From positions 1-40,391 of the forward strand of contig PMBG01000197.1 of NCBI GenBank assembly GCA_003153755.1: a stretch of DNA of 40,391 nt, written 5' to 3'. The position numbers and the translations under genes are program-made. Below, one piece after another: positions 1-40,391 of this stretch. Source of the DNA: Chloroflexota bacterium (GTDB lineage Bacteria; Chloroflexota; Limnocylindria; Limnocylindrales; CSP1-4). The notes beneath the pieces are model-generated. The model saw only the letters and a list, made by a program, of their open reading frames with translations, was not told the origin of the DNA and did no database searches. Position 1 is the stretch's first letter. The number at the start of each line of letters is the position of its first letter.

Positions 1-534
1 CTCAACAACCTGATCTACGACGCGTCGCAGACCGCCATCCCCACCGACAATGTGGATCCCGACGTGGAGGCCGTCCCGGCGCGTTGGGACGTCCACTCGA
101 TCGAGCGGTTCATGATTCTGTTCGGCCCCATCTCGTCGATCTTCGACTACGTAACCTTCGGGCTGCTGCTCCTGGTTCTCGGGTCCGGCGCCGACTCCGG
201 GCCCTCGTTCCATGCAGGCTGGTTCGTGGAGTCGCTCTTCACGCAGATACTCGTGGTGATGGCGATTCGAACCCGGCGCAGCCCGTTCTGGCTAAGCCGT
301 CCGAGCCGTGAGCTCATGCTTGCCGTGGCGGGCGCACTGATCGTGGCAGTCGTAATCCCGGTGAGTCCGCTTGGGTGGTTCCTGGGCTTCGGAGGGCTTC
401 CGCTGGTCTTCTGGCCGCTACTCGTGGGGATCGTCGCGGCGTATCTCACGCTCGTGGAGCTGGTCAAGCGGCTCTACTACAACCGCGAGATGCGCCACCC
501 CGCGCCTGGGGCCACGACTCGGGCGAAGGTCTGA
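1..534 (+). CDS. Magnesium-importing P-type ATPase (MgtA/MgtB type), C-terminal fragment
   Basis: The reading frame is open from the first base of the window and ends at 534, so this is the last 177 residues of a gene that starts outside the window. The visible part begins LNNLIYDASQ and continues with the motif IERFMILFGPISSIFDY, which is characteristic of the C-terminal membrane block of MgtA/MgtB-type P3B ATPases. Four to five hydrophobic helices follow and the protein ends in a short basic tail. The phosphorylation and ATP-binding domains are not in the window. The family moves Mg2+ into the cytoplasm using ATP. Family assignment is firm; Mg2+ specificity rests on the family only. The neighbouring minus-strand gene converges on it. 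Confidence 0.88.
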   Translation, partial: LNNLIYDASQTAIPTDNVDPDVEAVPARWDVHSIERFMILFGPISSIFDYVTFGLLLLVLGSGADSGPSFHAGWFVESLFTQILVVMAIRTRRSPFWLSRPSRELMLAVAGALIVAVVIPVSPLGWFLGFGGLPLVFWPLLVGIVAAYLTLVELVKRLYYNREMRHPAPGATTRAKV

Positions 535-542
535 GGTTCGGG

Positions 543-740
543 TCAGCCCTGGGCGAGCTTGACGGCGATAGCGAGCACCAGGACGACGGGGATCAGGATC
601 GCGAACTCGAAGATGATTCGCGCGGGCTGCGTCTTGGGAGCCCACCGGTCCATCGCGACGTTCAGCCAGCCCCTCCGCAAGGCCTCCTTGCTCATGAGGG
701 ACGGCTGCGGCGCCTTTTGGGGCATCTGATTTCCGTTCAC
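543..740 (-). CDS. Small single-pass membrane protein, unknown function
   Basis: A 65-residue protein with a polar N-terminal half and one strong hydrophobic segment near the C-terminus (ARIIFEFAILIPVVLVLAIAV). I chose the GTG at 740 because AGAGGA lies about eight bases upstream; a TTG at 770 would add ten proline-rich residues. It lies about 95 bases downstream of the RDD gene on the same strand, so it may be co-transcribed with it. No family recognised. It could be a spurious frame, but the ribosome site and membrane segment favour a real gene. Confidence 0.5.
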   Translation of the reverse strand: MNGNQMPQKAPQPSLMSKEALRRGWLNVAMDRWAPKTQPARIIFEFAILIPVVLVLAIAVKLAQG

Positions 741-833
741 GGTTGGATCCTCTAGCGGCGGCAGCGGCAATCGCGGAGGCTGCTGCCCGAAAGGGTAGCG
801 TGCCCGCTTCGCTTGGGCAGCTCCAGACGCTCG

Positions 834-1700
834 CTAGAGCTTGCGCACCACGACGGAACCGGAGGCGTCATCCTGCCACGAGCGCTTCATGGGGTTCTCC
901 GCGGCAAGCGCGGCCGAGATGATGCCGAGCGGGAAGCAGATCGTCACTACCGAGAAGATGATGTACCGGAGCGTCACGGCGCCGAAGCCAAGGGACTGGC
1001 CGTCGGCCATCCTCACGACGCGCAAGCCGAACAGTCTCTGCCCGATAGATCCCTCGAAGATGTACCAGCTCGCCGGGTGGTACGAGACCACGAAGAAGAG
1101 CCAGAACAGGCTGATTGTGGTGGCTTCGGGGGTATACGTGGTCCCCGCGCTCGTACGGCCCATGCCCGCCATCGCCATCAGCAGGTCTGCCAGCAGCAGT
1201 GAGACGAACACGAGGACGGCGTCCACCAGCAGCGCTGCGAACCTCCGGCCGATACCGGCCCACAGCAGCCCCGGCGCGGGTCCCGCACTCGGGGCCGGGT
1301 AGATCGGCTGGTAGTAGGCGGGGCCGTATGCGTAGCCGGCTCCGTATCCCTGCGGCGGATTTCCGGGGTACGGCGGCGGCCCGTACGCGGGCGGCGGCCC
1401 GTAAGGCGGCGGCGGCCCGTAAGACGGCGGCCCGTACCCGGGCGGCGGCCCGTAAGACGGCGGCCCGTAAGACGGCGGCCCGTACCCGGGCGGCGGCCCG
1501 TACGCGGGCGCGGCACCGGGGCTCACATACCACTGACCGGGCGCGTTCGGCGGTAGGTTCAGATCCTGCGTCGGCGGCAGGCTCTGCGTCGGCGGCAGAC
1601 CGCTCGAAGGGTACGGCGCCGAGTCGGGCGTTGAACCGCCTTCGAGCGCGCCGCTCCCAGGCGGGTTCGAGTCGTCGTCCGAAAGCTTGTCGTCGGTCAT
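834..1700 (-). CDS. RDD family membrane protein with Pro/Gly/Tyr-rich N-terminal repeats
   Basis: The 288-residue protein has two parts. Residues about 1-145 are a low-complexity region full of GPPSYGPP and GPPPGYGPP units, probably disordered and cytoplasmic. Residues about 150-288 form the RDD domain: a GIGRRFAALLVDAVLVF segment that supplies the Arg and Asp of the family name, then further membrane helices and a GQRLFGLRVVR loop typical of the family. RDD proteins are polytopic membrane proteins of mostly unknown role, some linked to ion or compatible-solute transport. ATG at 1700 is preceded by AGAGG. The upstream neighbour on the same strand, a chemotaxis receptor, ends 117 bases before it. 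Confidence 0.85.
   Translation of the reverse strand: MTDDKLSDDDSNPPGSGALEGGSTPDSAPYPSSGLPPTQSLPPTQDLNLPPNAPGQWYVSPGAAPAYGPPPGYGPPSYGPPSYGPPPGYGPPSYGPPPPYGPPPAYGPPPYPGNPPQGYGAGYAYGPAYYQPIYPAPSAGPAPGLLWAGIGRRFAALLVDAVLVFVSLLLADLLMAMAGMGRTSAGTTYTPEATTISLFWLFFVVSYHPASWYIFEGSIGQRLFGLRVVRMADGQSLGFGAVTLRYIIFSVVTICFPLGIISAALAAENPMKRSWQDDASGSVVVRKL
1362..1512. repeat. GC-rich tandem repeats coding the GPPxYGPP region
   Basis: Imperfect tandem units of roughly 15-18 bases (GGCGGCGGCCCGTA variants) run through the 5' half of the RDD gene. Each unit codes a Gly-Pro-Pro-x-Tyr block. Copy number in such tracts is often variable between strains. Confidence 0.75.
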
Positions 1701-1817
1701 GCCTGCCTCTGGAGGACCAGCTCGCCCGCCCTTGATGGGCGAATGGTATCAGCGGCTACACGGCACACAATGGGTCCGCCGAGTAAGTGCCGCCGAACGC
1801 ACGCCCGAACGGGCCGC

Positions 1818-3881
1818 CTAAGCAGCCCGGGCGCGCTTGCGGGCCTGCCGGCCCCAGTCGGCGGAAGCGGGCTCGGAGAGCGCCGACGGGCTGCCGGACC
1901 CGTCAACAGTCCGGAACCGGGCCACGAGTTCGTCGAGCGTGCGAGCCATGTCGGCCAGTGTGGCCGCGGAAGCGACCACCTCTTCGGCCTGGGCGGACAT
2001 CTCCTCGGTTGCGGCGGAGACCTCCTCTGCCGATGCCGAGTTCTCTTCGCTGATCGACGCGATCGCCTGGACGGAGCGGCTCACAGTGTCCGCCGAAGCG
2101 GTCATGCTCGCGGCCGCGCTGTTTGTCTGTGCCGCGATCGTTGCGATCGCATCGGAAGCGGCCACGACACCATTGGATGCGGAGTTCATTGCGTCCACCG
2201 CACCGGTGATGCGGCCTACCGCGGCCTGGGTGGCCTCGACGGCGTCGGCGATCTCGTCGAGCGAGGAGCCGGCCTGTGCGGCCATCGTTGCGCCCTGCTC
2301 GACCACGACCGCCCCGGCGTTCATCGCCTCGACTGCCTGGTTGGTACCGGCCTGGACCTCGGCGATGAGAGACGCGATCTCCTTCGTTGCACGGCTGGAT
2401 CGCTCCGCGAGCTTGCGGACCTCATCGGCGACGACGGCAAAGCCCTTGCCCTGTTCGCCCGCCCGGGCCGCTTCGATGGCGGCGTTGAGAGCGAGCAGGT
2501 TCGTCTGCTCGGCAATGTCGTCGATCGTCTCCACGATCGCTCCGATCTGGTCGGACTTGGCGCCGAGTTCGGTGACCTTGACGCTCGCCGTCTCGACCGT
2601 GTCCTTGATGCGGTCCATCTCGGCGACGGTCTGCCGGACGGCGGTGCGGCCGCGGACGGCCGCGTCGGCGGCGTTTCGTGCCACGCCGCTCACCTCGGCG
2701 GATGCCGCGGACGCGGCGCTGATGGCACTCGCCATCTCGGTGAGGGCTGTTGAGGCGGCGTCGACCTTCATGGAGGTCTGCGCGGCGCCGTCGCCCACCT
2801 GGTCGATGATTGCGCTGAGTTCGATCGCGGCAGCGGAGGTGTCGGAGGCGGCGCGTGCCTGCTCGCCGGCTCCCGACGCAACCTGGTTGATCGTCTGGGC
2901 GATCTGGGTGGATGCGCCGCCGGATTGGCTCGCCGCGTCGTTGAGGTCCACGCTCGTGCGAGAGACGGCCTCGGATGCCTCACGAACCTCGCCGATGGTT
3001 GCGTTCAGGCCGTGACGCGCCTTTTCGTAGGACTCGATCGTGTCCTGGAGCTTGGCCAGCATCAGGTTCGTCACGGCCGCGGTCTGTCCGATCTCGTCCG
3101 ACCCGTACTTCTCGATCGGCGTAGTGACCGCATGTACCTCGACCGTCAGGTCGTTGTCTGCGAACGCTGCCAGGCCGCGCTGGAGGTACGAGGCGCAGTT
3201 GTCGGTCATGCTCGTCAACGTGACCTGCACGGCCCGGACGCCGCCTGTGATCGACCGAACCAGCATCAGCAGCAGAGCCATGCACACCGCCCAGCCGATC
3301 AGCAGCAACGCTATCAATACGATCCTGGTCTGGTCGAATTGGCCGGAGGCGGCTTCGACCGATGCCGCCGCCGCGTCGTGATTGAGCTTGTCCCATGCGT
3401 CGGTCGCGTCGCCGAGCGTGCTGTACGTCTTGTCCGCGTCTCCCGTCGTCAGAAGGGCGAAACCCTCGTCATTCTTGCCGGCGAGGCTGAGGCCGACGAG
3501 CCCTGCGGTCTGGGCCTGGTAGTCCACCCATGCCTTGTTGACTGCGGAGAGGTCGGCGCGGTCGGTCTCGCTCCACACGAGCGGCTCGTAGCTCTTGAGA
3601 AGGCCGTCGATCTTCGCCTTGGTCGCCTGGATGTCCGCGGCGGCCTGGGTCTTCTGATCGTTGGGGCTGAGCAGATGGATCATCTGCCGGCGACGATAGG
3701 TGCCGAACTGCGACTGGAGGCTGAGGATCGTCTCTACGCCTGGGAGTCGCTGGGCGCCCACCGCCTCGACCCGGTCGTTCATCGCGGACATCTGGACGAC
3801 AGACACGCCCGTGACAATCGTAAGGAAGGTCAGGCACAGGAGGAACCCTGCCGCAAGACGAAGTCGGATGGACGATCTCAT
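1818..3881 (-). CDS. Methyl-accepting chemotaxis protein
   Basis: The 687-residue protein has the standard receptor layout. TM helix 1 is at about residues 7-29, an extracytoplasmic helical sensor follows (about 30-185, four-helix-bundle MCP type, with the hallmark [10 protein letters not shown] segment), TM helix 2 is at about 186-208, then a HAMP-like linker and a long coiled-coil signalling domain. The hairpin tip that contacts CheA and CheW is seen at about 456-487, with [19 protein letters not shown] and [15 protein letters not shown]. The C-terminus is basic ([12 protein letters not shown]) and has no pentapeptide tether. ATG at 3881 has GAGGTGA seven bases upstream. No che genes are nearby, so it probably feeds an array coded elsewhere. 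The ligand is unknown. It is divergent from mscL. Confidence 0.95.
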
Positions 3882-4126
3882 GCCAGTTCACCTCTATGGC
3901 GCGGGACAATTGCGCCTGAGGCCAGAATCGGCATAGTCCGCCGCCGGCCCATGACTGTGGAGTCGGTGCCGTCGCGGAGTGGCTCGGTACGGGTTCTCCC
4001 TTAGAATGCCGCCGCCCGACGGCGACCGGGCAGCGGGACGTGAAGGGATTCCGCTTGGAGCCTCCTGTTCGTGCGGCTATCCTGCCTCAATAGGTGGTCG
4101 GGCCCCCGATCGGATGAGGAGTGCGA

Positions 4127-4534
4127 ATGTCCGGGTTCAAAGCGTTCCTGCTCAAGACCAACGCCATGGCTCTCGCAGTCGGCGTGATCATCGGCGTTGC
4201 GATGGGCAATGTCGTCAACTCTCTCGTCAACGACCTCATCATGCCGCCCATCGGCTATGTGCTTGGGAACGTCGACTTCTCACAGTTGAAGATCGTGCTC
4301 AAGGCCGCCACGGGCAATCCCGTGGATCCCAAGACCGAGGTTGCGATCCGCTACGGCAACTTCATCAACCTCGTCATCGCTTTCGTCGTCGTCGCGCTTG
4401 TGGTCTATGTCGTCGCGGGCCTTCTGCTCCGTGAGAAGGAAGAGCCGAAGCCCGTTATGAAGGACTGCCCCTTCTGCAAGGAGTCCGTGCCGGCCGACGC
4501 GACCAAGTGCCGCGCCTGCACGAGCGCGATCTAG
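4127..4534 (+). CDS. mscL: Large-conductance mechanosensitive channel MscL with C-terminal zinc ribbon
   Basis: A 135-residue channel subunit. Residues about 1-45 hold the N-terminal amphipathic helix and the pore-lining TM1, with the conserved ALAVGVIIG and VNSLVNDLIMPPIG motifs. A periplasmic loop and TM2 (about 88-112) follow. In place of the usual charged C-terminal helix there is a short linker and CPFCKESVPADATKCRACTSAI, a four-cysteine zinc-ribbon pattern. MscL forms a pentameric pore that opens on membrane tension during osmotic downshock. I chose ATG 4127 because GAGGAG (4115-4120) sits six bases upstream; a GTG two codons earlier overlaps that site. The M24 gene follows 30 bases downstream in a likely operon. 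Confidence 0.93.
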   Translation: MSGFKAFLLKTNAMALAVGVIIGVAMGNVVNSLVNDLIMPPIGYVLGNVDFSQLKIVLKAATGNPVDPKTEVAIRYGNFINLVIAFVVVALVVYVVAGLLLREKEEPKPVMKDCPFCKESVPADATKCRACTSAI

Positions 4535-4564
4535 GCTTGCGGGAGTCTCGACCCGAGGAGCCAG

Positions 4565-5701
4565 ATGAACGTTCGTTTCGATCGGATCGTTCGCATCCAG
4601 GCCGCTATGCGCGACAACGGCTGGATCGCGATCGTGATCCTGAACCACGACGATTACCGGTATCTCTTCGGGACTGACAGGGCGCAACCTCGCGCGGTGA
4701 TCCCGTTCCACGGCCCGCCGGAGTTGATCGCCTTCACGGGCGAGGAGCCCGAGCTTCGTGCGGCTCTCGCGGACGGCAAGGTCCATGTCTTCGGCAGCGT
4801 GGGCGGCCAGATCCACGACGTCGTGGGCCGGCTCCGCGAACTCGCTGCGGCCGCCCCGGCGGAGTGGGCGGTCGACGGCCGGTACAAGGTGGGCATCCAG
4901 CAGTGGTTCCACACGCCGGCCTTCCTGATCGACCTCTTCAAGACCGTCAACCCGGGGATCGACGTGGTCTCGTCGGATCCGGTGATGGATCCGCTGAGGA
5001 TGATCAAGGAGCCCGAGGAGATCGCGCTCATGACCGAGGCCCAGCGGATTGCGGGTCTGGGCATGGATCGCGCCCGTGCCCTGCTGCGGCCCGGCGTAAC
5101 CGCGCAGGAGATTGCCACCGAAGCCACGTACACGATGATGAAGGCCGGCGCCGAAGGGACGAGCACCCCCATCTACGTCAACTTCGGCGTGGAAACGTGC
5201 ATGCTCCACGGCCGGCTCAGCCCCGCGCCGCTCGAGACCGGCCAGCTCGTGCTCATCGACCTCACGCCGACCGTCGACGGGTACTGCGCCAACCTGGCGC
5301 GGTCATTCGTGATGGGCGAGCCGGACGACCGCCACGCCGGCCTGCTGGCCACATATCGCGAGATCGTGGCAACCGTGCGCGGGGGAATGCACCCGGGGGT
5401 CACAACCGCCCGCCTCGACGAACTCGCCGGAGGCGTTTGCGCAGCCCACGGCCTGGGTGAGCGGCAGGTCTACGGTATCGGCCACGGGATCGGGCTCCGG
5501 TTCGAGGAGCCGCCCGCCTCCACGATCATCCCGCCGCACAAGAACCTGCCGTTGCAGGACGGAATGACGGTCACGATCGGACACACGATCCTGGCAATCC
5601 CGGGTTTCGGTGGCGTGCGCTTCGAGGATGTCTACCGTCTCGGCGCGGCCGGCCCGGAGATCCTCTTCGACTACCCGATCGACCCGGTCGTCAGCGCTTG
5701 A
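4565..5701 (+). CDS. M24 (creatinase/aminopeptidase P-like) family protein with altered metal ligands
   Basis: The 378-residue protein has an N-terminal creatinase domain (about 1-145) and a C-terminal pita-bread fold (about 150-378). Of the five family metal ligands, Asp232 (IDLTPTVDGY), His307 (GIGHGIG) and Glu354 (GGVRFEDV) are present. The second Asp is replaced by Asn243 (CANLARSF), and the first Glu is replaced by Gly339-His340 (VTIGHTIL). The dimetal site is therefore probably incomplete. Creatinase itself is a metal-independent member of this fold, so a non-peptidase hydrolase is possible. ATG 4565 is preceded by GAGGAG at four bases. It lies in tandem with mscL; no substrate can be inferred from context. 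Confidence 0.88.
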   Translation: MNVRFDRIVRIQAAMRDNGWIAIVILNHDDYRYLFGTDRAQPRAVIPFHGPPELIAFTGEEPELRAALADGKVHVFGSVGGQIHDVVGRLRELAAAAPAEWAVDGRYKVGIQQWFHTPAFLIDLFKTVNPGIDVVSSDPVMDPLRMIKEPEEIALMTEAQRIAGLGMDRARALLRPGVTAQEIATEATYTMMKAGAEGTSTPIYVNFGVETCMLHGRLSPAPLETGQLVLIDLTPTVDGYCANLARSFVMGEPDDRHAGLLATYREIVATVRGGMHPGVTTARLDELAGGVCAAHGLGERQVYGIGHGIGLRFEEPPASTIIPPHKNLPLQDGMTVTIGHTILAIPGFGGVRFEDVYRLGAAGPEILFDYPIDPVVSA

Positions 5702-5832
5702 GACGTCTCGGCCGTCTCGCGTAGGGTCCGCGGGCTAATATGGCGCCGGTTCCGTCGTCGTCATGCACGCTCCGCAGGACCCAAGTCCTATTTCCGGCGC
5801 GGGCATCCGCAGGTCATCCTTGAGCCTCCAGC

Positions 5833-6783
5833 GTGGGGGTTGTCCGGAGGTATCTGACCGCCTTGAGTCGCTCTGTGAGTTGGCGACGAACACTCGGCTT
5901 CGTCCTGCGTCTTGCGCTGGTTGGGTTGATCGCCGGCTGCAGCTCGTCTGCTTCCACCACGCAAGCCTCACCACGCGGTTCGTCGCCGCAGGGCCGGGTG
6001 GATGGCAACGCTCATGCCGCCGCCGCAGCTCCGCTCCTGGACGCCCTTCTCGCGGCGCCGGCCGCCCCGCTTCCGCCGGCCGCACCCACGGCACCCGATC
6101 CTTCCGCTGCGCCGGCCGCCTCGCCCGCGACTGCCGGCCCGGTGCCCACGGCTTCATCGACGCCGGACTCGGCAGCTGCCTACTACGAGGGTCGTCGCCC
6201 GGTATCGCCGCGGCGGTTCGTAGTGCTCGGCGACTCGCTGTCCGCCTGGGTAGTCCAGGGGTGCTGCGCGCAACACACCACGTCCGGCACGTGGCCCCAA
6301 CTGCTGGCCGCCCGCGACCCCAGCCTAATTCTCGGGTTCAACGCCGCCGTGCCCGGCAACACAACCGCGCAGATGCTCGCACGCATGGAGCGCGACGTGT
6401 TCGCCTACGGCCCGGACGTGTTGTTCATCATGGGCGGCACGAACGACCTGGCATACGACGTTCCGGACTCGACGATAGTGGACAACATTCGTCTGATGCT
6501 CGAGGCCGCGAAGGCACGTGGCATCGCCGTGGTGCTGCTCACGGACCCGCCCAACAACGCCGGCTCTTCATCGCTGCTGTACCACTACCTCATCATGCGG
6601 GACGCCTTGCGCGGGCTCGCCGCCAGGGAGAGCGTTGCGCTCGTGGACGTTTACGCGGCGCTGGCCACTCCGGCGGGCGGACTCAACAAACAGTACGCGG
6701 CGCCCGATCGGCTACACCTCAACGCGGCCGGTCAGCAGGCGATCTCGGACGCGGCGTACGCGGCTCTCAATCCGGCCGGATAG
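5833..6783 (+). CDS. Secreted SGNH/GDSL-family hydrolase lipoprotein
   Basis: A 316-residue exported hydrolase. The N-terminus is basic, then hydrophobic, and ends in LVGLIAGC, a lipobox. A disordered Ala/Pro/Ser linker runs to about residue 120. The catalytic domain carries block I (FVVLGDSLSAW, nucleophile Ser), the Asn block (IMGGTNDLAYD) and the C-terminal DRLHLNAAG with the Asp and His of the triad. SGNH enzymes cleave ester bonds in lipids or acylated glycans. The start is uncertain: GTG 5833 opens the frame, but TTG 5863 has GGAGG about twelve bases upstream and still gives a full lipoprotein signal. It converges with the ZIP gene with only five bases between them. Confidence 0.88.
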   Translation: MGVVRRYLTALSRSVSWRRTLGFVLRLALVGLIAGCSSSASTTQASPRGSSPQGRVDGNAHAAAAAPLLDALLAAPAAPLPPAAPTAPDPSAAPAASPATAGPVPTASSTPDSAAAYYEGRRPVSPRRFVVLGDSLSAWVVQGCCAQHTTSGTWPQLLAARDPSLILGFNAAVPGNTTAQMLARMERDVFAYGPDVLFIMGGTNDLAYDVPDSTIVDNIRLMLEAAKARGIAVVLLTDPPNNAGSSSLLYHYLIMRDALRGLAARESVALVDVYAALATPAGGLNKQYAAPDRLHLNAAGQQAISDAAYAALNPAG

Positions 6784-6788
6784 CGCGG

Positions 6789-7577
6789 TCACGCGCCCGC
6801 GTAGCTGAGCAGGAAGTCGGTTCCAAACGCGGCAAGAAGCCCGATCGTGAGCGCGACTCCGGTTACCATCGGCAGCGAGAAGCGCCGCGACACCGACATC
6901 ATCTCGTTGAATACGAAGACGAGAGCGCCGGCGGCGAGGCCCAGGAAGACGATCGACAGCAGCGGCGACACGATGGCATAGCCGATCACCCCGCCGGCGA
7001 AGGTGGGGCCTCCGCCGACTACGCCGGCGAAGCCCAGGAACGCCCAGCTGGGCGTCGCGCCCTGGCTCAAGGGGGCGGCAATCGCGAACCCCTCCGTGGC
7101 GTTGTGCAAGGCGAATCCGATGACGAGCAGCAGTGCGAACGTGGTCGCGCCCGCAGCCGCCGATCCGCCGATCGCGAGCCCTTCCGAGAAGTTGTGGAGG
7201 CCCAGTCCCATGGCCGTCCCGATGGCAACGTGGCTCGGCGTCAGGACAACGCCGTTGGCCTCACGTCGGCGACCCAGGCGTGACGTCGCGTACGTGAGCG
7301 CCAGCAGCCCGAACGCGACGCTCAGTCCCAGCGCAGCGGCATCCGCCGCGAAGTCGACCGGTGAACCGCCCGACCTGGCGGCATCCAGCGCGGTCTTGAC
7401 CGGCTCCACGGCCTGAGAGAGGACGTCGTAGATGAGGAACAGGATCACGCCTCCGGCGGCGGTAGTGAGCGCCGCCTGCCACTTGGATGAGAGCCCCCTT
7501 ATGCGCCCAACCGGCAGGCCGAGGAAGATCGTCCCGCCGGCGATGGCGGCAAGAAGCACGGTCTGGGGGAAGCTCAT
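6789..7577 (-). CDS. ZIP family divalent metal transporter
   Basis: A 262-residue polytopic membrane protein with about eight helices. The two signature transport-site motifs of ZIP proteins are present: HNFSEG at about 128-133 (TM4) and HNATEG at about 158-163 (TM5), which supply the His and Glu ligands of the binuclear metal site. The long histidine loop of eukaryotic ZIPs is absent. The family carries Zn2+, Fe2+ or Mn2+ into the cytoplasm; which metal cannot be read here. ATG 7577 has GAGGA six bases upstream. It is a single-gene unit with its own upstream region at 7578-7705. Confidence 0.92.
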   Translation of the reverse strand: MSFPQTVLLAAIAGGTIFLGLPVGRIRGLSSKWQAALTTAAGGVILFLIYDVLSQAVEPVKTALDAARSGGSPVDFAADAAALGLSVAFGLLALTYATSRLGRRREANGVVLTPSHVAIGTAMGLGLHNFSEGLAIGGSAAAGATTFALLLVIGFALHNATEGFAIAAPLSQGATPSWAFLGFAGVVGGGPTFAGGVIGYAIVSPLLSIVFLGLAAGALVFVFNEMMSVSRRFSLPMVTGVALTIGLLAAFGTDFLLSYAGA

Positions 7578-7592
7578 CGGGTCCTCGGCGCG

Positions 7593-7622
7593 GTAATCCT
7601 GAGTTACTTACTAGGAATTCCT
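7593..7622 (-). promoter_or_regulatory. Candidate operator upstream of the ZIP gene
   Basis: Two small inverted repeats lie side by side 16-45 bases upstream of the ZIP start. GTAA-n7-TTAC is at 7593-7607 and the perfect palindrome AGGAATTCCT is at 7613-7622, in an AT-rich stretch unusual for this genome. Metal-dependent repression would fit the gene, but the sequence does not match a site I can name. Confidence 0.3.
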
Positions 7623-7705
7623 GCGCATGCTACCCAAACGGACCTGGCCGGTCAAGCGACGGGAGCGTGGACGAAACGCGGCCGGCCGGCGACGGGCGCC
7701 GCCGG

Positions 7706-8497
7706 TCAGCTGACTTCGAGAGATCGCTTGGCCAACCCCAGCCAGTAGCCGTCGATCTTCGTCTGGGGCGGCGCGGATGGATCGGTTGCCGCTCCCAGCG
7801 CCACGAACAGCGGCGCGAAGTGCTCCACGGTTGGGTGAGCGTAGGGCATGCCGGGGGCTCGATTCCGGAAGTCGAACAGGGCGTCCAGGTCGCCCGTCGC
7901 CAGCTTCTCGGCCGCCCACATGTCGAAATCGACAGACCACTGCGGCGCTCCCGGGCGGCCGTCCCAGTATTCGTGGATGAACTGCAGTCCGTGAGTGAGG
8001 AACCCGCTGCCCATGATGAGCACCCCTTCGTCGCGAAGTGGCGCCAGTCGCCGGCCGATCTCGAAGAGGTGTTCCGGCTCCAGATCGGGCATGGACATCT
8101 GAAGCACCGGGACGTCCGCGTCCGGATACATCATCAGAAGCGGCACGTAGGCGCCGTGATCGAGGCCGCGTTCTCGCTGGGCCACGGGCTGGCCCTCGGG
8201 CATCATCGCCCTGACCCGCTCCGCCAGCCCCGGCGCCGCCGGCGAGTCGTATCGGATGTCGTAGTAGCGCTGCGGGAAGCCGTAGAAGTCGTACACCAGC
8301 GGCGCGGGATCAACGGCTCCGAGGGTCAGCGGCGCGGACTGCCAGTGGGCGCTGACGACCAGAATCGACTCCGGCCGCGGCAGCTCGGCGGACCAGCGGG
8401 CCAGTTCAACCGGCCAGAGGTCGTCGTCGATGAGCGTCGGCGCGCCGTGACCCAGGTACACCGCGGGCATCCGGCCGGGCGACGACTTCTCAGGCAT
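7706..8497 (-). CDS. Class III extradiol ring-cleavage dioxygenase family protein (DODA/YgiD type)
   Basis: A 263-residue member of the LigB/DODA fold. Seen in order are MPAVYLGHGAPTLI, VVSAHWQS, a GLDHGAYVPLLMMYP block, IMGSGFLTHGL and HPTVEHFAPLFVALGA. These carry the family His ligands for the mononuclear Zn or Fe site. Relatives include bacterial YgiD (4,5-DOPA dioxygenase) and plant DODA; the natural substrate is often unknown. I chose ATG 8497 because it overlaps the stop of the marR gene by eight bases (ATGCCTGA), which points to translational coupling; ATG 8533 would add twelve residues. The MarR-dioxygenase pairing suggests control by a phenolic ligand (inference). Confidence 0.9.
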   Translation of the reverse strand: MPEKSSPGRMPAVYLGHGAPTLIDDDLWPVELARWSAELPRPESILVVSAHWQSAPLTLGAVDPAPLVYDFYGFPQRYYDIRYDSPAAPGLAERVRAMMPEGQPVAQRERGLDHGAYVPLLMMYPDADVPVLQMSMPDLEPEHLFEIGRRLAPLRDEGVLIMGSGFLTHGLQFIHEYWDGRPGAPQWSVDFDMWAAEKLATGDLDALFDFRNRAPGMPYAHPTVEHFAPLFVALGAATDPSAPPQTKIDGYWLGLAKRSLEVS

Positions 8498-9092
8498 CGC
8501 CGGCTTCCGCTCGGGCGGCCACGCACGTGGCATCCGAATGAATGCGGTCGTGAAGCCTTGTCATGAGACGGACGAGCGCGCCGCGGTCTGCCTCGTCGAG
8601 GCCGGCGAAGAGGGCCGCGAGCGACGCCTGATACGCCGCGAACTGCGCCTCGATCCGCCCGCTTTCGCAGGTCAGTTCCACGAGGGTTATGCGGCGGTCC
8701 GTGGAGTGGGGGACGCGCCGGACGAGACCCTCGGACTCCAGCCCGTCGACCAGGGCGGTCACGTTGCGCGGGGTCACGTCCAACGTGTCGGCAAGGTCGG
8801 CCATCTTCTGGGGTCCGTGGCAATGGACCGAGTAGAGCAGGCGGAGGCGGGTGATGTTGGCGCCGGCCTCCACGGCCTTGCGTCCGGACCAGCGTACGAA
8901 GGCGTCGGCAAAGGCGGCGGTCGCCGCGACTACCTCGTCGAGCGCCGGATCCTGTGTCCGGACCAGGGGTGCCGAAGCGGCATGGACCTCGGCGGACATC
9001 CCAACCGCCGCACCTGCCGCTTGCCCGGCCGATCGCTCGCCGCTATCCAATGTTCCGCCCTCCGGGCCGACTGTGGAAAACCCTGTAGACAT
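8490..9092 (-). CDS. MarR family transcriptional regulator
   Basis: A winged-helix repressor-type protein of up to 200 residues. The recognition part is clear: MADLADTLDVTPRNVTALVDGLESEGLVRR, then the wing PHSTDRRITLVELT, flanked by dimerisation helices. Residues 1-31 are low-complexity and atypical. A TTG at 9050 with GGAGGGCGG upstream, or ATG 8999, would give a more usual MarR length of about 170-185, so the start is uncertain. It is co-transcribed with the dioxygenase and divergent from the LUD gene, with a perfect palindrome between them that is the obvious operator. MarR proteins usually repress both flanking units and release DNA on binding phenolics or on oxidation. Confidence 0.9.
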   Translation of the reverse strand: MSTGFSTVGPEGGTLDSGERSAGQAAGAAVGMSAEVHAASAPLVRTQDPALDEVVAATAAFADAFVRWSGRKAVEAGANITRLRLLYSVHCHGPQKMADLADTLDVTPRNVTALVDGLESEGLVRRVPHSTDRRITLVELTCESGRIEAQFAAYQASLAALFAGLDEADRGALVRLMTRLHDRIHSDATCVAARAEAGDA

Positions 9093-9125
9093 TCACTATG
9101 TGGGTCGCTATTGTTATCCGCACAA

Positions 9126-9141
9126 CGTTACATATGTAACG
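9126..9141. promoter_or_regulatory. Perfect 16-bp palindrome, likely MarR operator
   Basis: CGTTACATATGTAACG reads the same on both strands. It sits between the divergent marR (start 9092) and LUD gene (start 9287). Its length and AT-rich core match typical MarR-family sites, so it probably controls both directions. Confidence 0.75.
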
Positions 9142-9286
9142 ATGCACAGCTACATGATAGCGAGTGAAACAAAGACTACAAGGCGGTACCCGCACTCTGG
9201 ACTGGTCGTACCGGTCCGCGGAGGACTCGCCCGCCAGTCGAGACAACAGGCGCTCGCCCGAGCACCGAGAGATCCAGGAGATCGAA

Positions 9287-9934
9287 ATGACCACGACTAC
9301 GGCCGCAATCGAGCGTCTGCCCGTCAACGAAGCCTTTGCCGTTCCGGCCGACCGCGCCGCCCTCGGCCGCGCCGCCGAGGCTCTGAAGGCTCGCGGCATC
9401 GAAGCTCACATCGTCGAGACGGCCGCGGACGCAAAGAACCTCGTCTTGAGCCTGATCCCCGACGGCGCCGAAGTAGGGCAGGGTGCGTCGCTGACTCTCG
9501 ATCAGGCCGGCATAACCGAGGGCATCGAGAAGAGCGGCAAGTACAACTCCATTCGCGCTCGCACGCAGTCGATGGACCGCGCTACTCAGATGAACCAGAT
9601 CCGCGGGCTGATGGCCGCGCCCGAGGTCCAGCTGAACAGCGTTCAGGCACTCACCGAGGACGGGCAGGCCTTGTTCGCGTCGATGAGCGGCAGCCAGCTC
9701 GGCCCGATCGCATCGGGCGCCGGCAAGGTGATCCTGGTCGTGGGAGCACAGAAGGTCGTCCCGGATCTCGCCACGGCGTTTCGCCGCCTGGACGAATACG
9801 CATTCCCCAACGAAGACGTCAGGGCTCAGAAGGCGTACGGAGTGCACAGCCGAATCAACAAGACGCTGGTGCTTCAGGGAGACTTCCCGGGCCGAGTGAC
9901 CGTCGTTCTCGTCAACGAGGTCCTGGGCTACTAG
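9287..9934 (+). CDS. LUD domain protein (LutC/YkgG-like)
   Basis: A 215-residue single-domain LUD protein. Visible family features are the helical start with AAEALKARGIEAHIVETAADA, LSLIPDGAEVGQGASLTLDQAGI, the IASGAGKVILVVGAQKVVPDL strand-turn and the C-terminal GRVTVVLVNEVLGY. LUD proteins include LutB and LutC of the L-lactate oxidation complex, but many stand-alone forms have no proven role, and no lutA or lutB lies in this window. ATG 9287 is chosen because AGGAG lies about eight bases upstream and the 41 preceding codons lack family similarity. The gene is monocistronic and is followed by an intrinsic terminator. The shared palindrome suggests MarR control. Confidence 0.85.
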   Translation: MTTTTAAIERLPVNEAFAVPADRAALGRAAEALKARGIEAHIVETAADAKNLVLSLIPDGAEVGQGASLTLDQAGITEGIEKSGKYNSIRARTQSMDRATQMNQIRGLMAAPEVQLNSVQALTEDGQALFASMSGSQLGPIASGAGKVILVVGAQKVVPDLATAFRRLDEYAFPNEDVRAQKAYGVHSRINKTLVLQGDFPGRVTVVLVNEVLGY

Positions 9935-9961
9935 CTCTCTGAACTCCACGGCATTTCACAG

Positions 9962-9998
9962 GGCGGTCCTGCTCTCGGTTGAGCGGGGCCGCCTTTCT
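9962..9998 (+). terminator. Rho-independent terminator after the LUD gene
   Basis: A 13-bp stem pairs 9962-9974 (GGCGGTCCTGCTC) with 9981-9993 (GAGCGGGGCCGCC), including two G-T wobbles. The loop is TCGGTT and TTTCT follows. It lies 28 bases past the LUD stop and ends before the convergent acetyltransferase gene. Confidence 0.75.
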
Positions 9999-10009
9999 GC
10001 GTCCGCGGA

Positions 10010-10441
10010 TCAGATGCGCTTGCGGAAGACCGCGGCGGTCACCGGGCATGCCCCGGTGAACTCGACAGAGGTTGTCACGGCCGCAGGGACGTCCGCGCGG
10101 GTCGCCGGGTCGTAACCCAGGCGCGGGAACCAGTCTGCGGCGGTTTCGGTGAGAAGGAAGAGCTCGGAGATGCCGCCCGATGCGGCCAGGGATTCCGCGG
10201 CGGCAACAAGGTGCTTGCCGATGCCGGTGCCGCGCCGATCCGGAGCGACACAAACGGAACGCAGGAGGCCGGCGGAACCATAAGGCTCCACGCCGGCGCA
10301 TCCGACGACGCGTCCCTCGTCGCGGGCTACGACGGCGATCTCAAGGCCGAGATCCAGGCCTGCCAGCGGAAGGTGATTAGCCTCCAGCAGGGCCTCGATC
10401 GCCTGTCGATCGTCCGCCGTTACCCGCTCGGTCGAGATCAC
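10010..10441 (-). CDS. arsN2: Arsenic-associated GNAT acetyltransferase ArsN2
   Basis: A 143-residue GNAT-fold protein. The acetyl-CoA loop is SVCVAPDRRGTGIGKHLV, and the C-terminal part LFLLTETAADWFPRLGYDPATRADVPAAV with ending EFTGACPVTAAVFRKRI is the signature of the ArsN2 subfamily. ArsN2 genes are found in ars operons; the related ArsN1 acetylates the organoarsenical phosphinothricin analogue, while the substrate of ArsN2 is less certain. The GTG start at 10441 has a weak GAG-type site. It is the second gene of a minus-strand unit starting at 10643, divergent from arsR, which supports an arsenic role. Confidence 0.87.
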   Translation of the reverse strand: MISTERVTADDRQAIEALLEANHLPLAGLDLGLEIAVVARDEGRVVGCAGVEPYGSAGLLRSVCVAPDRRGTGIGKHLVAAAESLAASGGISELFLLTETAADWFPRLGYDPATRADVPAAVTTSVEFTGACPVTAAVFRKRI

Positions 10442-10460
10442 TCTCGGTCGAAATCAGCGC

Positions 10461-10643
10461 TTACGCGCAAGGGGTTTCGAGGGGATCTGAGCTGGAGCCC
10501 AGCGTTCGGCGGGCGAATCCGCCCAGTCGATCGAGGACCACCAGGACGCGGGCGAAGCTCCGGCTGAGCTCGCCGTTACTCGCTTCCGCGAGGCGTTCCT
10601 CAGTGAGCAATCGCACGATTTCGGGGTTGTAGTAAACAGACAC
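10461..10643 (-). CDS. 60-aa protein of unknown function in the arsenic module
   Basis: A small helical protein (MSVYYNPEIVRLLTEERLAEA at the start, SFARVLVVLDRLGGFARRTLG in the middle) with one cysteine next to the C-terminus. The GTG start has a very good AAGGAG site seven bases upstream, so translation is likely. It is the first gene of the unit opposite arsR and lies 19 bases upstream of arsN2, so it should be induced together with it. I recognise no family. Its position suggests a small accessory or regulatory role in arsenic response (inference). Confidence 0.65.
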   Translation of the reverse strand: MSVYYNPEIVRLLTEERLAEASNGELSRSFARVLVVLDRLGGFARRTLGSSSDPLETPCA

Positions 10644-10685
10644 TTGGTTCTCCTTTCGACTTGCGTCGGATCCAACCTAGCCGGA

Positions 10686-10705
10686 ATATTGACACTTGTC
10701 AATAT
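10686..10705. promoter_or_regulatory. ArsR operator
   Basis: ATATTGACACTTGTCAATAT consists of perfect 9-bp inverted arms, ATATTGACA and TGTCAATAT, around CT. It lies 26 bases upstream of arsR and 43 bases upstream of the opposite 60-aa gene, so one site can control both directions. The TTGACA inside it may also serve as a -35 box. The form agrees with known ArsR/SmtB sites. Confidence 0.8.
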
Positions 10706-10730
10706 CGAGTCAGATCGATATGATCCGCCC

Positions 10731-11129
10731 ATGAGACGGGTCATCGATCGAGATGTGATGCTGCTGCAGGCCGCGGCCGATCCAACGAGGCTCGCCATCC
10801 TTCGCCAGCTGAGCGCCGACGGCGACGTATGCGCCTGCGATTTCACGTCTTGCTGCGACGTGGGGCAGCCCACCGTCTCGCACCATCTGAAGGTTCTGCG
10901 CGAGGCCGGCTGGGTTACGTGCGAGCGGCAGGGGACCTCGATCTGGTACTCGCTCAGCCCGGACGCCGTGGTTCGATTCAGGGAGATTGCGGGAGGAATG
11001 ACGCCCGGCGTTCCGCGCTCGGCGGCGATGCTGGGGGCCGTCGGCGAGGTTGCCGTCGACGGGTCCGCACACGCCCACGCGGAACTGCACGGGACCGGCA
11101 TGGACCTGGAGACGCCGCTACAGAGCTAG
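10731..11129 (+). CDS. arsR: ArsR family arsenic-responsive repressor
   Basis: A 132-residue winged-helix repressor. DPTRLAILRQLSADGDVCACDF is followed by CCDVGQPTVSHHLKVLREAGWV, the ArsR recognition helix. Cys34 and Cys36 form the CxC of the classic arsenite-sensing ELCVCDL position, and Cys41 and Cys42 add a vicinal pair close by. The reaction expected is release of DNA on binding As(III) or Sb(III). ATG 10731 is preferred to the ORF opening at 10644 because the upstream stretch holds the operator and the protein then has normal length. A C-terminal tail with His residues (SAHAHAELHG) is present. It is divergent from the 60-aa/arsN2 unit. Confidence 0.92.
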   Translation: MRRVIDRDVMLLQAAADPTRLAILRQLSADGDVCACDFTSCCDVGQPTVSHHLKVLREAGWVTCERQGTSIWYSLSPDAVVRFREIAGGMTPGVPRSAAMLGAVGEVAVDGSAHAHAELHGTGMDLETPLQS

Positions 11130-11174
11130 GCGGAACCCCGGATGGGTCGAGTGGGAACGCTCGGTCCCCGCCCG

Positions 11175-12443
11175 TTACCTCCTTGAGCCGTTCGCGCGGT
11201 CCACGTACGTCTGCGCCCTGGACAGCTGGGCCGACAACGCCGAGATCGTCTTGCTCATGCTATCGAGCGACTTGACCTTGAAGTTGTCGATCTCGTCGAT
11301 CGTGGCGTAGATGTTGTCGAAGGCCGTCTGCAGCTTTTGCAGATCGACCATGGACGAAGCCGCCTGCTCGCCGACCGCGGCCGACTGCTGTCGAAGCATC
11401 GCGGACGTGCTCTCGATCATGTTTGAAGTGGTGCTGTTGAGAGCCGTGATCTGATCCAGCACGAGCTTCTGATCGCCGAGCGCCTGAGCCACTATCACGG
11501 CCGTTCGTAGCGCCGAGATCGTGGTGGTGGTTGCCCTATCCACTCCTCGCATGAGTTCGTTGTTGTTGCTGCGGATCACGTCTATCGAGAGGTAGCCCTG
11601 CACGCTCACGGCCATCTGCGCGGTGAGGTCCTGAGCCTTCTGCCGGACGTAGAAGAGCACGTGGTCCTTGAGGATGCGCGCGCGATCCGGATCCGCGGCC
11701 TCCATCTTCTCGATGCGGCCGGACAGGAAGGCGTCGAGCTTCTGGGCCAGATAGAGATACTGGCGCAGCCGCTCCATCGTCTGCCACAGGTTGGCCTTTT
11801 CGGCCTCAAGGTCCGTGTTGTCCGCGGCCAGAGCTCTCTTGCCGCTCTCCAGGCCGGCGACGATGGCGTTGATGTGCCCCTGCGAGGACTGGTACTTCGA
11901 GAAGTAGGCCGCCAGCCGGTCACCGAACGGGATCATCCCGAGCAGCTTGCGCGTGCCGAAGAGATCACCCTGGTGCCCTGGATCCAGGGCTTCGATCTGG
12001 CGCCGAAGCTGTACCAGGTTGTCCGCGACGGCCACGGACCCGGCCGTGCCGCCCTTCTTCATGGAGCCGATCGGCCGGTTGAGGAGGCGCGACGACACCT
12101 GAGCGGAGGCCTTGATCTCTTCGCTGCCGAGGTTCCGAACGTCCGACATGCGCGCTTCGAACTTCGGATCCTTGGTATCCAGCTGCGAGATCGCCACGAC
12201 GTAGTCGGCGACCATGGCGTCGAGCTTGGCGACGGTGGACGGCTCGAGCTTGACGGTGCCGGCCGCTTGCGGCGGATCGATCATCGCGACCGCTTGCGGC
12301 GGGGTGAGGGCCAGTGTCGCGGTTCCGGGGGCGCCCTCTACGGATGCCGGCGCAGGGGATTCCTCGACGGCATCCGGCGCGGCCATCCCCGCCGGTTTCG
12401 CCGCCGAGCCGGCCGCTCTATCGAGATCGAACGAACTGCCCAT
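11175..12443 (-). CDS. Toxic anion resistance protein, TelA/KlaA family (copy 1)
   Basis: A 422-residue mostly helical protein. After a low-complexity Ala/Pro-rich start (about 1-60) comes the TelA domain with SRLLNRPIGSM, LVQLRRQIEALDPGHQGDL, MERLRQYLYLAQKLD, LFYVRQKAQDLTAQMAVSVQGYLSIDVIRSNN and GVDRATTTTISALRTAVIVAQAL. The family was named for tellurite resistance on plasmid RK2 and is widespread; its biochemical activity is unknown. ATG 12443 has GGAGGAGG nine bases upstream; ATG 12482 lies before that site. A homologous gene lies 114 bases upstream on the same strand. It converges with arsR. Confidence 0.9.
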   Translation of the reverse strand: MGSSFDLDRAAGSAAKPAGMAAPDAVEESPAPASVEGAPGTATLALTPPQAVAMIDPPQAAGTVKLEPSTVAKLDAMVADYVVAISQLDTKDPKFEARMSDVRNLGSEEIKASAQVSSRLLNRPIGSMKKGGTAGSVAVADNLVQLRRQIEALDPGHQGDLFGTRKLLGMIPFGDRLAAYFSKYQSSQGHINAIVAGLESGKRALAADNTDLEAEKANLWQTMERLRQYLYLAQKLDAFLSGRIEKMEAADPDRARILKDHVLFYVRQKAQDLTAQMAVSVQGYLSIDVIRSNNNELMRGVDRATTTTISALRTAVIVAQALGDQKLVLDQITALNSTTSNMIESTSAMLRQQSAAVGEQAASSMVDLQKLQTAFDNIYATIDEIDNFKVKSLDSMSKTISALSAQLSRAQTYVDRANGSRR

Positions 12444-12557
12444 TAACCCGAGCCTCCTCCGCCGTTGGACGCGCATACCCAACCTGCAGAGGGTACAGCC
12501 GGAACCGCTTCATGGCACCCCATTTCGCGCCCGGATGCCAGGACGGCCGTCCCGTAG

Positions 12558-13835
12558 CTACTGCAGTGAGAGACCGGACCCGCCATCGGCCGAATCGTCG
12601 CGAGTTCGCGAGCGTTCCAGGTACGCCTGAGCCTTCCCGATCTCCAGCGAAAGGGCGTCGATCGTCTTGCCCATGTTGTCGATCGCCTGGATCTTGAACG
12701 CGTCGATCTCGTCCATCGTGGCGTAGATGTTGTCGAAGGCCGCTTGGAGCTTCTGGACGTCCACGGTGGCCGAGGCCGCCTGCTCGTTGATCGCCACCGA
12801 TTGCTGGCGCAGCAGCACGGAGGTGCTCTCGATTAGGTTGGAGGTCGTCTCGTTGAGTGCGGTGATCTGGTCCAGCACCAGCTTCTGATCGGATAGGGCC
12901 TGAGCCACGATGACGGCTGTGCGCAGCGCCGAAATCGTGGTGGTCGTGGCGCGATCCACGCCCCGGATCAGCTCCAGGTTGTTCCGGCGGATCACATCGA
13001 GGGCCATGTAGCCCTGCACGCTCACCGCCAGCTGTGTCGTGAGGTCCTGCACCTTCTGCCGGACGTAGAAGAGCATGTCTTCCCGGAGAACCTTCGCCCG
13101 TTCGGGATCCGTGGTCTCAACCTGGGCGACTCGCGCGGCAAGAGCGGTATCGAGCTTCTGCGTCAGGTAGATGTACTGGCGCAGGCGCTCCATGATCGAC
13201 CACAGATTGGCCTTCTCCTGCTCGATGTCCGTGTTGTCTCGCACGAGAGAGTCCTGGCCGTGATTGAGCGCCGCGATGATCCCGTTGAGGTGGCTCTGGC
13301 TGGACTGGTATTTGCCGAAGTAGTCACGCAGCCGGTCGCCGAACGGCAGGAAACCAAACAGCTTCTTCTGGGAGAGCAGGTCACCCTGATGGGCCGGATC
13401 CAGGTCGTCGATCTGGCGGCGAAGCTGCACGAGGCTGCTCGACACCGCCGACGAGCCCGAGAGGCCGCCCTTCTGCATCGCCGACACCGGGCGCTCGAGG
13501 AGGCGCGAGGAAACCTGAGCCGAGGCTTTGATGTCGTCGTCGCCCATCTTGCGAATGTCGGCGACGCGCGACTCGAATCTGGGGTCGTGGATATCCAGCG
13601 TGGAAACGGCGTCCAGATAGCCGGAGATCATGCCGTCGAGCTTCTTCACCGTCTCTGCATCGAGCGTGACGGCCTCTTGTGCCTGGGCGGGCGCGATCAC
13701 GGCAACCGGGGCCGGCGGTGTCAGCGTCAGGCTGCCGGTACTCGTCGACGGCTCGTCCAGAACGGTGGTCACGGCCGTCGCGTTGCCTGCCGGGGCCGCC
13801 ACCGCGGCCTTGTCGCTTTTCCGGGACTCGCCCAT
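12558..13835 (-). CDS. Toxic anion resistance protein, TelA/KlaA family (copy 2)
   Basis: A 425-residue paralogue of the next gene. The same blocks appear in the same order: SRLLERPVSAMQKGG, LVQLRRQIDDLDPAHQGDL, FLPFGDRLRDYFGKYQSSQ, MERLRQYIYLTQKLD and GVDRATTTTISALRTAVIVAQAL. The two proteins are closely similar through the domain but differ at both ends, as expected for an old tandem duplication. ATG 13835 is chosen because GAGGAGG lies upstream; the open frame continues to 14642 but that part overlaps the opposite AraC gene and has no ribosome site. No tellurite or ter genes are seen nearby. Confidence 0.9.
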   Translation of the reverse strand: MGESRKSDKAAVAAPAGNATAVTTVLDEPSTSTGSLTLTPPAPVAVIAPAQAQEAVTLDAETVKKLDGMISGYLDAVSTLDIHDPRFESRVADIRKMGDDDIKASAQVSSRLLERPVSAMQKGGLSGSSAVSSSLVQLRRQIDDLDPAHQGDLLSQKKLFGFLPFGDRLRDYFGKYQSSQSHLNGIIAALNHGQDSLVRDNTDIEQEKANLWSIMERLRQYIYLTQKLDTALAARVAQVETTDPERAKVLREDMLFYVRQKVQDLTTQLAVSVQGYMALDVIRRNNLELIRGVDRATTTTISALRTAVIVAQALSDQKLVLDQITALNETTSNLIESTSVLLRQQSVAINEQAASATVDVQKLQAAFDNIYATMDEIDAFKIQAIDNMGKTIDALSLEIGKAQAYLERSRTRDDSADGGSGLSLQ

Positions 13836-13861
13836 GACTTCCTCCTCGGGGCTGCGGCGGT

Positions 13862-13887
13862 TGACCCGGCGCAGCTGACCCGGCGCA
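13862..13887 (-). promoter_or_regulatory. Direct repeat upstream of TelA copy 2
   Basis: Two exact copies of TGACCCGGCGCA (13862-13873 and 13876-13887), separated by GC, begin 27 bases upstream of the telA start. A pair of 12-base direct repeats 14 bases apart could be a tandem regulator site. No regulator can be named. Confidence 0.35.
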
Positions 13888-14065
13888 CAGCATGGCGCCT
13901 TACCAAGAATGGGACTTCCCGCGGATCGTGTTGGTTCGTTCGTGCACGCTTTCGGTTGTGCGGCGGGATGGGCGCGGGCATTCACGGTACGGACGGCACA
14001 GACCAGCGGCTGAGGTCCGCTGCGGGTGAGTTCGCCCTCGTGAGACACCCTGCGCGCCCGGCGGA

Positions 14066-14077
14066 TGAGGCGCCTCA
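14066..14077. promoter_or_regulatory. 12-bp palindrome before the AraC-type gene
   Basis: TGAGGCGCCTCA is a perfect palindrome ending 19 bases before the AraC-type start, in the divergent region shared with telA. It may be an operator or a short hairpin in the leader. Confidence 0.3.
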
Positions 14078-14096
14078 GACGGCGTAGTGTTCCGGC

Positions 14097-14567
14097 GTGA
14101 GCAGAGAAGCCGAGGACCTGAACCGGCGCCTGTTGCGAGCCCGCGACGCGATGGACCGAGCCTACGCCGAGCCGCTCGACGTCCGCGCGGTGGCCGCGGT
14201 GGCCTATGTCTCCGAGGCGCACTTCATCCGTACCTTCCGCGCCGTCTTCGGGGAGACACCGCACCGTTACCTGCAGCGTCGGCGGGTGGAGCGCTCGATG
14301 TTCCTGCTGCGCGAGACGGAGCGCAGCGTCACCGACATTTGTCTTGACGTGGGTTTCACGAGCCTGGGGACCTTCAGCCGCACGTTCAGGGAGATCGTCG
14401 GCGAGACGCCGTCGGGCTATCGAATGGGGCATGAGCCGATGGCCGCACCCCATTGTTTCCAGAAGGCGACGACGCGGCCGATGGTGGCCGCGGGGGCAAA
14501 GCGGCCGGGGGGATCGGCCACGCGATCGAGCAGTTTTGGAGAAGCCCCGGGGGCGGCGGCTCCATAG
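14097..14567 (+). CDS. AraC-type HTH transcriptional regulator, short form
   Basis: A 156-residue protein that is mainly the C-terminal AraC DNA-binding domain. The first HTH is LDVRAVAAVAYVSEAHFIRTFRAVFGETPHRYLQRRRVERS, the second is SVTDICLDVGFTSLGTFSRTFREIVGETPSGYR. No sensor domain precedes it; a disordered Ala-rich tail follows. Such short AraC proteins are often paired with VOC or glyoxalase-like genes, as here, where a VOC gene begins 46 bases downstream. The GTG start at 14097 has no strong ribosome site. It probably controls itself and the VOC gene (inference). Confidence 0.87.
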   Translation: MSREAEDLNRRLLRARDAMDRAYAEPLDVRAVAAVAYVSEAHFIRTFRAVFGETPHRYLQRRRVERSMFLLRETERSVTDICLDVGFTSLGTFSRTFREIVGETPSGYRMGHEPMAAPHCFQKATTRPMVAAGAKRPGGSATRSSSFGEAPGAAAP

Positions 14568-14613
14568 CATGAGGGTGGTCCGCATAGACCCTCGCACAAG
14601 GAGAAGCCAAGCG

Positions 14614-15042
14614 ATGATCAAGCTGAACGTCGCCTCCGTCATGGTCCTCGACCAGGAGGAGGCTCTCGACTTCTACGTCAACAAGCTCGGGCTGGAGGTG
14701 GCCCGGGACATCCATCAGGGTCCCTTCCGCTGGCTTACGGTCCGCGCCCCCGGCGACCCCGGCATCGAGATCTTCCTCCAGGAGCCCGGTCCACCGGTGC
14801 AGGATGAAGCCACCGCCGCGCAGCTCCGCGAGCTGATCGCCAAAGGCGCGATGGGCGGTCTCGTTATCCAGACCGACGACGCTCGGGGCCTGTACGAGAC
14901 CCTGAGGGCGCGCGGCGTCACCGATTTCACACAGGAACCCACCGACCACTTCTACGGCACCGACATGGGCGTGCGCGATCCCTTCGGCAACCCCATCCGG
15001 ATCCTCCAACCGGCCAGGACCGCTCACCAGGTCGTAGCCTGA
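14614..15042 (+). CDS. VOC superfamily (glyoxalase/bleomycin resistance-like) protein
   Basis: A 142-residue protein with paired beta-alpha-beta-beta-beta modules. MVLDQEEALDFYVNKLGLEVARD opens the first, and VRDPFGNPIRILQPA closes the second with the usual metal-site end. Candidate ligands include the Glu of IEIFLQEPG. VOC proteins bind a metal and act on diverse small molecules or bind drugs; the substrate is unknown here. ATG 14614 has AAGGAGA ten bases upstream. It follows the AraC-type gene and is probably in the same unit as the small gene downstream. Confidence 0.88.
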   Translation: MIKLNVASVMVLDQEEALDFYVNKLGLEVARDIHQGPFRWLTVRAPGDPGIEIFLQEPGPPVQDEATAAQLRELIAKGAMGGLVIQTDDARGLYETLRARGVTDFTQEPTDHFYGTDMGVRDPFGNPIRILQPARTAHQVVA

Positions 15043-15073
15043 CCGATTCGCCCCAGCAACAGAAGGTGCAGCC

Positions 15074-15310
15074 ATGAAGACGATGACGTGCAAGCAAATG
15101 GGTGGGCCGTGCGAAGCCCCGTTCCATGGAAATTCGGCGGACGAGGTTATCAAGGCACAAGACGCCCATCTGAAAGGAGCAGTCGCCGAAGGGGACGACC
15201 GCCACAAGGACGCCCTGAAGGCCATGCAGGGTAGGTGGAAGAACCCCGTCGGCGGGATGCGGTGGTACATGAAGACAAGGAAGGACTTCGCCGCGCTACC
15301 CGCAGACTGA
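15074..15310 (+). CDS. Small cysteine-containing protein, DUF1059-like
   Basis: A 78-residue protein. The start MKTMTCKQMGGPCEAPFHGNSADEV resembles the DUF1059 pattern of a two-Cys, His-containing N-terminus followed by a helix with an acidic Asp-Glu-Val. A Lys-rich C-terminal helix (GMRWYMKTRKDFAALPAD) follows. Metal binding by Cys6, Cys13 and His18 is plausible but unproven. It lies 31 bases after the VOC gene on the same strand, so co-transcription is likely. It converges with the giant glucan synthase gene. Confidence 0.7.
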   Translation: MKTMTCKQMGGPCEAPFHGNSADEVIKAQDAHLKGAVAEGDDRHKDALKAMQGRWKNPVGGMRWYMKTRKDFAALPAD

Positions 15311-15357
15311 TCGGCCTCCCGCATGGCCGCGCACAGCCCACAACGGCCAGGCGCCGG

Positions 15358-18300
15358 CTAGCCGAGGATGACCCTGACCTTGTGCGTTGCGCCGTCGTCC
15401 ACGAGCTGGATCGAGGCGCCGCCGCCGAGCAGCGCCTGTCCGTCGAGCTCCGACGATGCCACTCCGCGACTGACGCCACGCGGGTTCTCTACGACGATCT
15501 CGTATCTGGTGGAGTGGTATCGGAAGTCCATCTCGTAGCGTGGCCAGGCGCGGGGGATGCACGGATCCAGAAGCAGTGTCGTGCCGCGAAGGTGGAATCC
15601 CAGGATGGACTCGACGCCGGCCTGGTACATCCACCCCGCGGACCCTGTGTACCAGGTCCAACCACCCCGGCCCACGTGCGGCGGTTCCGAGTAGACGTCG
15701 GCCGCCACGACATAGGGCTCCACCTTGTAACGCTGAACCCCGGCCCGGCTGCTGGCATGGTTAATGGGGTTCAGCAGGGCGAACAACTCGCCGGCCTTGT
15801 CTCCGTCACCAAGTTCCGCGAAGGCGAGGATGGACCAGACGGCGCCGTGCGTGTACTGGCCGCCGTTTTCTCGGATGCCCGGCAGATAACCCTTCACGTA
15901 GCCGGGATCGACATTCGACTTGTCGAACGGTGGGGTGAACAGGAGGACGATCGCATCGCCGCGTCTGACGAGGAACTCCTCCACCGCGGACATCGCCTGC
16001 TTCGCATGAACCGGATTGGCCACACCCGACAGGACGCTCCACGACTGCGCGATCGAGTCGATCCGGCATTCGGCGTTTGCCGCGGAGCCGAGGGGCGTGC
16101 CGTCGTCGAAGAATGCCCGGCGGTACCAGTCGCCATCCCAGCCGTCGGTGTCGAGTGCCTGCCGGAGCGCCGCCATCCCTACTCGCCACCGGTCCGCATA
16201 AGCGCCCTTACCGCGGGCGTCGGCAATCGGCGCGAACGCGGCGAGGACTGTGTGCAGGAACCAGCCCAGCCAGACGCTCTCCCCCCGACCCTCGCTGCCG
16301 ACCAGGTTCATGCCGTCGTTCCAGTCGCCGGTACCGATCAGCGGGAGTCCGTGAGCGCCGACTGCCATGCTCCGCTCGATGGCCGCCACACAGTGGTCGA
16401 ACAGCGATGTCGACTGGCGTGAATGCTCCGGCTGGAAGTAGGCGTCGGTCTGGTCCGGTCGCAAGGCCTGACCCTCGAGGTAGGGGACGGACTCGTCGAG
16501 GATCGCGGTGTCGCCTGTGAGGGAGACGTAGCGATCCACCGCGTATGGCAGCCACAGGCGATCGTCCGAGATTCGGGTACGGACGCCACGACCGGATGGC
16601 GGATGCCACCAGTGCTGGACGTCTCCTTCCACGAACTGGCGTCCCGCGGCTCGCAGCAGGTGTTCCCGCGCCAGGGCCGGTTTGGAGGCCATCAGTGCGA
16701 TGACGTCCTGGAGCTGGTCTCGGAAGCCGTATGCGCCCCCGGCCTGGTAGAACGCCGTCCTTGCCCACAGCCGGCACGCGAGGGTCTGATAGACAAGCCA
16801 GCTGTTGAGCATGATGTCCATCGAGCGCTCCGGGGTGCGCACCTGGACGGCTCCGAGAGTGTCATCCCAGAAGCCGGCCACATCGCGCAACGTCGCCTCA
16901 TGGTCGGCCGCTCGCCCGCGGCGAATCAGGTCGGCGGCCGCCGCGTTCCCGCTTGCCTGGCCGAGAAGCACGAGCACCTGGGTCCGCGCTCCGTTCGCGA
17001 GATCAAAGCTGGTTTGTAGCGCGGCGCACGGGTCCATGCCGGCGCCGGAGGCTCCCGCCAGCCTGTGCCCGTGGTCCAGGCCCGCCGGTCGCTCGAGAGC
17101 GCCGTTACGGCCTATGAATTCGGTCCGATCGGCCGTCCATGCCGTCTGCCGCCCGCCGAGGTCAAGGAAGGCAACCTGGCCGCCGAACTCCGTGTTCCAC
17201 GGGTTCCGTGCGAGGAGGGCCCTGGTATCGGGGTCCAGCGCCGTGACGATCCGGGGGCCGCTTTCTCCGCGCGAGGTGCCGAGCACCCATTCGACGTAAG
17301 CGGTCACGGACAGCCGCCTGGACCTCCCAGAGCGGTTCTCGATCGTCAGCACCGAAACCTTCAGGGCGTCGTCGAGCGGCACGAATTGGACGAGGTCCAG
17401 TCCGATGCCGTCGCGTTGATGCTCGAACCGGCTGTACCCCGCGCCGTGATGGGCGAGATAGGTTGAATCCGCACTGCGGATCGGCAGTGCCGTGGGACTC
17501 CACAACTCGCCGCTGTCGTCGTCCCGAACGTAGATCGCCTCGCCGGACGGGTCGCTCACGGGATCGTTGGACCACGGCGTGAGCTGGTTCTCGCGGCTGT
17601 TCCCGTACCAGGTGTAGCCCGACCCGGACTCGGAGAGCAGGAACCCGAACGACGCGTTGGCAATCACGTTCACCCACGGCGCCGGAGTGGATTGCCCGGG
17701 GCCCAGGATTGTCACGTATTCGCGCCCGTTCTTGGCGAAGCCACCGATTCCGTTGTGGAACTCCAGGTCGGGACGCGGCGAGCGCACCATCGCTACCGTC
17801 TGTCTGGAGACCGGCGGCGGTGCCGCGCCGATGACCGTGGCGGCGACACGCTCCAGCCGGATCACCTGATCGGCAAGACTGCCCCTACGGCTCAGCAGGA
17901 CGGCCCGGGCGGCCGACTGGAGGAGGGTGCGATCCTCGGTCGAGATCTGGTCGCCGCGAAGGATGTACACACCGCCATGGCCCGGGCTGCCATCGCGGAT
18001 CAGGTTCTTCGCGGTGGCGAGACTGGACTGGCTCATCCGAACAAGCGCCTCGAGCGACTCCTGGAGGAGCTGGGCGTATGTGGTGCCCTGTTCGTTGAGG
18101 ATCACCAGATCGACGTCCAGGAGCTTCAGGCGCCAGTACTCGACGGCCCGGAGCAGTTGCCGGACTATGTCGAGGTCCTCGACTTCGTCGATCCGAACCA
18201 TGACGATGGGCAGGTCGCCCGAAATGCCATGGGCCCAAAGGCCCGGCGCCCCCCGCTCGTTGCTGGCAAGCAGACTCGCGGCTGGGCGAAGTGACACGTC

Positions 18301-21300
18301 CGAGTAGATGATCCTGTTGGCGAGACGCTGGAACAGAAGCGCCTCGTCCGGCTCGATCCCCAGGTGATGCAGCTGAACCTGAGCCTGGGTCCAGGCCAGG
18401 GTCGCGGCCCGTTCGAATGTCGCCGACTCTCGGTACTTGTCCGCCAGATCCAGGACCTCCTCACGGGATTCGGCGACGACGGTGGAGAAGATCGCGTGGG
18501 CGGTCGCGCCTGGAGCCAGCCTGACTCGACATCTCAGGCTGAAGATCGGATCCAGCACCGGGCCGACCGTGTCCGAGAGCGGGCGACCGTCCGACACGGA
18601 AATCGCCGATCGGACCGAATGACCGCGACCGAGGAATCGGGCTCGGTCCGTCTCGTACTGGATGACGCCGTTGGCCTCGTCCTCGACTGCCGCGACATGG
18701 GCCGCCCAGACCCTCTTCTCGCTGCCGGACCTTGGACGGCGGGTGGCCAGAAGAGCACCGATTTCGGCCACGAACTCCGTCTCGACGAACAGGTTCTGGA
18801 AGGCCGGATGGGCGGCGTCGGCCGCCTGCGGCGCAAGGGCGATCTCGGCATACGAGGTCAACTCGATCTGGCGATAGTGCGACCCGAGATTGGTCAGCGA
18901 CACGCGCCGGATCTCGGCGTCGTGCTCTGCCGACACCACGACTGTCAGGCGCGTGGCAATCGATCCGTCACGGCGCGAGAATTCGGCCCGATCCTCGGAG
19001 TAGGCGACCTCGTAGCTATCCGCTTCCTTGCCGCTCGGCTGGTGTCCCGCCGACCACACCGCGCCGCTTTCCATGTCGCGCAGGAAGAGATAGGTGCCCC
19101 ACGAGTCACGAGTAACGTCCTCGCGCCAGCGGGTCACGGCTATGTCGCGCCAGCGGCTGTATCCGGAGCCCGCGGCCGTGACCATGACCGCGTACCGCCC
19201 ATTCGACAGCACGTGCGTACGTGGCGTCGAGCCGTGCGGCGAGGTGAAACGACGAAGGACGGGCGGGACGAGATCGCGCACTTCGGCCGCGCTCTTCACC
19301 TCTTCGGCACGCGGCCGGGCTACGAGGACGTCGCGCGGCATCCGCTCCTGGAGCAGCAACTCCGTCGCCTCGACGATCGGGTCCGCGTGGAAGCGCTCCA
19401 CCATCGCGCGATTGTTGAGGACGTTGCCGAGGGCCACGAGTGCCATACCCTGGTGATGCGCCATGTAGCTCTTCACGACCGCAACCGAGGCTCCTTCGGG
19501 CAGGCGCCGTGCGGTGTAGTCGAGCGCCTCGCGGAAGCCGTACCGGTCCCTCGCCCCGGCATCGCTGAGTCGGGCGAAGTTCCGGACGGCGGCCTTGGGC
19601 CGGATCATCGCAGCGAGCGCGGTGGCGTACGGGGCTACGACGACGTCCTCGCTCAGGCCGCGCTTGAGACCCAGGCCGGGCACGCCGAAGCTCGAATACT
19701 GGTAGGTGAGCGCCACGTCACGCTCGTTGAACGCCGATTCCGAAATGCCCCAGGGCACGCCGAGTTGGGCGGCATAACTCATCTGCCGAGCCACGACGAG
19801 CCGATGCGTCTGTTCGAGCAAGCTCAGGGCAGGGGCGCGCATCACGAGAGCCGGCATCAGGTACTCGAACATCGAGCCGGACCATGAGATGAGCGCGGAG
19901 CCACGACCAACCGGCGTCATCGCACGGCCGAGCCGGAACCAGTGGTCCGGGGCGATATCTCCCTTGGCGATCGCCAGGAAGCTGGCGAGGCGAGCCTCGG
20001 AGGCCAGGAGGTCGTAGTAGCTCGGATCCAGCGTGCCGTCCTGGACCCGAAACCCGATCGAGAAGAGCTTGCGGGTTGGGTCGAAGAGGAAGCTGAAGTC
20101 CATCTCCCGGAACAGTTGCTGGGCCCGGTCGGAGATCGCCTGGAGTCGTCGGACGAGCATGGCGGCTGCCGGCGCTCCGCCCCCCGCTCCGCCGGCTGAA
20201 GGATCGGCCATCTCGGCGATAGTCGGGAATGACGTCAACGTGATAGTGGGCCCAGACAGCGCCAGATCCCTGGCATGGCTGTCGACAGCCATGCGGGTCG
20301 CCTCAGCCCAGGTCGCAAGTTCGCCATCCGGCGCCTCTCCGCGCTCCGCCGTGAGGGCCGCCGCGATGTCCGAGAGCGTCCCGGCGAATGCCGATAGCTC
20401 GGACAGGCGGGCCGCCCAGGCCCCGGGCGTTGTGGGCACGTCGGAACGGACATTCGGAGGCAATTCGAGAGCCTCCTCGACGTGCCGCCGGTGGAGCATC
20501 TCGCTCCTCCGCTGGTAGCTGATGGCGTCGGCGGCCTCGCGGGTCAACGCAATCCCGTCACCCACGCCTGCAAGCGCGGCCGCGACCGGAAGCGGTTGGT
20601 CGATCATCTGGCGGCAGGCATTCGACATGGCAAGCAGGTGGCCGGCGAGGTTTCCACTGTCGACCGACGATACGTATGCGGGCTCGAGCCGGCGCAGATC
20701 GCGCGTGTCGTACCAGTTGTAGAGGTGCCCGCGGAACCTCTCCAGCGTGCCGATGGTTGCGAGCGTCGCCTCCAGACGCTCCACCATGTCGAGCGTCCCG
20801 ATCCATCCGAAGTCGCGAGCCGTCACGGTCGCAAGCAGGTACATCCCGATGTTCGTGGGCGACGTGCGATGGGCGATCACGGGCGTGGGGTCGTCCTGGA
20901 AGTTGTCGGGCGGCAGGCCATGTTCATCCGGGCCGACGAATGCCTCGAAGAACCGCCAGGTCCGGCGGGCGGTGAGCCGGAGAGACTGGACGTCGTGCGG
21001 CGATAGCTGCTCCGCCGCCGATTCGGACGGCGGCAGGCTGAGGACTCGTGCGATGACCGGCGAAAGTAGCCACAGGACGACGAAGGGCGCGGCGATCAAT
21101 GCCGCACTCGGCTTGGCTCCCAGAACGAGGAGGGCGGCGACTGCCGCGATGGCGACGGCGCCCGCCATCTGCCTGTAGAACCCGCGGGTGTCGAGGTCCG
21201 GCCGGGCCTTGGCCTGCGCTCCGGTCGTCCATTCGAGGAGGTTTCGTCTGGTGGAGTAGACGCGCGCCAGCGTCCGCAAGGTCGCGTCGGTCATCAGCCA

Positions 21301-24036
21301 GGCCTGGTGCGCCAGGAATACGAAGCCGAGGGTGACGTGGGCCGCGGCCAGGGCGATGTCCCCACCGATGGCTCGCAGGTGGCTGCGTCCGGAGATTCCC
21401 GGCCGCTGCGGCCTCAGTCCGGCCAGGACGGGCAGCGCCTCGGGGACCACAGCCGCCGCAAGGACGAACACCGTCCAGACGCCTGCCGAAACCCCAGGGA
21501 GTGTCCACGCGGCAACGAGCGTTGCCAGCGTGAGTGGGGCGGACAGCGTCCGGCGCAGGTTGTCGATCATCTTCCAGCGGGCGATGCCGGGCATGGAATC
21601 CGCCCTTCGCCGGCCGGTCGCGTCGCAGTCCCGGCCGAGGATCCAGGGCAGGAGCTGCCAGTCGCCCCGTGCCCAGCGATGCTGGCGGACCGTTGAGACC
21701 AGGTAGTTCGACGGGAATTCGTCGAAGAGCTCGATATCGGTCACGAGCCCGGCCCGCGCAAAGATGCCCTCGAAGAGGTCGTGGCTCAGGAGGGCGTTCT
21801 CGGGCACTCGATTCGCCATCGCGGCGCTGAAGGCGTCGACGTCGTAGATCCCCTTGCCGGTATAGCTCCCCTCCTGCAGCAGGTCCTGGTAGACGTCGGA
21901 GACCGCGGATGCATAAGGGTCGATCCCGGCCGATCCGGAGTAGATCCGTTGGAAGATCGATCCTGCGTGCTCGGCCGGGAGCGTGGAGGTGATTCGCGGC
22001 TGGAGCACTCCGTAGCCCCCGGTCACTCTGCCGGACCTCGAATCGTACGTAGCCTGGTTCAAGGGATGGGCGATCGTTCCGACCAGGCGACCCACCGCGC
22101 CCATGGGCAGGCGCGTGTCGGCATCGAGGGTTACGACATAGCGCACTCCCGTCGGTGGGATCGTGGCGCCGCGTCCCGTCGCCAGGATCCCGGTTGTGAC
22201 CGAGCCGCGCAGGAGCGCATTCAGTTCCTCGAGCTTGCCGCGCTTCCGCTCCCAGCCCATCCAGCAGCCTTCGGCCTCGTTCCAGCGTCTCCGGCGGTGG
22301 AAGATGAGAAACCGGGCGCCTCCGCCCGGAGCCTCGCCGTATCGCTCGTTGAGCCGGTCGATTGCCGCCATGGCCGACGCGAGGAGTTCGTCGTCGCCGG
22401 CGATGTGCTCACTGGGGGCGTCGAGCCAGTCCGACAGCAAGGCGAAACGAATGTCGCCGTCGCGGTTCGCCAGATAGTGGATCTCCAGCCCGCCAACCAG
22501 AGCCTCGGCTTCCTTCTCATTGGTGAGGAGCATCGGGACGACCACGAGAGTCCGCAGTCGCGACGGCACGCCCTCATCCAGATCGAGCCGGGGCAGTGCC
22601 CTTGGGCCCAGAAGGTGAGTGACTTCCCAGTTGACGAGGGCAATACCGAGGTCGGAGGCGGGGATGATTGCGAGGATCGCCATGAGGACGGCGGCGCCCG
22701 CGGCAAATCCATTGCCGGACAGCAGGAGTGGAGCGGCGAGAATCAGGGCCGTGACCGTGCCGAGCGTCCCGAGGTAGCCACGTCCGGCGGCCCGGAGATA
22801 GAGGCGCCGGAGCCGGTGGGTCAGCGGCGCCCGAACGTGGAGGATCAGCTCGAACTCAGGCCTACCGTCCGAGATCAGGTAGTAGCCGGGGTCTCGGCTT
22901 CGACCTTCCACGGCGGGTACAGCTTCGTCGGTCGGCAGCGCGGCATTCGACAGCGCGACGGCCTTTCGGGCGACATCGACTTCGGAGAGGCCCGAAGCGC
23001 GTGACAACTCCTCAATTGCGTGCCGATAGCGATCTCGGGTCGCGAAGTCCATCTCCCCGAAGGAACCCTGTTCCCGCAGTTCATCGTCAACGAGGCTTAC
23101 GCTTTCGACGAACTGGGCCCAGTCGAACCACGATATGAGTCGCATGCTCGTGATCACGTTCCGGACGGTCACGTTCATCGTGGCCTGACGCTGGTGCTCG
23201 AGGCGGACTATCTCCTCGGCCGTGGTCCCTTGTGCCTTGAGAAGCTTCTCCACCCAGCCGAGTGCGGGTGTGACCGCGGGGTCCTGGTCGCGCAGACGCT
23301 GGAAGAGCTGAACGCGCGCCGCGGCGGACAGCGACACGGGCGACATTCGGCGCAGGGCAGCGGCAGCGACTTCCGGCCTGACCTTGCCGAGACCGAGCAG
23401 ATCGTCGGCGAGTTGGTCCGCCTCTTGCCTGTCGGCGCGGCTCCGTACGATCACTTCGGCGATGCGGCGGAGGTTGTCGACCAGGAGGATCCGGAGGCTG
23501 ATTGCGATCGCCCAAAGCTCACCTATGGTCAGGGGTTCTACGCCCTGGTAGGCGCGCACCATGCGTCGCAAACTCTCCGGTTCGAAGCGGCTGTCCGTGT
23601 GGGCGACGTATGCCCAGGCGATGCCGAGGACCCGCGGGTAGCCCTGCAGATGGCCCGCCGCAAGCTTGGGCAGCTCGCTGTAGTAGTCCGGCGGCAGGTC
23701 GTCACGGATCTCGCGGAGTTGCTCGTCGACGATATGGAAATTGTCGAGAAGCCACTCGGCGGCGGGTGTGATCGATTGCTCATCCTTGATCGCCCGCGCC
23801 AGAACGCCGTAGGCGTCAAGCAGGACGCGGCCGTTCTCGACGATACGAGGCCCCACGGCGCGGCCACGCCGCGGCGAGCCGGTCACCGTCTGGGCGGCAG
23901 CCAGGGTCTGCGCATGCTGCTCCAGCCGTTCCACGCTGAAGAGTTCCGCGATGATCGGCTCTTCGAGATCGGCCTGCGGGCGAATCAGCCTGCGAACGCC
24001 GCGAGGAGGGTTGGGGAGAGGCTGGCTCGGTGTCAC
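15358..24036 (-). CDS. Cyclic beta-1,2-glucan synthase-like giant enzyme (GT84-GH94, NdvB/ChvB type)
   Basis: A 2,892-residue membrane enzyme matching NdvB/ChvB in length and order. There is an N-terminal helical region (about 1-400), membrane helices at about 419-470, and a glycosyltransferase family 84 domain with the DAD of VTLDADTRLP (about 637) and the RQHRWARGDW form of Q-x-x-R-W (about 787). More membrane helices follow at about 825-998. Then come a glycoamylase-like domain (about 1340-1550, SYMAHHQGMALVALGN) and the GH94 phosphorylase part, whose catalytic-site motif GTGDWNDGMN lies near 2572. In Agrobacterium and Brucella this enzyme makes, cyclises and trims cyclic glucan from UDP-glucose. 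GTG 24036 has GAGG upstream. No ndvA-like exporter is in the window. Confidence 0.93.
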   Translation of the reverse strand: MTPSQPLPNPPRGVRRLIRPQADLEEPIIAELFSVERLEQHAQTLAAAQTVTGSPRRGRAVGPRIVENGRVLLDAYGVLARAIKDEQSITPAAEWLLDNFHIVDEQLREIRDDLPPDYYSELPKLAAGHLQGYPRVLGIAWAYVAHTDSRFEPESLRRMVRAYQGVEPLTIGELWAIAISLRILLVDNLRRIAEVIVRSRADRQEADQLADDLLGLGKVRPEVAAAALRRMSPVSLSAAARVQLFQRLRDQDPAVTPALGWVEKLLKAQGTTAEEIVRLEHQRQATMNVTVRNVITSMRLISWFDWAQFVESVSLVDDELREQGSFGEMDFATRDRYRHAIEELSRASGLSEVDVARKAVALSNAALPTDEAVPAVEGRSRDPGYYLISDGRPEFELILHVRAPLTHRLRRLYLRAAGRGYLGTLGTVTALILAAPLLLSGNGFAAGAAVLMAILAIIPASDLGIALVNWEVTHLLGPRALPRLDLDEGVPSRLRTLVVVPMLLTNEKEAEALVGGLEIHYLANRDGDIRFALLSDWLDAPSEHIAGDDELLASAMAAIDRLNERYGEAPGGGARFLIFHRRRRWNEAEGCWMGWERKRGKLEELNALLRGSVTTGILATGRGATIPPTGVRYVVTLDADTRLPMGAVGRLVGTIAHPLNQATYDSRSGRVTGGYGVLQPRITSTLPAEHAGSIFQRIYSGSAGIDPYASAVSDVYQDLLQEGSYTGKGIYDVDAFSAAMANRVPENALLSHDLFEGIFARAGLVTDIELFDEFPSNYLVSTVRQHRWARGDWQLLPWILGRDCDATGRRRADSMPGIARWKMIDNLRRTLSAPLTLATLVAAWTLPGVSAGVWTVFVLAAAVVPEALPVLAGLRPQRPGISGRSHLRAIGGDIALAAAHVTLGFVFLAHQAWLMTDATLRTLARVYSTRRNLLEWTTGAQAKARPDLDTRGFYRQMAGAVAIAAVAALLVLGAKPSAALIAAPFVVLWLLSPVIARVLSLPPSESAAEQLSPHDVQSLRLTARRTWRFFEAFVGPDEHGLPPDNFQDDPTPVIAHRTSPTNIGMYLLATVTARDFGWIGTLDMVERLEATLATIGTLERFRGHLYNWYDTRDLRRLEPAYVSSVDSGNLAGHLLAMSNACRQMIDQPLPVAAALAGVGDGIALTREAADAISYQRRSEMLHRRHVEEALELPPNVRSDVPTTPGAWAARLSELSAFAGTLSDIAAALTAERGEAPDGELATWAEATRMAVDSHARDLALSGPTITLTSFPTIAEMADPSAGGAGGGAPAAAMLVRRLQAISDRAQQLFREMDFSFLFDPTRKLFSIGFRVQDGTLDPSYYDLLASEARLASFLAIAKGDIAPDHWFRLGRAMTPVGRGSALISWSGSMFEYLMPALVMRAPALSLLEQTHRLVVARQMSYAAQLGVPWGISESAFNERDVALTYQYSSFGVPGLGLKRGLSEDVVVAPYATALAAMIRPKAAVRNFARLSDAGARDRYGFREALDYTARRLPEGASVAVVKSYMAHHQGMALVALGNVLNNRAMVERFHADPIVEATELLLQERMPRDVLVARPRAEEVKSAAEVRDLVPPVLRRFTSPHGSTPRTHVLSNGRYAVMVTAAGSGYSRWRDIAVTRWREDVTRDSWGTYLFLRDMESGAVWSAGHQPSGKEADSYEVAYSEDRAEFSRRDGSIATRLTVVVSAEHDAEIRRVSLTNLGSHYRQIELTSYAEIALAPQAADAAHPAFQNLFVETEFVAEIGALLATRRPRSGSEKRVWAAHVAAVEDEANGVIQYETDRARFLGRGHSVRSAISVSDGRPLSDTVGPVLDPIFSLRCRVRLAPGATAHAIFSTVVAESREEVLDLADKYRESATFERAATLAWTQAQVQLHHLGIEPDEALLFQRLANRIIYSDVSLRPAASLLASNERGAPGLWAHGISGDLPIVMVRIDEVEDLDIVRQLLRAVEYWRLKLLDVDLVILNEQGTTYAQLLQESLEALVRMSQSSLATAKNLIRDGSPGHGGVYILRGDQISTEDRTLLQSAARAVLLSRRGSLADQVIRLERVAATVIGAAPPPVSRQTVAMVRSPRPDLEFHNGIGGFAKNGREYVTILGPGQSTPAPWVNVIANASFGFLLSESGSGYTWYGNSRENQLTPWSNDPVSDPSGEAIYVRDDDSGELWSPTALPIRSADSTYLAHHGAGYSRFEHQRDGIGLDLVQFVPLDDALKVSVLTIENRSGRSRRLSVTAYVEWVLGTSRGESGPRIVTALDPDTRALLARNPWNTEFGGQVAFLDLGGRQTAWTADRTEFIGRNGALERPAGLDHGHRLAGASGAGMDPCAALQTSFDLANGARTQVLVLLGQASGNAAAADLIRRGRAADHEATLRDVAGFWDDTLGAVQVRTPERSMDIMLNSWLVYQTLACRLWARTAFYQAGGAYGFRDQLQDVIALMASKPALAREHLLRAAGRQFVEGDVQHWWHPPSGRGVRTRISDDRLWLPYAVDRYVSLTGDTAILDESVPYLEGQALRPDQTDAYFQPEHSRQSTSLFDHCVAAIERSMAVGAHGLPLIGTGDWNDGMNLVGSEGRGESVWLGWFLHTVLAAFAPIADARGKGAYADRWRVGMAALRQALDTDGWDGDWYRRAFFDDGTPLGSAANAECRIDSIAQSWSVLSGVANPVHAKQAMSAVEEFLVRRGDAIVLLFTPPFDKSNVDPGYVKGYLPGIRENGGQYTHGAVWSILAFAELGDGDKAGELFALLNPINHASSRAGVQRYKVEPYVVAADVYSEPPHVGRGGWTWYTGSAGWMYQAGVESILGFHLRGTTLLLDPCIPRAWPRYEMDFRYHSTRYEIVVENPRGVSRGVASSELDGQALLGGGASIQLVDDGATHKVRVILG

Positions 24037-24154
24037 TTATCGCCTCGAGCGCACGGTCTGATCCGGCCTGGGATCACCTCGTGCTGGGGCGCGTCACTTA
24101 TGGCGGTATGTCTCGATTTGTCGCTCGAGCGCAACGGACTCTCGCGCGGGCAAT

Positions 24155-25063
24155 TCATCCACGGTGCCGTGCAGGTGACGCCGGCGGTTCCGGCACTATG
24201 AGGATCGAGCACGGGGCGTGATAGAGAACCGCCCGAGCGACACTGCCGACGACGGGCCCGAGACCGCGATGGCCGTGCGCGCCCACGACCATGAGATCGG
24301 CATCCCAGTCCGCGGCGGCCTCGACAAGTCGATGCGCGGGGTTACCGTCCTCTACCATGCCCTCGGCGACGAGCCCGGCCTTCCCGAGCGCGGCAGCCGT
24401 ACTCTGAGACAGCGCTTTCTGGTGCTCGTGCACGCTGGCTGTGCCGGCGGCTTGCGCCGCCCGCGTCTCCGCCCCGCGCAGCCACGGATTCCATTGTGGG
24501 TCCACGTCCGCGACGCTCAGGACGCGTATCGGAGCGCCGTGAAGCGCCGACCAGCGGCGGACGGTGTCGGCTGCGGCCGCGGCGCTCCTGGAGCCGTCTT
24601 CGCCCAACAAGATGCGGGCGATGTGATCTCGACGGGCGACCAGGACCGGCACCTTGCTGTGGTCGACGACCTCGGCGGAAACGGAGCCCAGAACCGCCGA
24701 CTCGAACGGGCCGCGGCCCCGGTTGCCCACCACGACCAGGTCGGCCTTGAACTCGGACACTCGATCGAGCAGGGCCGTCGCGGCCCGGCCACGTACGACC
24801 TGCGTCTCGACCGTCAGGTCTGGCGCGGCGATTCTGCGGGCGACCTTGATGACGATGCGCCTCGCTTCGGCCGCCATCGCATCCTCTGTCTCCTGGATCA
24901 CGTCGGCTGCCTGCACTGCACCGGGCATGTCGAATACGGCGGCCGTGCCGGGATAGACCGTGACGACCTCGATGGAGCTGCCCACCGGCCAGGCCAGGTT
25001 CGCGACCAGTGACGCCGCTCGGTCCGATGATGTGGAACCGTCCACGGCGAGGAGTACCTTCAC
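24155..25063 (-). CDS. Tandem-domain universal stress protein (UspA family)
   Basis: A 302-residue protein with two Usp domains. Each begins with an ATP-binding strand and Asp (MKVLLAVDGSTSS; ILLGEDGSRSA) and ends with the nucleotide motif G-x2-G-x9-GS: GNRGRGPFESAVLGSVS in domain 1 and GAHGHRGLGPVVGSVA in domain 2. Both domains should bind ATP. Two-domain Usp proteins are common in hypoxia or dormancy regulons, such as the mycobacterial DosR set. GTG 25063 has GGAGGTG upstream. A repeated regulatory element (25101-25160) lies 37 bases before the start, overlapping the end of the neighbouring transporter gene. Confidence 0.93.
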   Translation of the reverse strand: MKVLLAVDGSTSSDRAASLVANLAWPVGSSIEVVTVYPGTAAVFDMPGAVQAADVIQETEDAMAAEARRIVIKVARRIAAPDLTVETQVVRGRAATALLDRVSEFKADLVVVGNRGRGPFESAVLGSVSAEVVDHSKVPVLVARRDHIARILLGEDGSRSAAAAADTVRRWSALHGAPIRVLSVADVDPQWNPWLRGAETRAAQAAGTASVHEHQKALSQSTAAALGKAGLVAEGMVEDGNPAHRLVEAAADWDADLMVVGAHGHRGLGPVVGSVARAVLYHAPCSILIVPEPPASPARHRG

Positions 25064-25100
25064 TTATGCACCTCCGCTGCGCACACGGCTACCGTGCTCG

Positions 25101-25160
25101 GACGCTCAGGCAGTGTGTTCGCCGTGCTCCGAGTCGTCATGACGGCCCGTCATGGGCACC
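25101..25160 (-). promoter_or_regulatory. Repeated stress-gene element, copy A (upstream of usp)
   Basis: On the minus strand this reads ATGACGGGCCGTCATGAC (core 25136-25153), then CGAACACACTGCC further on. It matches copy B (26340-26399, opposite orientation) at 49 of 60 positions by direct comparison. It lies 38-97 bases upstream of usp and overlaps the last coding bases of the CDF gene. Confidence 0.65.
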
Positions 25161-26173
25161 GCCCCGAGCGGCTGCTCGGTCGCGGGAGCGTGGCCGGCAA
25201 CCGCAACCCGGGTTCTCGTGGCGCGCGCGGCACGACGTGACCGGGCCTTCGGAACGGGCGTCAGGTAGACGTAATCCACCGATGGCCAACGCGCTCGCAG
25301 GGCGTTGGCAGCGCCGATGATCGCCTGCTCCACGTCCGGCACGGTCAACTCGTCGGCGAAGGTGACGTCGCCGTCGACGATCAAGCTCGATGGTCCGACC
25401 ACGACGGCGAACAGGTCGGGAACCGCGACGATCCCCGGTTGAGCGGCTACGACGCGGCGCATCTCGCGCAGGACGGAAACCGGGACGCCGCGGCCCGAGA
25501 GGAGGGCGCGGTTCACTCTGAGCAGCACGACCGACGCGACGAGGAGCACGAGCCCGATGAAGGCGCTCGCCGCCGTGTCGGGCGCAGCGCTTCCGGTCAG
25601 CTGGCTCGCGACCAGGCCCGCGGCAGCCGCGATGGCACCCAGCACGGCACACGCCCCGCCGATGACCACAGTCAAAGCAGCCGGGTCCGTGCTCCTCTGG
25701 GCTTGTGTGCGCAGCGAGATGCCTCGGAGCGCCGCCTCCTTGCGTACAGGATTCAGGGTGACGACAAGGGCGAATGCGTCCACGGCCACTGTTATAGCCA
25801 GGACGAAGTAGGCAATCGCGTAGTGGTCGACCGGCGAGGGCTGCACCACGGAATCGACGGCTCCCGCGAGCGCCAGCCCGGCGCCTCCGACAAAGATCCC
25901 CAGGGCCGCAAACAGCGACCAGAAGAACCTTTCGCGCCCGTAGCCCAATGGGTGGCTATCGTCGGGGGGACGAGCGCTGCTGAGCACGCCGATGAGGAGG
26001 AAGGCCACGACGGCCAGGTCGGCAGCATTGGCCGCGGTCTGGGCCCGCAGCCCGACCGAACCCGTCATCAAAGCCGCCGACCCGAGGGCCAGGGTCTCGA
26101 CGCCGTTCACGCCCAGCGAGAGGAACACGTTTCGCCGCGTGGTCCTGTCGTCCGGGATTACGGACGCGTTCAC
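25106..26173 (-). CDS. Cation diffusion facilitator family transporter with degenerate metal site
   Basis: A 355-residue membrane protein with about six helices and a cytoplasmic C-terminal domain. Family marks are HPLGYGRERFFWSLFAALGIFVGGAG and the C-terminal fold with VEQAIIGAANALRARWPSVDYVYLTP, close to the SLC30A9-like branch of CDF proteins. The usual HxxxD in TM2 is reduced to AxxxD in TAANAADLA, and the acidic motif expected in TM5 is replaced by STDPAALTVVIGG. Transport activity or ion choice may therefore differ. I prefer GTG 26173; TTG 26245 would add 24 atypical residues. The last 17 or so residues (MTGRHDDSEHGEHTA) are coded by repeat copy A. CDF proteins export divalent metals by proton exchange. 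Confidence 0.85.
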   Translation of the reverse strand: MNASVIPDDRTTRRNVFLSLGVNGVETLALGSAALMTGSVGLRAQTAANAADLAVVAFLLIGVLSSARPPDDSHPLGYGRERFFWSLFAALGIFVGGAGLALAGAVDSVVQPSPVDHYAIAYFVLAITVAVDAFALVVTLNPVRKEAALRGISLRTQAQRSTDPAALTVVIGGACAVLGAIAAAAGLVASQLTGSAAPDTAASAFIGLVLLVASVVLLRVNRALLSGRGVPVSVLREMRRVVAAQPGIVAVPDLFAVVVGPSSLIVDGDVTFADELTVPDVEQAIIGAANALRARWPSVDYVYLTPVPKARSRRAARATRTRVAVAGHAPATEQPLGAVPMTGRHDDSEHGEHTA

Positions 26174-26240
26174 GTTCCGCGCTCGTCCGACGCTCCGGAC
26201 GTGTGGCGTCGTCGTTCGGATGCATCCGCCATCATTCGCC

Positions 26241-26290
26241 GGCAAGTGTGCCGATGGCGTGCCGGGTCGTCATGACGCTCCGTCATCTGC
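26241..26290 (-). promoter_or_regulatory. Repeated stress-gene element, copy C (upstream of CDF)
   Basis: On the minus strand the core is ATGACGGAGCGTCATGAC (26269-26286), followed by GACCCGG and GGCACACTTGCC. It lies about 96 bases upstream of the preferred CDF start and has the same orientation relative to its gene as copies A, B and D. Confidence 0.6.
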
Positions 26291-26339
26291 GCGGGCGGAC
26301 TGACGTGGCCGTTGTGGCATGCGGGCCGCCACTCCGAGC

Positions 26340-26399
26340 GCTGCCTATGACGGGCCGTCATGACAGCTCGTCACCCGCCGAACACACTGCCCGGGCGTC
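26340..26399 (+). promoter_or_regulatory. Repeated stress-gene element, copy B (upstream of FMN reductase)
   Basis: The core ATGACGGGCCGTCATGAC at 26347-26364 is identical to copy A, followed by CGAACACACTGCC at 26379-26391. It lies about 137 bases upstream of the FMN reductase ATG, in the same sense as that gene. Confidence 0.65.
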
Positions 26400-26501
26400 C
26401 GGGAGTCGCGCGGGGCATCGCCGAACTCCACCCGCAGGACCGAGCGCAAACGTGGCCGGCGAGCCCAGCACCGGTCGAGCAGCAACGAAGAGAGTCTCGT
26501 C

Positions 26502-27101
26502 ATGTCGAAGCCCGTTCTCGCCATCGTGATCGGCAGCACCCGCCCGGGTCGCGTCGGGCCCAAGTTCGCGGCCTGGTTCCGTTCCCGGGCAATCGACCAG
26601 GGTGGCTTCGATGTGGAGCTTGTCGATCTGGCCACCCTCAAACTGCCATTCCTCGACGAACCGGCTCATCCGCGATTGCGCCAGTACGTCCACGAGCACA
26701 CCTTCAACTGGAGCCGGATCGTCGAGCACGCCGACGCCTTCGTCTTCGTCACGCCCGAGTACAACTTCGGCTACAGCGCGGCCCTCAAGAACGCGATCGA
26801 CTACCTCTCGCAGGAGTGGGCCGACAAGCCCGTCGGGTTCCTGAGCTACGGCGGCGTGGCCGCGGGAACCCGAGCGGTTCAGCAGCTCAAGCAGGTGGTA
26901 ACCGCCCTCAAGATGATCCCGATCGCCGAGTCTGTGAACATCCCGTTCTTCGGCCAGTTCATCGACGACTCCGGCACGGTGCGGCCCAACGACGCCATGA
27001 CCCGCTCGGCCGACGCAATGCTCGACGAACTCGCTCGGGTCACTGCCCTCGTTCGTCCAAAGGCGCTCGTAGCGAGCGAGACTGGGACCCTGCTGCGCTG
27101 A
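26502..27101 (+). CDS. NADPH-dependent FMN reductase family oxidoreductase
   Basis: A 199-residue flavodoxin-fold protein. The FMN phosphate loop is seen in IVIGSTRPGRVGPKFAAWF, and the second flavin motif in FVTPEYNFGYSAALKNAIDYL followed by FLSYGGVAAGTRAVQQL. These fit the NAD(P)H-dependent FMN reductase/azoreductase group (PF03358), soluble dimers that reduce flavins, quinones or chromate-like oxidants. ATG 26502 lies about 15 bases after a weak AACGAAGAGAG purine stretch. The VIT1-like gene follows 23 bases downstream, so they likely form an operon. Repeat element B precedes it, linking it to usp, CDF and the DksA-like gene. Confidence 0.92.
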   Translation: MSKPVLAIVIGSTRPGRVGPKFAAWFRSRAIDQGGFDVELVDLATLKLPFLDEPAHPRLRQYVHEHTFNWSRIVEHADAFVFVTPEYNFGYSAALKNAIDYLSQEWADKPVGFLSYGGVAAGTRAVQQLKQVVTALKMIPIAESVNIPFFGQFIDDSGTVRPNDAMTRSADAMLDELARVTALVRPKALVASETGTLLR

Positions 27102-27124
27102 CCAGACTGACCGGGTCGAGGGCT

Positions 27125-27850
27125 GTGGGCCGGCTGATTCGCAGGGTGCGGGCGGCGCCTGCAGGCCCTCATGAGACCCGCGGCTCGAGCGTCCTGCGCC
27201 CCACAGTGTTTGGCGTGACCGACGGACTCGTGGCCAATGTCTGCCTGATCATGGGCGTGGCCGGCGCATCGTCCGAAGCCGCTCACATCGTCCTGGCCGG
27301 GATCGCGGGTCTCGTAGCGGGCAGCTTCAGCATGGCCATGGGTGAGTACATCTCGGTCCGCTCGCAGCACGAGCTGCTCGACTATCAAATCGAGCTCGAG
27401 CGGACCCAGCTGCGCCAGACGCCCGACGAGGAGCGGGCGATCCTCGTGGAGATCTACCGATCTAGAGGTCTCTCCGGAATCGGCGCCGGCCGAGTCGTGG
27501 ACCGCCTTCTGGCCGATCCGAAGCAGGCGCTCGACACCTTCGTTCGCGACGAGATCGGCCTCTCTGCCGCCACGATGGGCTCGCCGATCACGGCCGCGCT
27601 GGGGTCGCTGCTTGCCTTTGCCCTGGGGGCTTCCGTACCGCTCATGCCCTATGTGGTCGTGTCCGGGGTGATGGCCCTCGTGGTCAGCATCGCGTGCACA
27701 CTGGGCGCCCTATTCCTGGTTGGGCTCGGTGTCAGCCGCCTCACTCACCGGCGACCGCTCTGGTCGGGTCTTCGGCAGGCGGCCCTGGGGCTTGTGGCGG
27801 CCGGCGTCACCTACGGCATCGGCATGCTCCTTGGCACTGCCGTTCACTGA
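27125..27850 (+). CDS. VIT1/CCC1 family iron/manganese transporter
   Basis: A 241-residue membrane protein. TM1 holds GVTDGLVANVCLIMGVAGASSE, TM2 ends in SFSMAMGEYISVRSQ, and between TM2 and TM3 is the acidic helical region ELERTQLRQTPDEERAILVEIYRSRGLS that binds metal in this family. Three further helices follow. VIT1/CCC1 proteins move Fe2+ or Mn2+ out of the cytoplasm with proton exchange. GTG 27125 is chosen because GAGGG precedes it and because the family starts shortly before TM1; the open frame extends far upstream in the coding shadow of the FMN reductase. The two genes probably share a promoter; the response regulator gene converges on it. Confidence 0.9.
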   Translation: MGRLIRRVRAAPAGPHETRGSSVLRPTVFGVTDGLVANVCLIMGVAGASSEAAHIVLAGIAGLVAGSFSMAMGEYISVRSQHELLDYQIELERTQLRQTPDEERAILVEIYRSRGLSGIGAGRVVDRLLADPKQALDTFVRDEIGLSAATMGSPITAALGSLLAFALGASVPLMPYVVVSGVMALVVSIACTLGALFLVGLGVSRLTHRRPLWSGLRQAALGLVAAGVTYGIGMLLGTAVH

Positions 27851-27870
27851 CCAGGTGTGCGGTGTCGCGT

Positions 27871-28578
27871 CTACTCGAGCGTGCGCTTGTCTGCCGCGGT
27901 GCCGTCGCCCCAGCCCTGGTTGGAGAAGGTCGGAATGAACCGATAGCCCATGCCGGAGACCGTGGCTATGAATCGCGGGTGCCGGTAGCCGTCCTGCAGC
28001 TTGAGCCGGAGACTCCGGATGTGGCGGTCCACGATGTTGCTCTCTGCGACGAAGTCCATGCCCCAGATCGTGTCGAGAATCTCCTCTCTCGTGACGACCT
28101 GTCCGCCCCGGCTCGCGAGGAGGTACAGCAGGCTCTGCTCGATGCCGCTCAGATGGATGACCGAGTCGCCGGCGCGCACCTGGCGGTTGAGGATGTCCAC
28201 CTCCATCTCGCCTAGCTTGATCGTGGGGACAATCGGTCGATTGGTCCCGGTCGCGCGGCGCGTGATCACGATGGACCGGGCCAGCAGCTCCTCCGGCGAG
28301 AACGGCACGGTCAGGATGTCGTCCACGCCCAGGTCGAATGCCTTGAGCTTCGTCTGCAGGTCGCCGCGGCGGGTAAGGCCCAGGACCGGTGTCACGCTCC
28401 TACGCAGCGTGTTCGAGGTGCCGAGCCGGCCGAGAAGCGCCGTGCTGTCATCGTGGTCCATGTCCACGATGGTCATGTGCGGCTGCCACGTCGCGAGGAT
28501 GTCCTCGGCTTCCGCGAGGTTGCTCGCGGCCCGGACAACGAAGAGACCGTGGTTCAGGGTCAACTCGATCAGGTCCAC
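27871..28578 (-). CDS. OmpR-type response regulator with atypical receiver
   Basis: The C-terminal domain is a clear OmpR/PhoB winged helix: VIHLSGIEQSLLYLLASRGGQVVTREEIL, NIVDRHIRSLRLKL, FIATVSGMGYRF. The N-terminal domain is receiver-like but altered. The acidic pair is His-Asp (VLHDRKL, coded upstream of the first normal start codon), the phospho-Asp region reads TIVDMDHDD, and the conserved Lys is Val in DDILTVPFSPEELLAR. GTG 28578 is the first standard start, but receiver homology continues in frame upstream; an ATC at 28650 has AGGAAGG about six bases before it and would complete the domain with 24 residues. No histidine kinase is adjacent. It sits within the stress cluster and could regulate it. 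Confidence 0.85.
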   Translation of the reverse strand: MDLIELTLNHGLFVVRAASNLAEAEDILATWQPHMTIVDMDHDDSTALLGRLGTSNTLRRSVTPVLGLTRRGDLQTKLKAFDLGVDDILTVPFSPEELLARSIVITRRATGTNRPIVPTIKLGEMEVDILNRQVRAGDSVIHLSGIEQSLLYLLASRGGQVVTREEILDTIWGMDFVAESNIVDRHIRSLRLKLQDGYRHPRFIATVSGMGYRFIPTFSNQGWGDGTAADKRTLE

Positions 28579-28846
28579 GACCAGCTTGCGATCGTGGAGA
28601 ACGAGCGCACGGTGCGCGTCGATGAGCCTAGGTTCTCCGTGGCGCTCGATCGCGGCCTTCCTTTCGACGAACGGACTGCCCCTCCGTTTGGGTGATTCTA
28701 GTCCCGGAATGGGGTTTCGGTCACTGAAGGTCGGCGACGACGGTCAATTTCGGATCATCGCGTCCGTAGCGTCTCCGCGATTCGGCAGAGCGCGTAGCTC
28801 CCGCGGTTGAATCGTTCGTGGCCGGCCCTCCTCGGGCACCACAGTT

Positions 28847-29275
28847 TCAGCTCGGCAGGGTGCGCGGCGCCGGCGCACCCGCAAACTCGCGCACACGGGC
28901 CAGCAACTGGGGTTCCGTCATCGGACCGCTCTTCTCCAGCCCCACGCGCCTTCTGGAACCACGCCCCTGGTCGCGGGTCCGGACCTGGTCGGCGAAATGC
29001 TCGACGACCTCGCCGTCGCCGATCAGCAAGACGTCGTCCTGCGCGGACACGGCCGACGCGACCTTATCGAAGAAGGTTCGCATGCGCTCGTCGCGATGTC
29101 CTTCGCCTGCCGGATGGTCTGCGGTCGGCGGGCGCCCCGTCGAGCGGTGACGGCCGGGGACCTGGGAGTCGATCTGCTCACGACTGACGAGCCCATCAGG
29201 ACCCCACCGAACTACGGTGGCGAACGAGGCTGACATCCAGACGCCGGTGGTGTGTTCTGTCGAAGCTGTGTTCAT
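28847..29275 (-). CDS. Stress-cluster protein of unknown function, possible release-factor-like fold
   Basis: A 142-residue protein. The segment DDVLLIGDGEVVEHFADQVRTRD and the ending EKSGPMTEPQLLARVREFAG resemble the small proteins related to the eRF1/Pelota middle domain that occur beside Usp and PRC-barrel genes, but I cannot fix the family. ATG 29236 (MSASFATVVRW) is an alternative start that removes 13 residues. The gene is third in a minus-strand unit after the DksA-like and PRC-barrel genes, 52 bases below the latter. A role in translation or stress is suggested by context only. Confidence 0.65.
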   Translation of the reverse strand: MNTASTEHTTGVWMSASFATVVRWGPDGLVSREQIDSQVPGRHRSTGRPPTADHPAGEGHRDERMRTFFDKVASAVSAQDDVLLIGDGEVVEHFADQVRTRDQGRGSRRRVGLEKSGPMTEPQLLARVREFAGAPAPRTLPS

Positions 29276-29327
29276 GTCTCGACTCTCTTGCTCCGCGACG
29301 GCTGTCGGTGCCCTCCGGAGCGCGCTC

Positions 29328-29840
29328 TCAATCCTGGTCTTTTGGCCTGCGGCCAGACGGCTGAGTGCCTTCGACTACCCTCTTGGCGCTCTCGTAGTCC
29401 GGCGTGACGGCCATGAATGGGGATATCCCGAAGGACTCCGGGTATCCGTAGTAGGGATAGAGGTTGGATACGTAGTCCAGCTTGGTCTCGACGAGCTCCG
29501 GGTCGTAGCGCGGAGCGCCGGCTACGTGCTCGCGCGTGTGGCCGATGTAGACGGCATCCGCGGTGGTGCGCGTGACCGCTTCGACCGGGATCAACGACTT
29601 GCTCTCGCCCAGGCCCAGAAAGCCGCCCGACCCCACTTCCATGAATCGCACTTTCCGTTCGGCTTCGTCGATCAGGAGGCCTTCGATCGTCCCCAGATCG
29701 TGACCGTCCTTGTCCTTGACCATCCGTCCGCGGATGTCCTCGTCGGAGCGCGAGACCGCCAGGTCGGTATCGCGCAGCCTGACGAGCCGTGGGACGTTCT
29801 CGGCGCCTTGCCGACTGACCGCGGTCTTCTCGGTGGTCAT
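29328..29840 (-). CDS. PRC-barrel domain protein
   Basis: A 170-residue soluble protein. The PRC-barrel fold is visible at about 25-105: DIRGRMVKDKDGHDLGTIEGLLIDEAERKVRFMEV, then SKSLIPVEAV. A Tyr-rich stretch YPYYGYPESFG and a Lys/Arg-rich tail follow. PRC barrels bind protein partners, as in the RimM ribosome maturation factor and the H subunit of the photosynthetic reaction centre; stand-alone forms like this are common in stress gene clusters. ATG 29840 lies only two bases past the stop of the DksA-like gene, with AGGAGG overlapping that stop region, so the two are translated in concert. Confidence 0.88.
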   Translation of the reverse strand: MTTEKTAVSRQGAENVPRLVRLRDTDLAVSRSDEDIRGRMVKDKDGHDLGTIEGLLIDEAERKVRFMEVGSGGFLGLGESKSLIPVEAVTRTTADAVYIGHTREHVAGAPRYDPELVETKLDYVSNLYPYYGYPESFGISPFMAVTPDYESAKRVVEGTQPSGRRPKDQD

Positions 29841-29842
29841 GG

Positions 29843-30205
29843 TCAGGACCTCCTGGATCCGTGAGCCTCGTGGTCCCTCTGCTCCTCGACGGTCCTCTCC
29901 GCAAGGGGTTCGGCCTCGAGTCGCGCGTCCGGGATGGGCAGGCCGCTCTCGATCGATATCCGGTAGGTGCCCTGCTCGATGCGCTTCTCGGCGCGCTCGA
30001 CCGCGGCGAGCTGCTCGCGGAGGCCGGCCGCGAGGGCGACCGAGACCGACTCGGAGTCGAGCGCGCTGGCGGCGTCCACGTACTCTCCGGTCTGCTGGCG
30101 CTGGAGAGACCCATCGGCGCTGATCTCGCCCACCTGCGTTGCCAGCAGGGCTTCAACTCGCGTTCGCTCGCGCGCAACGAGTTCACGGGCGCGTCGCTCG
30201 TTCAC
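29843..30205 (-). CDS. DksA/TraR-like protein lacking zinc-finger cysteines
   Basis: A 120-residue protein with the layout of short DksA/TraR proteins. A coiled coil (ARELVARERTRVEALLATQ ... LREQLAAVERAEKRIEQG) is followed by GTYRISIESGLPIPDARLEAEPLAERTVEEQ. In the family this last part reads GTYGxCxxCGxxIPxxRLxAxPxxxxCxxC; all four cysteines are replaced here. The protein may still insert its coiled coil into the RNA polymerase secondary channel, but without zinc. GTG 30205 is chosen for its perfect AGGAGGT site five bases upstream; the frame extends to 30391 but without support. Repeat element D lies in its leader. First gene of a three-gene unit. Confidence 0.83.
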   Translation of the reverse strand: MNERRARELVARERTRVEALLATQVGEISADGSLQRQQTGEYVDAASALDSESVSVALAAGLREQLAAVERAEKRIEQGTYRISIESGLPIPDARLEAEPLAERTVEEQRDHEAHGSRRS

Positions 30206-30354
30206 GATGACCTCCTGGTCCGGATCAATCGGGCTGCTCGCCCGGCGCCGGAGTGATTCCGCGAGTCGGCGAACGCCTCGATGGCGCTCCGGTGGTTCGA
30301 TGGGGTTCCGCGCTCCAGCTCGGAGCGTGGACCAGACAGACTGGCCCTTGCGTT

Positions 30355-30408
30355 CGCCTACCAGCGTGCGGCAGGCATCCGAGGTGGTCATTACGCTTCG
30401 TCATCCGG
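30355..30408 (-). promoter_or_regulatory. Repeated stress-gene element, copy D (upstream of DksA-like gene)
   Basis: The core on the minus strand is ATGACGAAGCGTAATGAC (30387-30404), the most diverged copy, followed by CTCGG and GCACGCTGG. It lies about 182 bases upstream of the DksA-like start, in the same sense as that gene. Confidence 0.5.
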
Positions 30409-30419
30409 CATCCCTGATC

Positions 30420-31412
30420 TCAGGGCTCGGCCCACTCCACGGCGTCTCCGAAGGACACCCGCATGGCCTCGAAGAGACGCACGTCCAGCGGCCGGGAGAT
30501 CGCCGGCGGGTCGGCGGGGCTCCCGAAGGGGTCCGGATCGGCGTCTTCGTCCGCGCGCAGGCGGATGCGCAGGTTGCCGCCGCTCCAGCCGACGTCCCGA
30601 AGGTGGTCGCGCGGGACGGCCGTCAGATCGACGCCGTATCGCGGCGTTGACGCGTCGGTCGGAGGCTCGGCGGCGATCAGGAGCTCCCGAGGGCCGAGCA
30701 CGGCGATGCCCGTGACGGGCCCATCCCGGAACAGCTTGCCCTCCACCACATCCCCCGCCGCGACCATCTCGTCCGCCGGCGGGTCGATGCGCAGGTCGTC
30801 GCGCCCGTTCAGGATGTACTCCCACTTGTGAGGCAGCTGTCGATCCGAACGGTCGTCGCCGTCCGCCCCGATCCAGACGAAGCTGGGTCGCGTCGGAAAT
30901 GCGGACCCGGCGATCCGGCGGCGGAGCCACACGATGCTCTCGCGGATCAGCGGCCTTGCCACGGCGTTGTACCGGACCGCCATCTGGCCGTTCTTTCCGA
31001 TGAGCGAGAGCCGGCCGAGGAGCAGGACGACCCTATCGTCGATCGCCAGCAGCTCGCCCACCGGCATCCTCTCGACGGAGCCGGCGCCACCATCCTCGGT
31101 CCAATGGCCGACGGCGTCCGAGCCGAACGCGACGACACGCGTGTGCATCGCCAGTTGACCGCCTATCCACGCGCGCTTGCCGGTTCCGGGAATGACCAGC
31201 AGGCGCTCGAGAGACAGGGACCCGCACGCCTGCTCCAGCGCCGACCACGCGGCGGCGGGGACCTCGGCTCGCGAGATGGGGCGGAGCGGCATCGGCGTCC
31301 GCTCCTGCCACTCGTGCGCCCCAATCAAGCGCGCCAGGAACCGTTTGGCGGGCTCCAGGACACCCGGAAACCAAACGCTCACGGCGCTGCCGTCCTCCTC
31401 CGTCGCGTCCAT
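30420..31412 (-). CDS. Protein of unknown function, 330 aa
   Basis: I do not recognise this family. The protein is soluble, with no signal peptide or membrane helix. Visible segments are SLERLLVIPGTGKRAWIGGQ, RVVAFGSDAVGHWTEDG, an IDDRVVLLLGRLSLIG strand and a C-terminal VEGKLFRDGPVTGIAVLGPRELLIAAEPP. The alternating short strands suggest a beta-rich fold. ATG 31412 (MDATEEDG) is preferred because the 75 codons before it are Arg/Pro-rich and unlike coding sequence; no strong ribosome site is seen. It is monocistronic between the DksA-like and glsB genes. Confidence 0.7.
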   Translation of the reverse strand: MDATEEDGSAVSVWFPGVLEPAKRFLARLIGAHEWQERTPMPLRPISRAEVPAAAWSALEQACGSLSLERLLVIPGTGKRAWIGGQLAMHTRVVAFGSDAVGHWTEDGGAGSVERMPVGELLAIDDRVVLLLGRLSLIGKNGQMAVRYNAVARPLIRESIVWLRRRIAGSAFPTRPSFVWIGADGDDRSDRQLPHKWEYILNGRDDLRIDPPADEMVAAGDVVEGKLFRDGPVTGIAVLGPRELLIAAEPPTDASTPRYGVDLTAVPRDHLRDVGWSGGNLRIRLRADEDADPDPFGSPADPPAISRPLDVRLFEAMRVSFGDAVEWAEP

Positions 31413-31572
31413 CGGTGATCGCCCCGACCCTGTGGCCCAGCCGACCCTGCATGGGGACCGTCGAACCATACCAGCCCTTGTTGGCCGGGTCCAAGCGCGG
31501 CGGCAGTTGGGAGGCGGGCCTCGGGATTCCTGGACCGGTCGACAGTCCGATGCCGACCGGTCTGGGTCGAAC

Positions 31573-31839
31573 CTAGAGTCGAGCTGAGGAGCGTTGTCCG
31601 ACGAGCAGCCGGTAGGCCGCGACAACAACGACGCCACCGATCACGGCAACCACGATGCTCTCGACGTTGAGGCCGGTCACGTCAGCGACCTTGAGGACGG
31701 TGCCAGCCAGGTAGCCACCGACGACAGCCCCGACGATGCCCAGAAGGATCGTCGCGACGACGCCTTCCGAGCCGCCCATGATCAGATTCGTGATGAAGCC
31801 TGCGATCGCCCCGAGGACGATCCACGCGATGATGCCCAT
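31573..31839 (-). CDS. GlsB/YeaQ/YmgE family stress response membrane protein
   Basis: An 88-residue membrane protein with three hydrophobic segments and the Gly-rich family pattern: MGIIAWIVLGAIAGFITNLIMGG, then ATILLGIVGAVVGGYLAG and a last helix VAVIGGVVVVAAYRLL. Formerly called transglycosylase-associated proteins, these are induced by envelope, acid or bile stress in several bacteria, with no known enzyme activity. ATG 31839 has GGAGGAAA upstream. It lies 105 bases below the csbD gene on the same strand. Confidence 0.93.
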   Translation of the reverse strand: MGIIAWIVLGAIAGFITNLIMGGSEGVVATILLGIVGAVVGGYLAGTVLKVADVTGLNVESIVVAVIGGVVVVAAYRLLVGQRSSARL

Positions 31840-31944
31840 AACGGCGTTTCCTCCATTGGATAGGGATTGGGGACGAGCGACGAAGGGCCTCGGCGTTCCG
31901 AATGAGCGCTCAACAAGCGTTTCGCCCGTTGCTGGGTCCCACTG

Positions 31945-32118
31945 TCAGCGCGGTCGGGCGGCGTCCTGAACGTTGCCAATGCCCTGCTGGGCGCTACCTT
32001 TGATCTGCTTGGCCTTGCCTTTGGCCTCCTGAGAGTGATCGCCGGTCGCCTTGCCGAGACCCTCTTCGACTTTGCCGGTGGCCTTGTTGATGGAGCCTTT
32101 GGTGCGCATACCGGTCAT
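31945..32118 (-). CDS. CsbD family stress protein
   Basis: A 57-residue very hydrophilic protein: MTGMRTKGSINKATGKVEEG, then KATGDHSQEAKGKAKQIKGSAQQGIGNVQDA, the typical CsbD/YjbJ pattern of repeated Lys-Gly helices. CsbD of Bacillus is under the general stress sigma factor; the molecular role is unknown. ATG 32118 has GGAG about eight bases upstream; an internal ATG at 32109 would be the alternative. An upstream GGGTTCTCATCCTCG element (32201-32215) is shared with two other small genes of this window. Confidence 0.88.
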   Translation of the reverse strand: MTGMRTKGSINKATGKVEEGLGKATGDHSQEAKGKAKQIKGSAQQGIGNVQDAARPR

Positions 32119-32200
32119 GTGGATACTCCGTTGGCCATGCCTGCCACTTAGTGGTGAAGGTCGATGGCCAGGTGATCCTGGGCCTCGCCGGTGCTCGTCG

Positions 32201-32215
32201 CGAGGATGAGAACCC
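32201..32215 (-). promoter_or_regulatory. GGGTTTTCATCCTCG-type element, copy 1 (upstream of csbD)
   Basis: The minus strand reads GGGTTCTCATCCTCG, one mismatch from the two other copies at 37786-37800 and 38527-38541. It lies 83 bases upstream of the csbD start in the same sense as the gene. Confidence 0.5.
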
Positions 32216-32346
32216 TCCCTGCTGGTCTGAGTCGGGGCGAAATGGCCGTTCTTCGAGTCTGGTTCGACCGCCCGGCGGTCAGGTCGCCCCGATGGGCCGC
32301 AATGCTCGATGAGGCGTGCTAGCGTGAGAGCGCAGGAGGATGCCCG

Positions 32347-33114
32347 GTGGGTGATCGGCTGACGTTTCTCGGCCATTCGACCGTCCTTGTCGATCTCGAC
32401 GGCGTTCGCGTGCTCACGGATCCGATGCTCGGTCATATGGCCGGTGCCATTCGGCGGCAGTGGCCGGTGGCTTCCCGGACTGCCCTCGCGGATCTCGCCG
32501 CGGTCTTCATCAGCCACGGTCATTGGGACCACCTGGACATGTCGTCCCTTCGGAGCCTGCCCGATGCGCCTGAGCTCATCGTCCCGGTGGGGCTTGGGCG
32601 GCTCGTGGCAAAGGCTGCGCCCGGGATCGTCCACGAGCTTCGACCCGGCGATCGGCTCCGGGTGGGCGACTTAACGCTCGAGGCCGTCCACGCCGAACAC
32701 AGTCGCCGCCGCTCGTTGTTCACGACTTCGGAAGATGCCCTGGGCGTCCTCATCACGGGATCGAGCGGCGTCTACTTTGCCGGCGATACCGAGCTGTTCC
32801 CGGCCATGGCGGACCTGGCCGGGCGTGTCGACGTGGCGCTGCTGCCGGTCGGCGGTTGGGGTCCGCGACTGGGCGCCGGCCACATGGACCCCGTCCGAGC
32901 GGCCGAGGCCGCGGGGCGAATATCGCCCGCCGTCGCGATCCCCATCCACTGGGGAACGCTCTACCCGCTCGGTCTCCGTCGCCTGGCGAGCCGTCGATTC
33001 GAGCGTCCGGGGCCGGCCTTCCGCTCGGCTGTCGCGGCGCGCGCCCCGGGTGTCGAAGTGCGCATTCTGGAGCCCGGGGAATCGATGGAATTGGGCCGGG
33101 GTGCCGTTCGATGA
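32347..33114 (+). CDS. MBL-fold metallo-hydrolase (UlaG-like)
   Basis: A 255-residue metallo-beta-lactamase-fold protein. It has LTFLGHSTVLVDLDGVRVLTDP at the start, the metal motif SHGHWDHLDM (HxHxDH), then AVHAEHS, YFAGDTELFP and AIPIHWGTLYPL, which supply the remaining His and Asp ligands of a dinuclear site. The layout resembles UlaG-type lactonases and phosphodiesterases, but the substrate is unknown. GTG 32347 has AGGAGG six bases upstream. Its stop overlaps the start of the next gene (ATGA), the beginning of a tightly coupled three-gene operon. Confidence 0.9.
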   Translation: MGDRLTFLGHSTVLVDLDGVRVLTDPMLGHMAGAIRRQWPVASRTALADLAAVFISHGHWDHLDMSSLRSLPDAPELIVPVGLGRLVAKAAPGIVHELRPGDRLRVGDLTLEAVHAEHSRRRSLFTTSEDALGVLITGSSGVYFAGDTELFPAMADLAGRVDVALLPVGGWGPRLGAGHMDPVRAAEAAGRISPAVAIPIHWGTLYPLGLRRLASRRFERPGPAFRSAVAARAPGVEVRILEPGESMELGRGAVR

Positions 33115-35210
33115 CGCCCGGCGTTGGTCGGCAGTCCGCCCCGCCGAACCACGGCCCGGTCGCGCGCTACCGGCTCCAGGCCCACCTGATGTGGGAGTGG
33201 CGCCCCGTCCGCCTGGCTCTCTTGCGCCGCGCGCTCCTGTCGTACATGGGAGCTTGCCTGGCACTGGCGATCACCACGTTCGTGCTCCCGGGGCTGAGGA
33301 TCGATGGCGCGGGAGCCCTCTTGCTGGCCGCGCTGCTGGTATTGGCTCTCGACAGCTCCTCCGACATCGTCCTCCAGTGGCTGTTCGTGGCATGGCCGAT
33401 CTTCGTCGCTCAGACGCTCGGCCTTGTGGTCCAGGTCCTGGCGATCATCGCCGTCGGACGAGTGGTCCCGGGCGTGTCGGTGGAGGGGACGGCGACCGTG
33501 GTTTGGGGCGCGGTGCTGCTCACGATACTCAATACGCTGTTCGCCGAGCTCGTGGCGGTGAGCGACGACGATTCCTACTACGGCGTGCTGGTCCGGCGGT
33601 TGGTCGCGCGCAACTTCGGGCGCACCCGGGAACCGACGCCGGGGCTGCTCGTAGTCCAGATCGACGGTCTGAGCCTGCCCGTCCTGAACCACGTGATGCG
33701 GGGCGGCCGGGTCCCGGTGCTGAGCGGGCTGGTGCGCGACGATGGCGCCACCATCTACCCGTGGACCGCGTTGCTGCCGCCGACGACTCCGGCCAGCCAG
33801 GCGGGGATCCTTCATGGCCGAAACGACGGCATCGCCGGCTTCCGCTGGTACGAGAAGTCGAGCAATCGGTTGATGGTTGCCAACCACCCGGACGATGCCG
33901 CCGAAATCGTCCGTCGCGTCAGCGATGGCTCGGGTCTGCTTGCCGACAACGGGGCCAGCATCGGCAATCTCGTGACCGGCGACGCACCGCGAAGCTACCT
34001 GACCATGGCCACCATTGGGGCGGGCAAACCTCACGACGACGGGCGGCGCCTGCGCGGCTTCCTGGCAACTTCCGTCAACTACCTGAGACTGCTGGTGCTC
34101 ATGGTCGGCGAGATGGTCAAGGAGCTGTATCAGGCTGAGCGCCAGCGCGGCCGGTCGGTCGAGCCGCGCATGCCCCGCGGCCTGCAGTACGCCGTCGAGC
34201 GAGCCGTCACCAACATAGCCCTCCGCACAGTCTCCACCGCCTTCGTCATCGAGGAGATGTTCCGCGGGGCGCCGACCATCTACGTCGACTACACGGGTTA
34301 CGACGCGATCGCCCACCACTGCGGGCCTGAACGAGCGGAAGCCATAGATGCGCTGGCAGGCATCGATCGGGCCATTGGTTCACTCGTGAAGGCCGCTCGG
34401 AACACCAGCCGAGCCTACCGGCTGGTGGTGCTCTCCGACCACGGCCAGTGCCTCGGCGCCACGTTCAGCCAGGTCCACGGCCAACCGCTCGAGGCCGTCA
34501 TCGCCGCCCTGCTGCCGGGCAACATGACCGTCGTGGGCACCACCGACTCGGTCGAATCAGCCGGCATCGGCCGGCGGATTGCGGCCGAGTTGAACCGAGG
34601 TGCCGGTCCCGGATCGCTGCTCGCACGCCTGTTGCCCGGCGCATTGAGACCCTTCGGTGGCGCCGCCGGGCAAGCCGCGAGCACGCCGCCCGACGTCGTT
34701 GTGGCCTCGTCCGGAAGCCTGGCGCACGTTTACTTCACGAGCCAGCCGGACCGGATGACAGACATAGCCATAGAGAAACGCTTTCCACGCTTGATTGAGG
34801 GGTTGGCCCGACATCCGGGGATTGGAGCGCTGATCGTCCGATCCGCATCCGGAACCCCGCTGGTCGTGGGGCCGCAGGGTCGACTCGACCTGGCCGCAGC
34901 GCACCGTGAAGACCCAGACCCGCTGGGTGCCTACGGTCCTCGGGCGGCAGAGAACCTGCTGCACCTCGACGGCCTTTCGAACGTCGGTGACTTGATACTC
35001 CTGGGCGCGGTCGACCGTGTCTCCGACGAGGTCACCGGGTTCGAGGAACTCATCGGTTCGCATGGCGGCCTCGGCGGCTGGCAGGCCGAGCCGTTCATCC
35101 TGTGCCCCGTGACACTCCCCCTGACCGAGGGTTTGCCGATTGGTGCGCCGGCCGTGTATCGCCAGTTGAAGGCATGGCAGGCGCAACTGGAGGGCATCCA
35201 TGACGACTGA
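33111..35210 (+). CDS. Holin-like membrane domain fused to alkaline-phosphatase-superfamily domain
   Basis: A 699-residue two-part protein. Residues about 30-160 contain four membrane helices of the phage holin 4 superfamily type (LLSYMGACLALAITTFVLPGL ... VVQVLAIIAVGRVVPGVSV ... GAVLLTILNTLFAELVAV). The rest is an alkaline phosphatase/type I phosphodiesterase domain with the metal Asp in LLVVQIDGLSLPV, the nucleophile Thr in LLPPTTPASQAGILHG, then YVDYTGYDAIAHHCGPE, VVLSDHGQ and GSHGG for the remaining Asp and His ligands. The catalytic domain may face either side depending on helix number. It probably hydrolyses phosphoesters of lipid or cell-wall components. ATG 33111 overlaps the MBL stop; its own end overlaps the NRAMP gene by 11 bases. 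Confidence 0.87.
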   Translation: MTPGVGRQSAPPNHGPVARYRLQAHLMWEWRPVRLALLRRALLSYMGACLALAITTFVLPGLRIDGAGALLLAALLVLALDSSSDIVLQWLFVAWPIFVAQTLGLVVQVLAIIAVGRVVPGVSVEGTATVVWGAVLLTILNTLFAELVAVSDDDSYYGVLVRRLVARNFGRTREPTPGLLVVQIDGLSLPVLNHVMRGGRVPVLSGLVRDDGATIYPWTALLPPTTPASQAGILHGRNDGIAGFRWYEKSSNRLMVANHPDDAAEIVRRVSDGSGLLADNGASIGNLVTGDAPRSYLTMATIGAGKPHDDGRRLRGFLATSVNYLRLLVLMVGEMVKELYQAERQRGRSVEPRMPRGLQYAVERAVTNIALRTVSTAFVIEEMFRGAPTIYVDYTGYDAIAHHCGPERAEAIDALAGIDRAIGSLVKAARNTSRAYRLVVLSDHGQCLGATFSQVHGQPLEAVIAALLPGNMTVVGTTDSVESAGIGRRIAAELNRGAGPGSLLARLLPGALRPFGGAAGQAASTPPDVVVASSGSLAHVYFTSQPDRMTDIAIEKRFPRLIEGLARHPGIGALIVRSASGTPLVVGPQGRLDLAAAHREDPDPLGAYGPRAAENLLHLDGLSNVGDLILLGAVDRVSDEVTGFEELIGSHGGLGGWQAEPFILCPVTLPLTEGLPIGAPAVYRQLKAWQAQLEGIHDD

Positions 35211-36567
35211 AGGCCGGGCCGAGAAGCCCAAGACCACCCGTGCCGCCGAGCCGCGCGTGCACTCCGACAGGCCCGTCGACCCCAAGGAGGCCGAGATAAG
35301 GGCCGAGAAGAACGCAGCCAAGCGCCTCGGCAAGTCCCTGGGTCCGGGCCTGATAACAGGGGCATCCGACGACGATCCCTCGGGCATTGGGACCTACGCC
35401 CAGGCAGGAGCCCAGTACGGCTTTGCCACGCTCTGGACGACCATCGCGATGCTGCCCATGCAGACGGCAGTCCAGTACATGTGCGCCAAGATCGGCCTGG
35501 TGACCGGCAAGGGATTGGCAGGCGTGCTGCGGGAGCACTATCACCGTGCCCTCTATCCGGCCGTGATCGGCCTGGTCCTCGCCAACACCCTGAACGCCGG
35601 CGCCGACATCGGAGCGATCGCGGCGGCCATCAACCTGCTCGTGCCGCCCATCCCGTCTATCGTCTTCGTCCTGCCGGTCAGCCTGGGGATCATCGCGCTC
35701 CAGGTCTTCGGAGGCTATCGGCTCATCGACAAGGTATTCAAGTGGCTGTCGTTGGCCCTGCTCGCATACATCGGGGCGGCCCTCTTCGCGCGGCCCGAAA
35801 TCGTGAAGGTCCTCCTCGGATCGCTGGTGCCGACCATCTCTCTCGACCCGGCATATATCGGCATCCTCGTCGCCCTGCTCGGCACCACGATCTCGCCTTA
35901 CCTCTTCTTCTGGCAGGCCAGCCAGGAAGTCGAGGAGCAGATGAGCATCGGTCGGCGCACGCTACGACAGCGCCGGGGGGCCAGTCCGTTCGAGCTCAAG
36001 TACGCCCTTTGGGACACGATGGCGGGGATGGTCTTCTCCGAGATCGTGGCCTACTTCATCATCCTCACCACCGGAGCCACCTTGTTCGTGGCGGGCAAGC
36101 ACGATGTAGCCTCGGCAACCGACGCCGCCCAGGCGTTGCGCCCGCTCGCGGGCGACGCGTCCGCGTTCCTGCTTGCCATCGGGCTCATCGGCGCTGGCGT
36201 ACTGGCCGTGCCCGTCCTGACGGGCTCCGCGGCGTACGGCGTCTCCGAGGCTTTCGGCTGGCGATCCGGGCTCGATCACAAGGTCACTCGCGCGCCGCAG
36301 TTCTACCTTGTCATCGTGGCTGCGACGCTCGTCGGGATGGCCCTCAATTTCCTCGGCGTCCCTCCGATAACGGCCCTCGTCCTGAGCGCCGTGCTGAACG
36401 GCATCATCGCCGTGCCGCTCGTCTTCCTGGTAATGATCGTGTGCAACGATCGTGCGGCGATGGGGGAGAGGACCAACGGACGTCTATTGAACATCATCGG
36501 GTGGACGACCACGATCGCGATGGGCCTGGCTGCCGTTGGCCTGATCGTGACCACGATTCTTGGGTAG
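35200..36567 (+). CDS. NRAMP (SLC11) family transporter with non-canonical metal motifs
   Basis: A 455-residue protein with about eleven helices after a 45-residue charged N-terminus. TM1 carries DDDPSGIGTY (DPSG at 59-62) where canonical NRAMPs have DPGN, and TM6 carries TTISPYLFFWQ (about 230-240) where they have MPH. The Asp is kept but the Asn and Met ligands are lost. NRAMP-related Mg2+ transporters and other divergent members also lack the metal-selecting Met, so the substrate may not be Mn2+ or Fe2+. ATG 35200 overlaps the phosphatase gene by 11 bases, so it is translationally coupled. Last gene of the operon. Confidence 0.9.
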   Translation: MTTEGRAEKPKTTRAAEPRVHSDRPVDPKEAEIRAEKNAAKRLGKSLGPGLITGASDDDPSGIGTYAQAGAQYGFATLWTTIAMLPMQTAVQYMCAKIGLVTGKGLAGVLREHYHRALYPAVIGLVLANTLNAGADIGAIAAAINLLVPPIPSIVFVLPVSLGIIALQVFGGYRLIDKVFKWLSLALLAYIGAALFARPEIVKVLLGSLVPTISLDPAYIGILVALLGTTISPYLFFWQASQEVEEQMSIGRRTLRQRRGASPFELKYALWDTMAGMVFSEIVAYFIILTTGATLFVAGKHDVASATDAAQALRPLAGDASAFLLAIGLIGAGVLAVPVLTGSAAYGVSEAFGWRSGLDHKVTRAPQFYLVIVAATLVGMALNFLGVPPITALVLSAVLNGIIAVPLVFLVMIVCNDRAAMGERTNGRLLNIIGWTTTIAMGLAAVGLIVTTILG

Positions 36568-36654
36568 GGGCAGGTTGTCCCCGAATCGCGAAACCGGCTG
36601 CGGAAGGCGCGTCTGGGGACGTCAGACCTTGGGCACCTTCCGCTCCGCCGGCGG

Positions 36655-37035
36655 TCAGATCGTGAGGAGTCGGTCGAAGAAGGACCGGTAGTGCTGCAGG
36701 GCGACCCGGAGATCTTCCGTCGAGATGGTCTCGCCTTGAACCAGCTGCGGTTCGAGCTTCGCTCGCTTCTCGGCGAAGGTCTTCGCGAGCTGCTTCATGA
36801 CCTCCGCAACGAGGAGATCGGCCTGCTCGACCGATCGTCCGGGCTCGTCCACGAAGCTTGCCTGGATGTCCAGCCACCGAGTCCGGAATGAGTCGGCCGC
36901 GCCCGGCGCGAAGAGCAGGATGCTGCTCCTTCTGGTTGTTCGGCGCAGGCTCGGGGTACTGAACCGCGGCCGCTTCGGGCGCCGGAGAGCGAGGCTCGGA
37001 GTGTCGTTCGTTGGGAGCGTCGCCGGTTCGTTCAT
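36655..37035 (-). CDS. Unknown protein, soluble member of a tandem paralogous pair
   Basis: A 126-residue protein. The N-terminal third is Arg/Pro-rich; the rest is helical: RTRWLDIQASFVDEPGRSVEQADLLVAEVM, a charged helix and TEDLRVALQHYRSFFDRLL. The same pattern occurs in the gene immediately upstream (DEWQVMQATFVDDPSAAAQDADALIGRVM, NTEDLRQAVLNSHALFTEM), so the two are tandem paralogues. ATG 37035 overlaps the upstream stop (ATGA), which indicates coupling. I know of no function. It converges with the NRAMP gene. Confidence 0.75.
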   Translation of the reverse strand: MNEPATLPTNDTPSLALRRPKRPRFSTPSLRRTTRRSSILLFAPGAADSFRTRWLDIQASFVDEPGRSVEQADLLVAEVMKQLAKTFAEKRAKLEPQLVQGETISTEDLRVALQHYRSFFDRLLTI

Positions 37036-37658
37036 CGGGCCGCAACCGGGACGGGGGGCTCCGCTACGGACTCGACGGCCGGCTGCTCTTCCGCCGTCGG
37101 CTGCTCCTGCACCATCTCGGTGAACAACGCGTGTGAATTGAGTACGGCCTGGCGCAGGTCCTCGGTATTGGCCTGGCCGTCCGCGGCGCGGAGCGCGATC
37201 TCGTGCGCGGTGCGGTAGCGGTCGAGGATCGCGGGATGGTCCACCGACACATCGGCGGAGCGCTGCTCGTAGTCGCTCTCGGGGTAGCCACGAGCGGCCA
37301 TGACTCGCCCGATCAACGCGTCGGCATCCTGAGCGGCAGCTGATGGATCGTCGACGAAGGTGGCCTGCATGACCTGCCACTCGTCGTTGAAGCTCTTGCC
37401 TTCGTCGGCCGTCAGGGGCTGGATGTCGAACCCCGTGACGCGCTTCTGACGGGCCGTGAGCTCGCTCTCCGCGGAGCGAACGTCGCCCTTCTCGGCCACG
37501 GTCCGGTCGTATTCGGTCCCGAACCGCTGCCGCAGCTGCTGGCTCGTCTGCTCCGTCTCGTTCCGCCGTCGAGTTTGCTGGGTTGAGTACAAGCGCGCGG
37601 CCACGATCACGATCGCGACGATCACGACCGCGGCGATTATCAATGAGGCAATAGGCAT
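37032..37658 (-). CDS. Unknown membrane-anchored helical protein, member of a tandem paralogous pair
   Basis: A 208-residue protein. One N-terminal membrane helix (ASLIIAAVVIVAIVIVAARLY) is followed by a long charged helical region (TQQTRRRNETEQTSQQLRQ), then the domain shared with the next gene: FNDEWQVMQATFVDDP, ADALIGRVMAARGYPESDYEQRSADVSVDHP and TEDLRQAV. The tail is Pro/Glu-rich. ATG 37658 has GAGGA eight bases upstream. Two sequence signals lie before it: a 17-bp inverted repeat at 37722-37738 and a GGGTTTTCATCCTCG element at 37786-37800. This points to a regulated stress or envelope gene of unknown role. Confidence 0.8.
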   Translation of the reverse strand: MPIASLIIAAVVIVAIVIVAARLYSTQQTRRRNETEQTSQQLRQRFGTEYDRTVAEKGDVRSAESELTARQKRVTGFDIQPLTADEGKSFNDEWQVMQATFVDDPSAAAQDADALIGRVMAARGYPESDYEQRSADVSVDHPAILDRYRTAHEIALRAADGQANTEDLRQAVLNSHALFTEMVQEQPTAEEQPAVESVAEPPVPVAAR

Positions 37659-37721
37659 GATGGAGTTCCTCGTTCGGCTCCGGACCGGGATGCGTTTCCC
37701 CCGGGCCGCAGCGTCTTGATC

Positions 37722-37738
37722 GATACCAGTCTGGTATC
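37722..37738. promoter_or_regulatory. 17-bp inverted repeat upstream of the 208-aa membrane protein
   Basis: GATACCAGTCTGGTATC has perfect 8-base arms around a single T. It lies 64 bases before the start codon and just downstream of the GGGTTTTCATCCTCG element, a usual place for an operator near the transcription start. Confidence 0.5.
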
Positions 37739-37785
37739 TCGAAGCCGCCTGATCGCTCACGCTAGTCTCAAAGCCGGCTGCGGCG

Positions 37786-37800
37786 CGAGGATGAAAACCC
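37786..37800 (-). promoter_or_regulatory. GGGTTTTCATCCTCG element, copy 2
   Basis: Exact copy of GGGTTTTCATCCTCG on the minus strand, 128 bases upstream of the 208-aa membrane protein gene. Downstream, at 37762-37765, is CTAG in GACTAGCG, resembling the GGCTAGTAG found after copy 3. Confidence 0.55.
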
Positions 37801-37877
37801 ACGATTCCGGCGTAATCATCCGATCGGCGGCGATCCCGGCGGTCTGCCGGATCGCCCGAAGATGGTGATTTGCGCGC

Positions 37878-38069
37878 TTAGCGCCGGCGGCGTCGGGCCG
37901 GCCCGAAGGTCAACCAGTCGACCATGACTCCGACTCCCCAGGCCATAAGCCGCAGGAGCCAATACACGATGGCCAGCGGCCACGCCACTATCAGGCGCAG
38001 GAGCGAGATGAGCCAGCCATGATCGCCACCCTGGCGAGTGATGACGATTTGGGGACGATCGCTACCCAT
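37878..38069 (-). CDS. Small basic membrane-associated protein, unknown function
   Basis: A 63-residue protein with a Trp-rich hydrophobic middle (LISLLRLIVAWPLAIVYWLLRLMAWGVGVMV) and a strongly basic tail (GPARRRRR). One or two membrane passes are likely. Its ATG at 38069 overlaps the stop of the acidic upstream gene by eight bases (ATGGGTAG), so the two form a coupled pair. No family recognised. Confidence 0.6.
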   Translation of the reverse strand: MGSDRPQIVITRQGGDHGWLISLLRLIVAWPLAIVYWLLRLMAWGVGVMVDWLTFGPARRRRR

Positions 38070-38292
38070 TACTCGCGCCGAACGGAGCTCGGGTCATATC
38101 CAAGCCCGCTGCGCCGTCCTCTTCATCCCGGCGCTCGTACCGCCCGGGCAAGCCATCTATGGCTCCCTCGTTCGACGGGTCGCCGGGCTCGGCATCGATG
38201 GGCGGCAATGGTCCGACGTCGGCCCCGATTGGGTCTGGCCTCGGGGTCTCGATGAGCGGCGCGTCAGAACTGGCAGCACTGTCGTGGGTCAC
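38062..38292 (-). CDS. Small acidic Pro/Asp-rich protein, unknown function
   Basis: A 76-residue protein rich in Asp, Pro, Gly and Ala (IETPRPDPIGADVGPLPPID), probably disordered and soluble. GTG 38292 has AGAAGGA six bases upstream, a good site. Its end overlaps the basic membrane protein gene. The opposite charges of the two coupled products suggest that they could bind one another (inference only). Confidence 0.55.
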   Translation of the reverse strand: MTHDSAASSDAPLIETPRPDPIGADVGPLPPIDAEPGDPSNEGAIDGLPGRYERRDEEDGAAGLDMTRAPFGASNG

Positions 38293-38407
38293 GGGATGTC
38301 CTTCTGAGTACGCGGCCGACGAACGCGCGGATCACGCGCCGGCGGGCATAAGAACCGTGGCGCCGTAGTCCGTGCGCGTCTTTGGTCGCGTGCTACCGCC
38401 AGATCTT

Positions 38408-38479
38408 CTAGCGCCGGTAGAGGGTGAAGCCGCCGCCGAACAGCAGGACCAGGATGATGATGACGAGCAAGAGTTCCAT
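38408..38479 (-). CDS. 23-aa single-helix membrane peptide
   Basis: MELLLVIIILVLLFGGGFTL-YRR: a hydrophobic helix, a Gly hinge and a basic end. Similar very small hydrophobic peptides with a GGG hinge occur widely in bacteria, without known function. ATG 38479 is preceded by GAAAGAAGG at a normal distance, and a GGGTTTTCATCCTCG element and a CTAG box lie upstream. It is too short for most gene callers. Confidence 0.6.
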   Translation of the reverse strand: MELLLVIIILVLLFGGGFTLYRR

Positions 38480-38526
38480 GGGAGACCTTCTTTCACTACT
38501 AGCCTGCTCGTCCTCAGCCGATGAAA

Positions 38527-38541
38527 CGAGGATGAAAACCC
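38527..38541 (-). promoter_or_regulatory. GGGTTTTCATCCTCG element, copy 3
   Basis: Exact copy on the minus strand, 48 bases upstream of the 23-aa peptide gene. CTAG (38499-38502) lies between the element and the start, where a -10 region could be. Confidence 0.55.
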
Positions 38542-38557
38542 CGTCTTCCGTGTGGGC

Positions 38558-39304
38558 CTAGATCGTTGGTGCCGTGATCGTCACGCCCGACAACTTGTCG
38601 ATGCCGATGTCCATGGTCACCGTCTCGTGCGAGGGCGTACCGAAGATCTTCTGCTCGAGGGACGCGGCAACGCTCAGGCCTGCCGGAGTCCCGTCGTCCT
38701 CCGCCCAGAAGCACAGACTGCTGATGGCGAGCTTCTCCTGACCGGGACCGGCCGCGATGCCAAAGGCTGAAAGGTCCACGCCCGCCATTTCGGCGACGGA
38801 GAGCTGATGAAGGTGTCTGCCGAACTTGACCTCCAAGCCCTCGTCGATCAGGACGATGCCGCTGCCCACAAAACCCTGAAGCGTCTTGCCTGGGGCCGGC
38901 GCTTCGGTCCATTTGCCGCCGTTCGTCCGCGAGTACGCCGAGTCGCCGACCACGACGTTGTCGTTCGATCCAGCGATGCCCAGGACCTTCGAGGAGATCG
39001 AGACGTCGCTGTCTACGCCTTTGACCTTGAATGTTCCCGTGATCGCGCCCGAGCTCGAGCCGATGAACAGGGCCACCTTGACGGACCCCACAACGGAGCC
39101 CTGGGCCTGGAAATCAGTGCCTGCGACCCGGGCTTTGAAATTGCCCACCGTCGACGTCGACTTCGGCGTCGAGGCAGCCCTGGCAGTGGCTGGAGCAGAT
39201 GTCCGGACGCCGGTGAGCATCGCGCGTCTGCGCCTCCAGGCTGCCACCGAGCCCACCGCGAGGACCACGGCCATTCCCAGGGCAGCACGGCGAACGGCGG
39301 ACAC
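38558..39304 (-). CDS. Exported or membrane-anchored beta-rich protein, unknown function
   Basis: A 248-residue protein. An N-terminal hydrophobic segment (AALGMAVVLAVGSVAAW) is followed by RRRR and a Ser/Thr/Ala linker, then a beta-strand-rich domain with STVGNFKARVAGTDFQAQGSV, GAITGTFKVKGVDSDVSISSKV and a C-terminal HETVTMDIGIDKLSGVTITAP. The repeated short strands recall lipid-binding lipoprotein folds such as LppX/LprG, but there is no lipobox and the resemblance is only general. The GTG start at 39304 shares one base with the stop of the permease gene upstream, so the two are probably co-translated. Confidence 0.7.
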   Translation of the reverse strand: MSAVRRAALGMAVVLAVGSVAAWRRRRAMLTGVRTSAPATARAASTPKSTSTVGNFKARVAGTDFQAQGSVVGSVKVALFIGSSSGAITGTFKVKGVDSDVSISSKVLGIAGSNDNVVVGDSAYSRTNGGKWTEAPAPGKTLQGFVGSGIVLIDEGLEVKFGRHLHQLSVAEMAGVDLSAFGIAAGPGQEKLAISSLCFWAEDDGTPAGLSVAASLEQKIFGTPSHETVTMDIGIDKLSGVTITAPTI

Positions 39305-40391
39305 TATGAGACGCTTCTCTCTTCGCGCTGAGTGGCGTAGATGGCCTCGGCCTGGTCGGCCGCTTCTGCCAGGACTTCCTCCGGCGTGGCTTCAGGGTAG
39401 GCCGCCCGAATCGCGGAGGTGACCTCGAGCAGGTTCATGCCTTCGACTTCCTGAACCGCCTGGATGTTGATGACGTAGTTGGCCAGCATCGAGAGGACTG
39501 CCGCCACCGGCAACCCAAAGAGCGCGCCCCAGATCCCGGCAACTTGCGCTCCGACCAGGACGGACAGGAGGGTGACGAGCGGGTGAACCCCCGACGTCCT
39601 CTTCATCAGCCGCGGCACCGCCAGGTTCATGATCAGCGCCTGGCCGATGAATAGCACGAGGGCGACCGGGATGAAGGCGCCGGGCACGAAGGCCGCGGCG
39701 ATGAAGATGGGCGGCAGCAGAGCCAGGCCCGGGCCCACGAAGGGGATCGGCATGCAAACCGCCGCGATCAGGCACAGGAGGAACAGATACGGGAGGCCGA
39801 AGACCAGGCCAACGGCGATCGTCAGGGCGACCTGGATCGCGATGAGGATCACCTGGGACCAGAGCCACCCTCTGAAGGCTCGGCCAACCGACCGATCGAA
39901 CAGATCGAGCTGGGTCTCGAAGCGGTTTGGGATCACCCTGCGCCATTTGGCCTGAAGGCCATCAGCGTCGGAGACGATGAAGATGGACAGGATCAGGATC
40001 ATCGAGAGGGTGCCCATGATCGAGGCCACGGTTCCGGCGATGGCGCCGGACTGAGTTCCGAGGGTCGTCTTGATGTCGGGCAGGATCCGGCCCTCTCCCT
40101 CGCGGAACAGGGCGGCCAGGTCGATCGTCCCGGTGCTGATTCCCAGGCCCTTCTGGAGCGAAGTCAGGCTGCCGCTGATGGTCGCGGTGCCCTCGTCGAG
40201 TCGATTCACCAGGCTCTGTGCCTCGGTGACGCCGATTGAACCGGCCGCGAGAACCAGACCCACAAGGGCGAGGGCTACGCAGGCGTAGACGAGACCGACG
40301 GCGATGCCGCGTCCAAGGTGCAGGCGGTTGGCCGCCCCGTCGACGACCGGGCTGACGATGAAGGCCAGCAGCCAGGCCAGAAAGCAGATCG
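39304..40391 (-). CDS. AI-2E family transporter (PerM/YdiK type), 5' end outside the window
   Basis: The frame is open to the window edge, so at least 361 residues are visible and the true start lies beyond 40391. The sequence begins FLAWLLAFIVSPVVDGAANRL and holds the family marks IVSDADGLQAKWRRVIPNRFETQ, GRAFRGWLWSQ, GLPYLFLLCLIAAVCMPIPFVGPGLALLPP and SGVHPLVTLLSVLVGAQVAGIWGALFGLPVAAVL, a conserved C-terminal block. About eight helices. Family members export small molecules, from autoinducer-2 to Na+/H+ exchange in some; the substrate cannot be told here. The C-terminus has an acidic helix (EEVLAEAADQAEAIY). Confidence 0.9.
   Translation of the reverse strand, partial: ICFLAWLLAFIVSPVVDGAANRLHLGRGIAVGLVYACVALALVGLVLAAGSIGVTEAQSLVNRLDEGTATISGSLTSLQKGLGISTGTIDLAALFREGEGRILPDIKTTLGTQSGAIAGTVASIMGTLSMILILSIFIVSDADGLQAKWRRVIPNRFETQLDLFDRSVGRAFRGWLWSQVILIAIQVALTIAVGLVFGLPYLFLLCLIAAVCMPIPFVGPGLALLPPIFIAAAFVPGAFIPVALVLFIGQALIMNLAVPRLMKRTSGVHPLVTLLSVLVGAQVAGIWGALFGLPVAAVLSMLANYVINIQAVQEVEGMNLLEVTSAIRAAYPEATPEEVLAEAADQAEAIYATQREERSVS

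Follow-up and report, generated by a model that had tools for sequence, protein, structure and literature searches.

Four copies of a near-palindromic element precede four different genes in a 40,391-nucleotide stretch of a Chloroflexota genome (the window), raising the question of whether they are promoters of a common regulon and, if so, which protein would read them. An earlier note on this DNA proposed a promoter or operator of a dormancy- or hypoxia-type stress regulon, and all four copies lie where it placed them. A lineage-specific promoter-regulon is real, and its putative regulator is well supported. The reading we favor, with a probability of roughly 0.78 as judged from sequence, is a sigma-70-type promoter of a stress regulon in which a dimeric activator would occupy the dyad, most likely an orphan OmpR-type response regulator. 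In the non-subscription literature searched, we found neither a regulon nor a binding motif or stress regulator described for Limnocylindria, and the terms "regulon," "response regulator," and "promoter" are all absent from a genome study of this class published in 2026 (PMC13212565).

Four window promoters and their architecture

Promoter A (25112 to 25153, minus strand, 40.0 bits) precedes a universal stress protein gene (24155 to 25063, minus strand) coding for two Usp stretches (Pfam PF00582, E 8e-46), and is composed of a dyad at 25153 to 25139 (centre 25146), a -35-like ATGACG at 25140 to 25135, and a -10-like CACACT at 25117 to 25112, with a predicted +1 near 25105. It is overlapped by the 3' end of a cation diffusion facilitator gene (25106 to 26173, minus strand, PF01545; the start at 26173 is from a home-made gene caller), which is itself the target of promoter C (26245 to 26286, minus strand, 41.2 bits; dyad 26286 to 26272, centre 26279; ATGACG 26273 to 26268; CACACT 26250 to 26245; predicted +1 near 26238). 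Promoter B (26347 to 26388, plus strand, 39.4 bits; dyad 26347 to 26361, centre 26354; ATGACA 26360 to 26365; CACACT 26383 to 26388; predicted +1 near 26395) faces a pair of genes on the plus strand, the first coding for an NADPH-dependent FMN reductase (26502 to 27101, PF03358, E 8e-40) and the second for a VIT1 family protein of the iron/manganese transporter type (27125 to 27850, PF01988, E 2e-62).

Promoter D (30363 to 30404, minus strand, 30.1 bits) has the dyad ATGACGAAGCGTAAT at 30404 to 30390 (centre 30397), ATGACC at 30391 to 30386, CACGCT at 30368 to 30363, and a predicted +1 near 30356. It precedes a gene for a DksA/TraR-like zinc-finger protein with a probable GTG start (29843 to 30205, minus strand, PF01258, E 2e-5; it also matches NCBIfam yteA/DksA-like, below the cut-off), followed by a PRC-barrel gene (29328 to 29840, minus strand, PF05239, E 1.5e-10). 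An ATG at 30391 falls in the core of copy D itself; the dksA-like gene probably starts well inside its mechanical open reading frame, with the GTG at 30205, giving a leader of about 150 nt. Gene starts from the home-made caller are approximate, and the dksA-like gene, which it miscalled, was replaced by hand.

The 18-base core first proposed is matched exactly by core A (25136 to 25153, minus strand) and core B (26347 to 26364, plus strand), and with two mismatches by core C (26269 to 26286, minus strand), while core D (30387 to 30404, minus strand) is ATGACGAAGCGTAATGAC, one mismatch from ATGACGNNNCGTCATGAC. There are six matches in the window at up to three mismatches, against 0.11 expected. 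A and B are identical at exactly 49 of 60 bases, and orientation relative to the downstream gene is alike in all four copies, both as first reported. Copies A to C have in common a mirror-image core, the dyad ATGACG-N3-CGTCAT, with the right half CGTAAT in D, and in each copy the dyad is followed in register by GAC, 18 nt, and CACACT (A to C) or CACGCT (D). The -35-like ATGAC(G/A/C) is formed by the last five core bases and the next base, is overlapped by the right end of the dyad, and is separated by 17 nt from the -10-like (C/G)A(C/G)ACT. What had been described as a variable spacer is variable in sequence but not in length: the core end lies 18 nt from the -10-like hexamer in all four copies, and exactly 18 nt from it in 72 of 81 scored sites outside the window, from a table compiled with partial selection for the -10 hexamer. 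The same sharp, single-offset peak is also seen in an unselected position count.

If +1 lies about 7 nt past the hexamer, the dyad centre is predicted to be near -41, the position of a class II activator, and the arrangement as a whole has class II sigma-70 promoter geometry, with the dyad over the -35, the -10 at 17 nt, and a predicted +1. The half-sites mirror each other in 74 sites and tolerate the same change (ATGACG to ATTACG, and CGTCAT to CGTAAT), which fits a symmetric dimer site, and three dyads, flanked on each side by a usable -10, face in both directions. A direct-repeat reading of the core, ATGAC-N8-ATGAC, was rejected; the conserved CGTC at positions 9 to 12 is explained only by the mirrored reading.

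Number, placement, and spread of the sites

The genome to which the window belongs (3.3 Mb, 69% complete) has eight listed matches at up to one mismatch and none in a reversed-pattern control; these comprise the four in the window, two on contig C6 next to another copy of the regulator gene, and one palindromic site (contig C86) read on both strands. A scan with a sequence model built on 67 sites added weaker candidates on contigs C18 and C150. Across 51 loci fetched for the regulator (628 kb), there are 137 cores at up to two mismatches, against 0 to 7 for ten shuffled patterns, and a weight matrix finds 169 sites in 96 loci (927 kb) and none in the reversed sequence. A gene start is faced by 136 of these 169 sites. 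In a set of 101 sites, 81 are intergenic (80%, compared with 15% of random positions), and 80 face a gene start no more than 500 bp away, compared with 26% under the null and 49% under an intergenic null. Start codons mostly lie 60 to 210 nt from the dyad centre. Random scatter through the genome with no upstream bias, set beforehand as an outcome that would count against a promoter or operator, is thus not what was found, and the promoter/operator interpretation holds. So does that of a regulon, with one type of site upstream of several unlinked genes and conserved across species.

The perfect core is present in 15 of 33 sampled genomes of the family and in none of 367 other Chloroflexota in a sample of the phylum, and the family carrying the element is apparently CSP1-4 (Limnocylindria). 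Genomes of a sister family, from the same order, measure 0.8 to 1.2 Mb, which agrees with the description of Limnocylindraceae beside CSP1-4 (PMC13212565). One genome of a different family (G060) has six dyads at up to one mismatch, three of them within 4.6 kb around a tandem pair of regulator homologues (51% and 43% identity). One of these three dyads precedes the regulator gene, though in another geometry, with TACACT at a distance of just 9 nt.

The candidate regulator and its association with the sites

The gene at 27871 to 28578 (minus strand, start provisional; the open frame extends upstream to about 28650) codes for an OmpR-type response regulator with a receiver domain (Pfam Response_reg, E 2e-8) and a winged helix (Trans_reg_C, E 7e-23), the domain architecture of the OmpR/PhoB family. 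Its solved relatives are RpaA, PhoP, KdpE, and PrrA, and its closest public relatives are in fen-soil Chloroflexota metagenome-assembled genomes, Chloroflexi bacterium CSP1-4, and Candidatus Limnocylindrales; a homologue from PMIE01000099 is 92% identical to it. Among 50 homologues, the receiver keeps the phosphoacceptor-type aspartate in all 50 and the threonine in 48, but the conserved lysine in none, with V, M, or T in its place, and most have His-Asp as the acidic pair. The protein therefore has the domain architecture but not the complete pocket for phosphorylation (an acidic pair, aspartate, threonine or serine, and lysine), making it an atypical OmpR/PhoB member, and with the lysine gone and the acidic pocket partly lost, classical phosphorylation control is doubtful. 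Ordinary kinase phosphorylation probably does not switch it, or not in the standard way, and no kinase gene adjoins the window copy.

Designation of this gene as the best regulator candidate is borne out by co-occurrence and adjacency across genomes. With a homologue threshold of E ≤1e-38 and 107 family genomes, the core is present in 38 of 39 genomes with the regulator and in 24 of 68 without (Fisher 2.6e-11, a guide only, as related genomes make such values overstate independence). In genomes at least 90% complete, the counts are 18 of 18 and 7 of 19. A site lies within 250 bp of 37 of 48 regulator loci (32 with a site just downstream of the gene and 11 with one upstream, in most cases divergent), and in genome-wide lists that were not built around the regulator, a core is within 200 bp of 17 of 26 regulator genes. 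The window regulator is 1.5 kb from its nearest site and the regulator gene is seldom among its own targets, so that a gene island inherited as a unit could give the appearance of some of this association. The 24 core-bearing genomes with no detected regulator speak against the assignment, although some may reflect assembly gaps. One of these (G026, 91% complete) has seven listed matches and no regulator homologue detected; the edge of its contig C35 cuts a yggT-like gene, and such a gene is often near the regulator.

The same promoter and regulon might instead be served by another dimeric regulator (e.g., of the CRP/FNR, IclR, or TetR type) with its gene at another place in the genome, and the response regulator gene would then be just a frequent neighbor. 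Many helix-turn-helix dimers typically recognize a dyad with 3 nt at its centre, and this, together with the cores in those 24 genomes and a window response regulator not directly beside any site, keeps this reading in play as an unlikely one; against it, the adjacency at 17 of 26 genes recurs in another family, and IclR, the most frequent alternative among the targets, has no association with the core (P = 0.17) and was rejected as the regulator of the dyad.

Mechanism and the kind of regulon

With the response regulator as the preferred activator, a dimer would bind ATGACG-N3-CGTCAT near -41 and contact RNA polymerase, which would read two poor hexamers, the overlapping -35 (ATGAC) and, after 17 nt, the -10, (C/G)A(C/G)ACT. 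One dyad would serve two divergent promoters where there is a usable -10 on both sides. The activator would be the orphan OmpR-type regulator, here the product of 27871 to 28578, binding head to head; we infer binding, the start sites, the signal, and activation in place of repression. Most OmpR-type regulators bind direct repeats, which counts against this reading; the element offers a natural test of such regulators reading an inverted one. GlnR and CosR, likewise orphans of the OmpR type, do not depend on classical phosphorylation and govern nitrogen and oxidative-stress regulons through other DNA sites in other phyla. Both are matched by the candidate in structure libraries, as is the HP1043 structure 2hqr (about 20% sequence identity); an AlphaFold model of the candidate (pLDDT 66, pTM 0.47) is adequate for domain-level matches only.

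HP1043 (HsrA) of Helicobacter pylori is the closest studied case, an orphan OmpR/PhoB-type regulator with a degenerate receiver that activates from a site of two half-sites directly upstream of the -10, replacing a good -35, with head-to-head binding modelled (PMC5253667, PMC8345958). The candidate is alike in being an orphan OmpR-type protein with a degenerate receiver, in promoter geometry, and in the head-to-head binding proposed for it, but the HP1043 site is TTTAAG-5 bp-TTTAAG, its gene is essential, and its targets are different. Phosphorylation independence is established for HP1043 and would be expected for the candidate from its receiver residues. The candidate may work like HP1043 by analogy, and membership in the HP1043 family is not claimed.

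A repressor operator, with binding over the -35 silencing the genes until stress releases it, would also account for the overlap of dyad and -35, where a bound protein could block polymerase. However, both hexamers (ATGAC and CACACT) are poor, a trait of promoters that depend on an activator, class II activation is in keeping with the rigid spacing and the centre near -41, and HP1043 activates, which together leave repression quite unlikely. Much less credible is that an alternative sigma factor recognizes the entire 42-nt motif: such factors often control stress genes and two conserved blocks at fixed spacing are in keeping with one, but half-sites that mirror each other and tolerate the same changes, and single dyads that serve both directions, are unexpected in a sigma -35 element and the 17-nt spacing is housekeeping-like, and on these grounds the reading was rejected. 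A dispersed REP-like or mobile repeat, also named beforehand as a possible refutation, has practically no chance of being correct and was rejected: the copies are near-palindromic and multiple, and A and B are 80% alike over 80 nt, but the spacers of the four window copies agree at only 3 to 11 of 18 positions, conservation stops at the core and -10 with flanks not conserved, copies are few per genome and biased to intergenic positions and gene starts, and the element is conserved across genera yet absent from the 367 other Chloroflexota.

First genes behind the sites code for DUF1269, YMGG glycine-zipper, GlsB/YeaQ-type, YggT, IclR, PAS kinase, MscL, and CsbD proteins, as well as PRC, Usp, FMN reductase, VIT1, YbaK-type, DksA-like, ice-binding, and heliorhodopsin proteins. 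Most of these families are missing from the top families of a background set from the same loci, in which the response regulator count is inflated because the loci were chosen for the regulator. We take the target families to be a signature of general, envelope, and cold-osmotic stress, and the set looks like a general/envelope stress response, not specifically one of the hypoxia/DosR type. The DosR/DevR regulon of Mycobacterium includes universal stress proteins and a nitroreductase-type flavoenzyme, a gene content resembling that around promoters A and B. DosR, however, is a NarL/LuxR-type regulator with a GGGACT-type palindromic box, whereas the candidate carries Trans_reg_C and is paired with the ATGACG-N3-CGTCAT dyad. 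In view of the OmpR-type regulator and the wider targets, a specifically DosR-type regulon is not supported, and the findings do not point to DosR-like hypoxia or dormancy. The general stress systems of sigma-B and PhyR-EcfG share target kinds (CsbD, DUF1269, PRC, Usp, and GlsB-type) but use an alternative sigma factor, whereas the promoter here looks like that of a housekeeping sigma with an activator.

The motif is a handle for predicting stress genes, many of unknown function, in uncultivated bacteria common in soil and sediment, and makes one protein-DNA pair directly testable. A tentative extension, which we hold at less than even odds, is that in this family no alternative sigma factor runs the main general stress response, which would instead be run by multi-copy, orphan, lysine-less OmpR-type regulators through one rigid, symmetric class II promoter, and that the regulon has expanded where the regulator is duplicated. 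An example is G085, a genome with 34 core matches, both strands counted, and three genes of the regulator family at an identity of at least 69%. A 48-row tree was examined for half-site variants that covary with regulator clade; one lineage with CGTAAT sites (L076 and L114) is suggestive, but the pattern is not clean and does not enter the argument.

Occurrences of the element outside the window

On another contig of the source genome (C86), a single dyad faces two genes (locus L010, 3100-4581 and 4943-5710). Their products, a regulator of the IclR type and a PAS histidine kinase that also carries a receiver domain, may form a second tier of regulation. In G085, a genome of the same family, the element is followed by genes coding for a heliorhodopsin (L130, 3340-4176) and an ice-binding protein (L132, 3163-4161). 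It also precedes mscL genes in relatives, unlike the window copy (4127-4534, + strand), which, as judged by eye, codes for an MscL-like protein with a cysteine-rich ribbon at its C-terminus and in front of which the element was not found. Dyads identical in type to the window element are present in G060, a genome from a different family (L194, 1066, 1360, and 5622), close to tandem regulator homologues, and one of these dyads has TACACT at a distance of only 9 nt.

Start of the regulator gene

The first in-frame start of the candidate regulator is a GTG at 28578, and its conserved N-terminus extends further upstream (region 27871-28695, - strand). A GGAGG-like sequence lies near 28685, and ATG, GTG, and TTG are all absent from the place where a start would be expected, suggesting either an unusual start or a sequence error.

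Other genes in the window

A single 2,892-aa protein with GH94 domains (15358-24036, - strand) is of the cyclic beta-glucan synthase kind. Two adjoining TelA-type (toxic anion resistance) genes (11175-12443 and 12558-14642, both - strand), the first of them checked against Pfam, are 76% alike across 300 nt.
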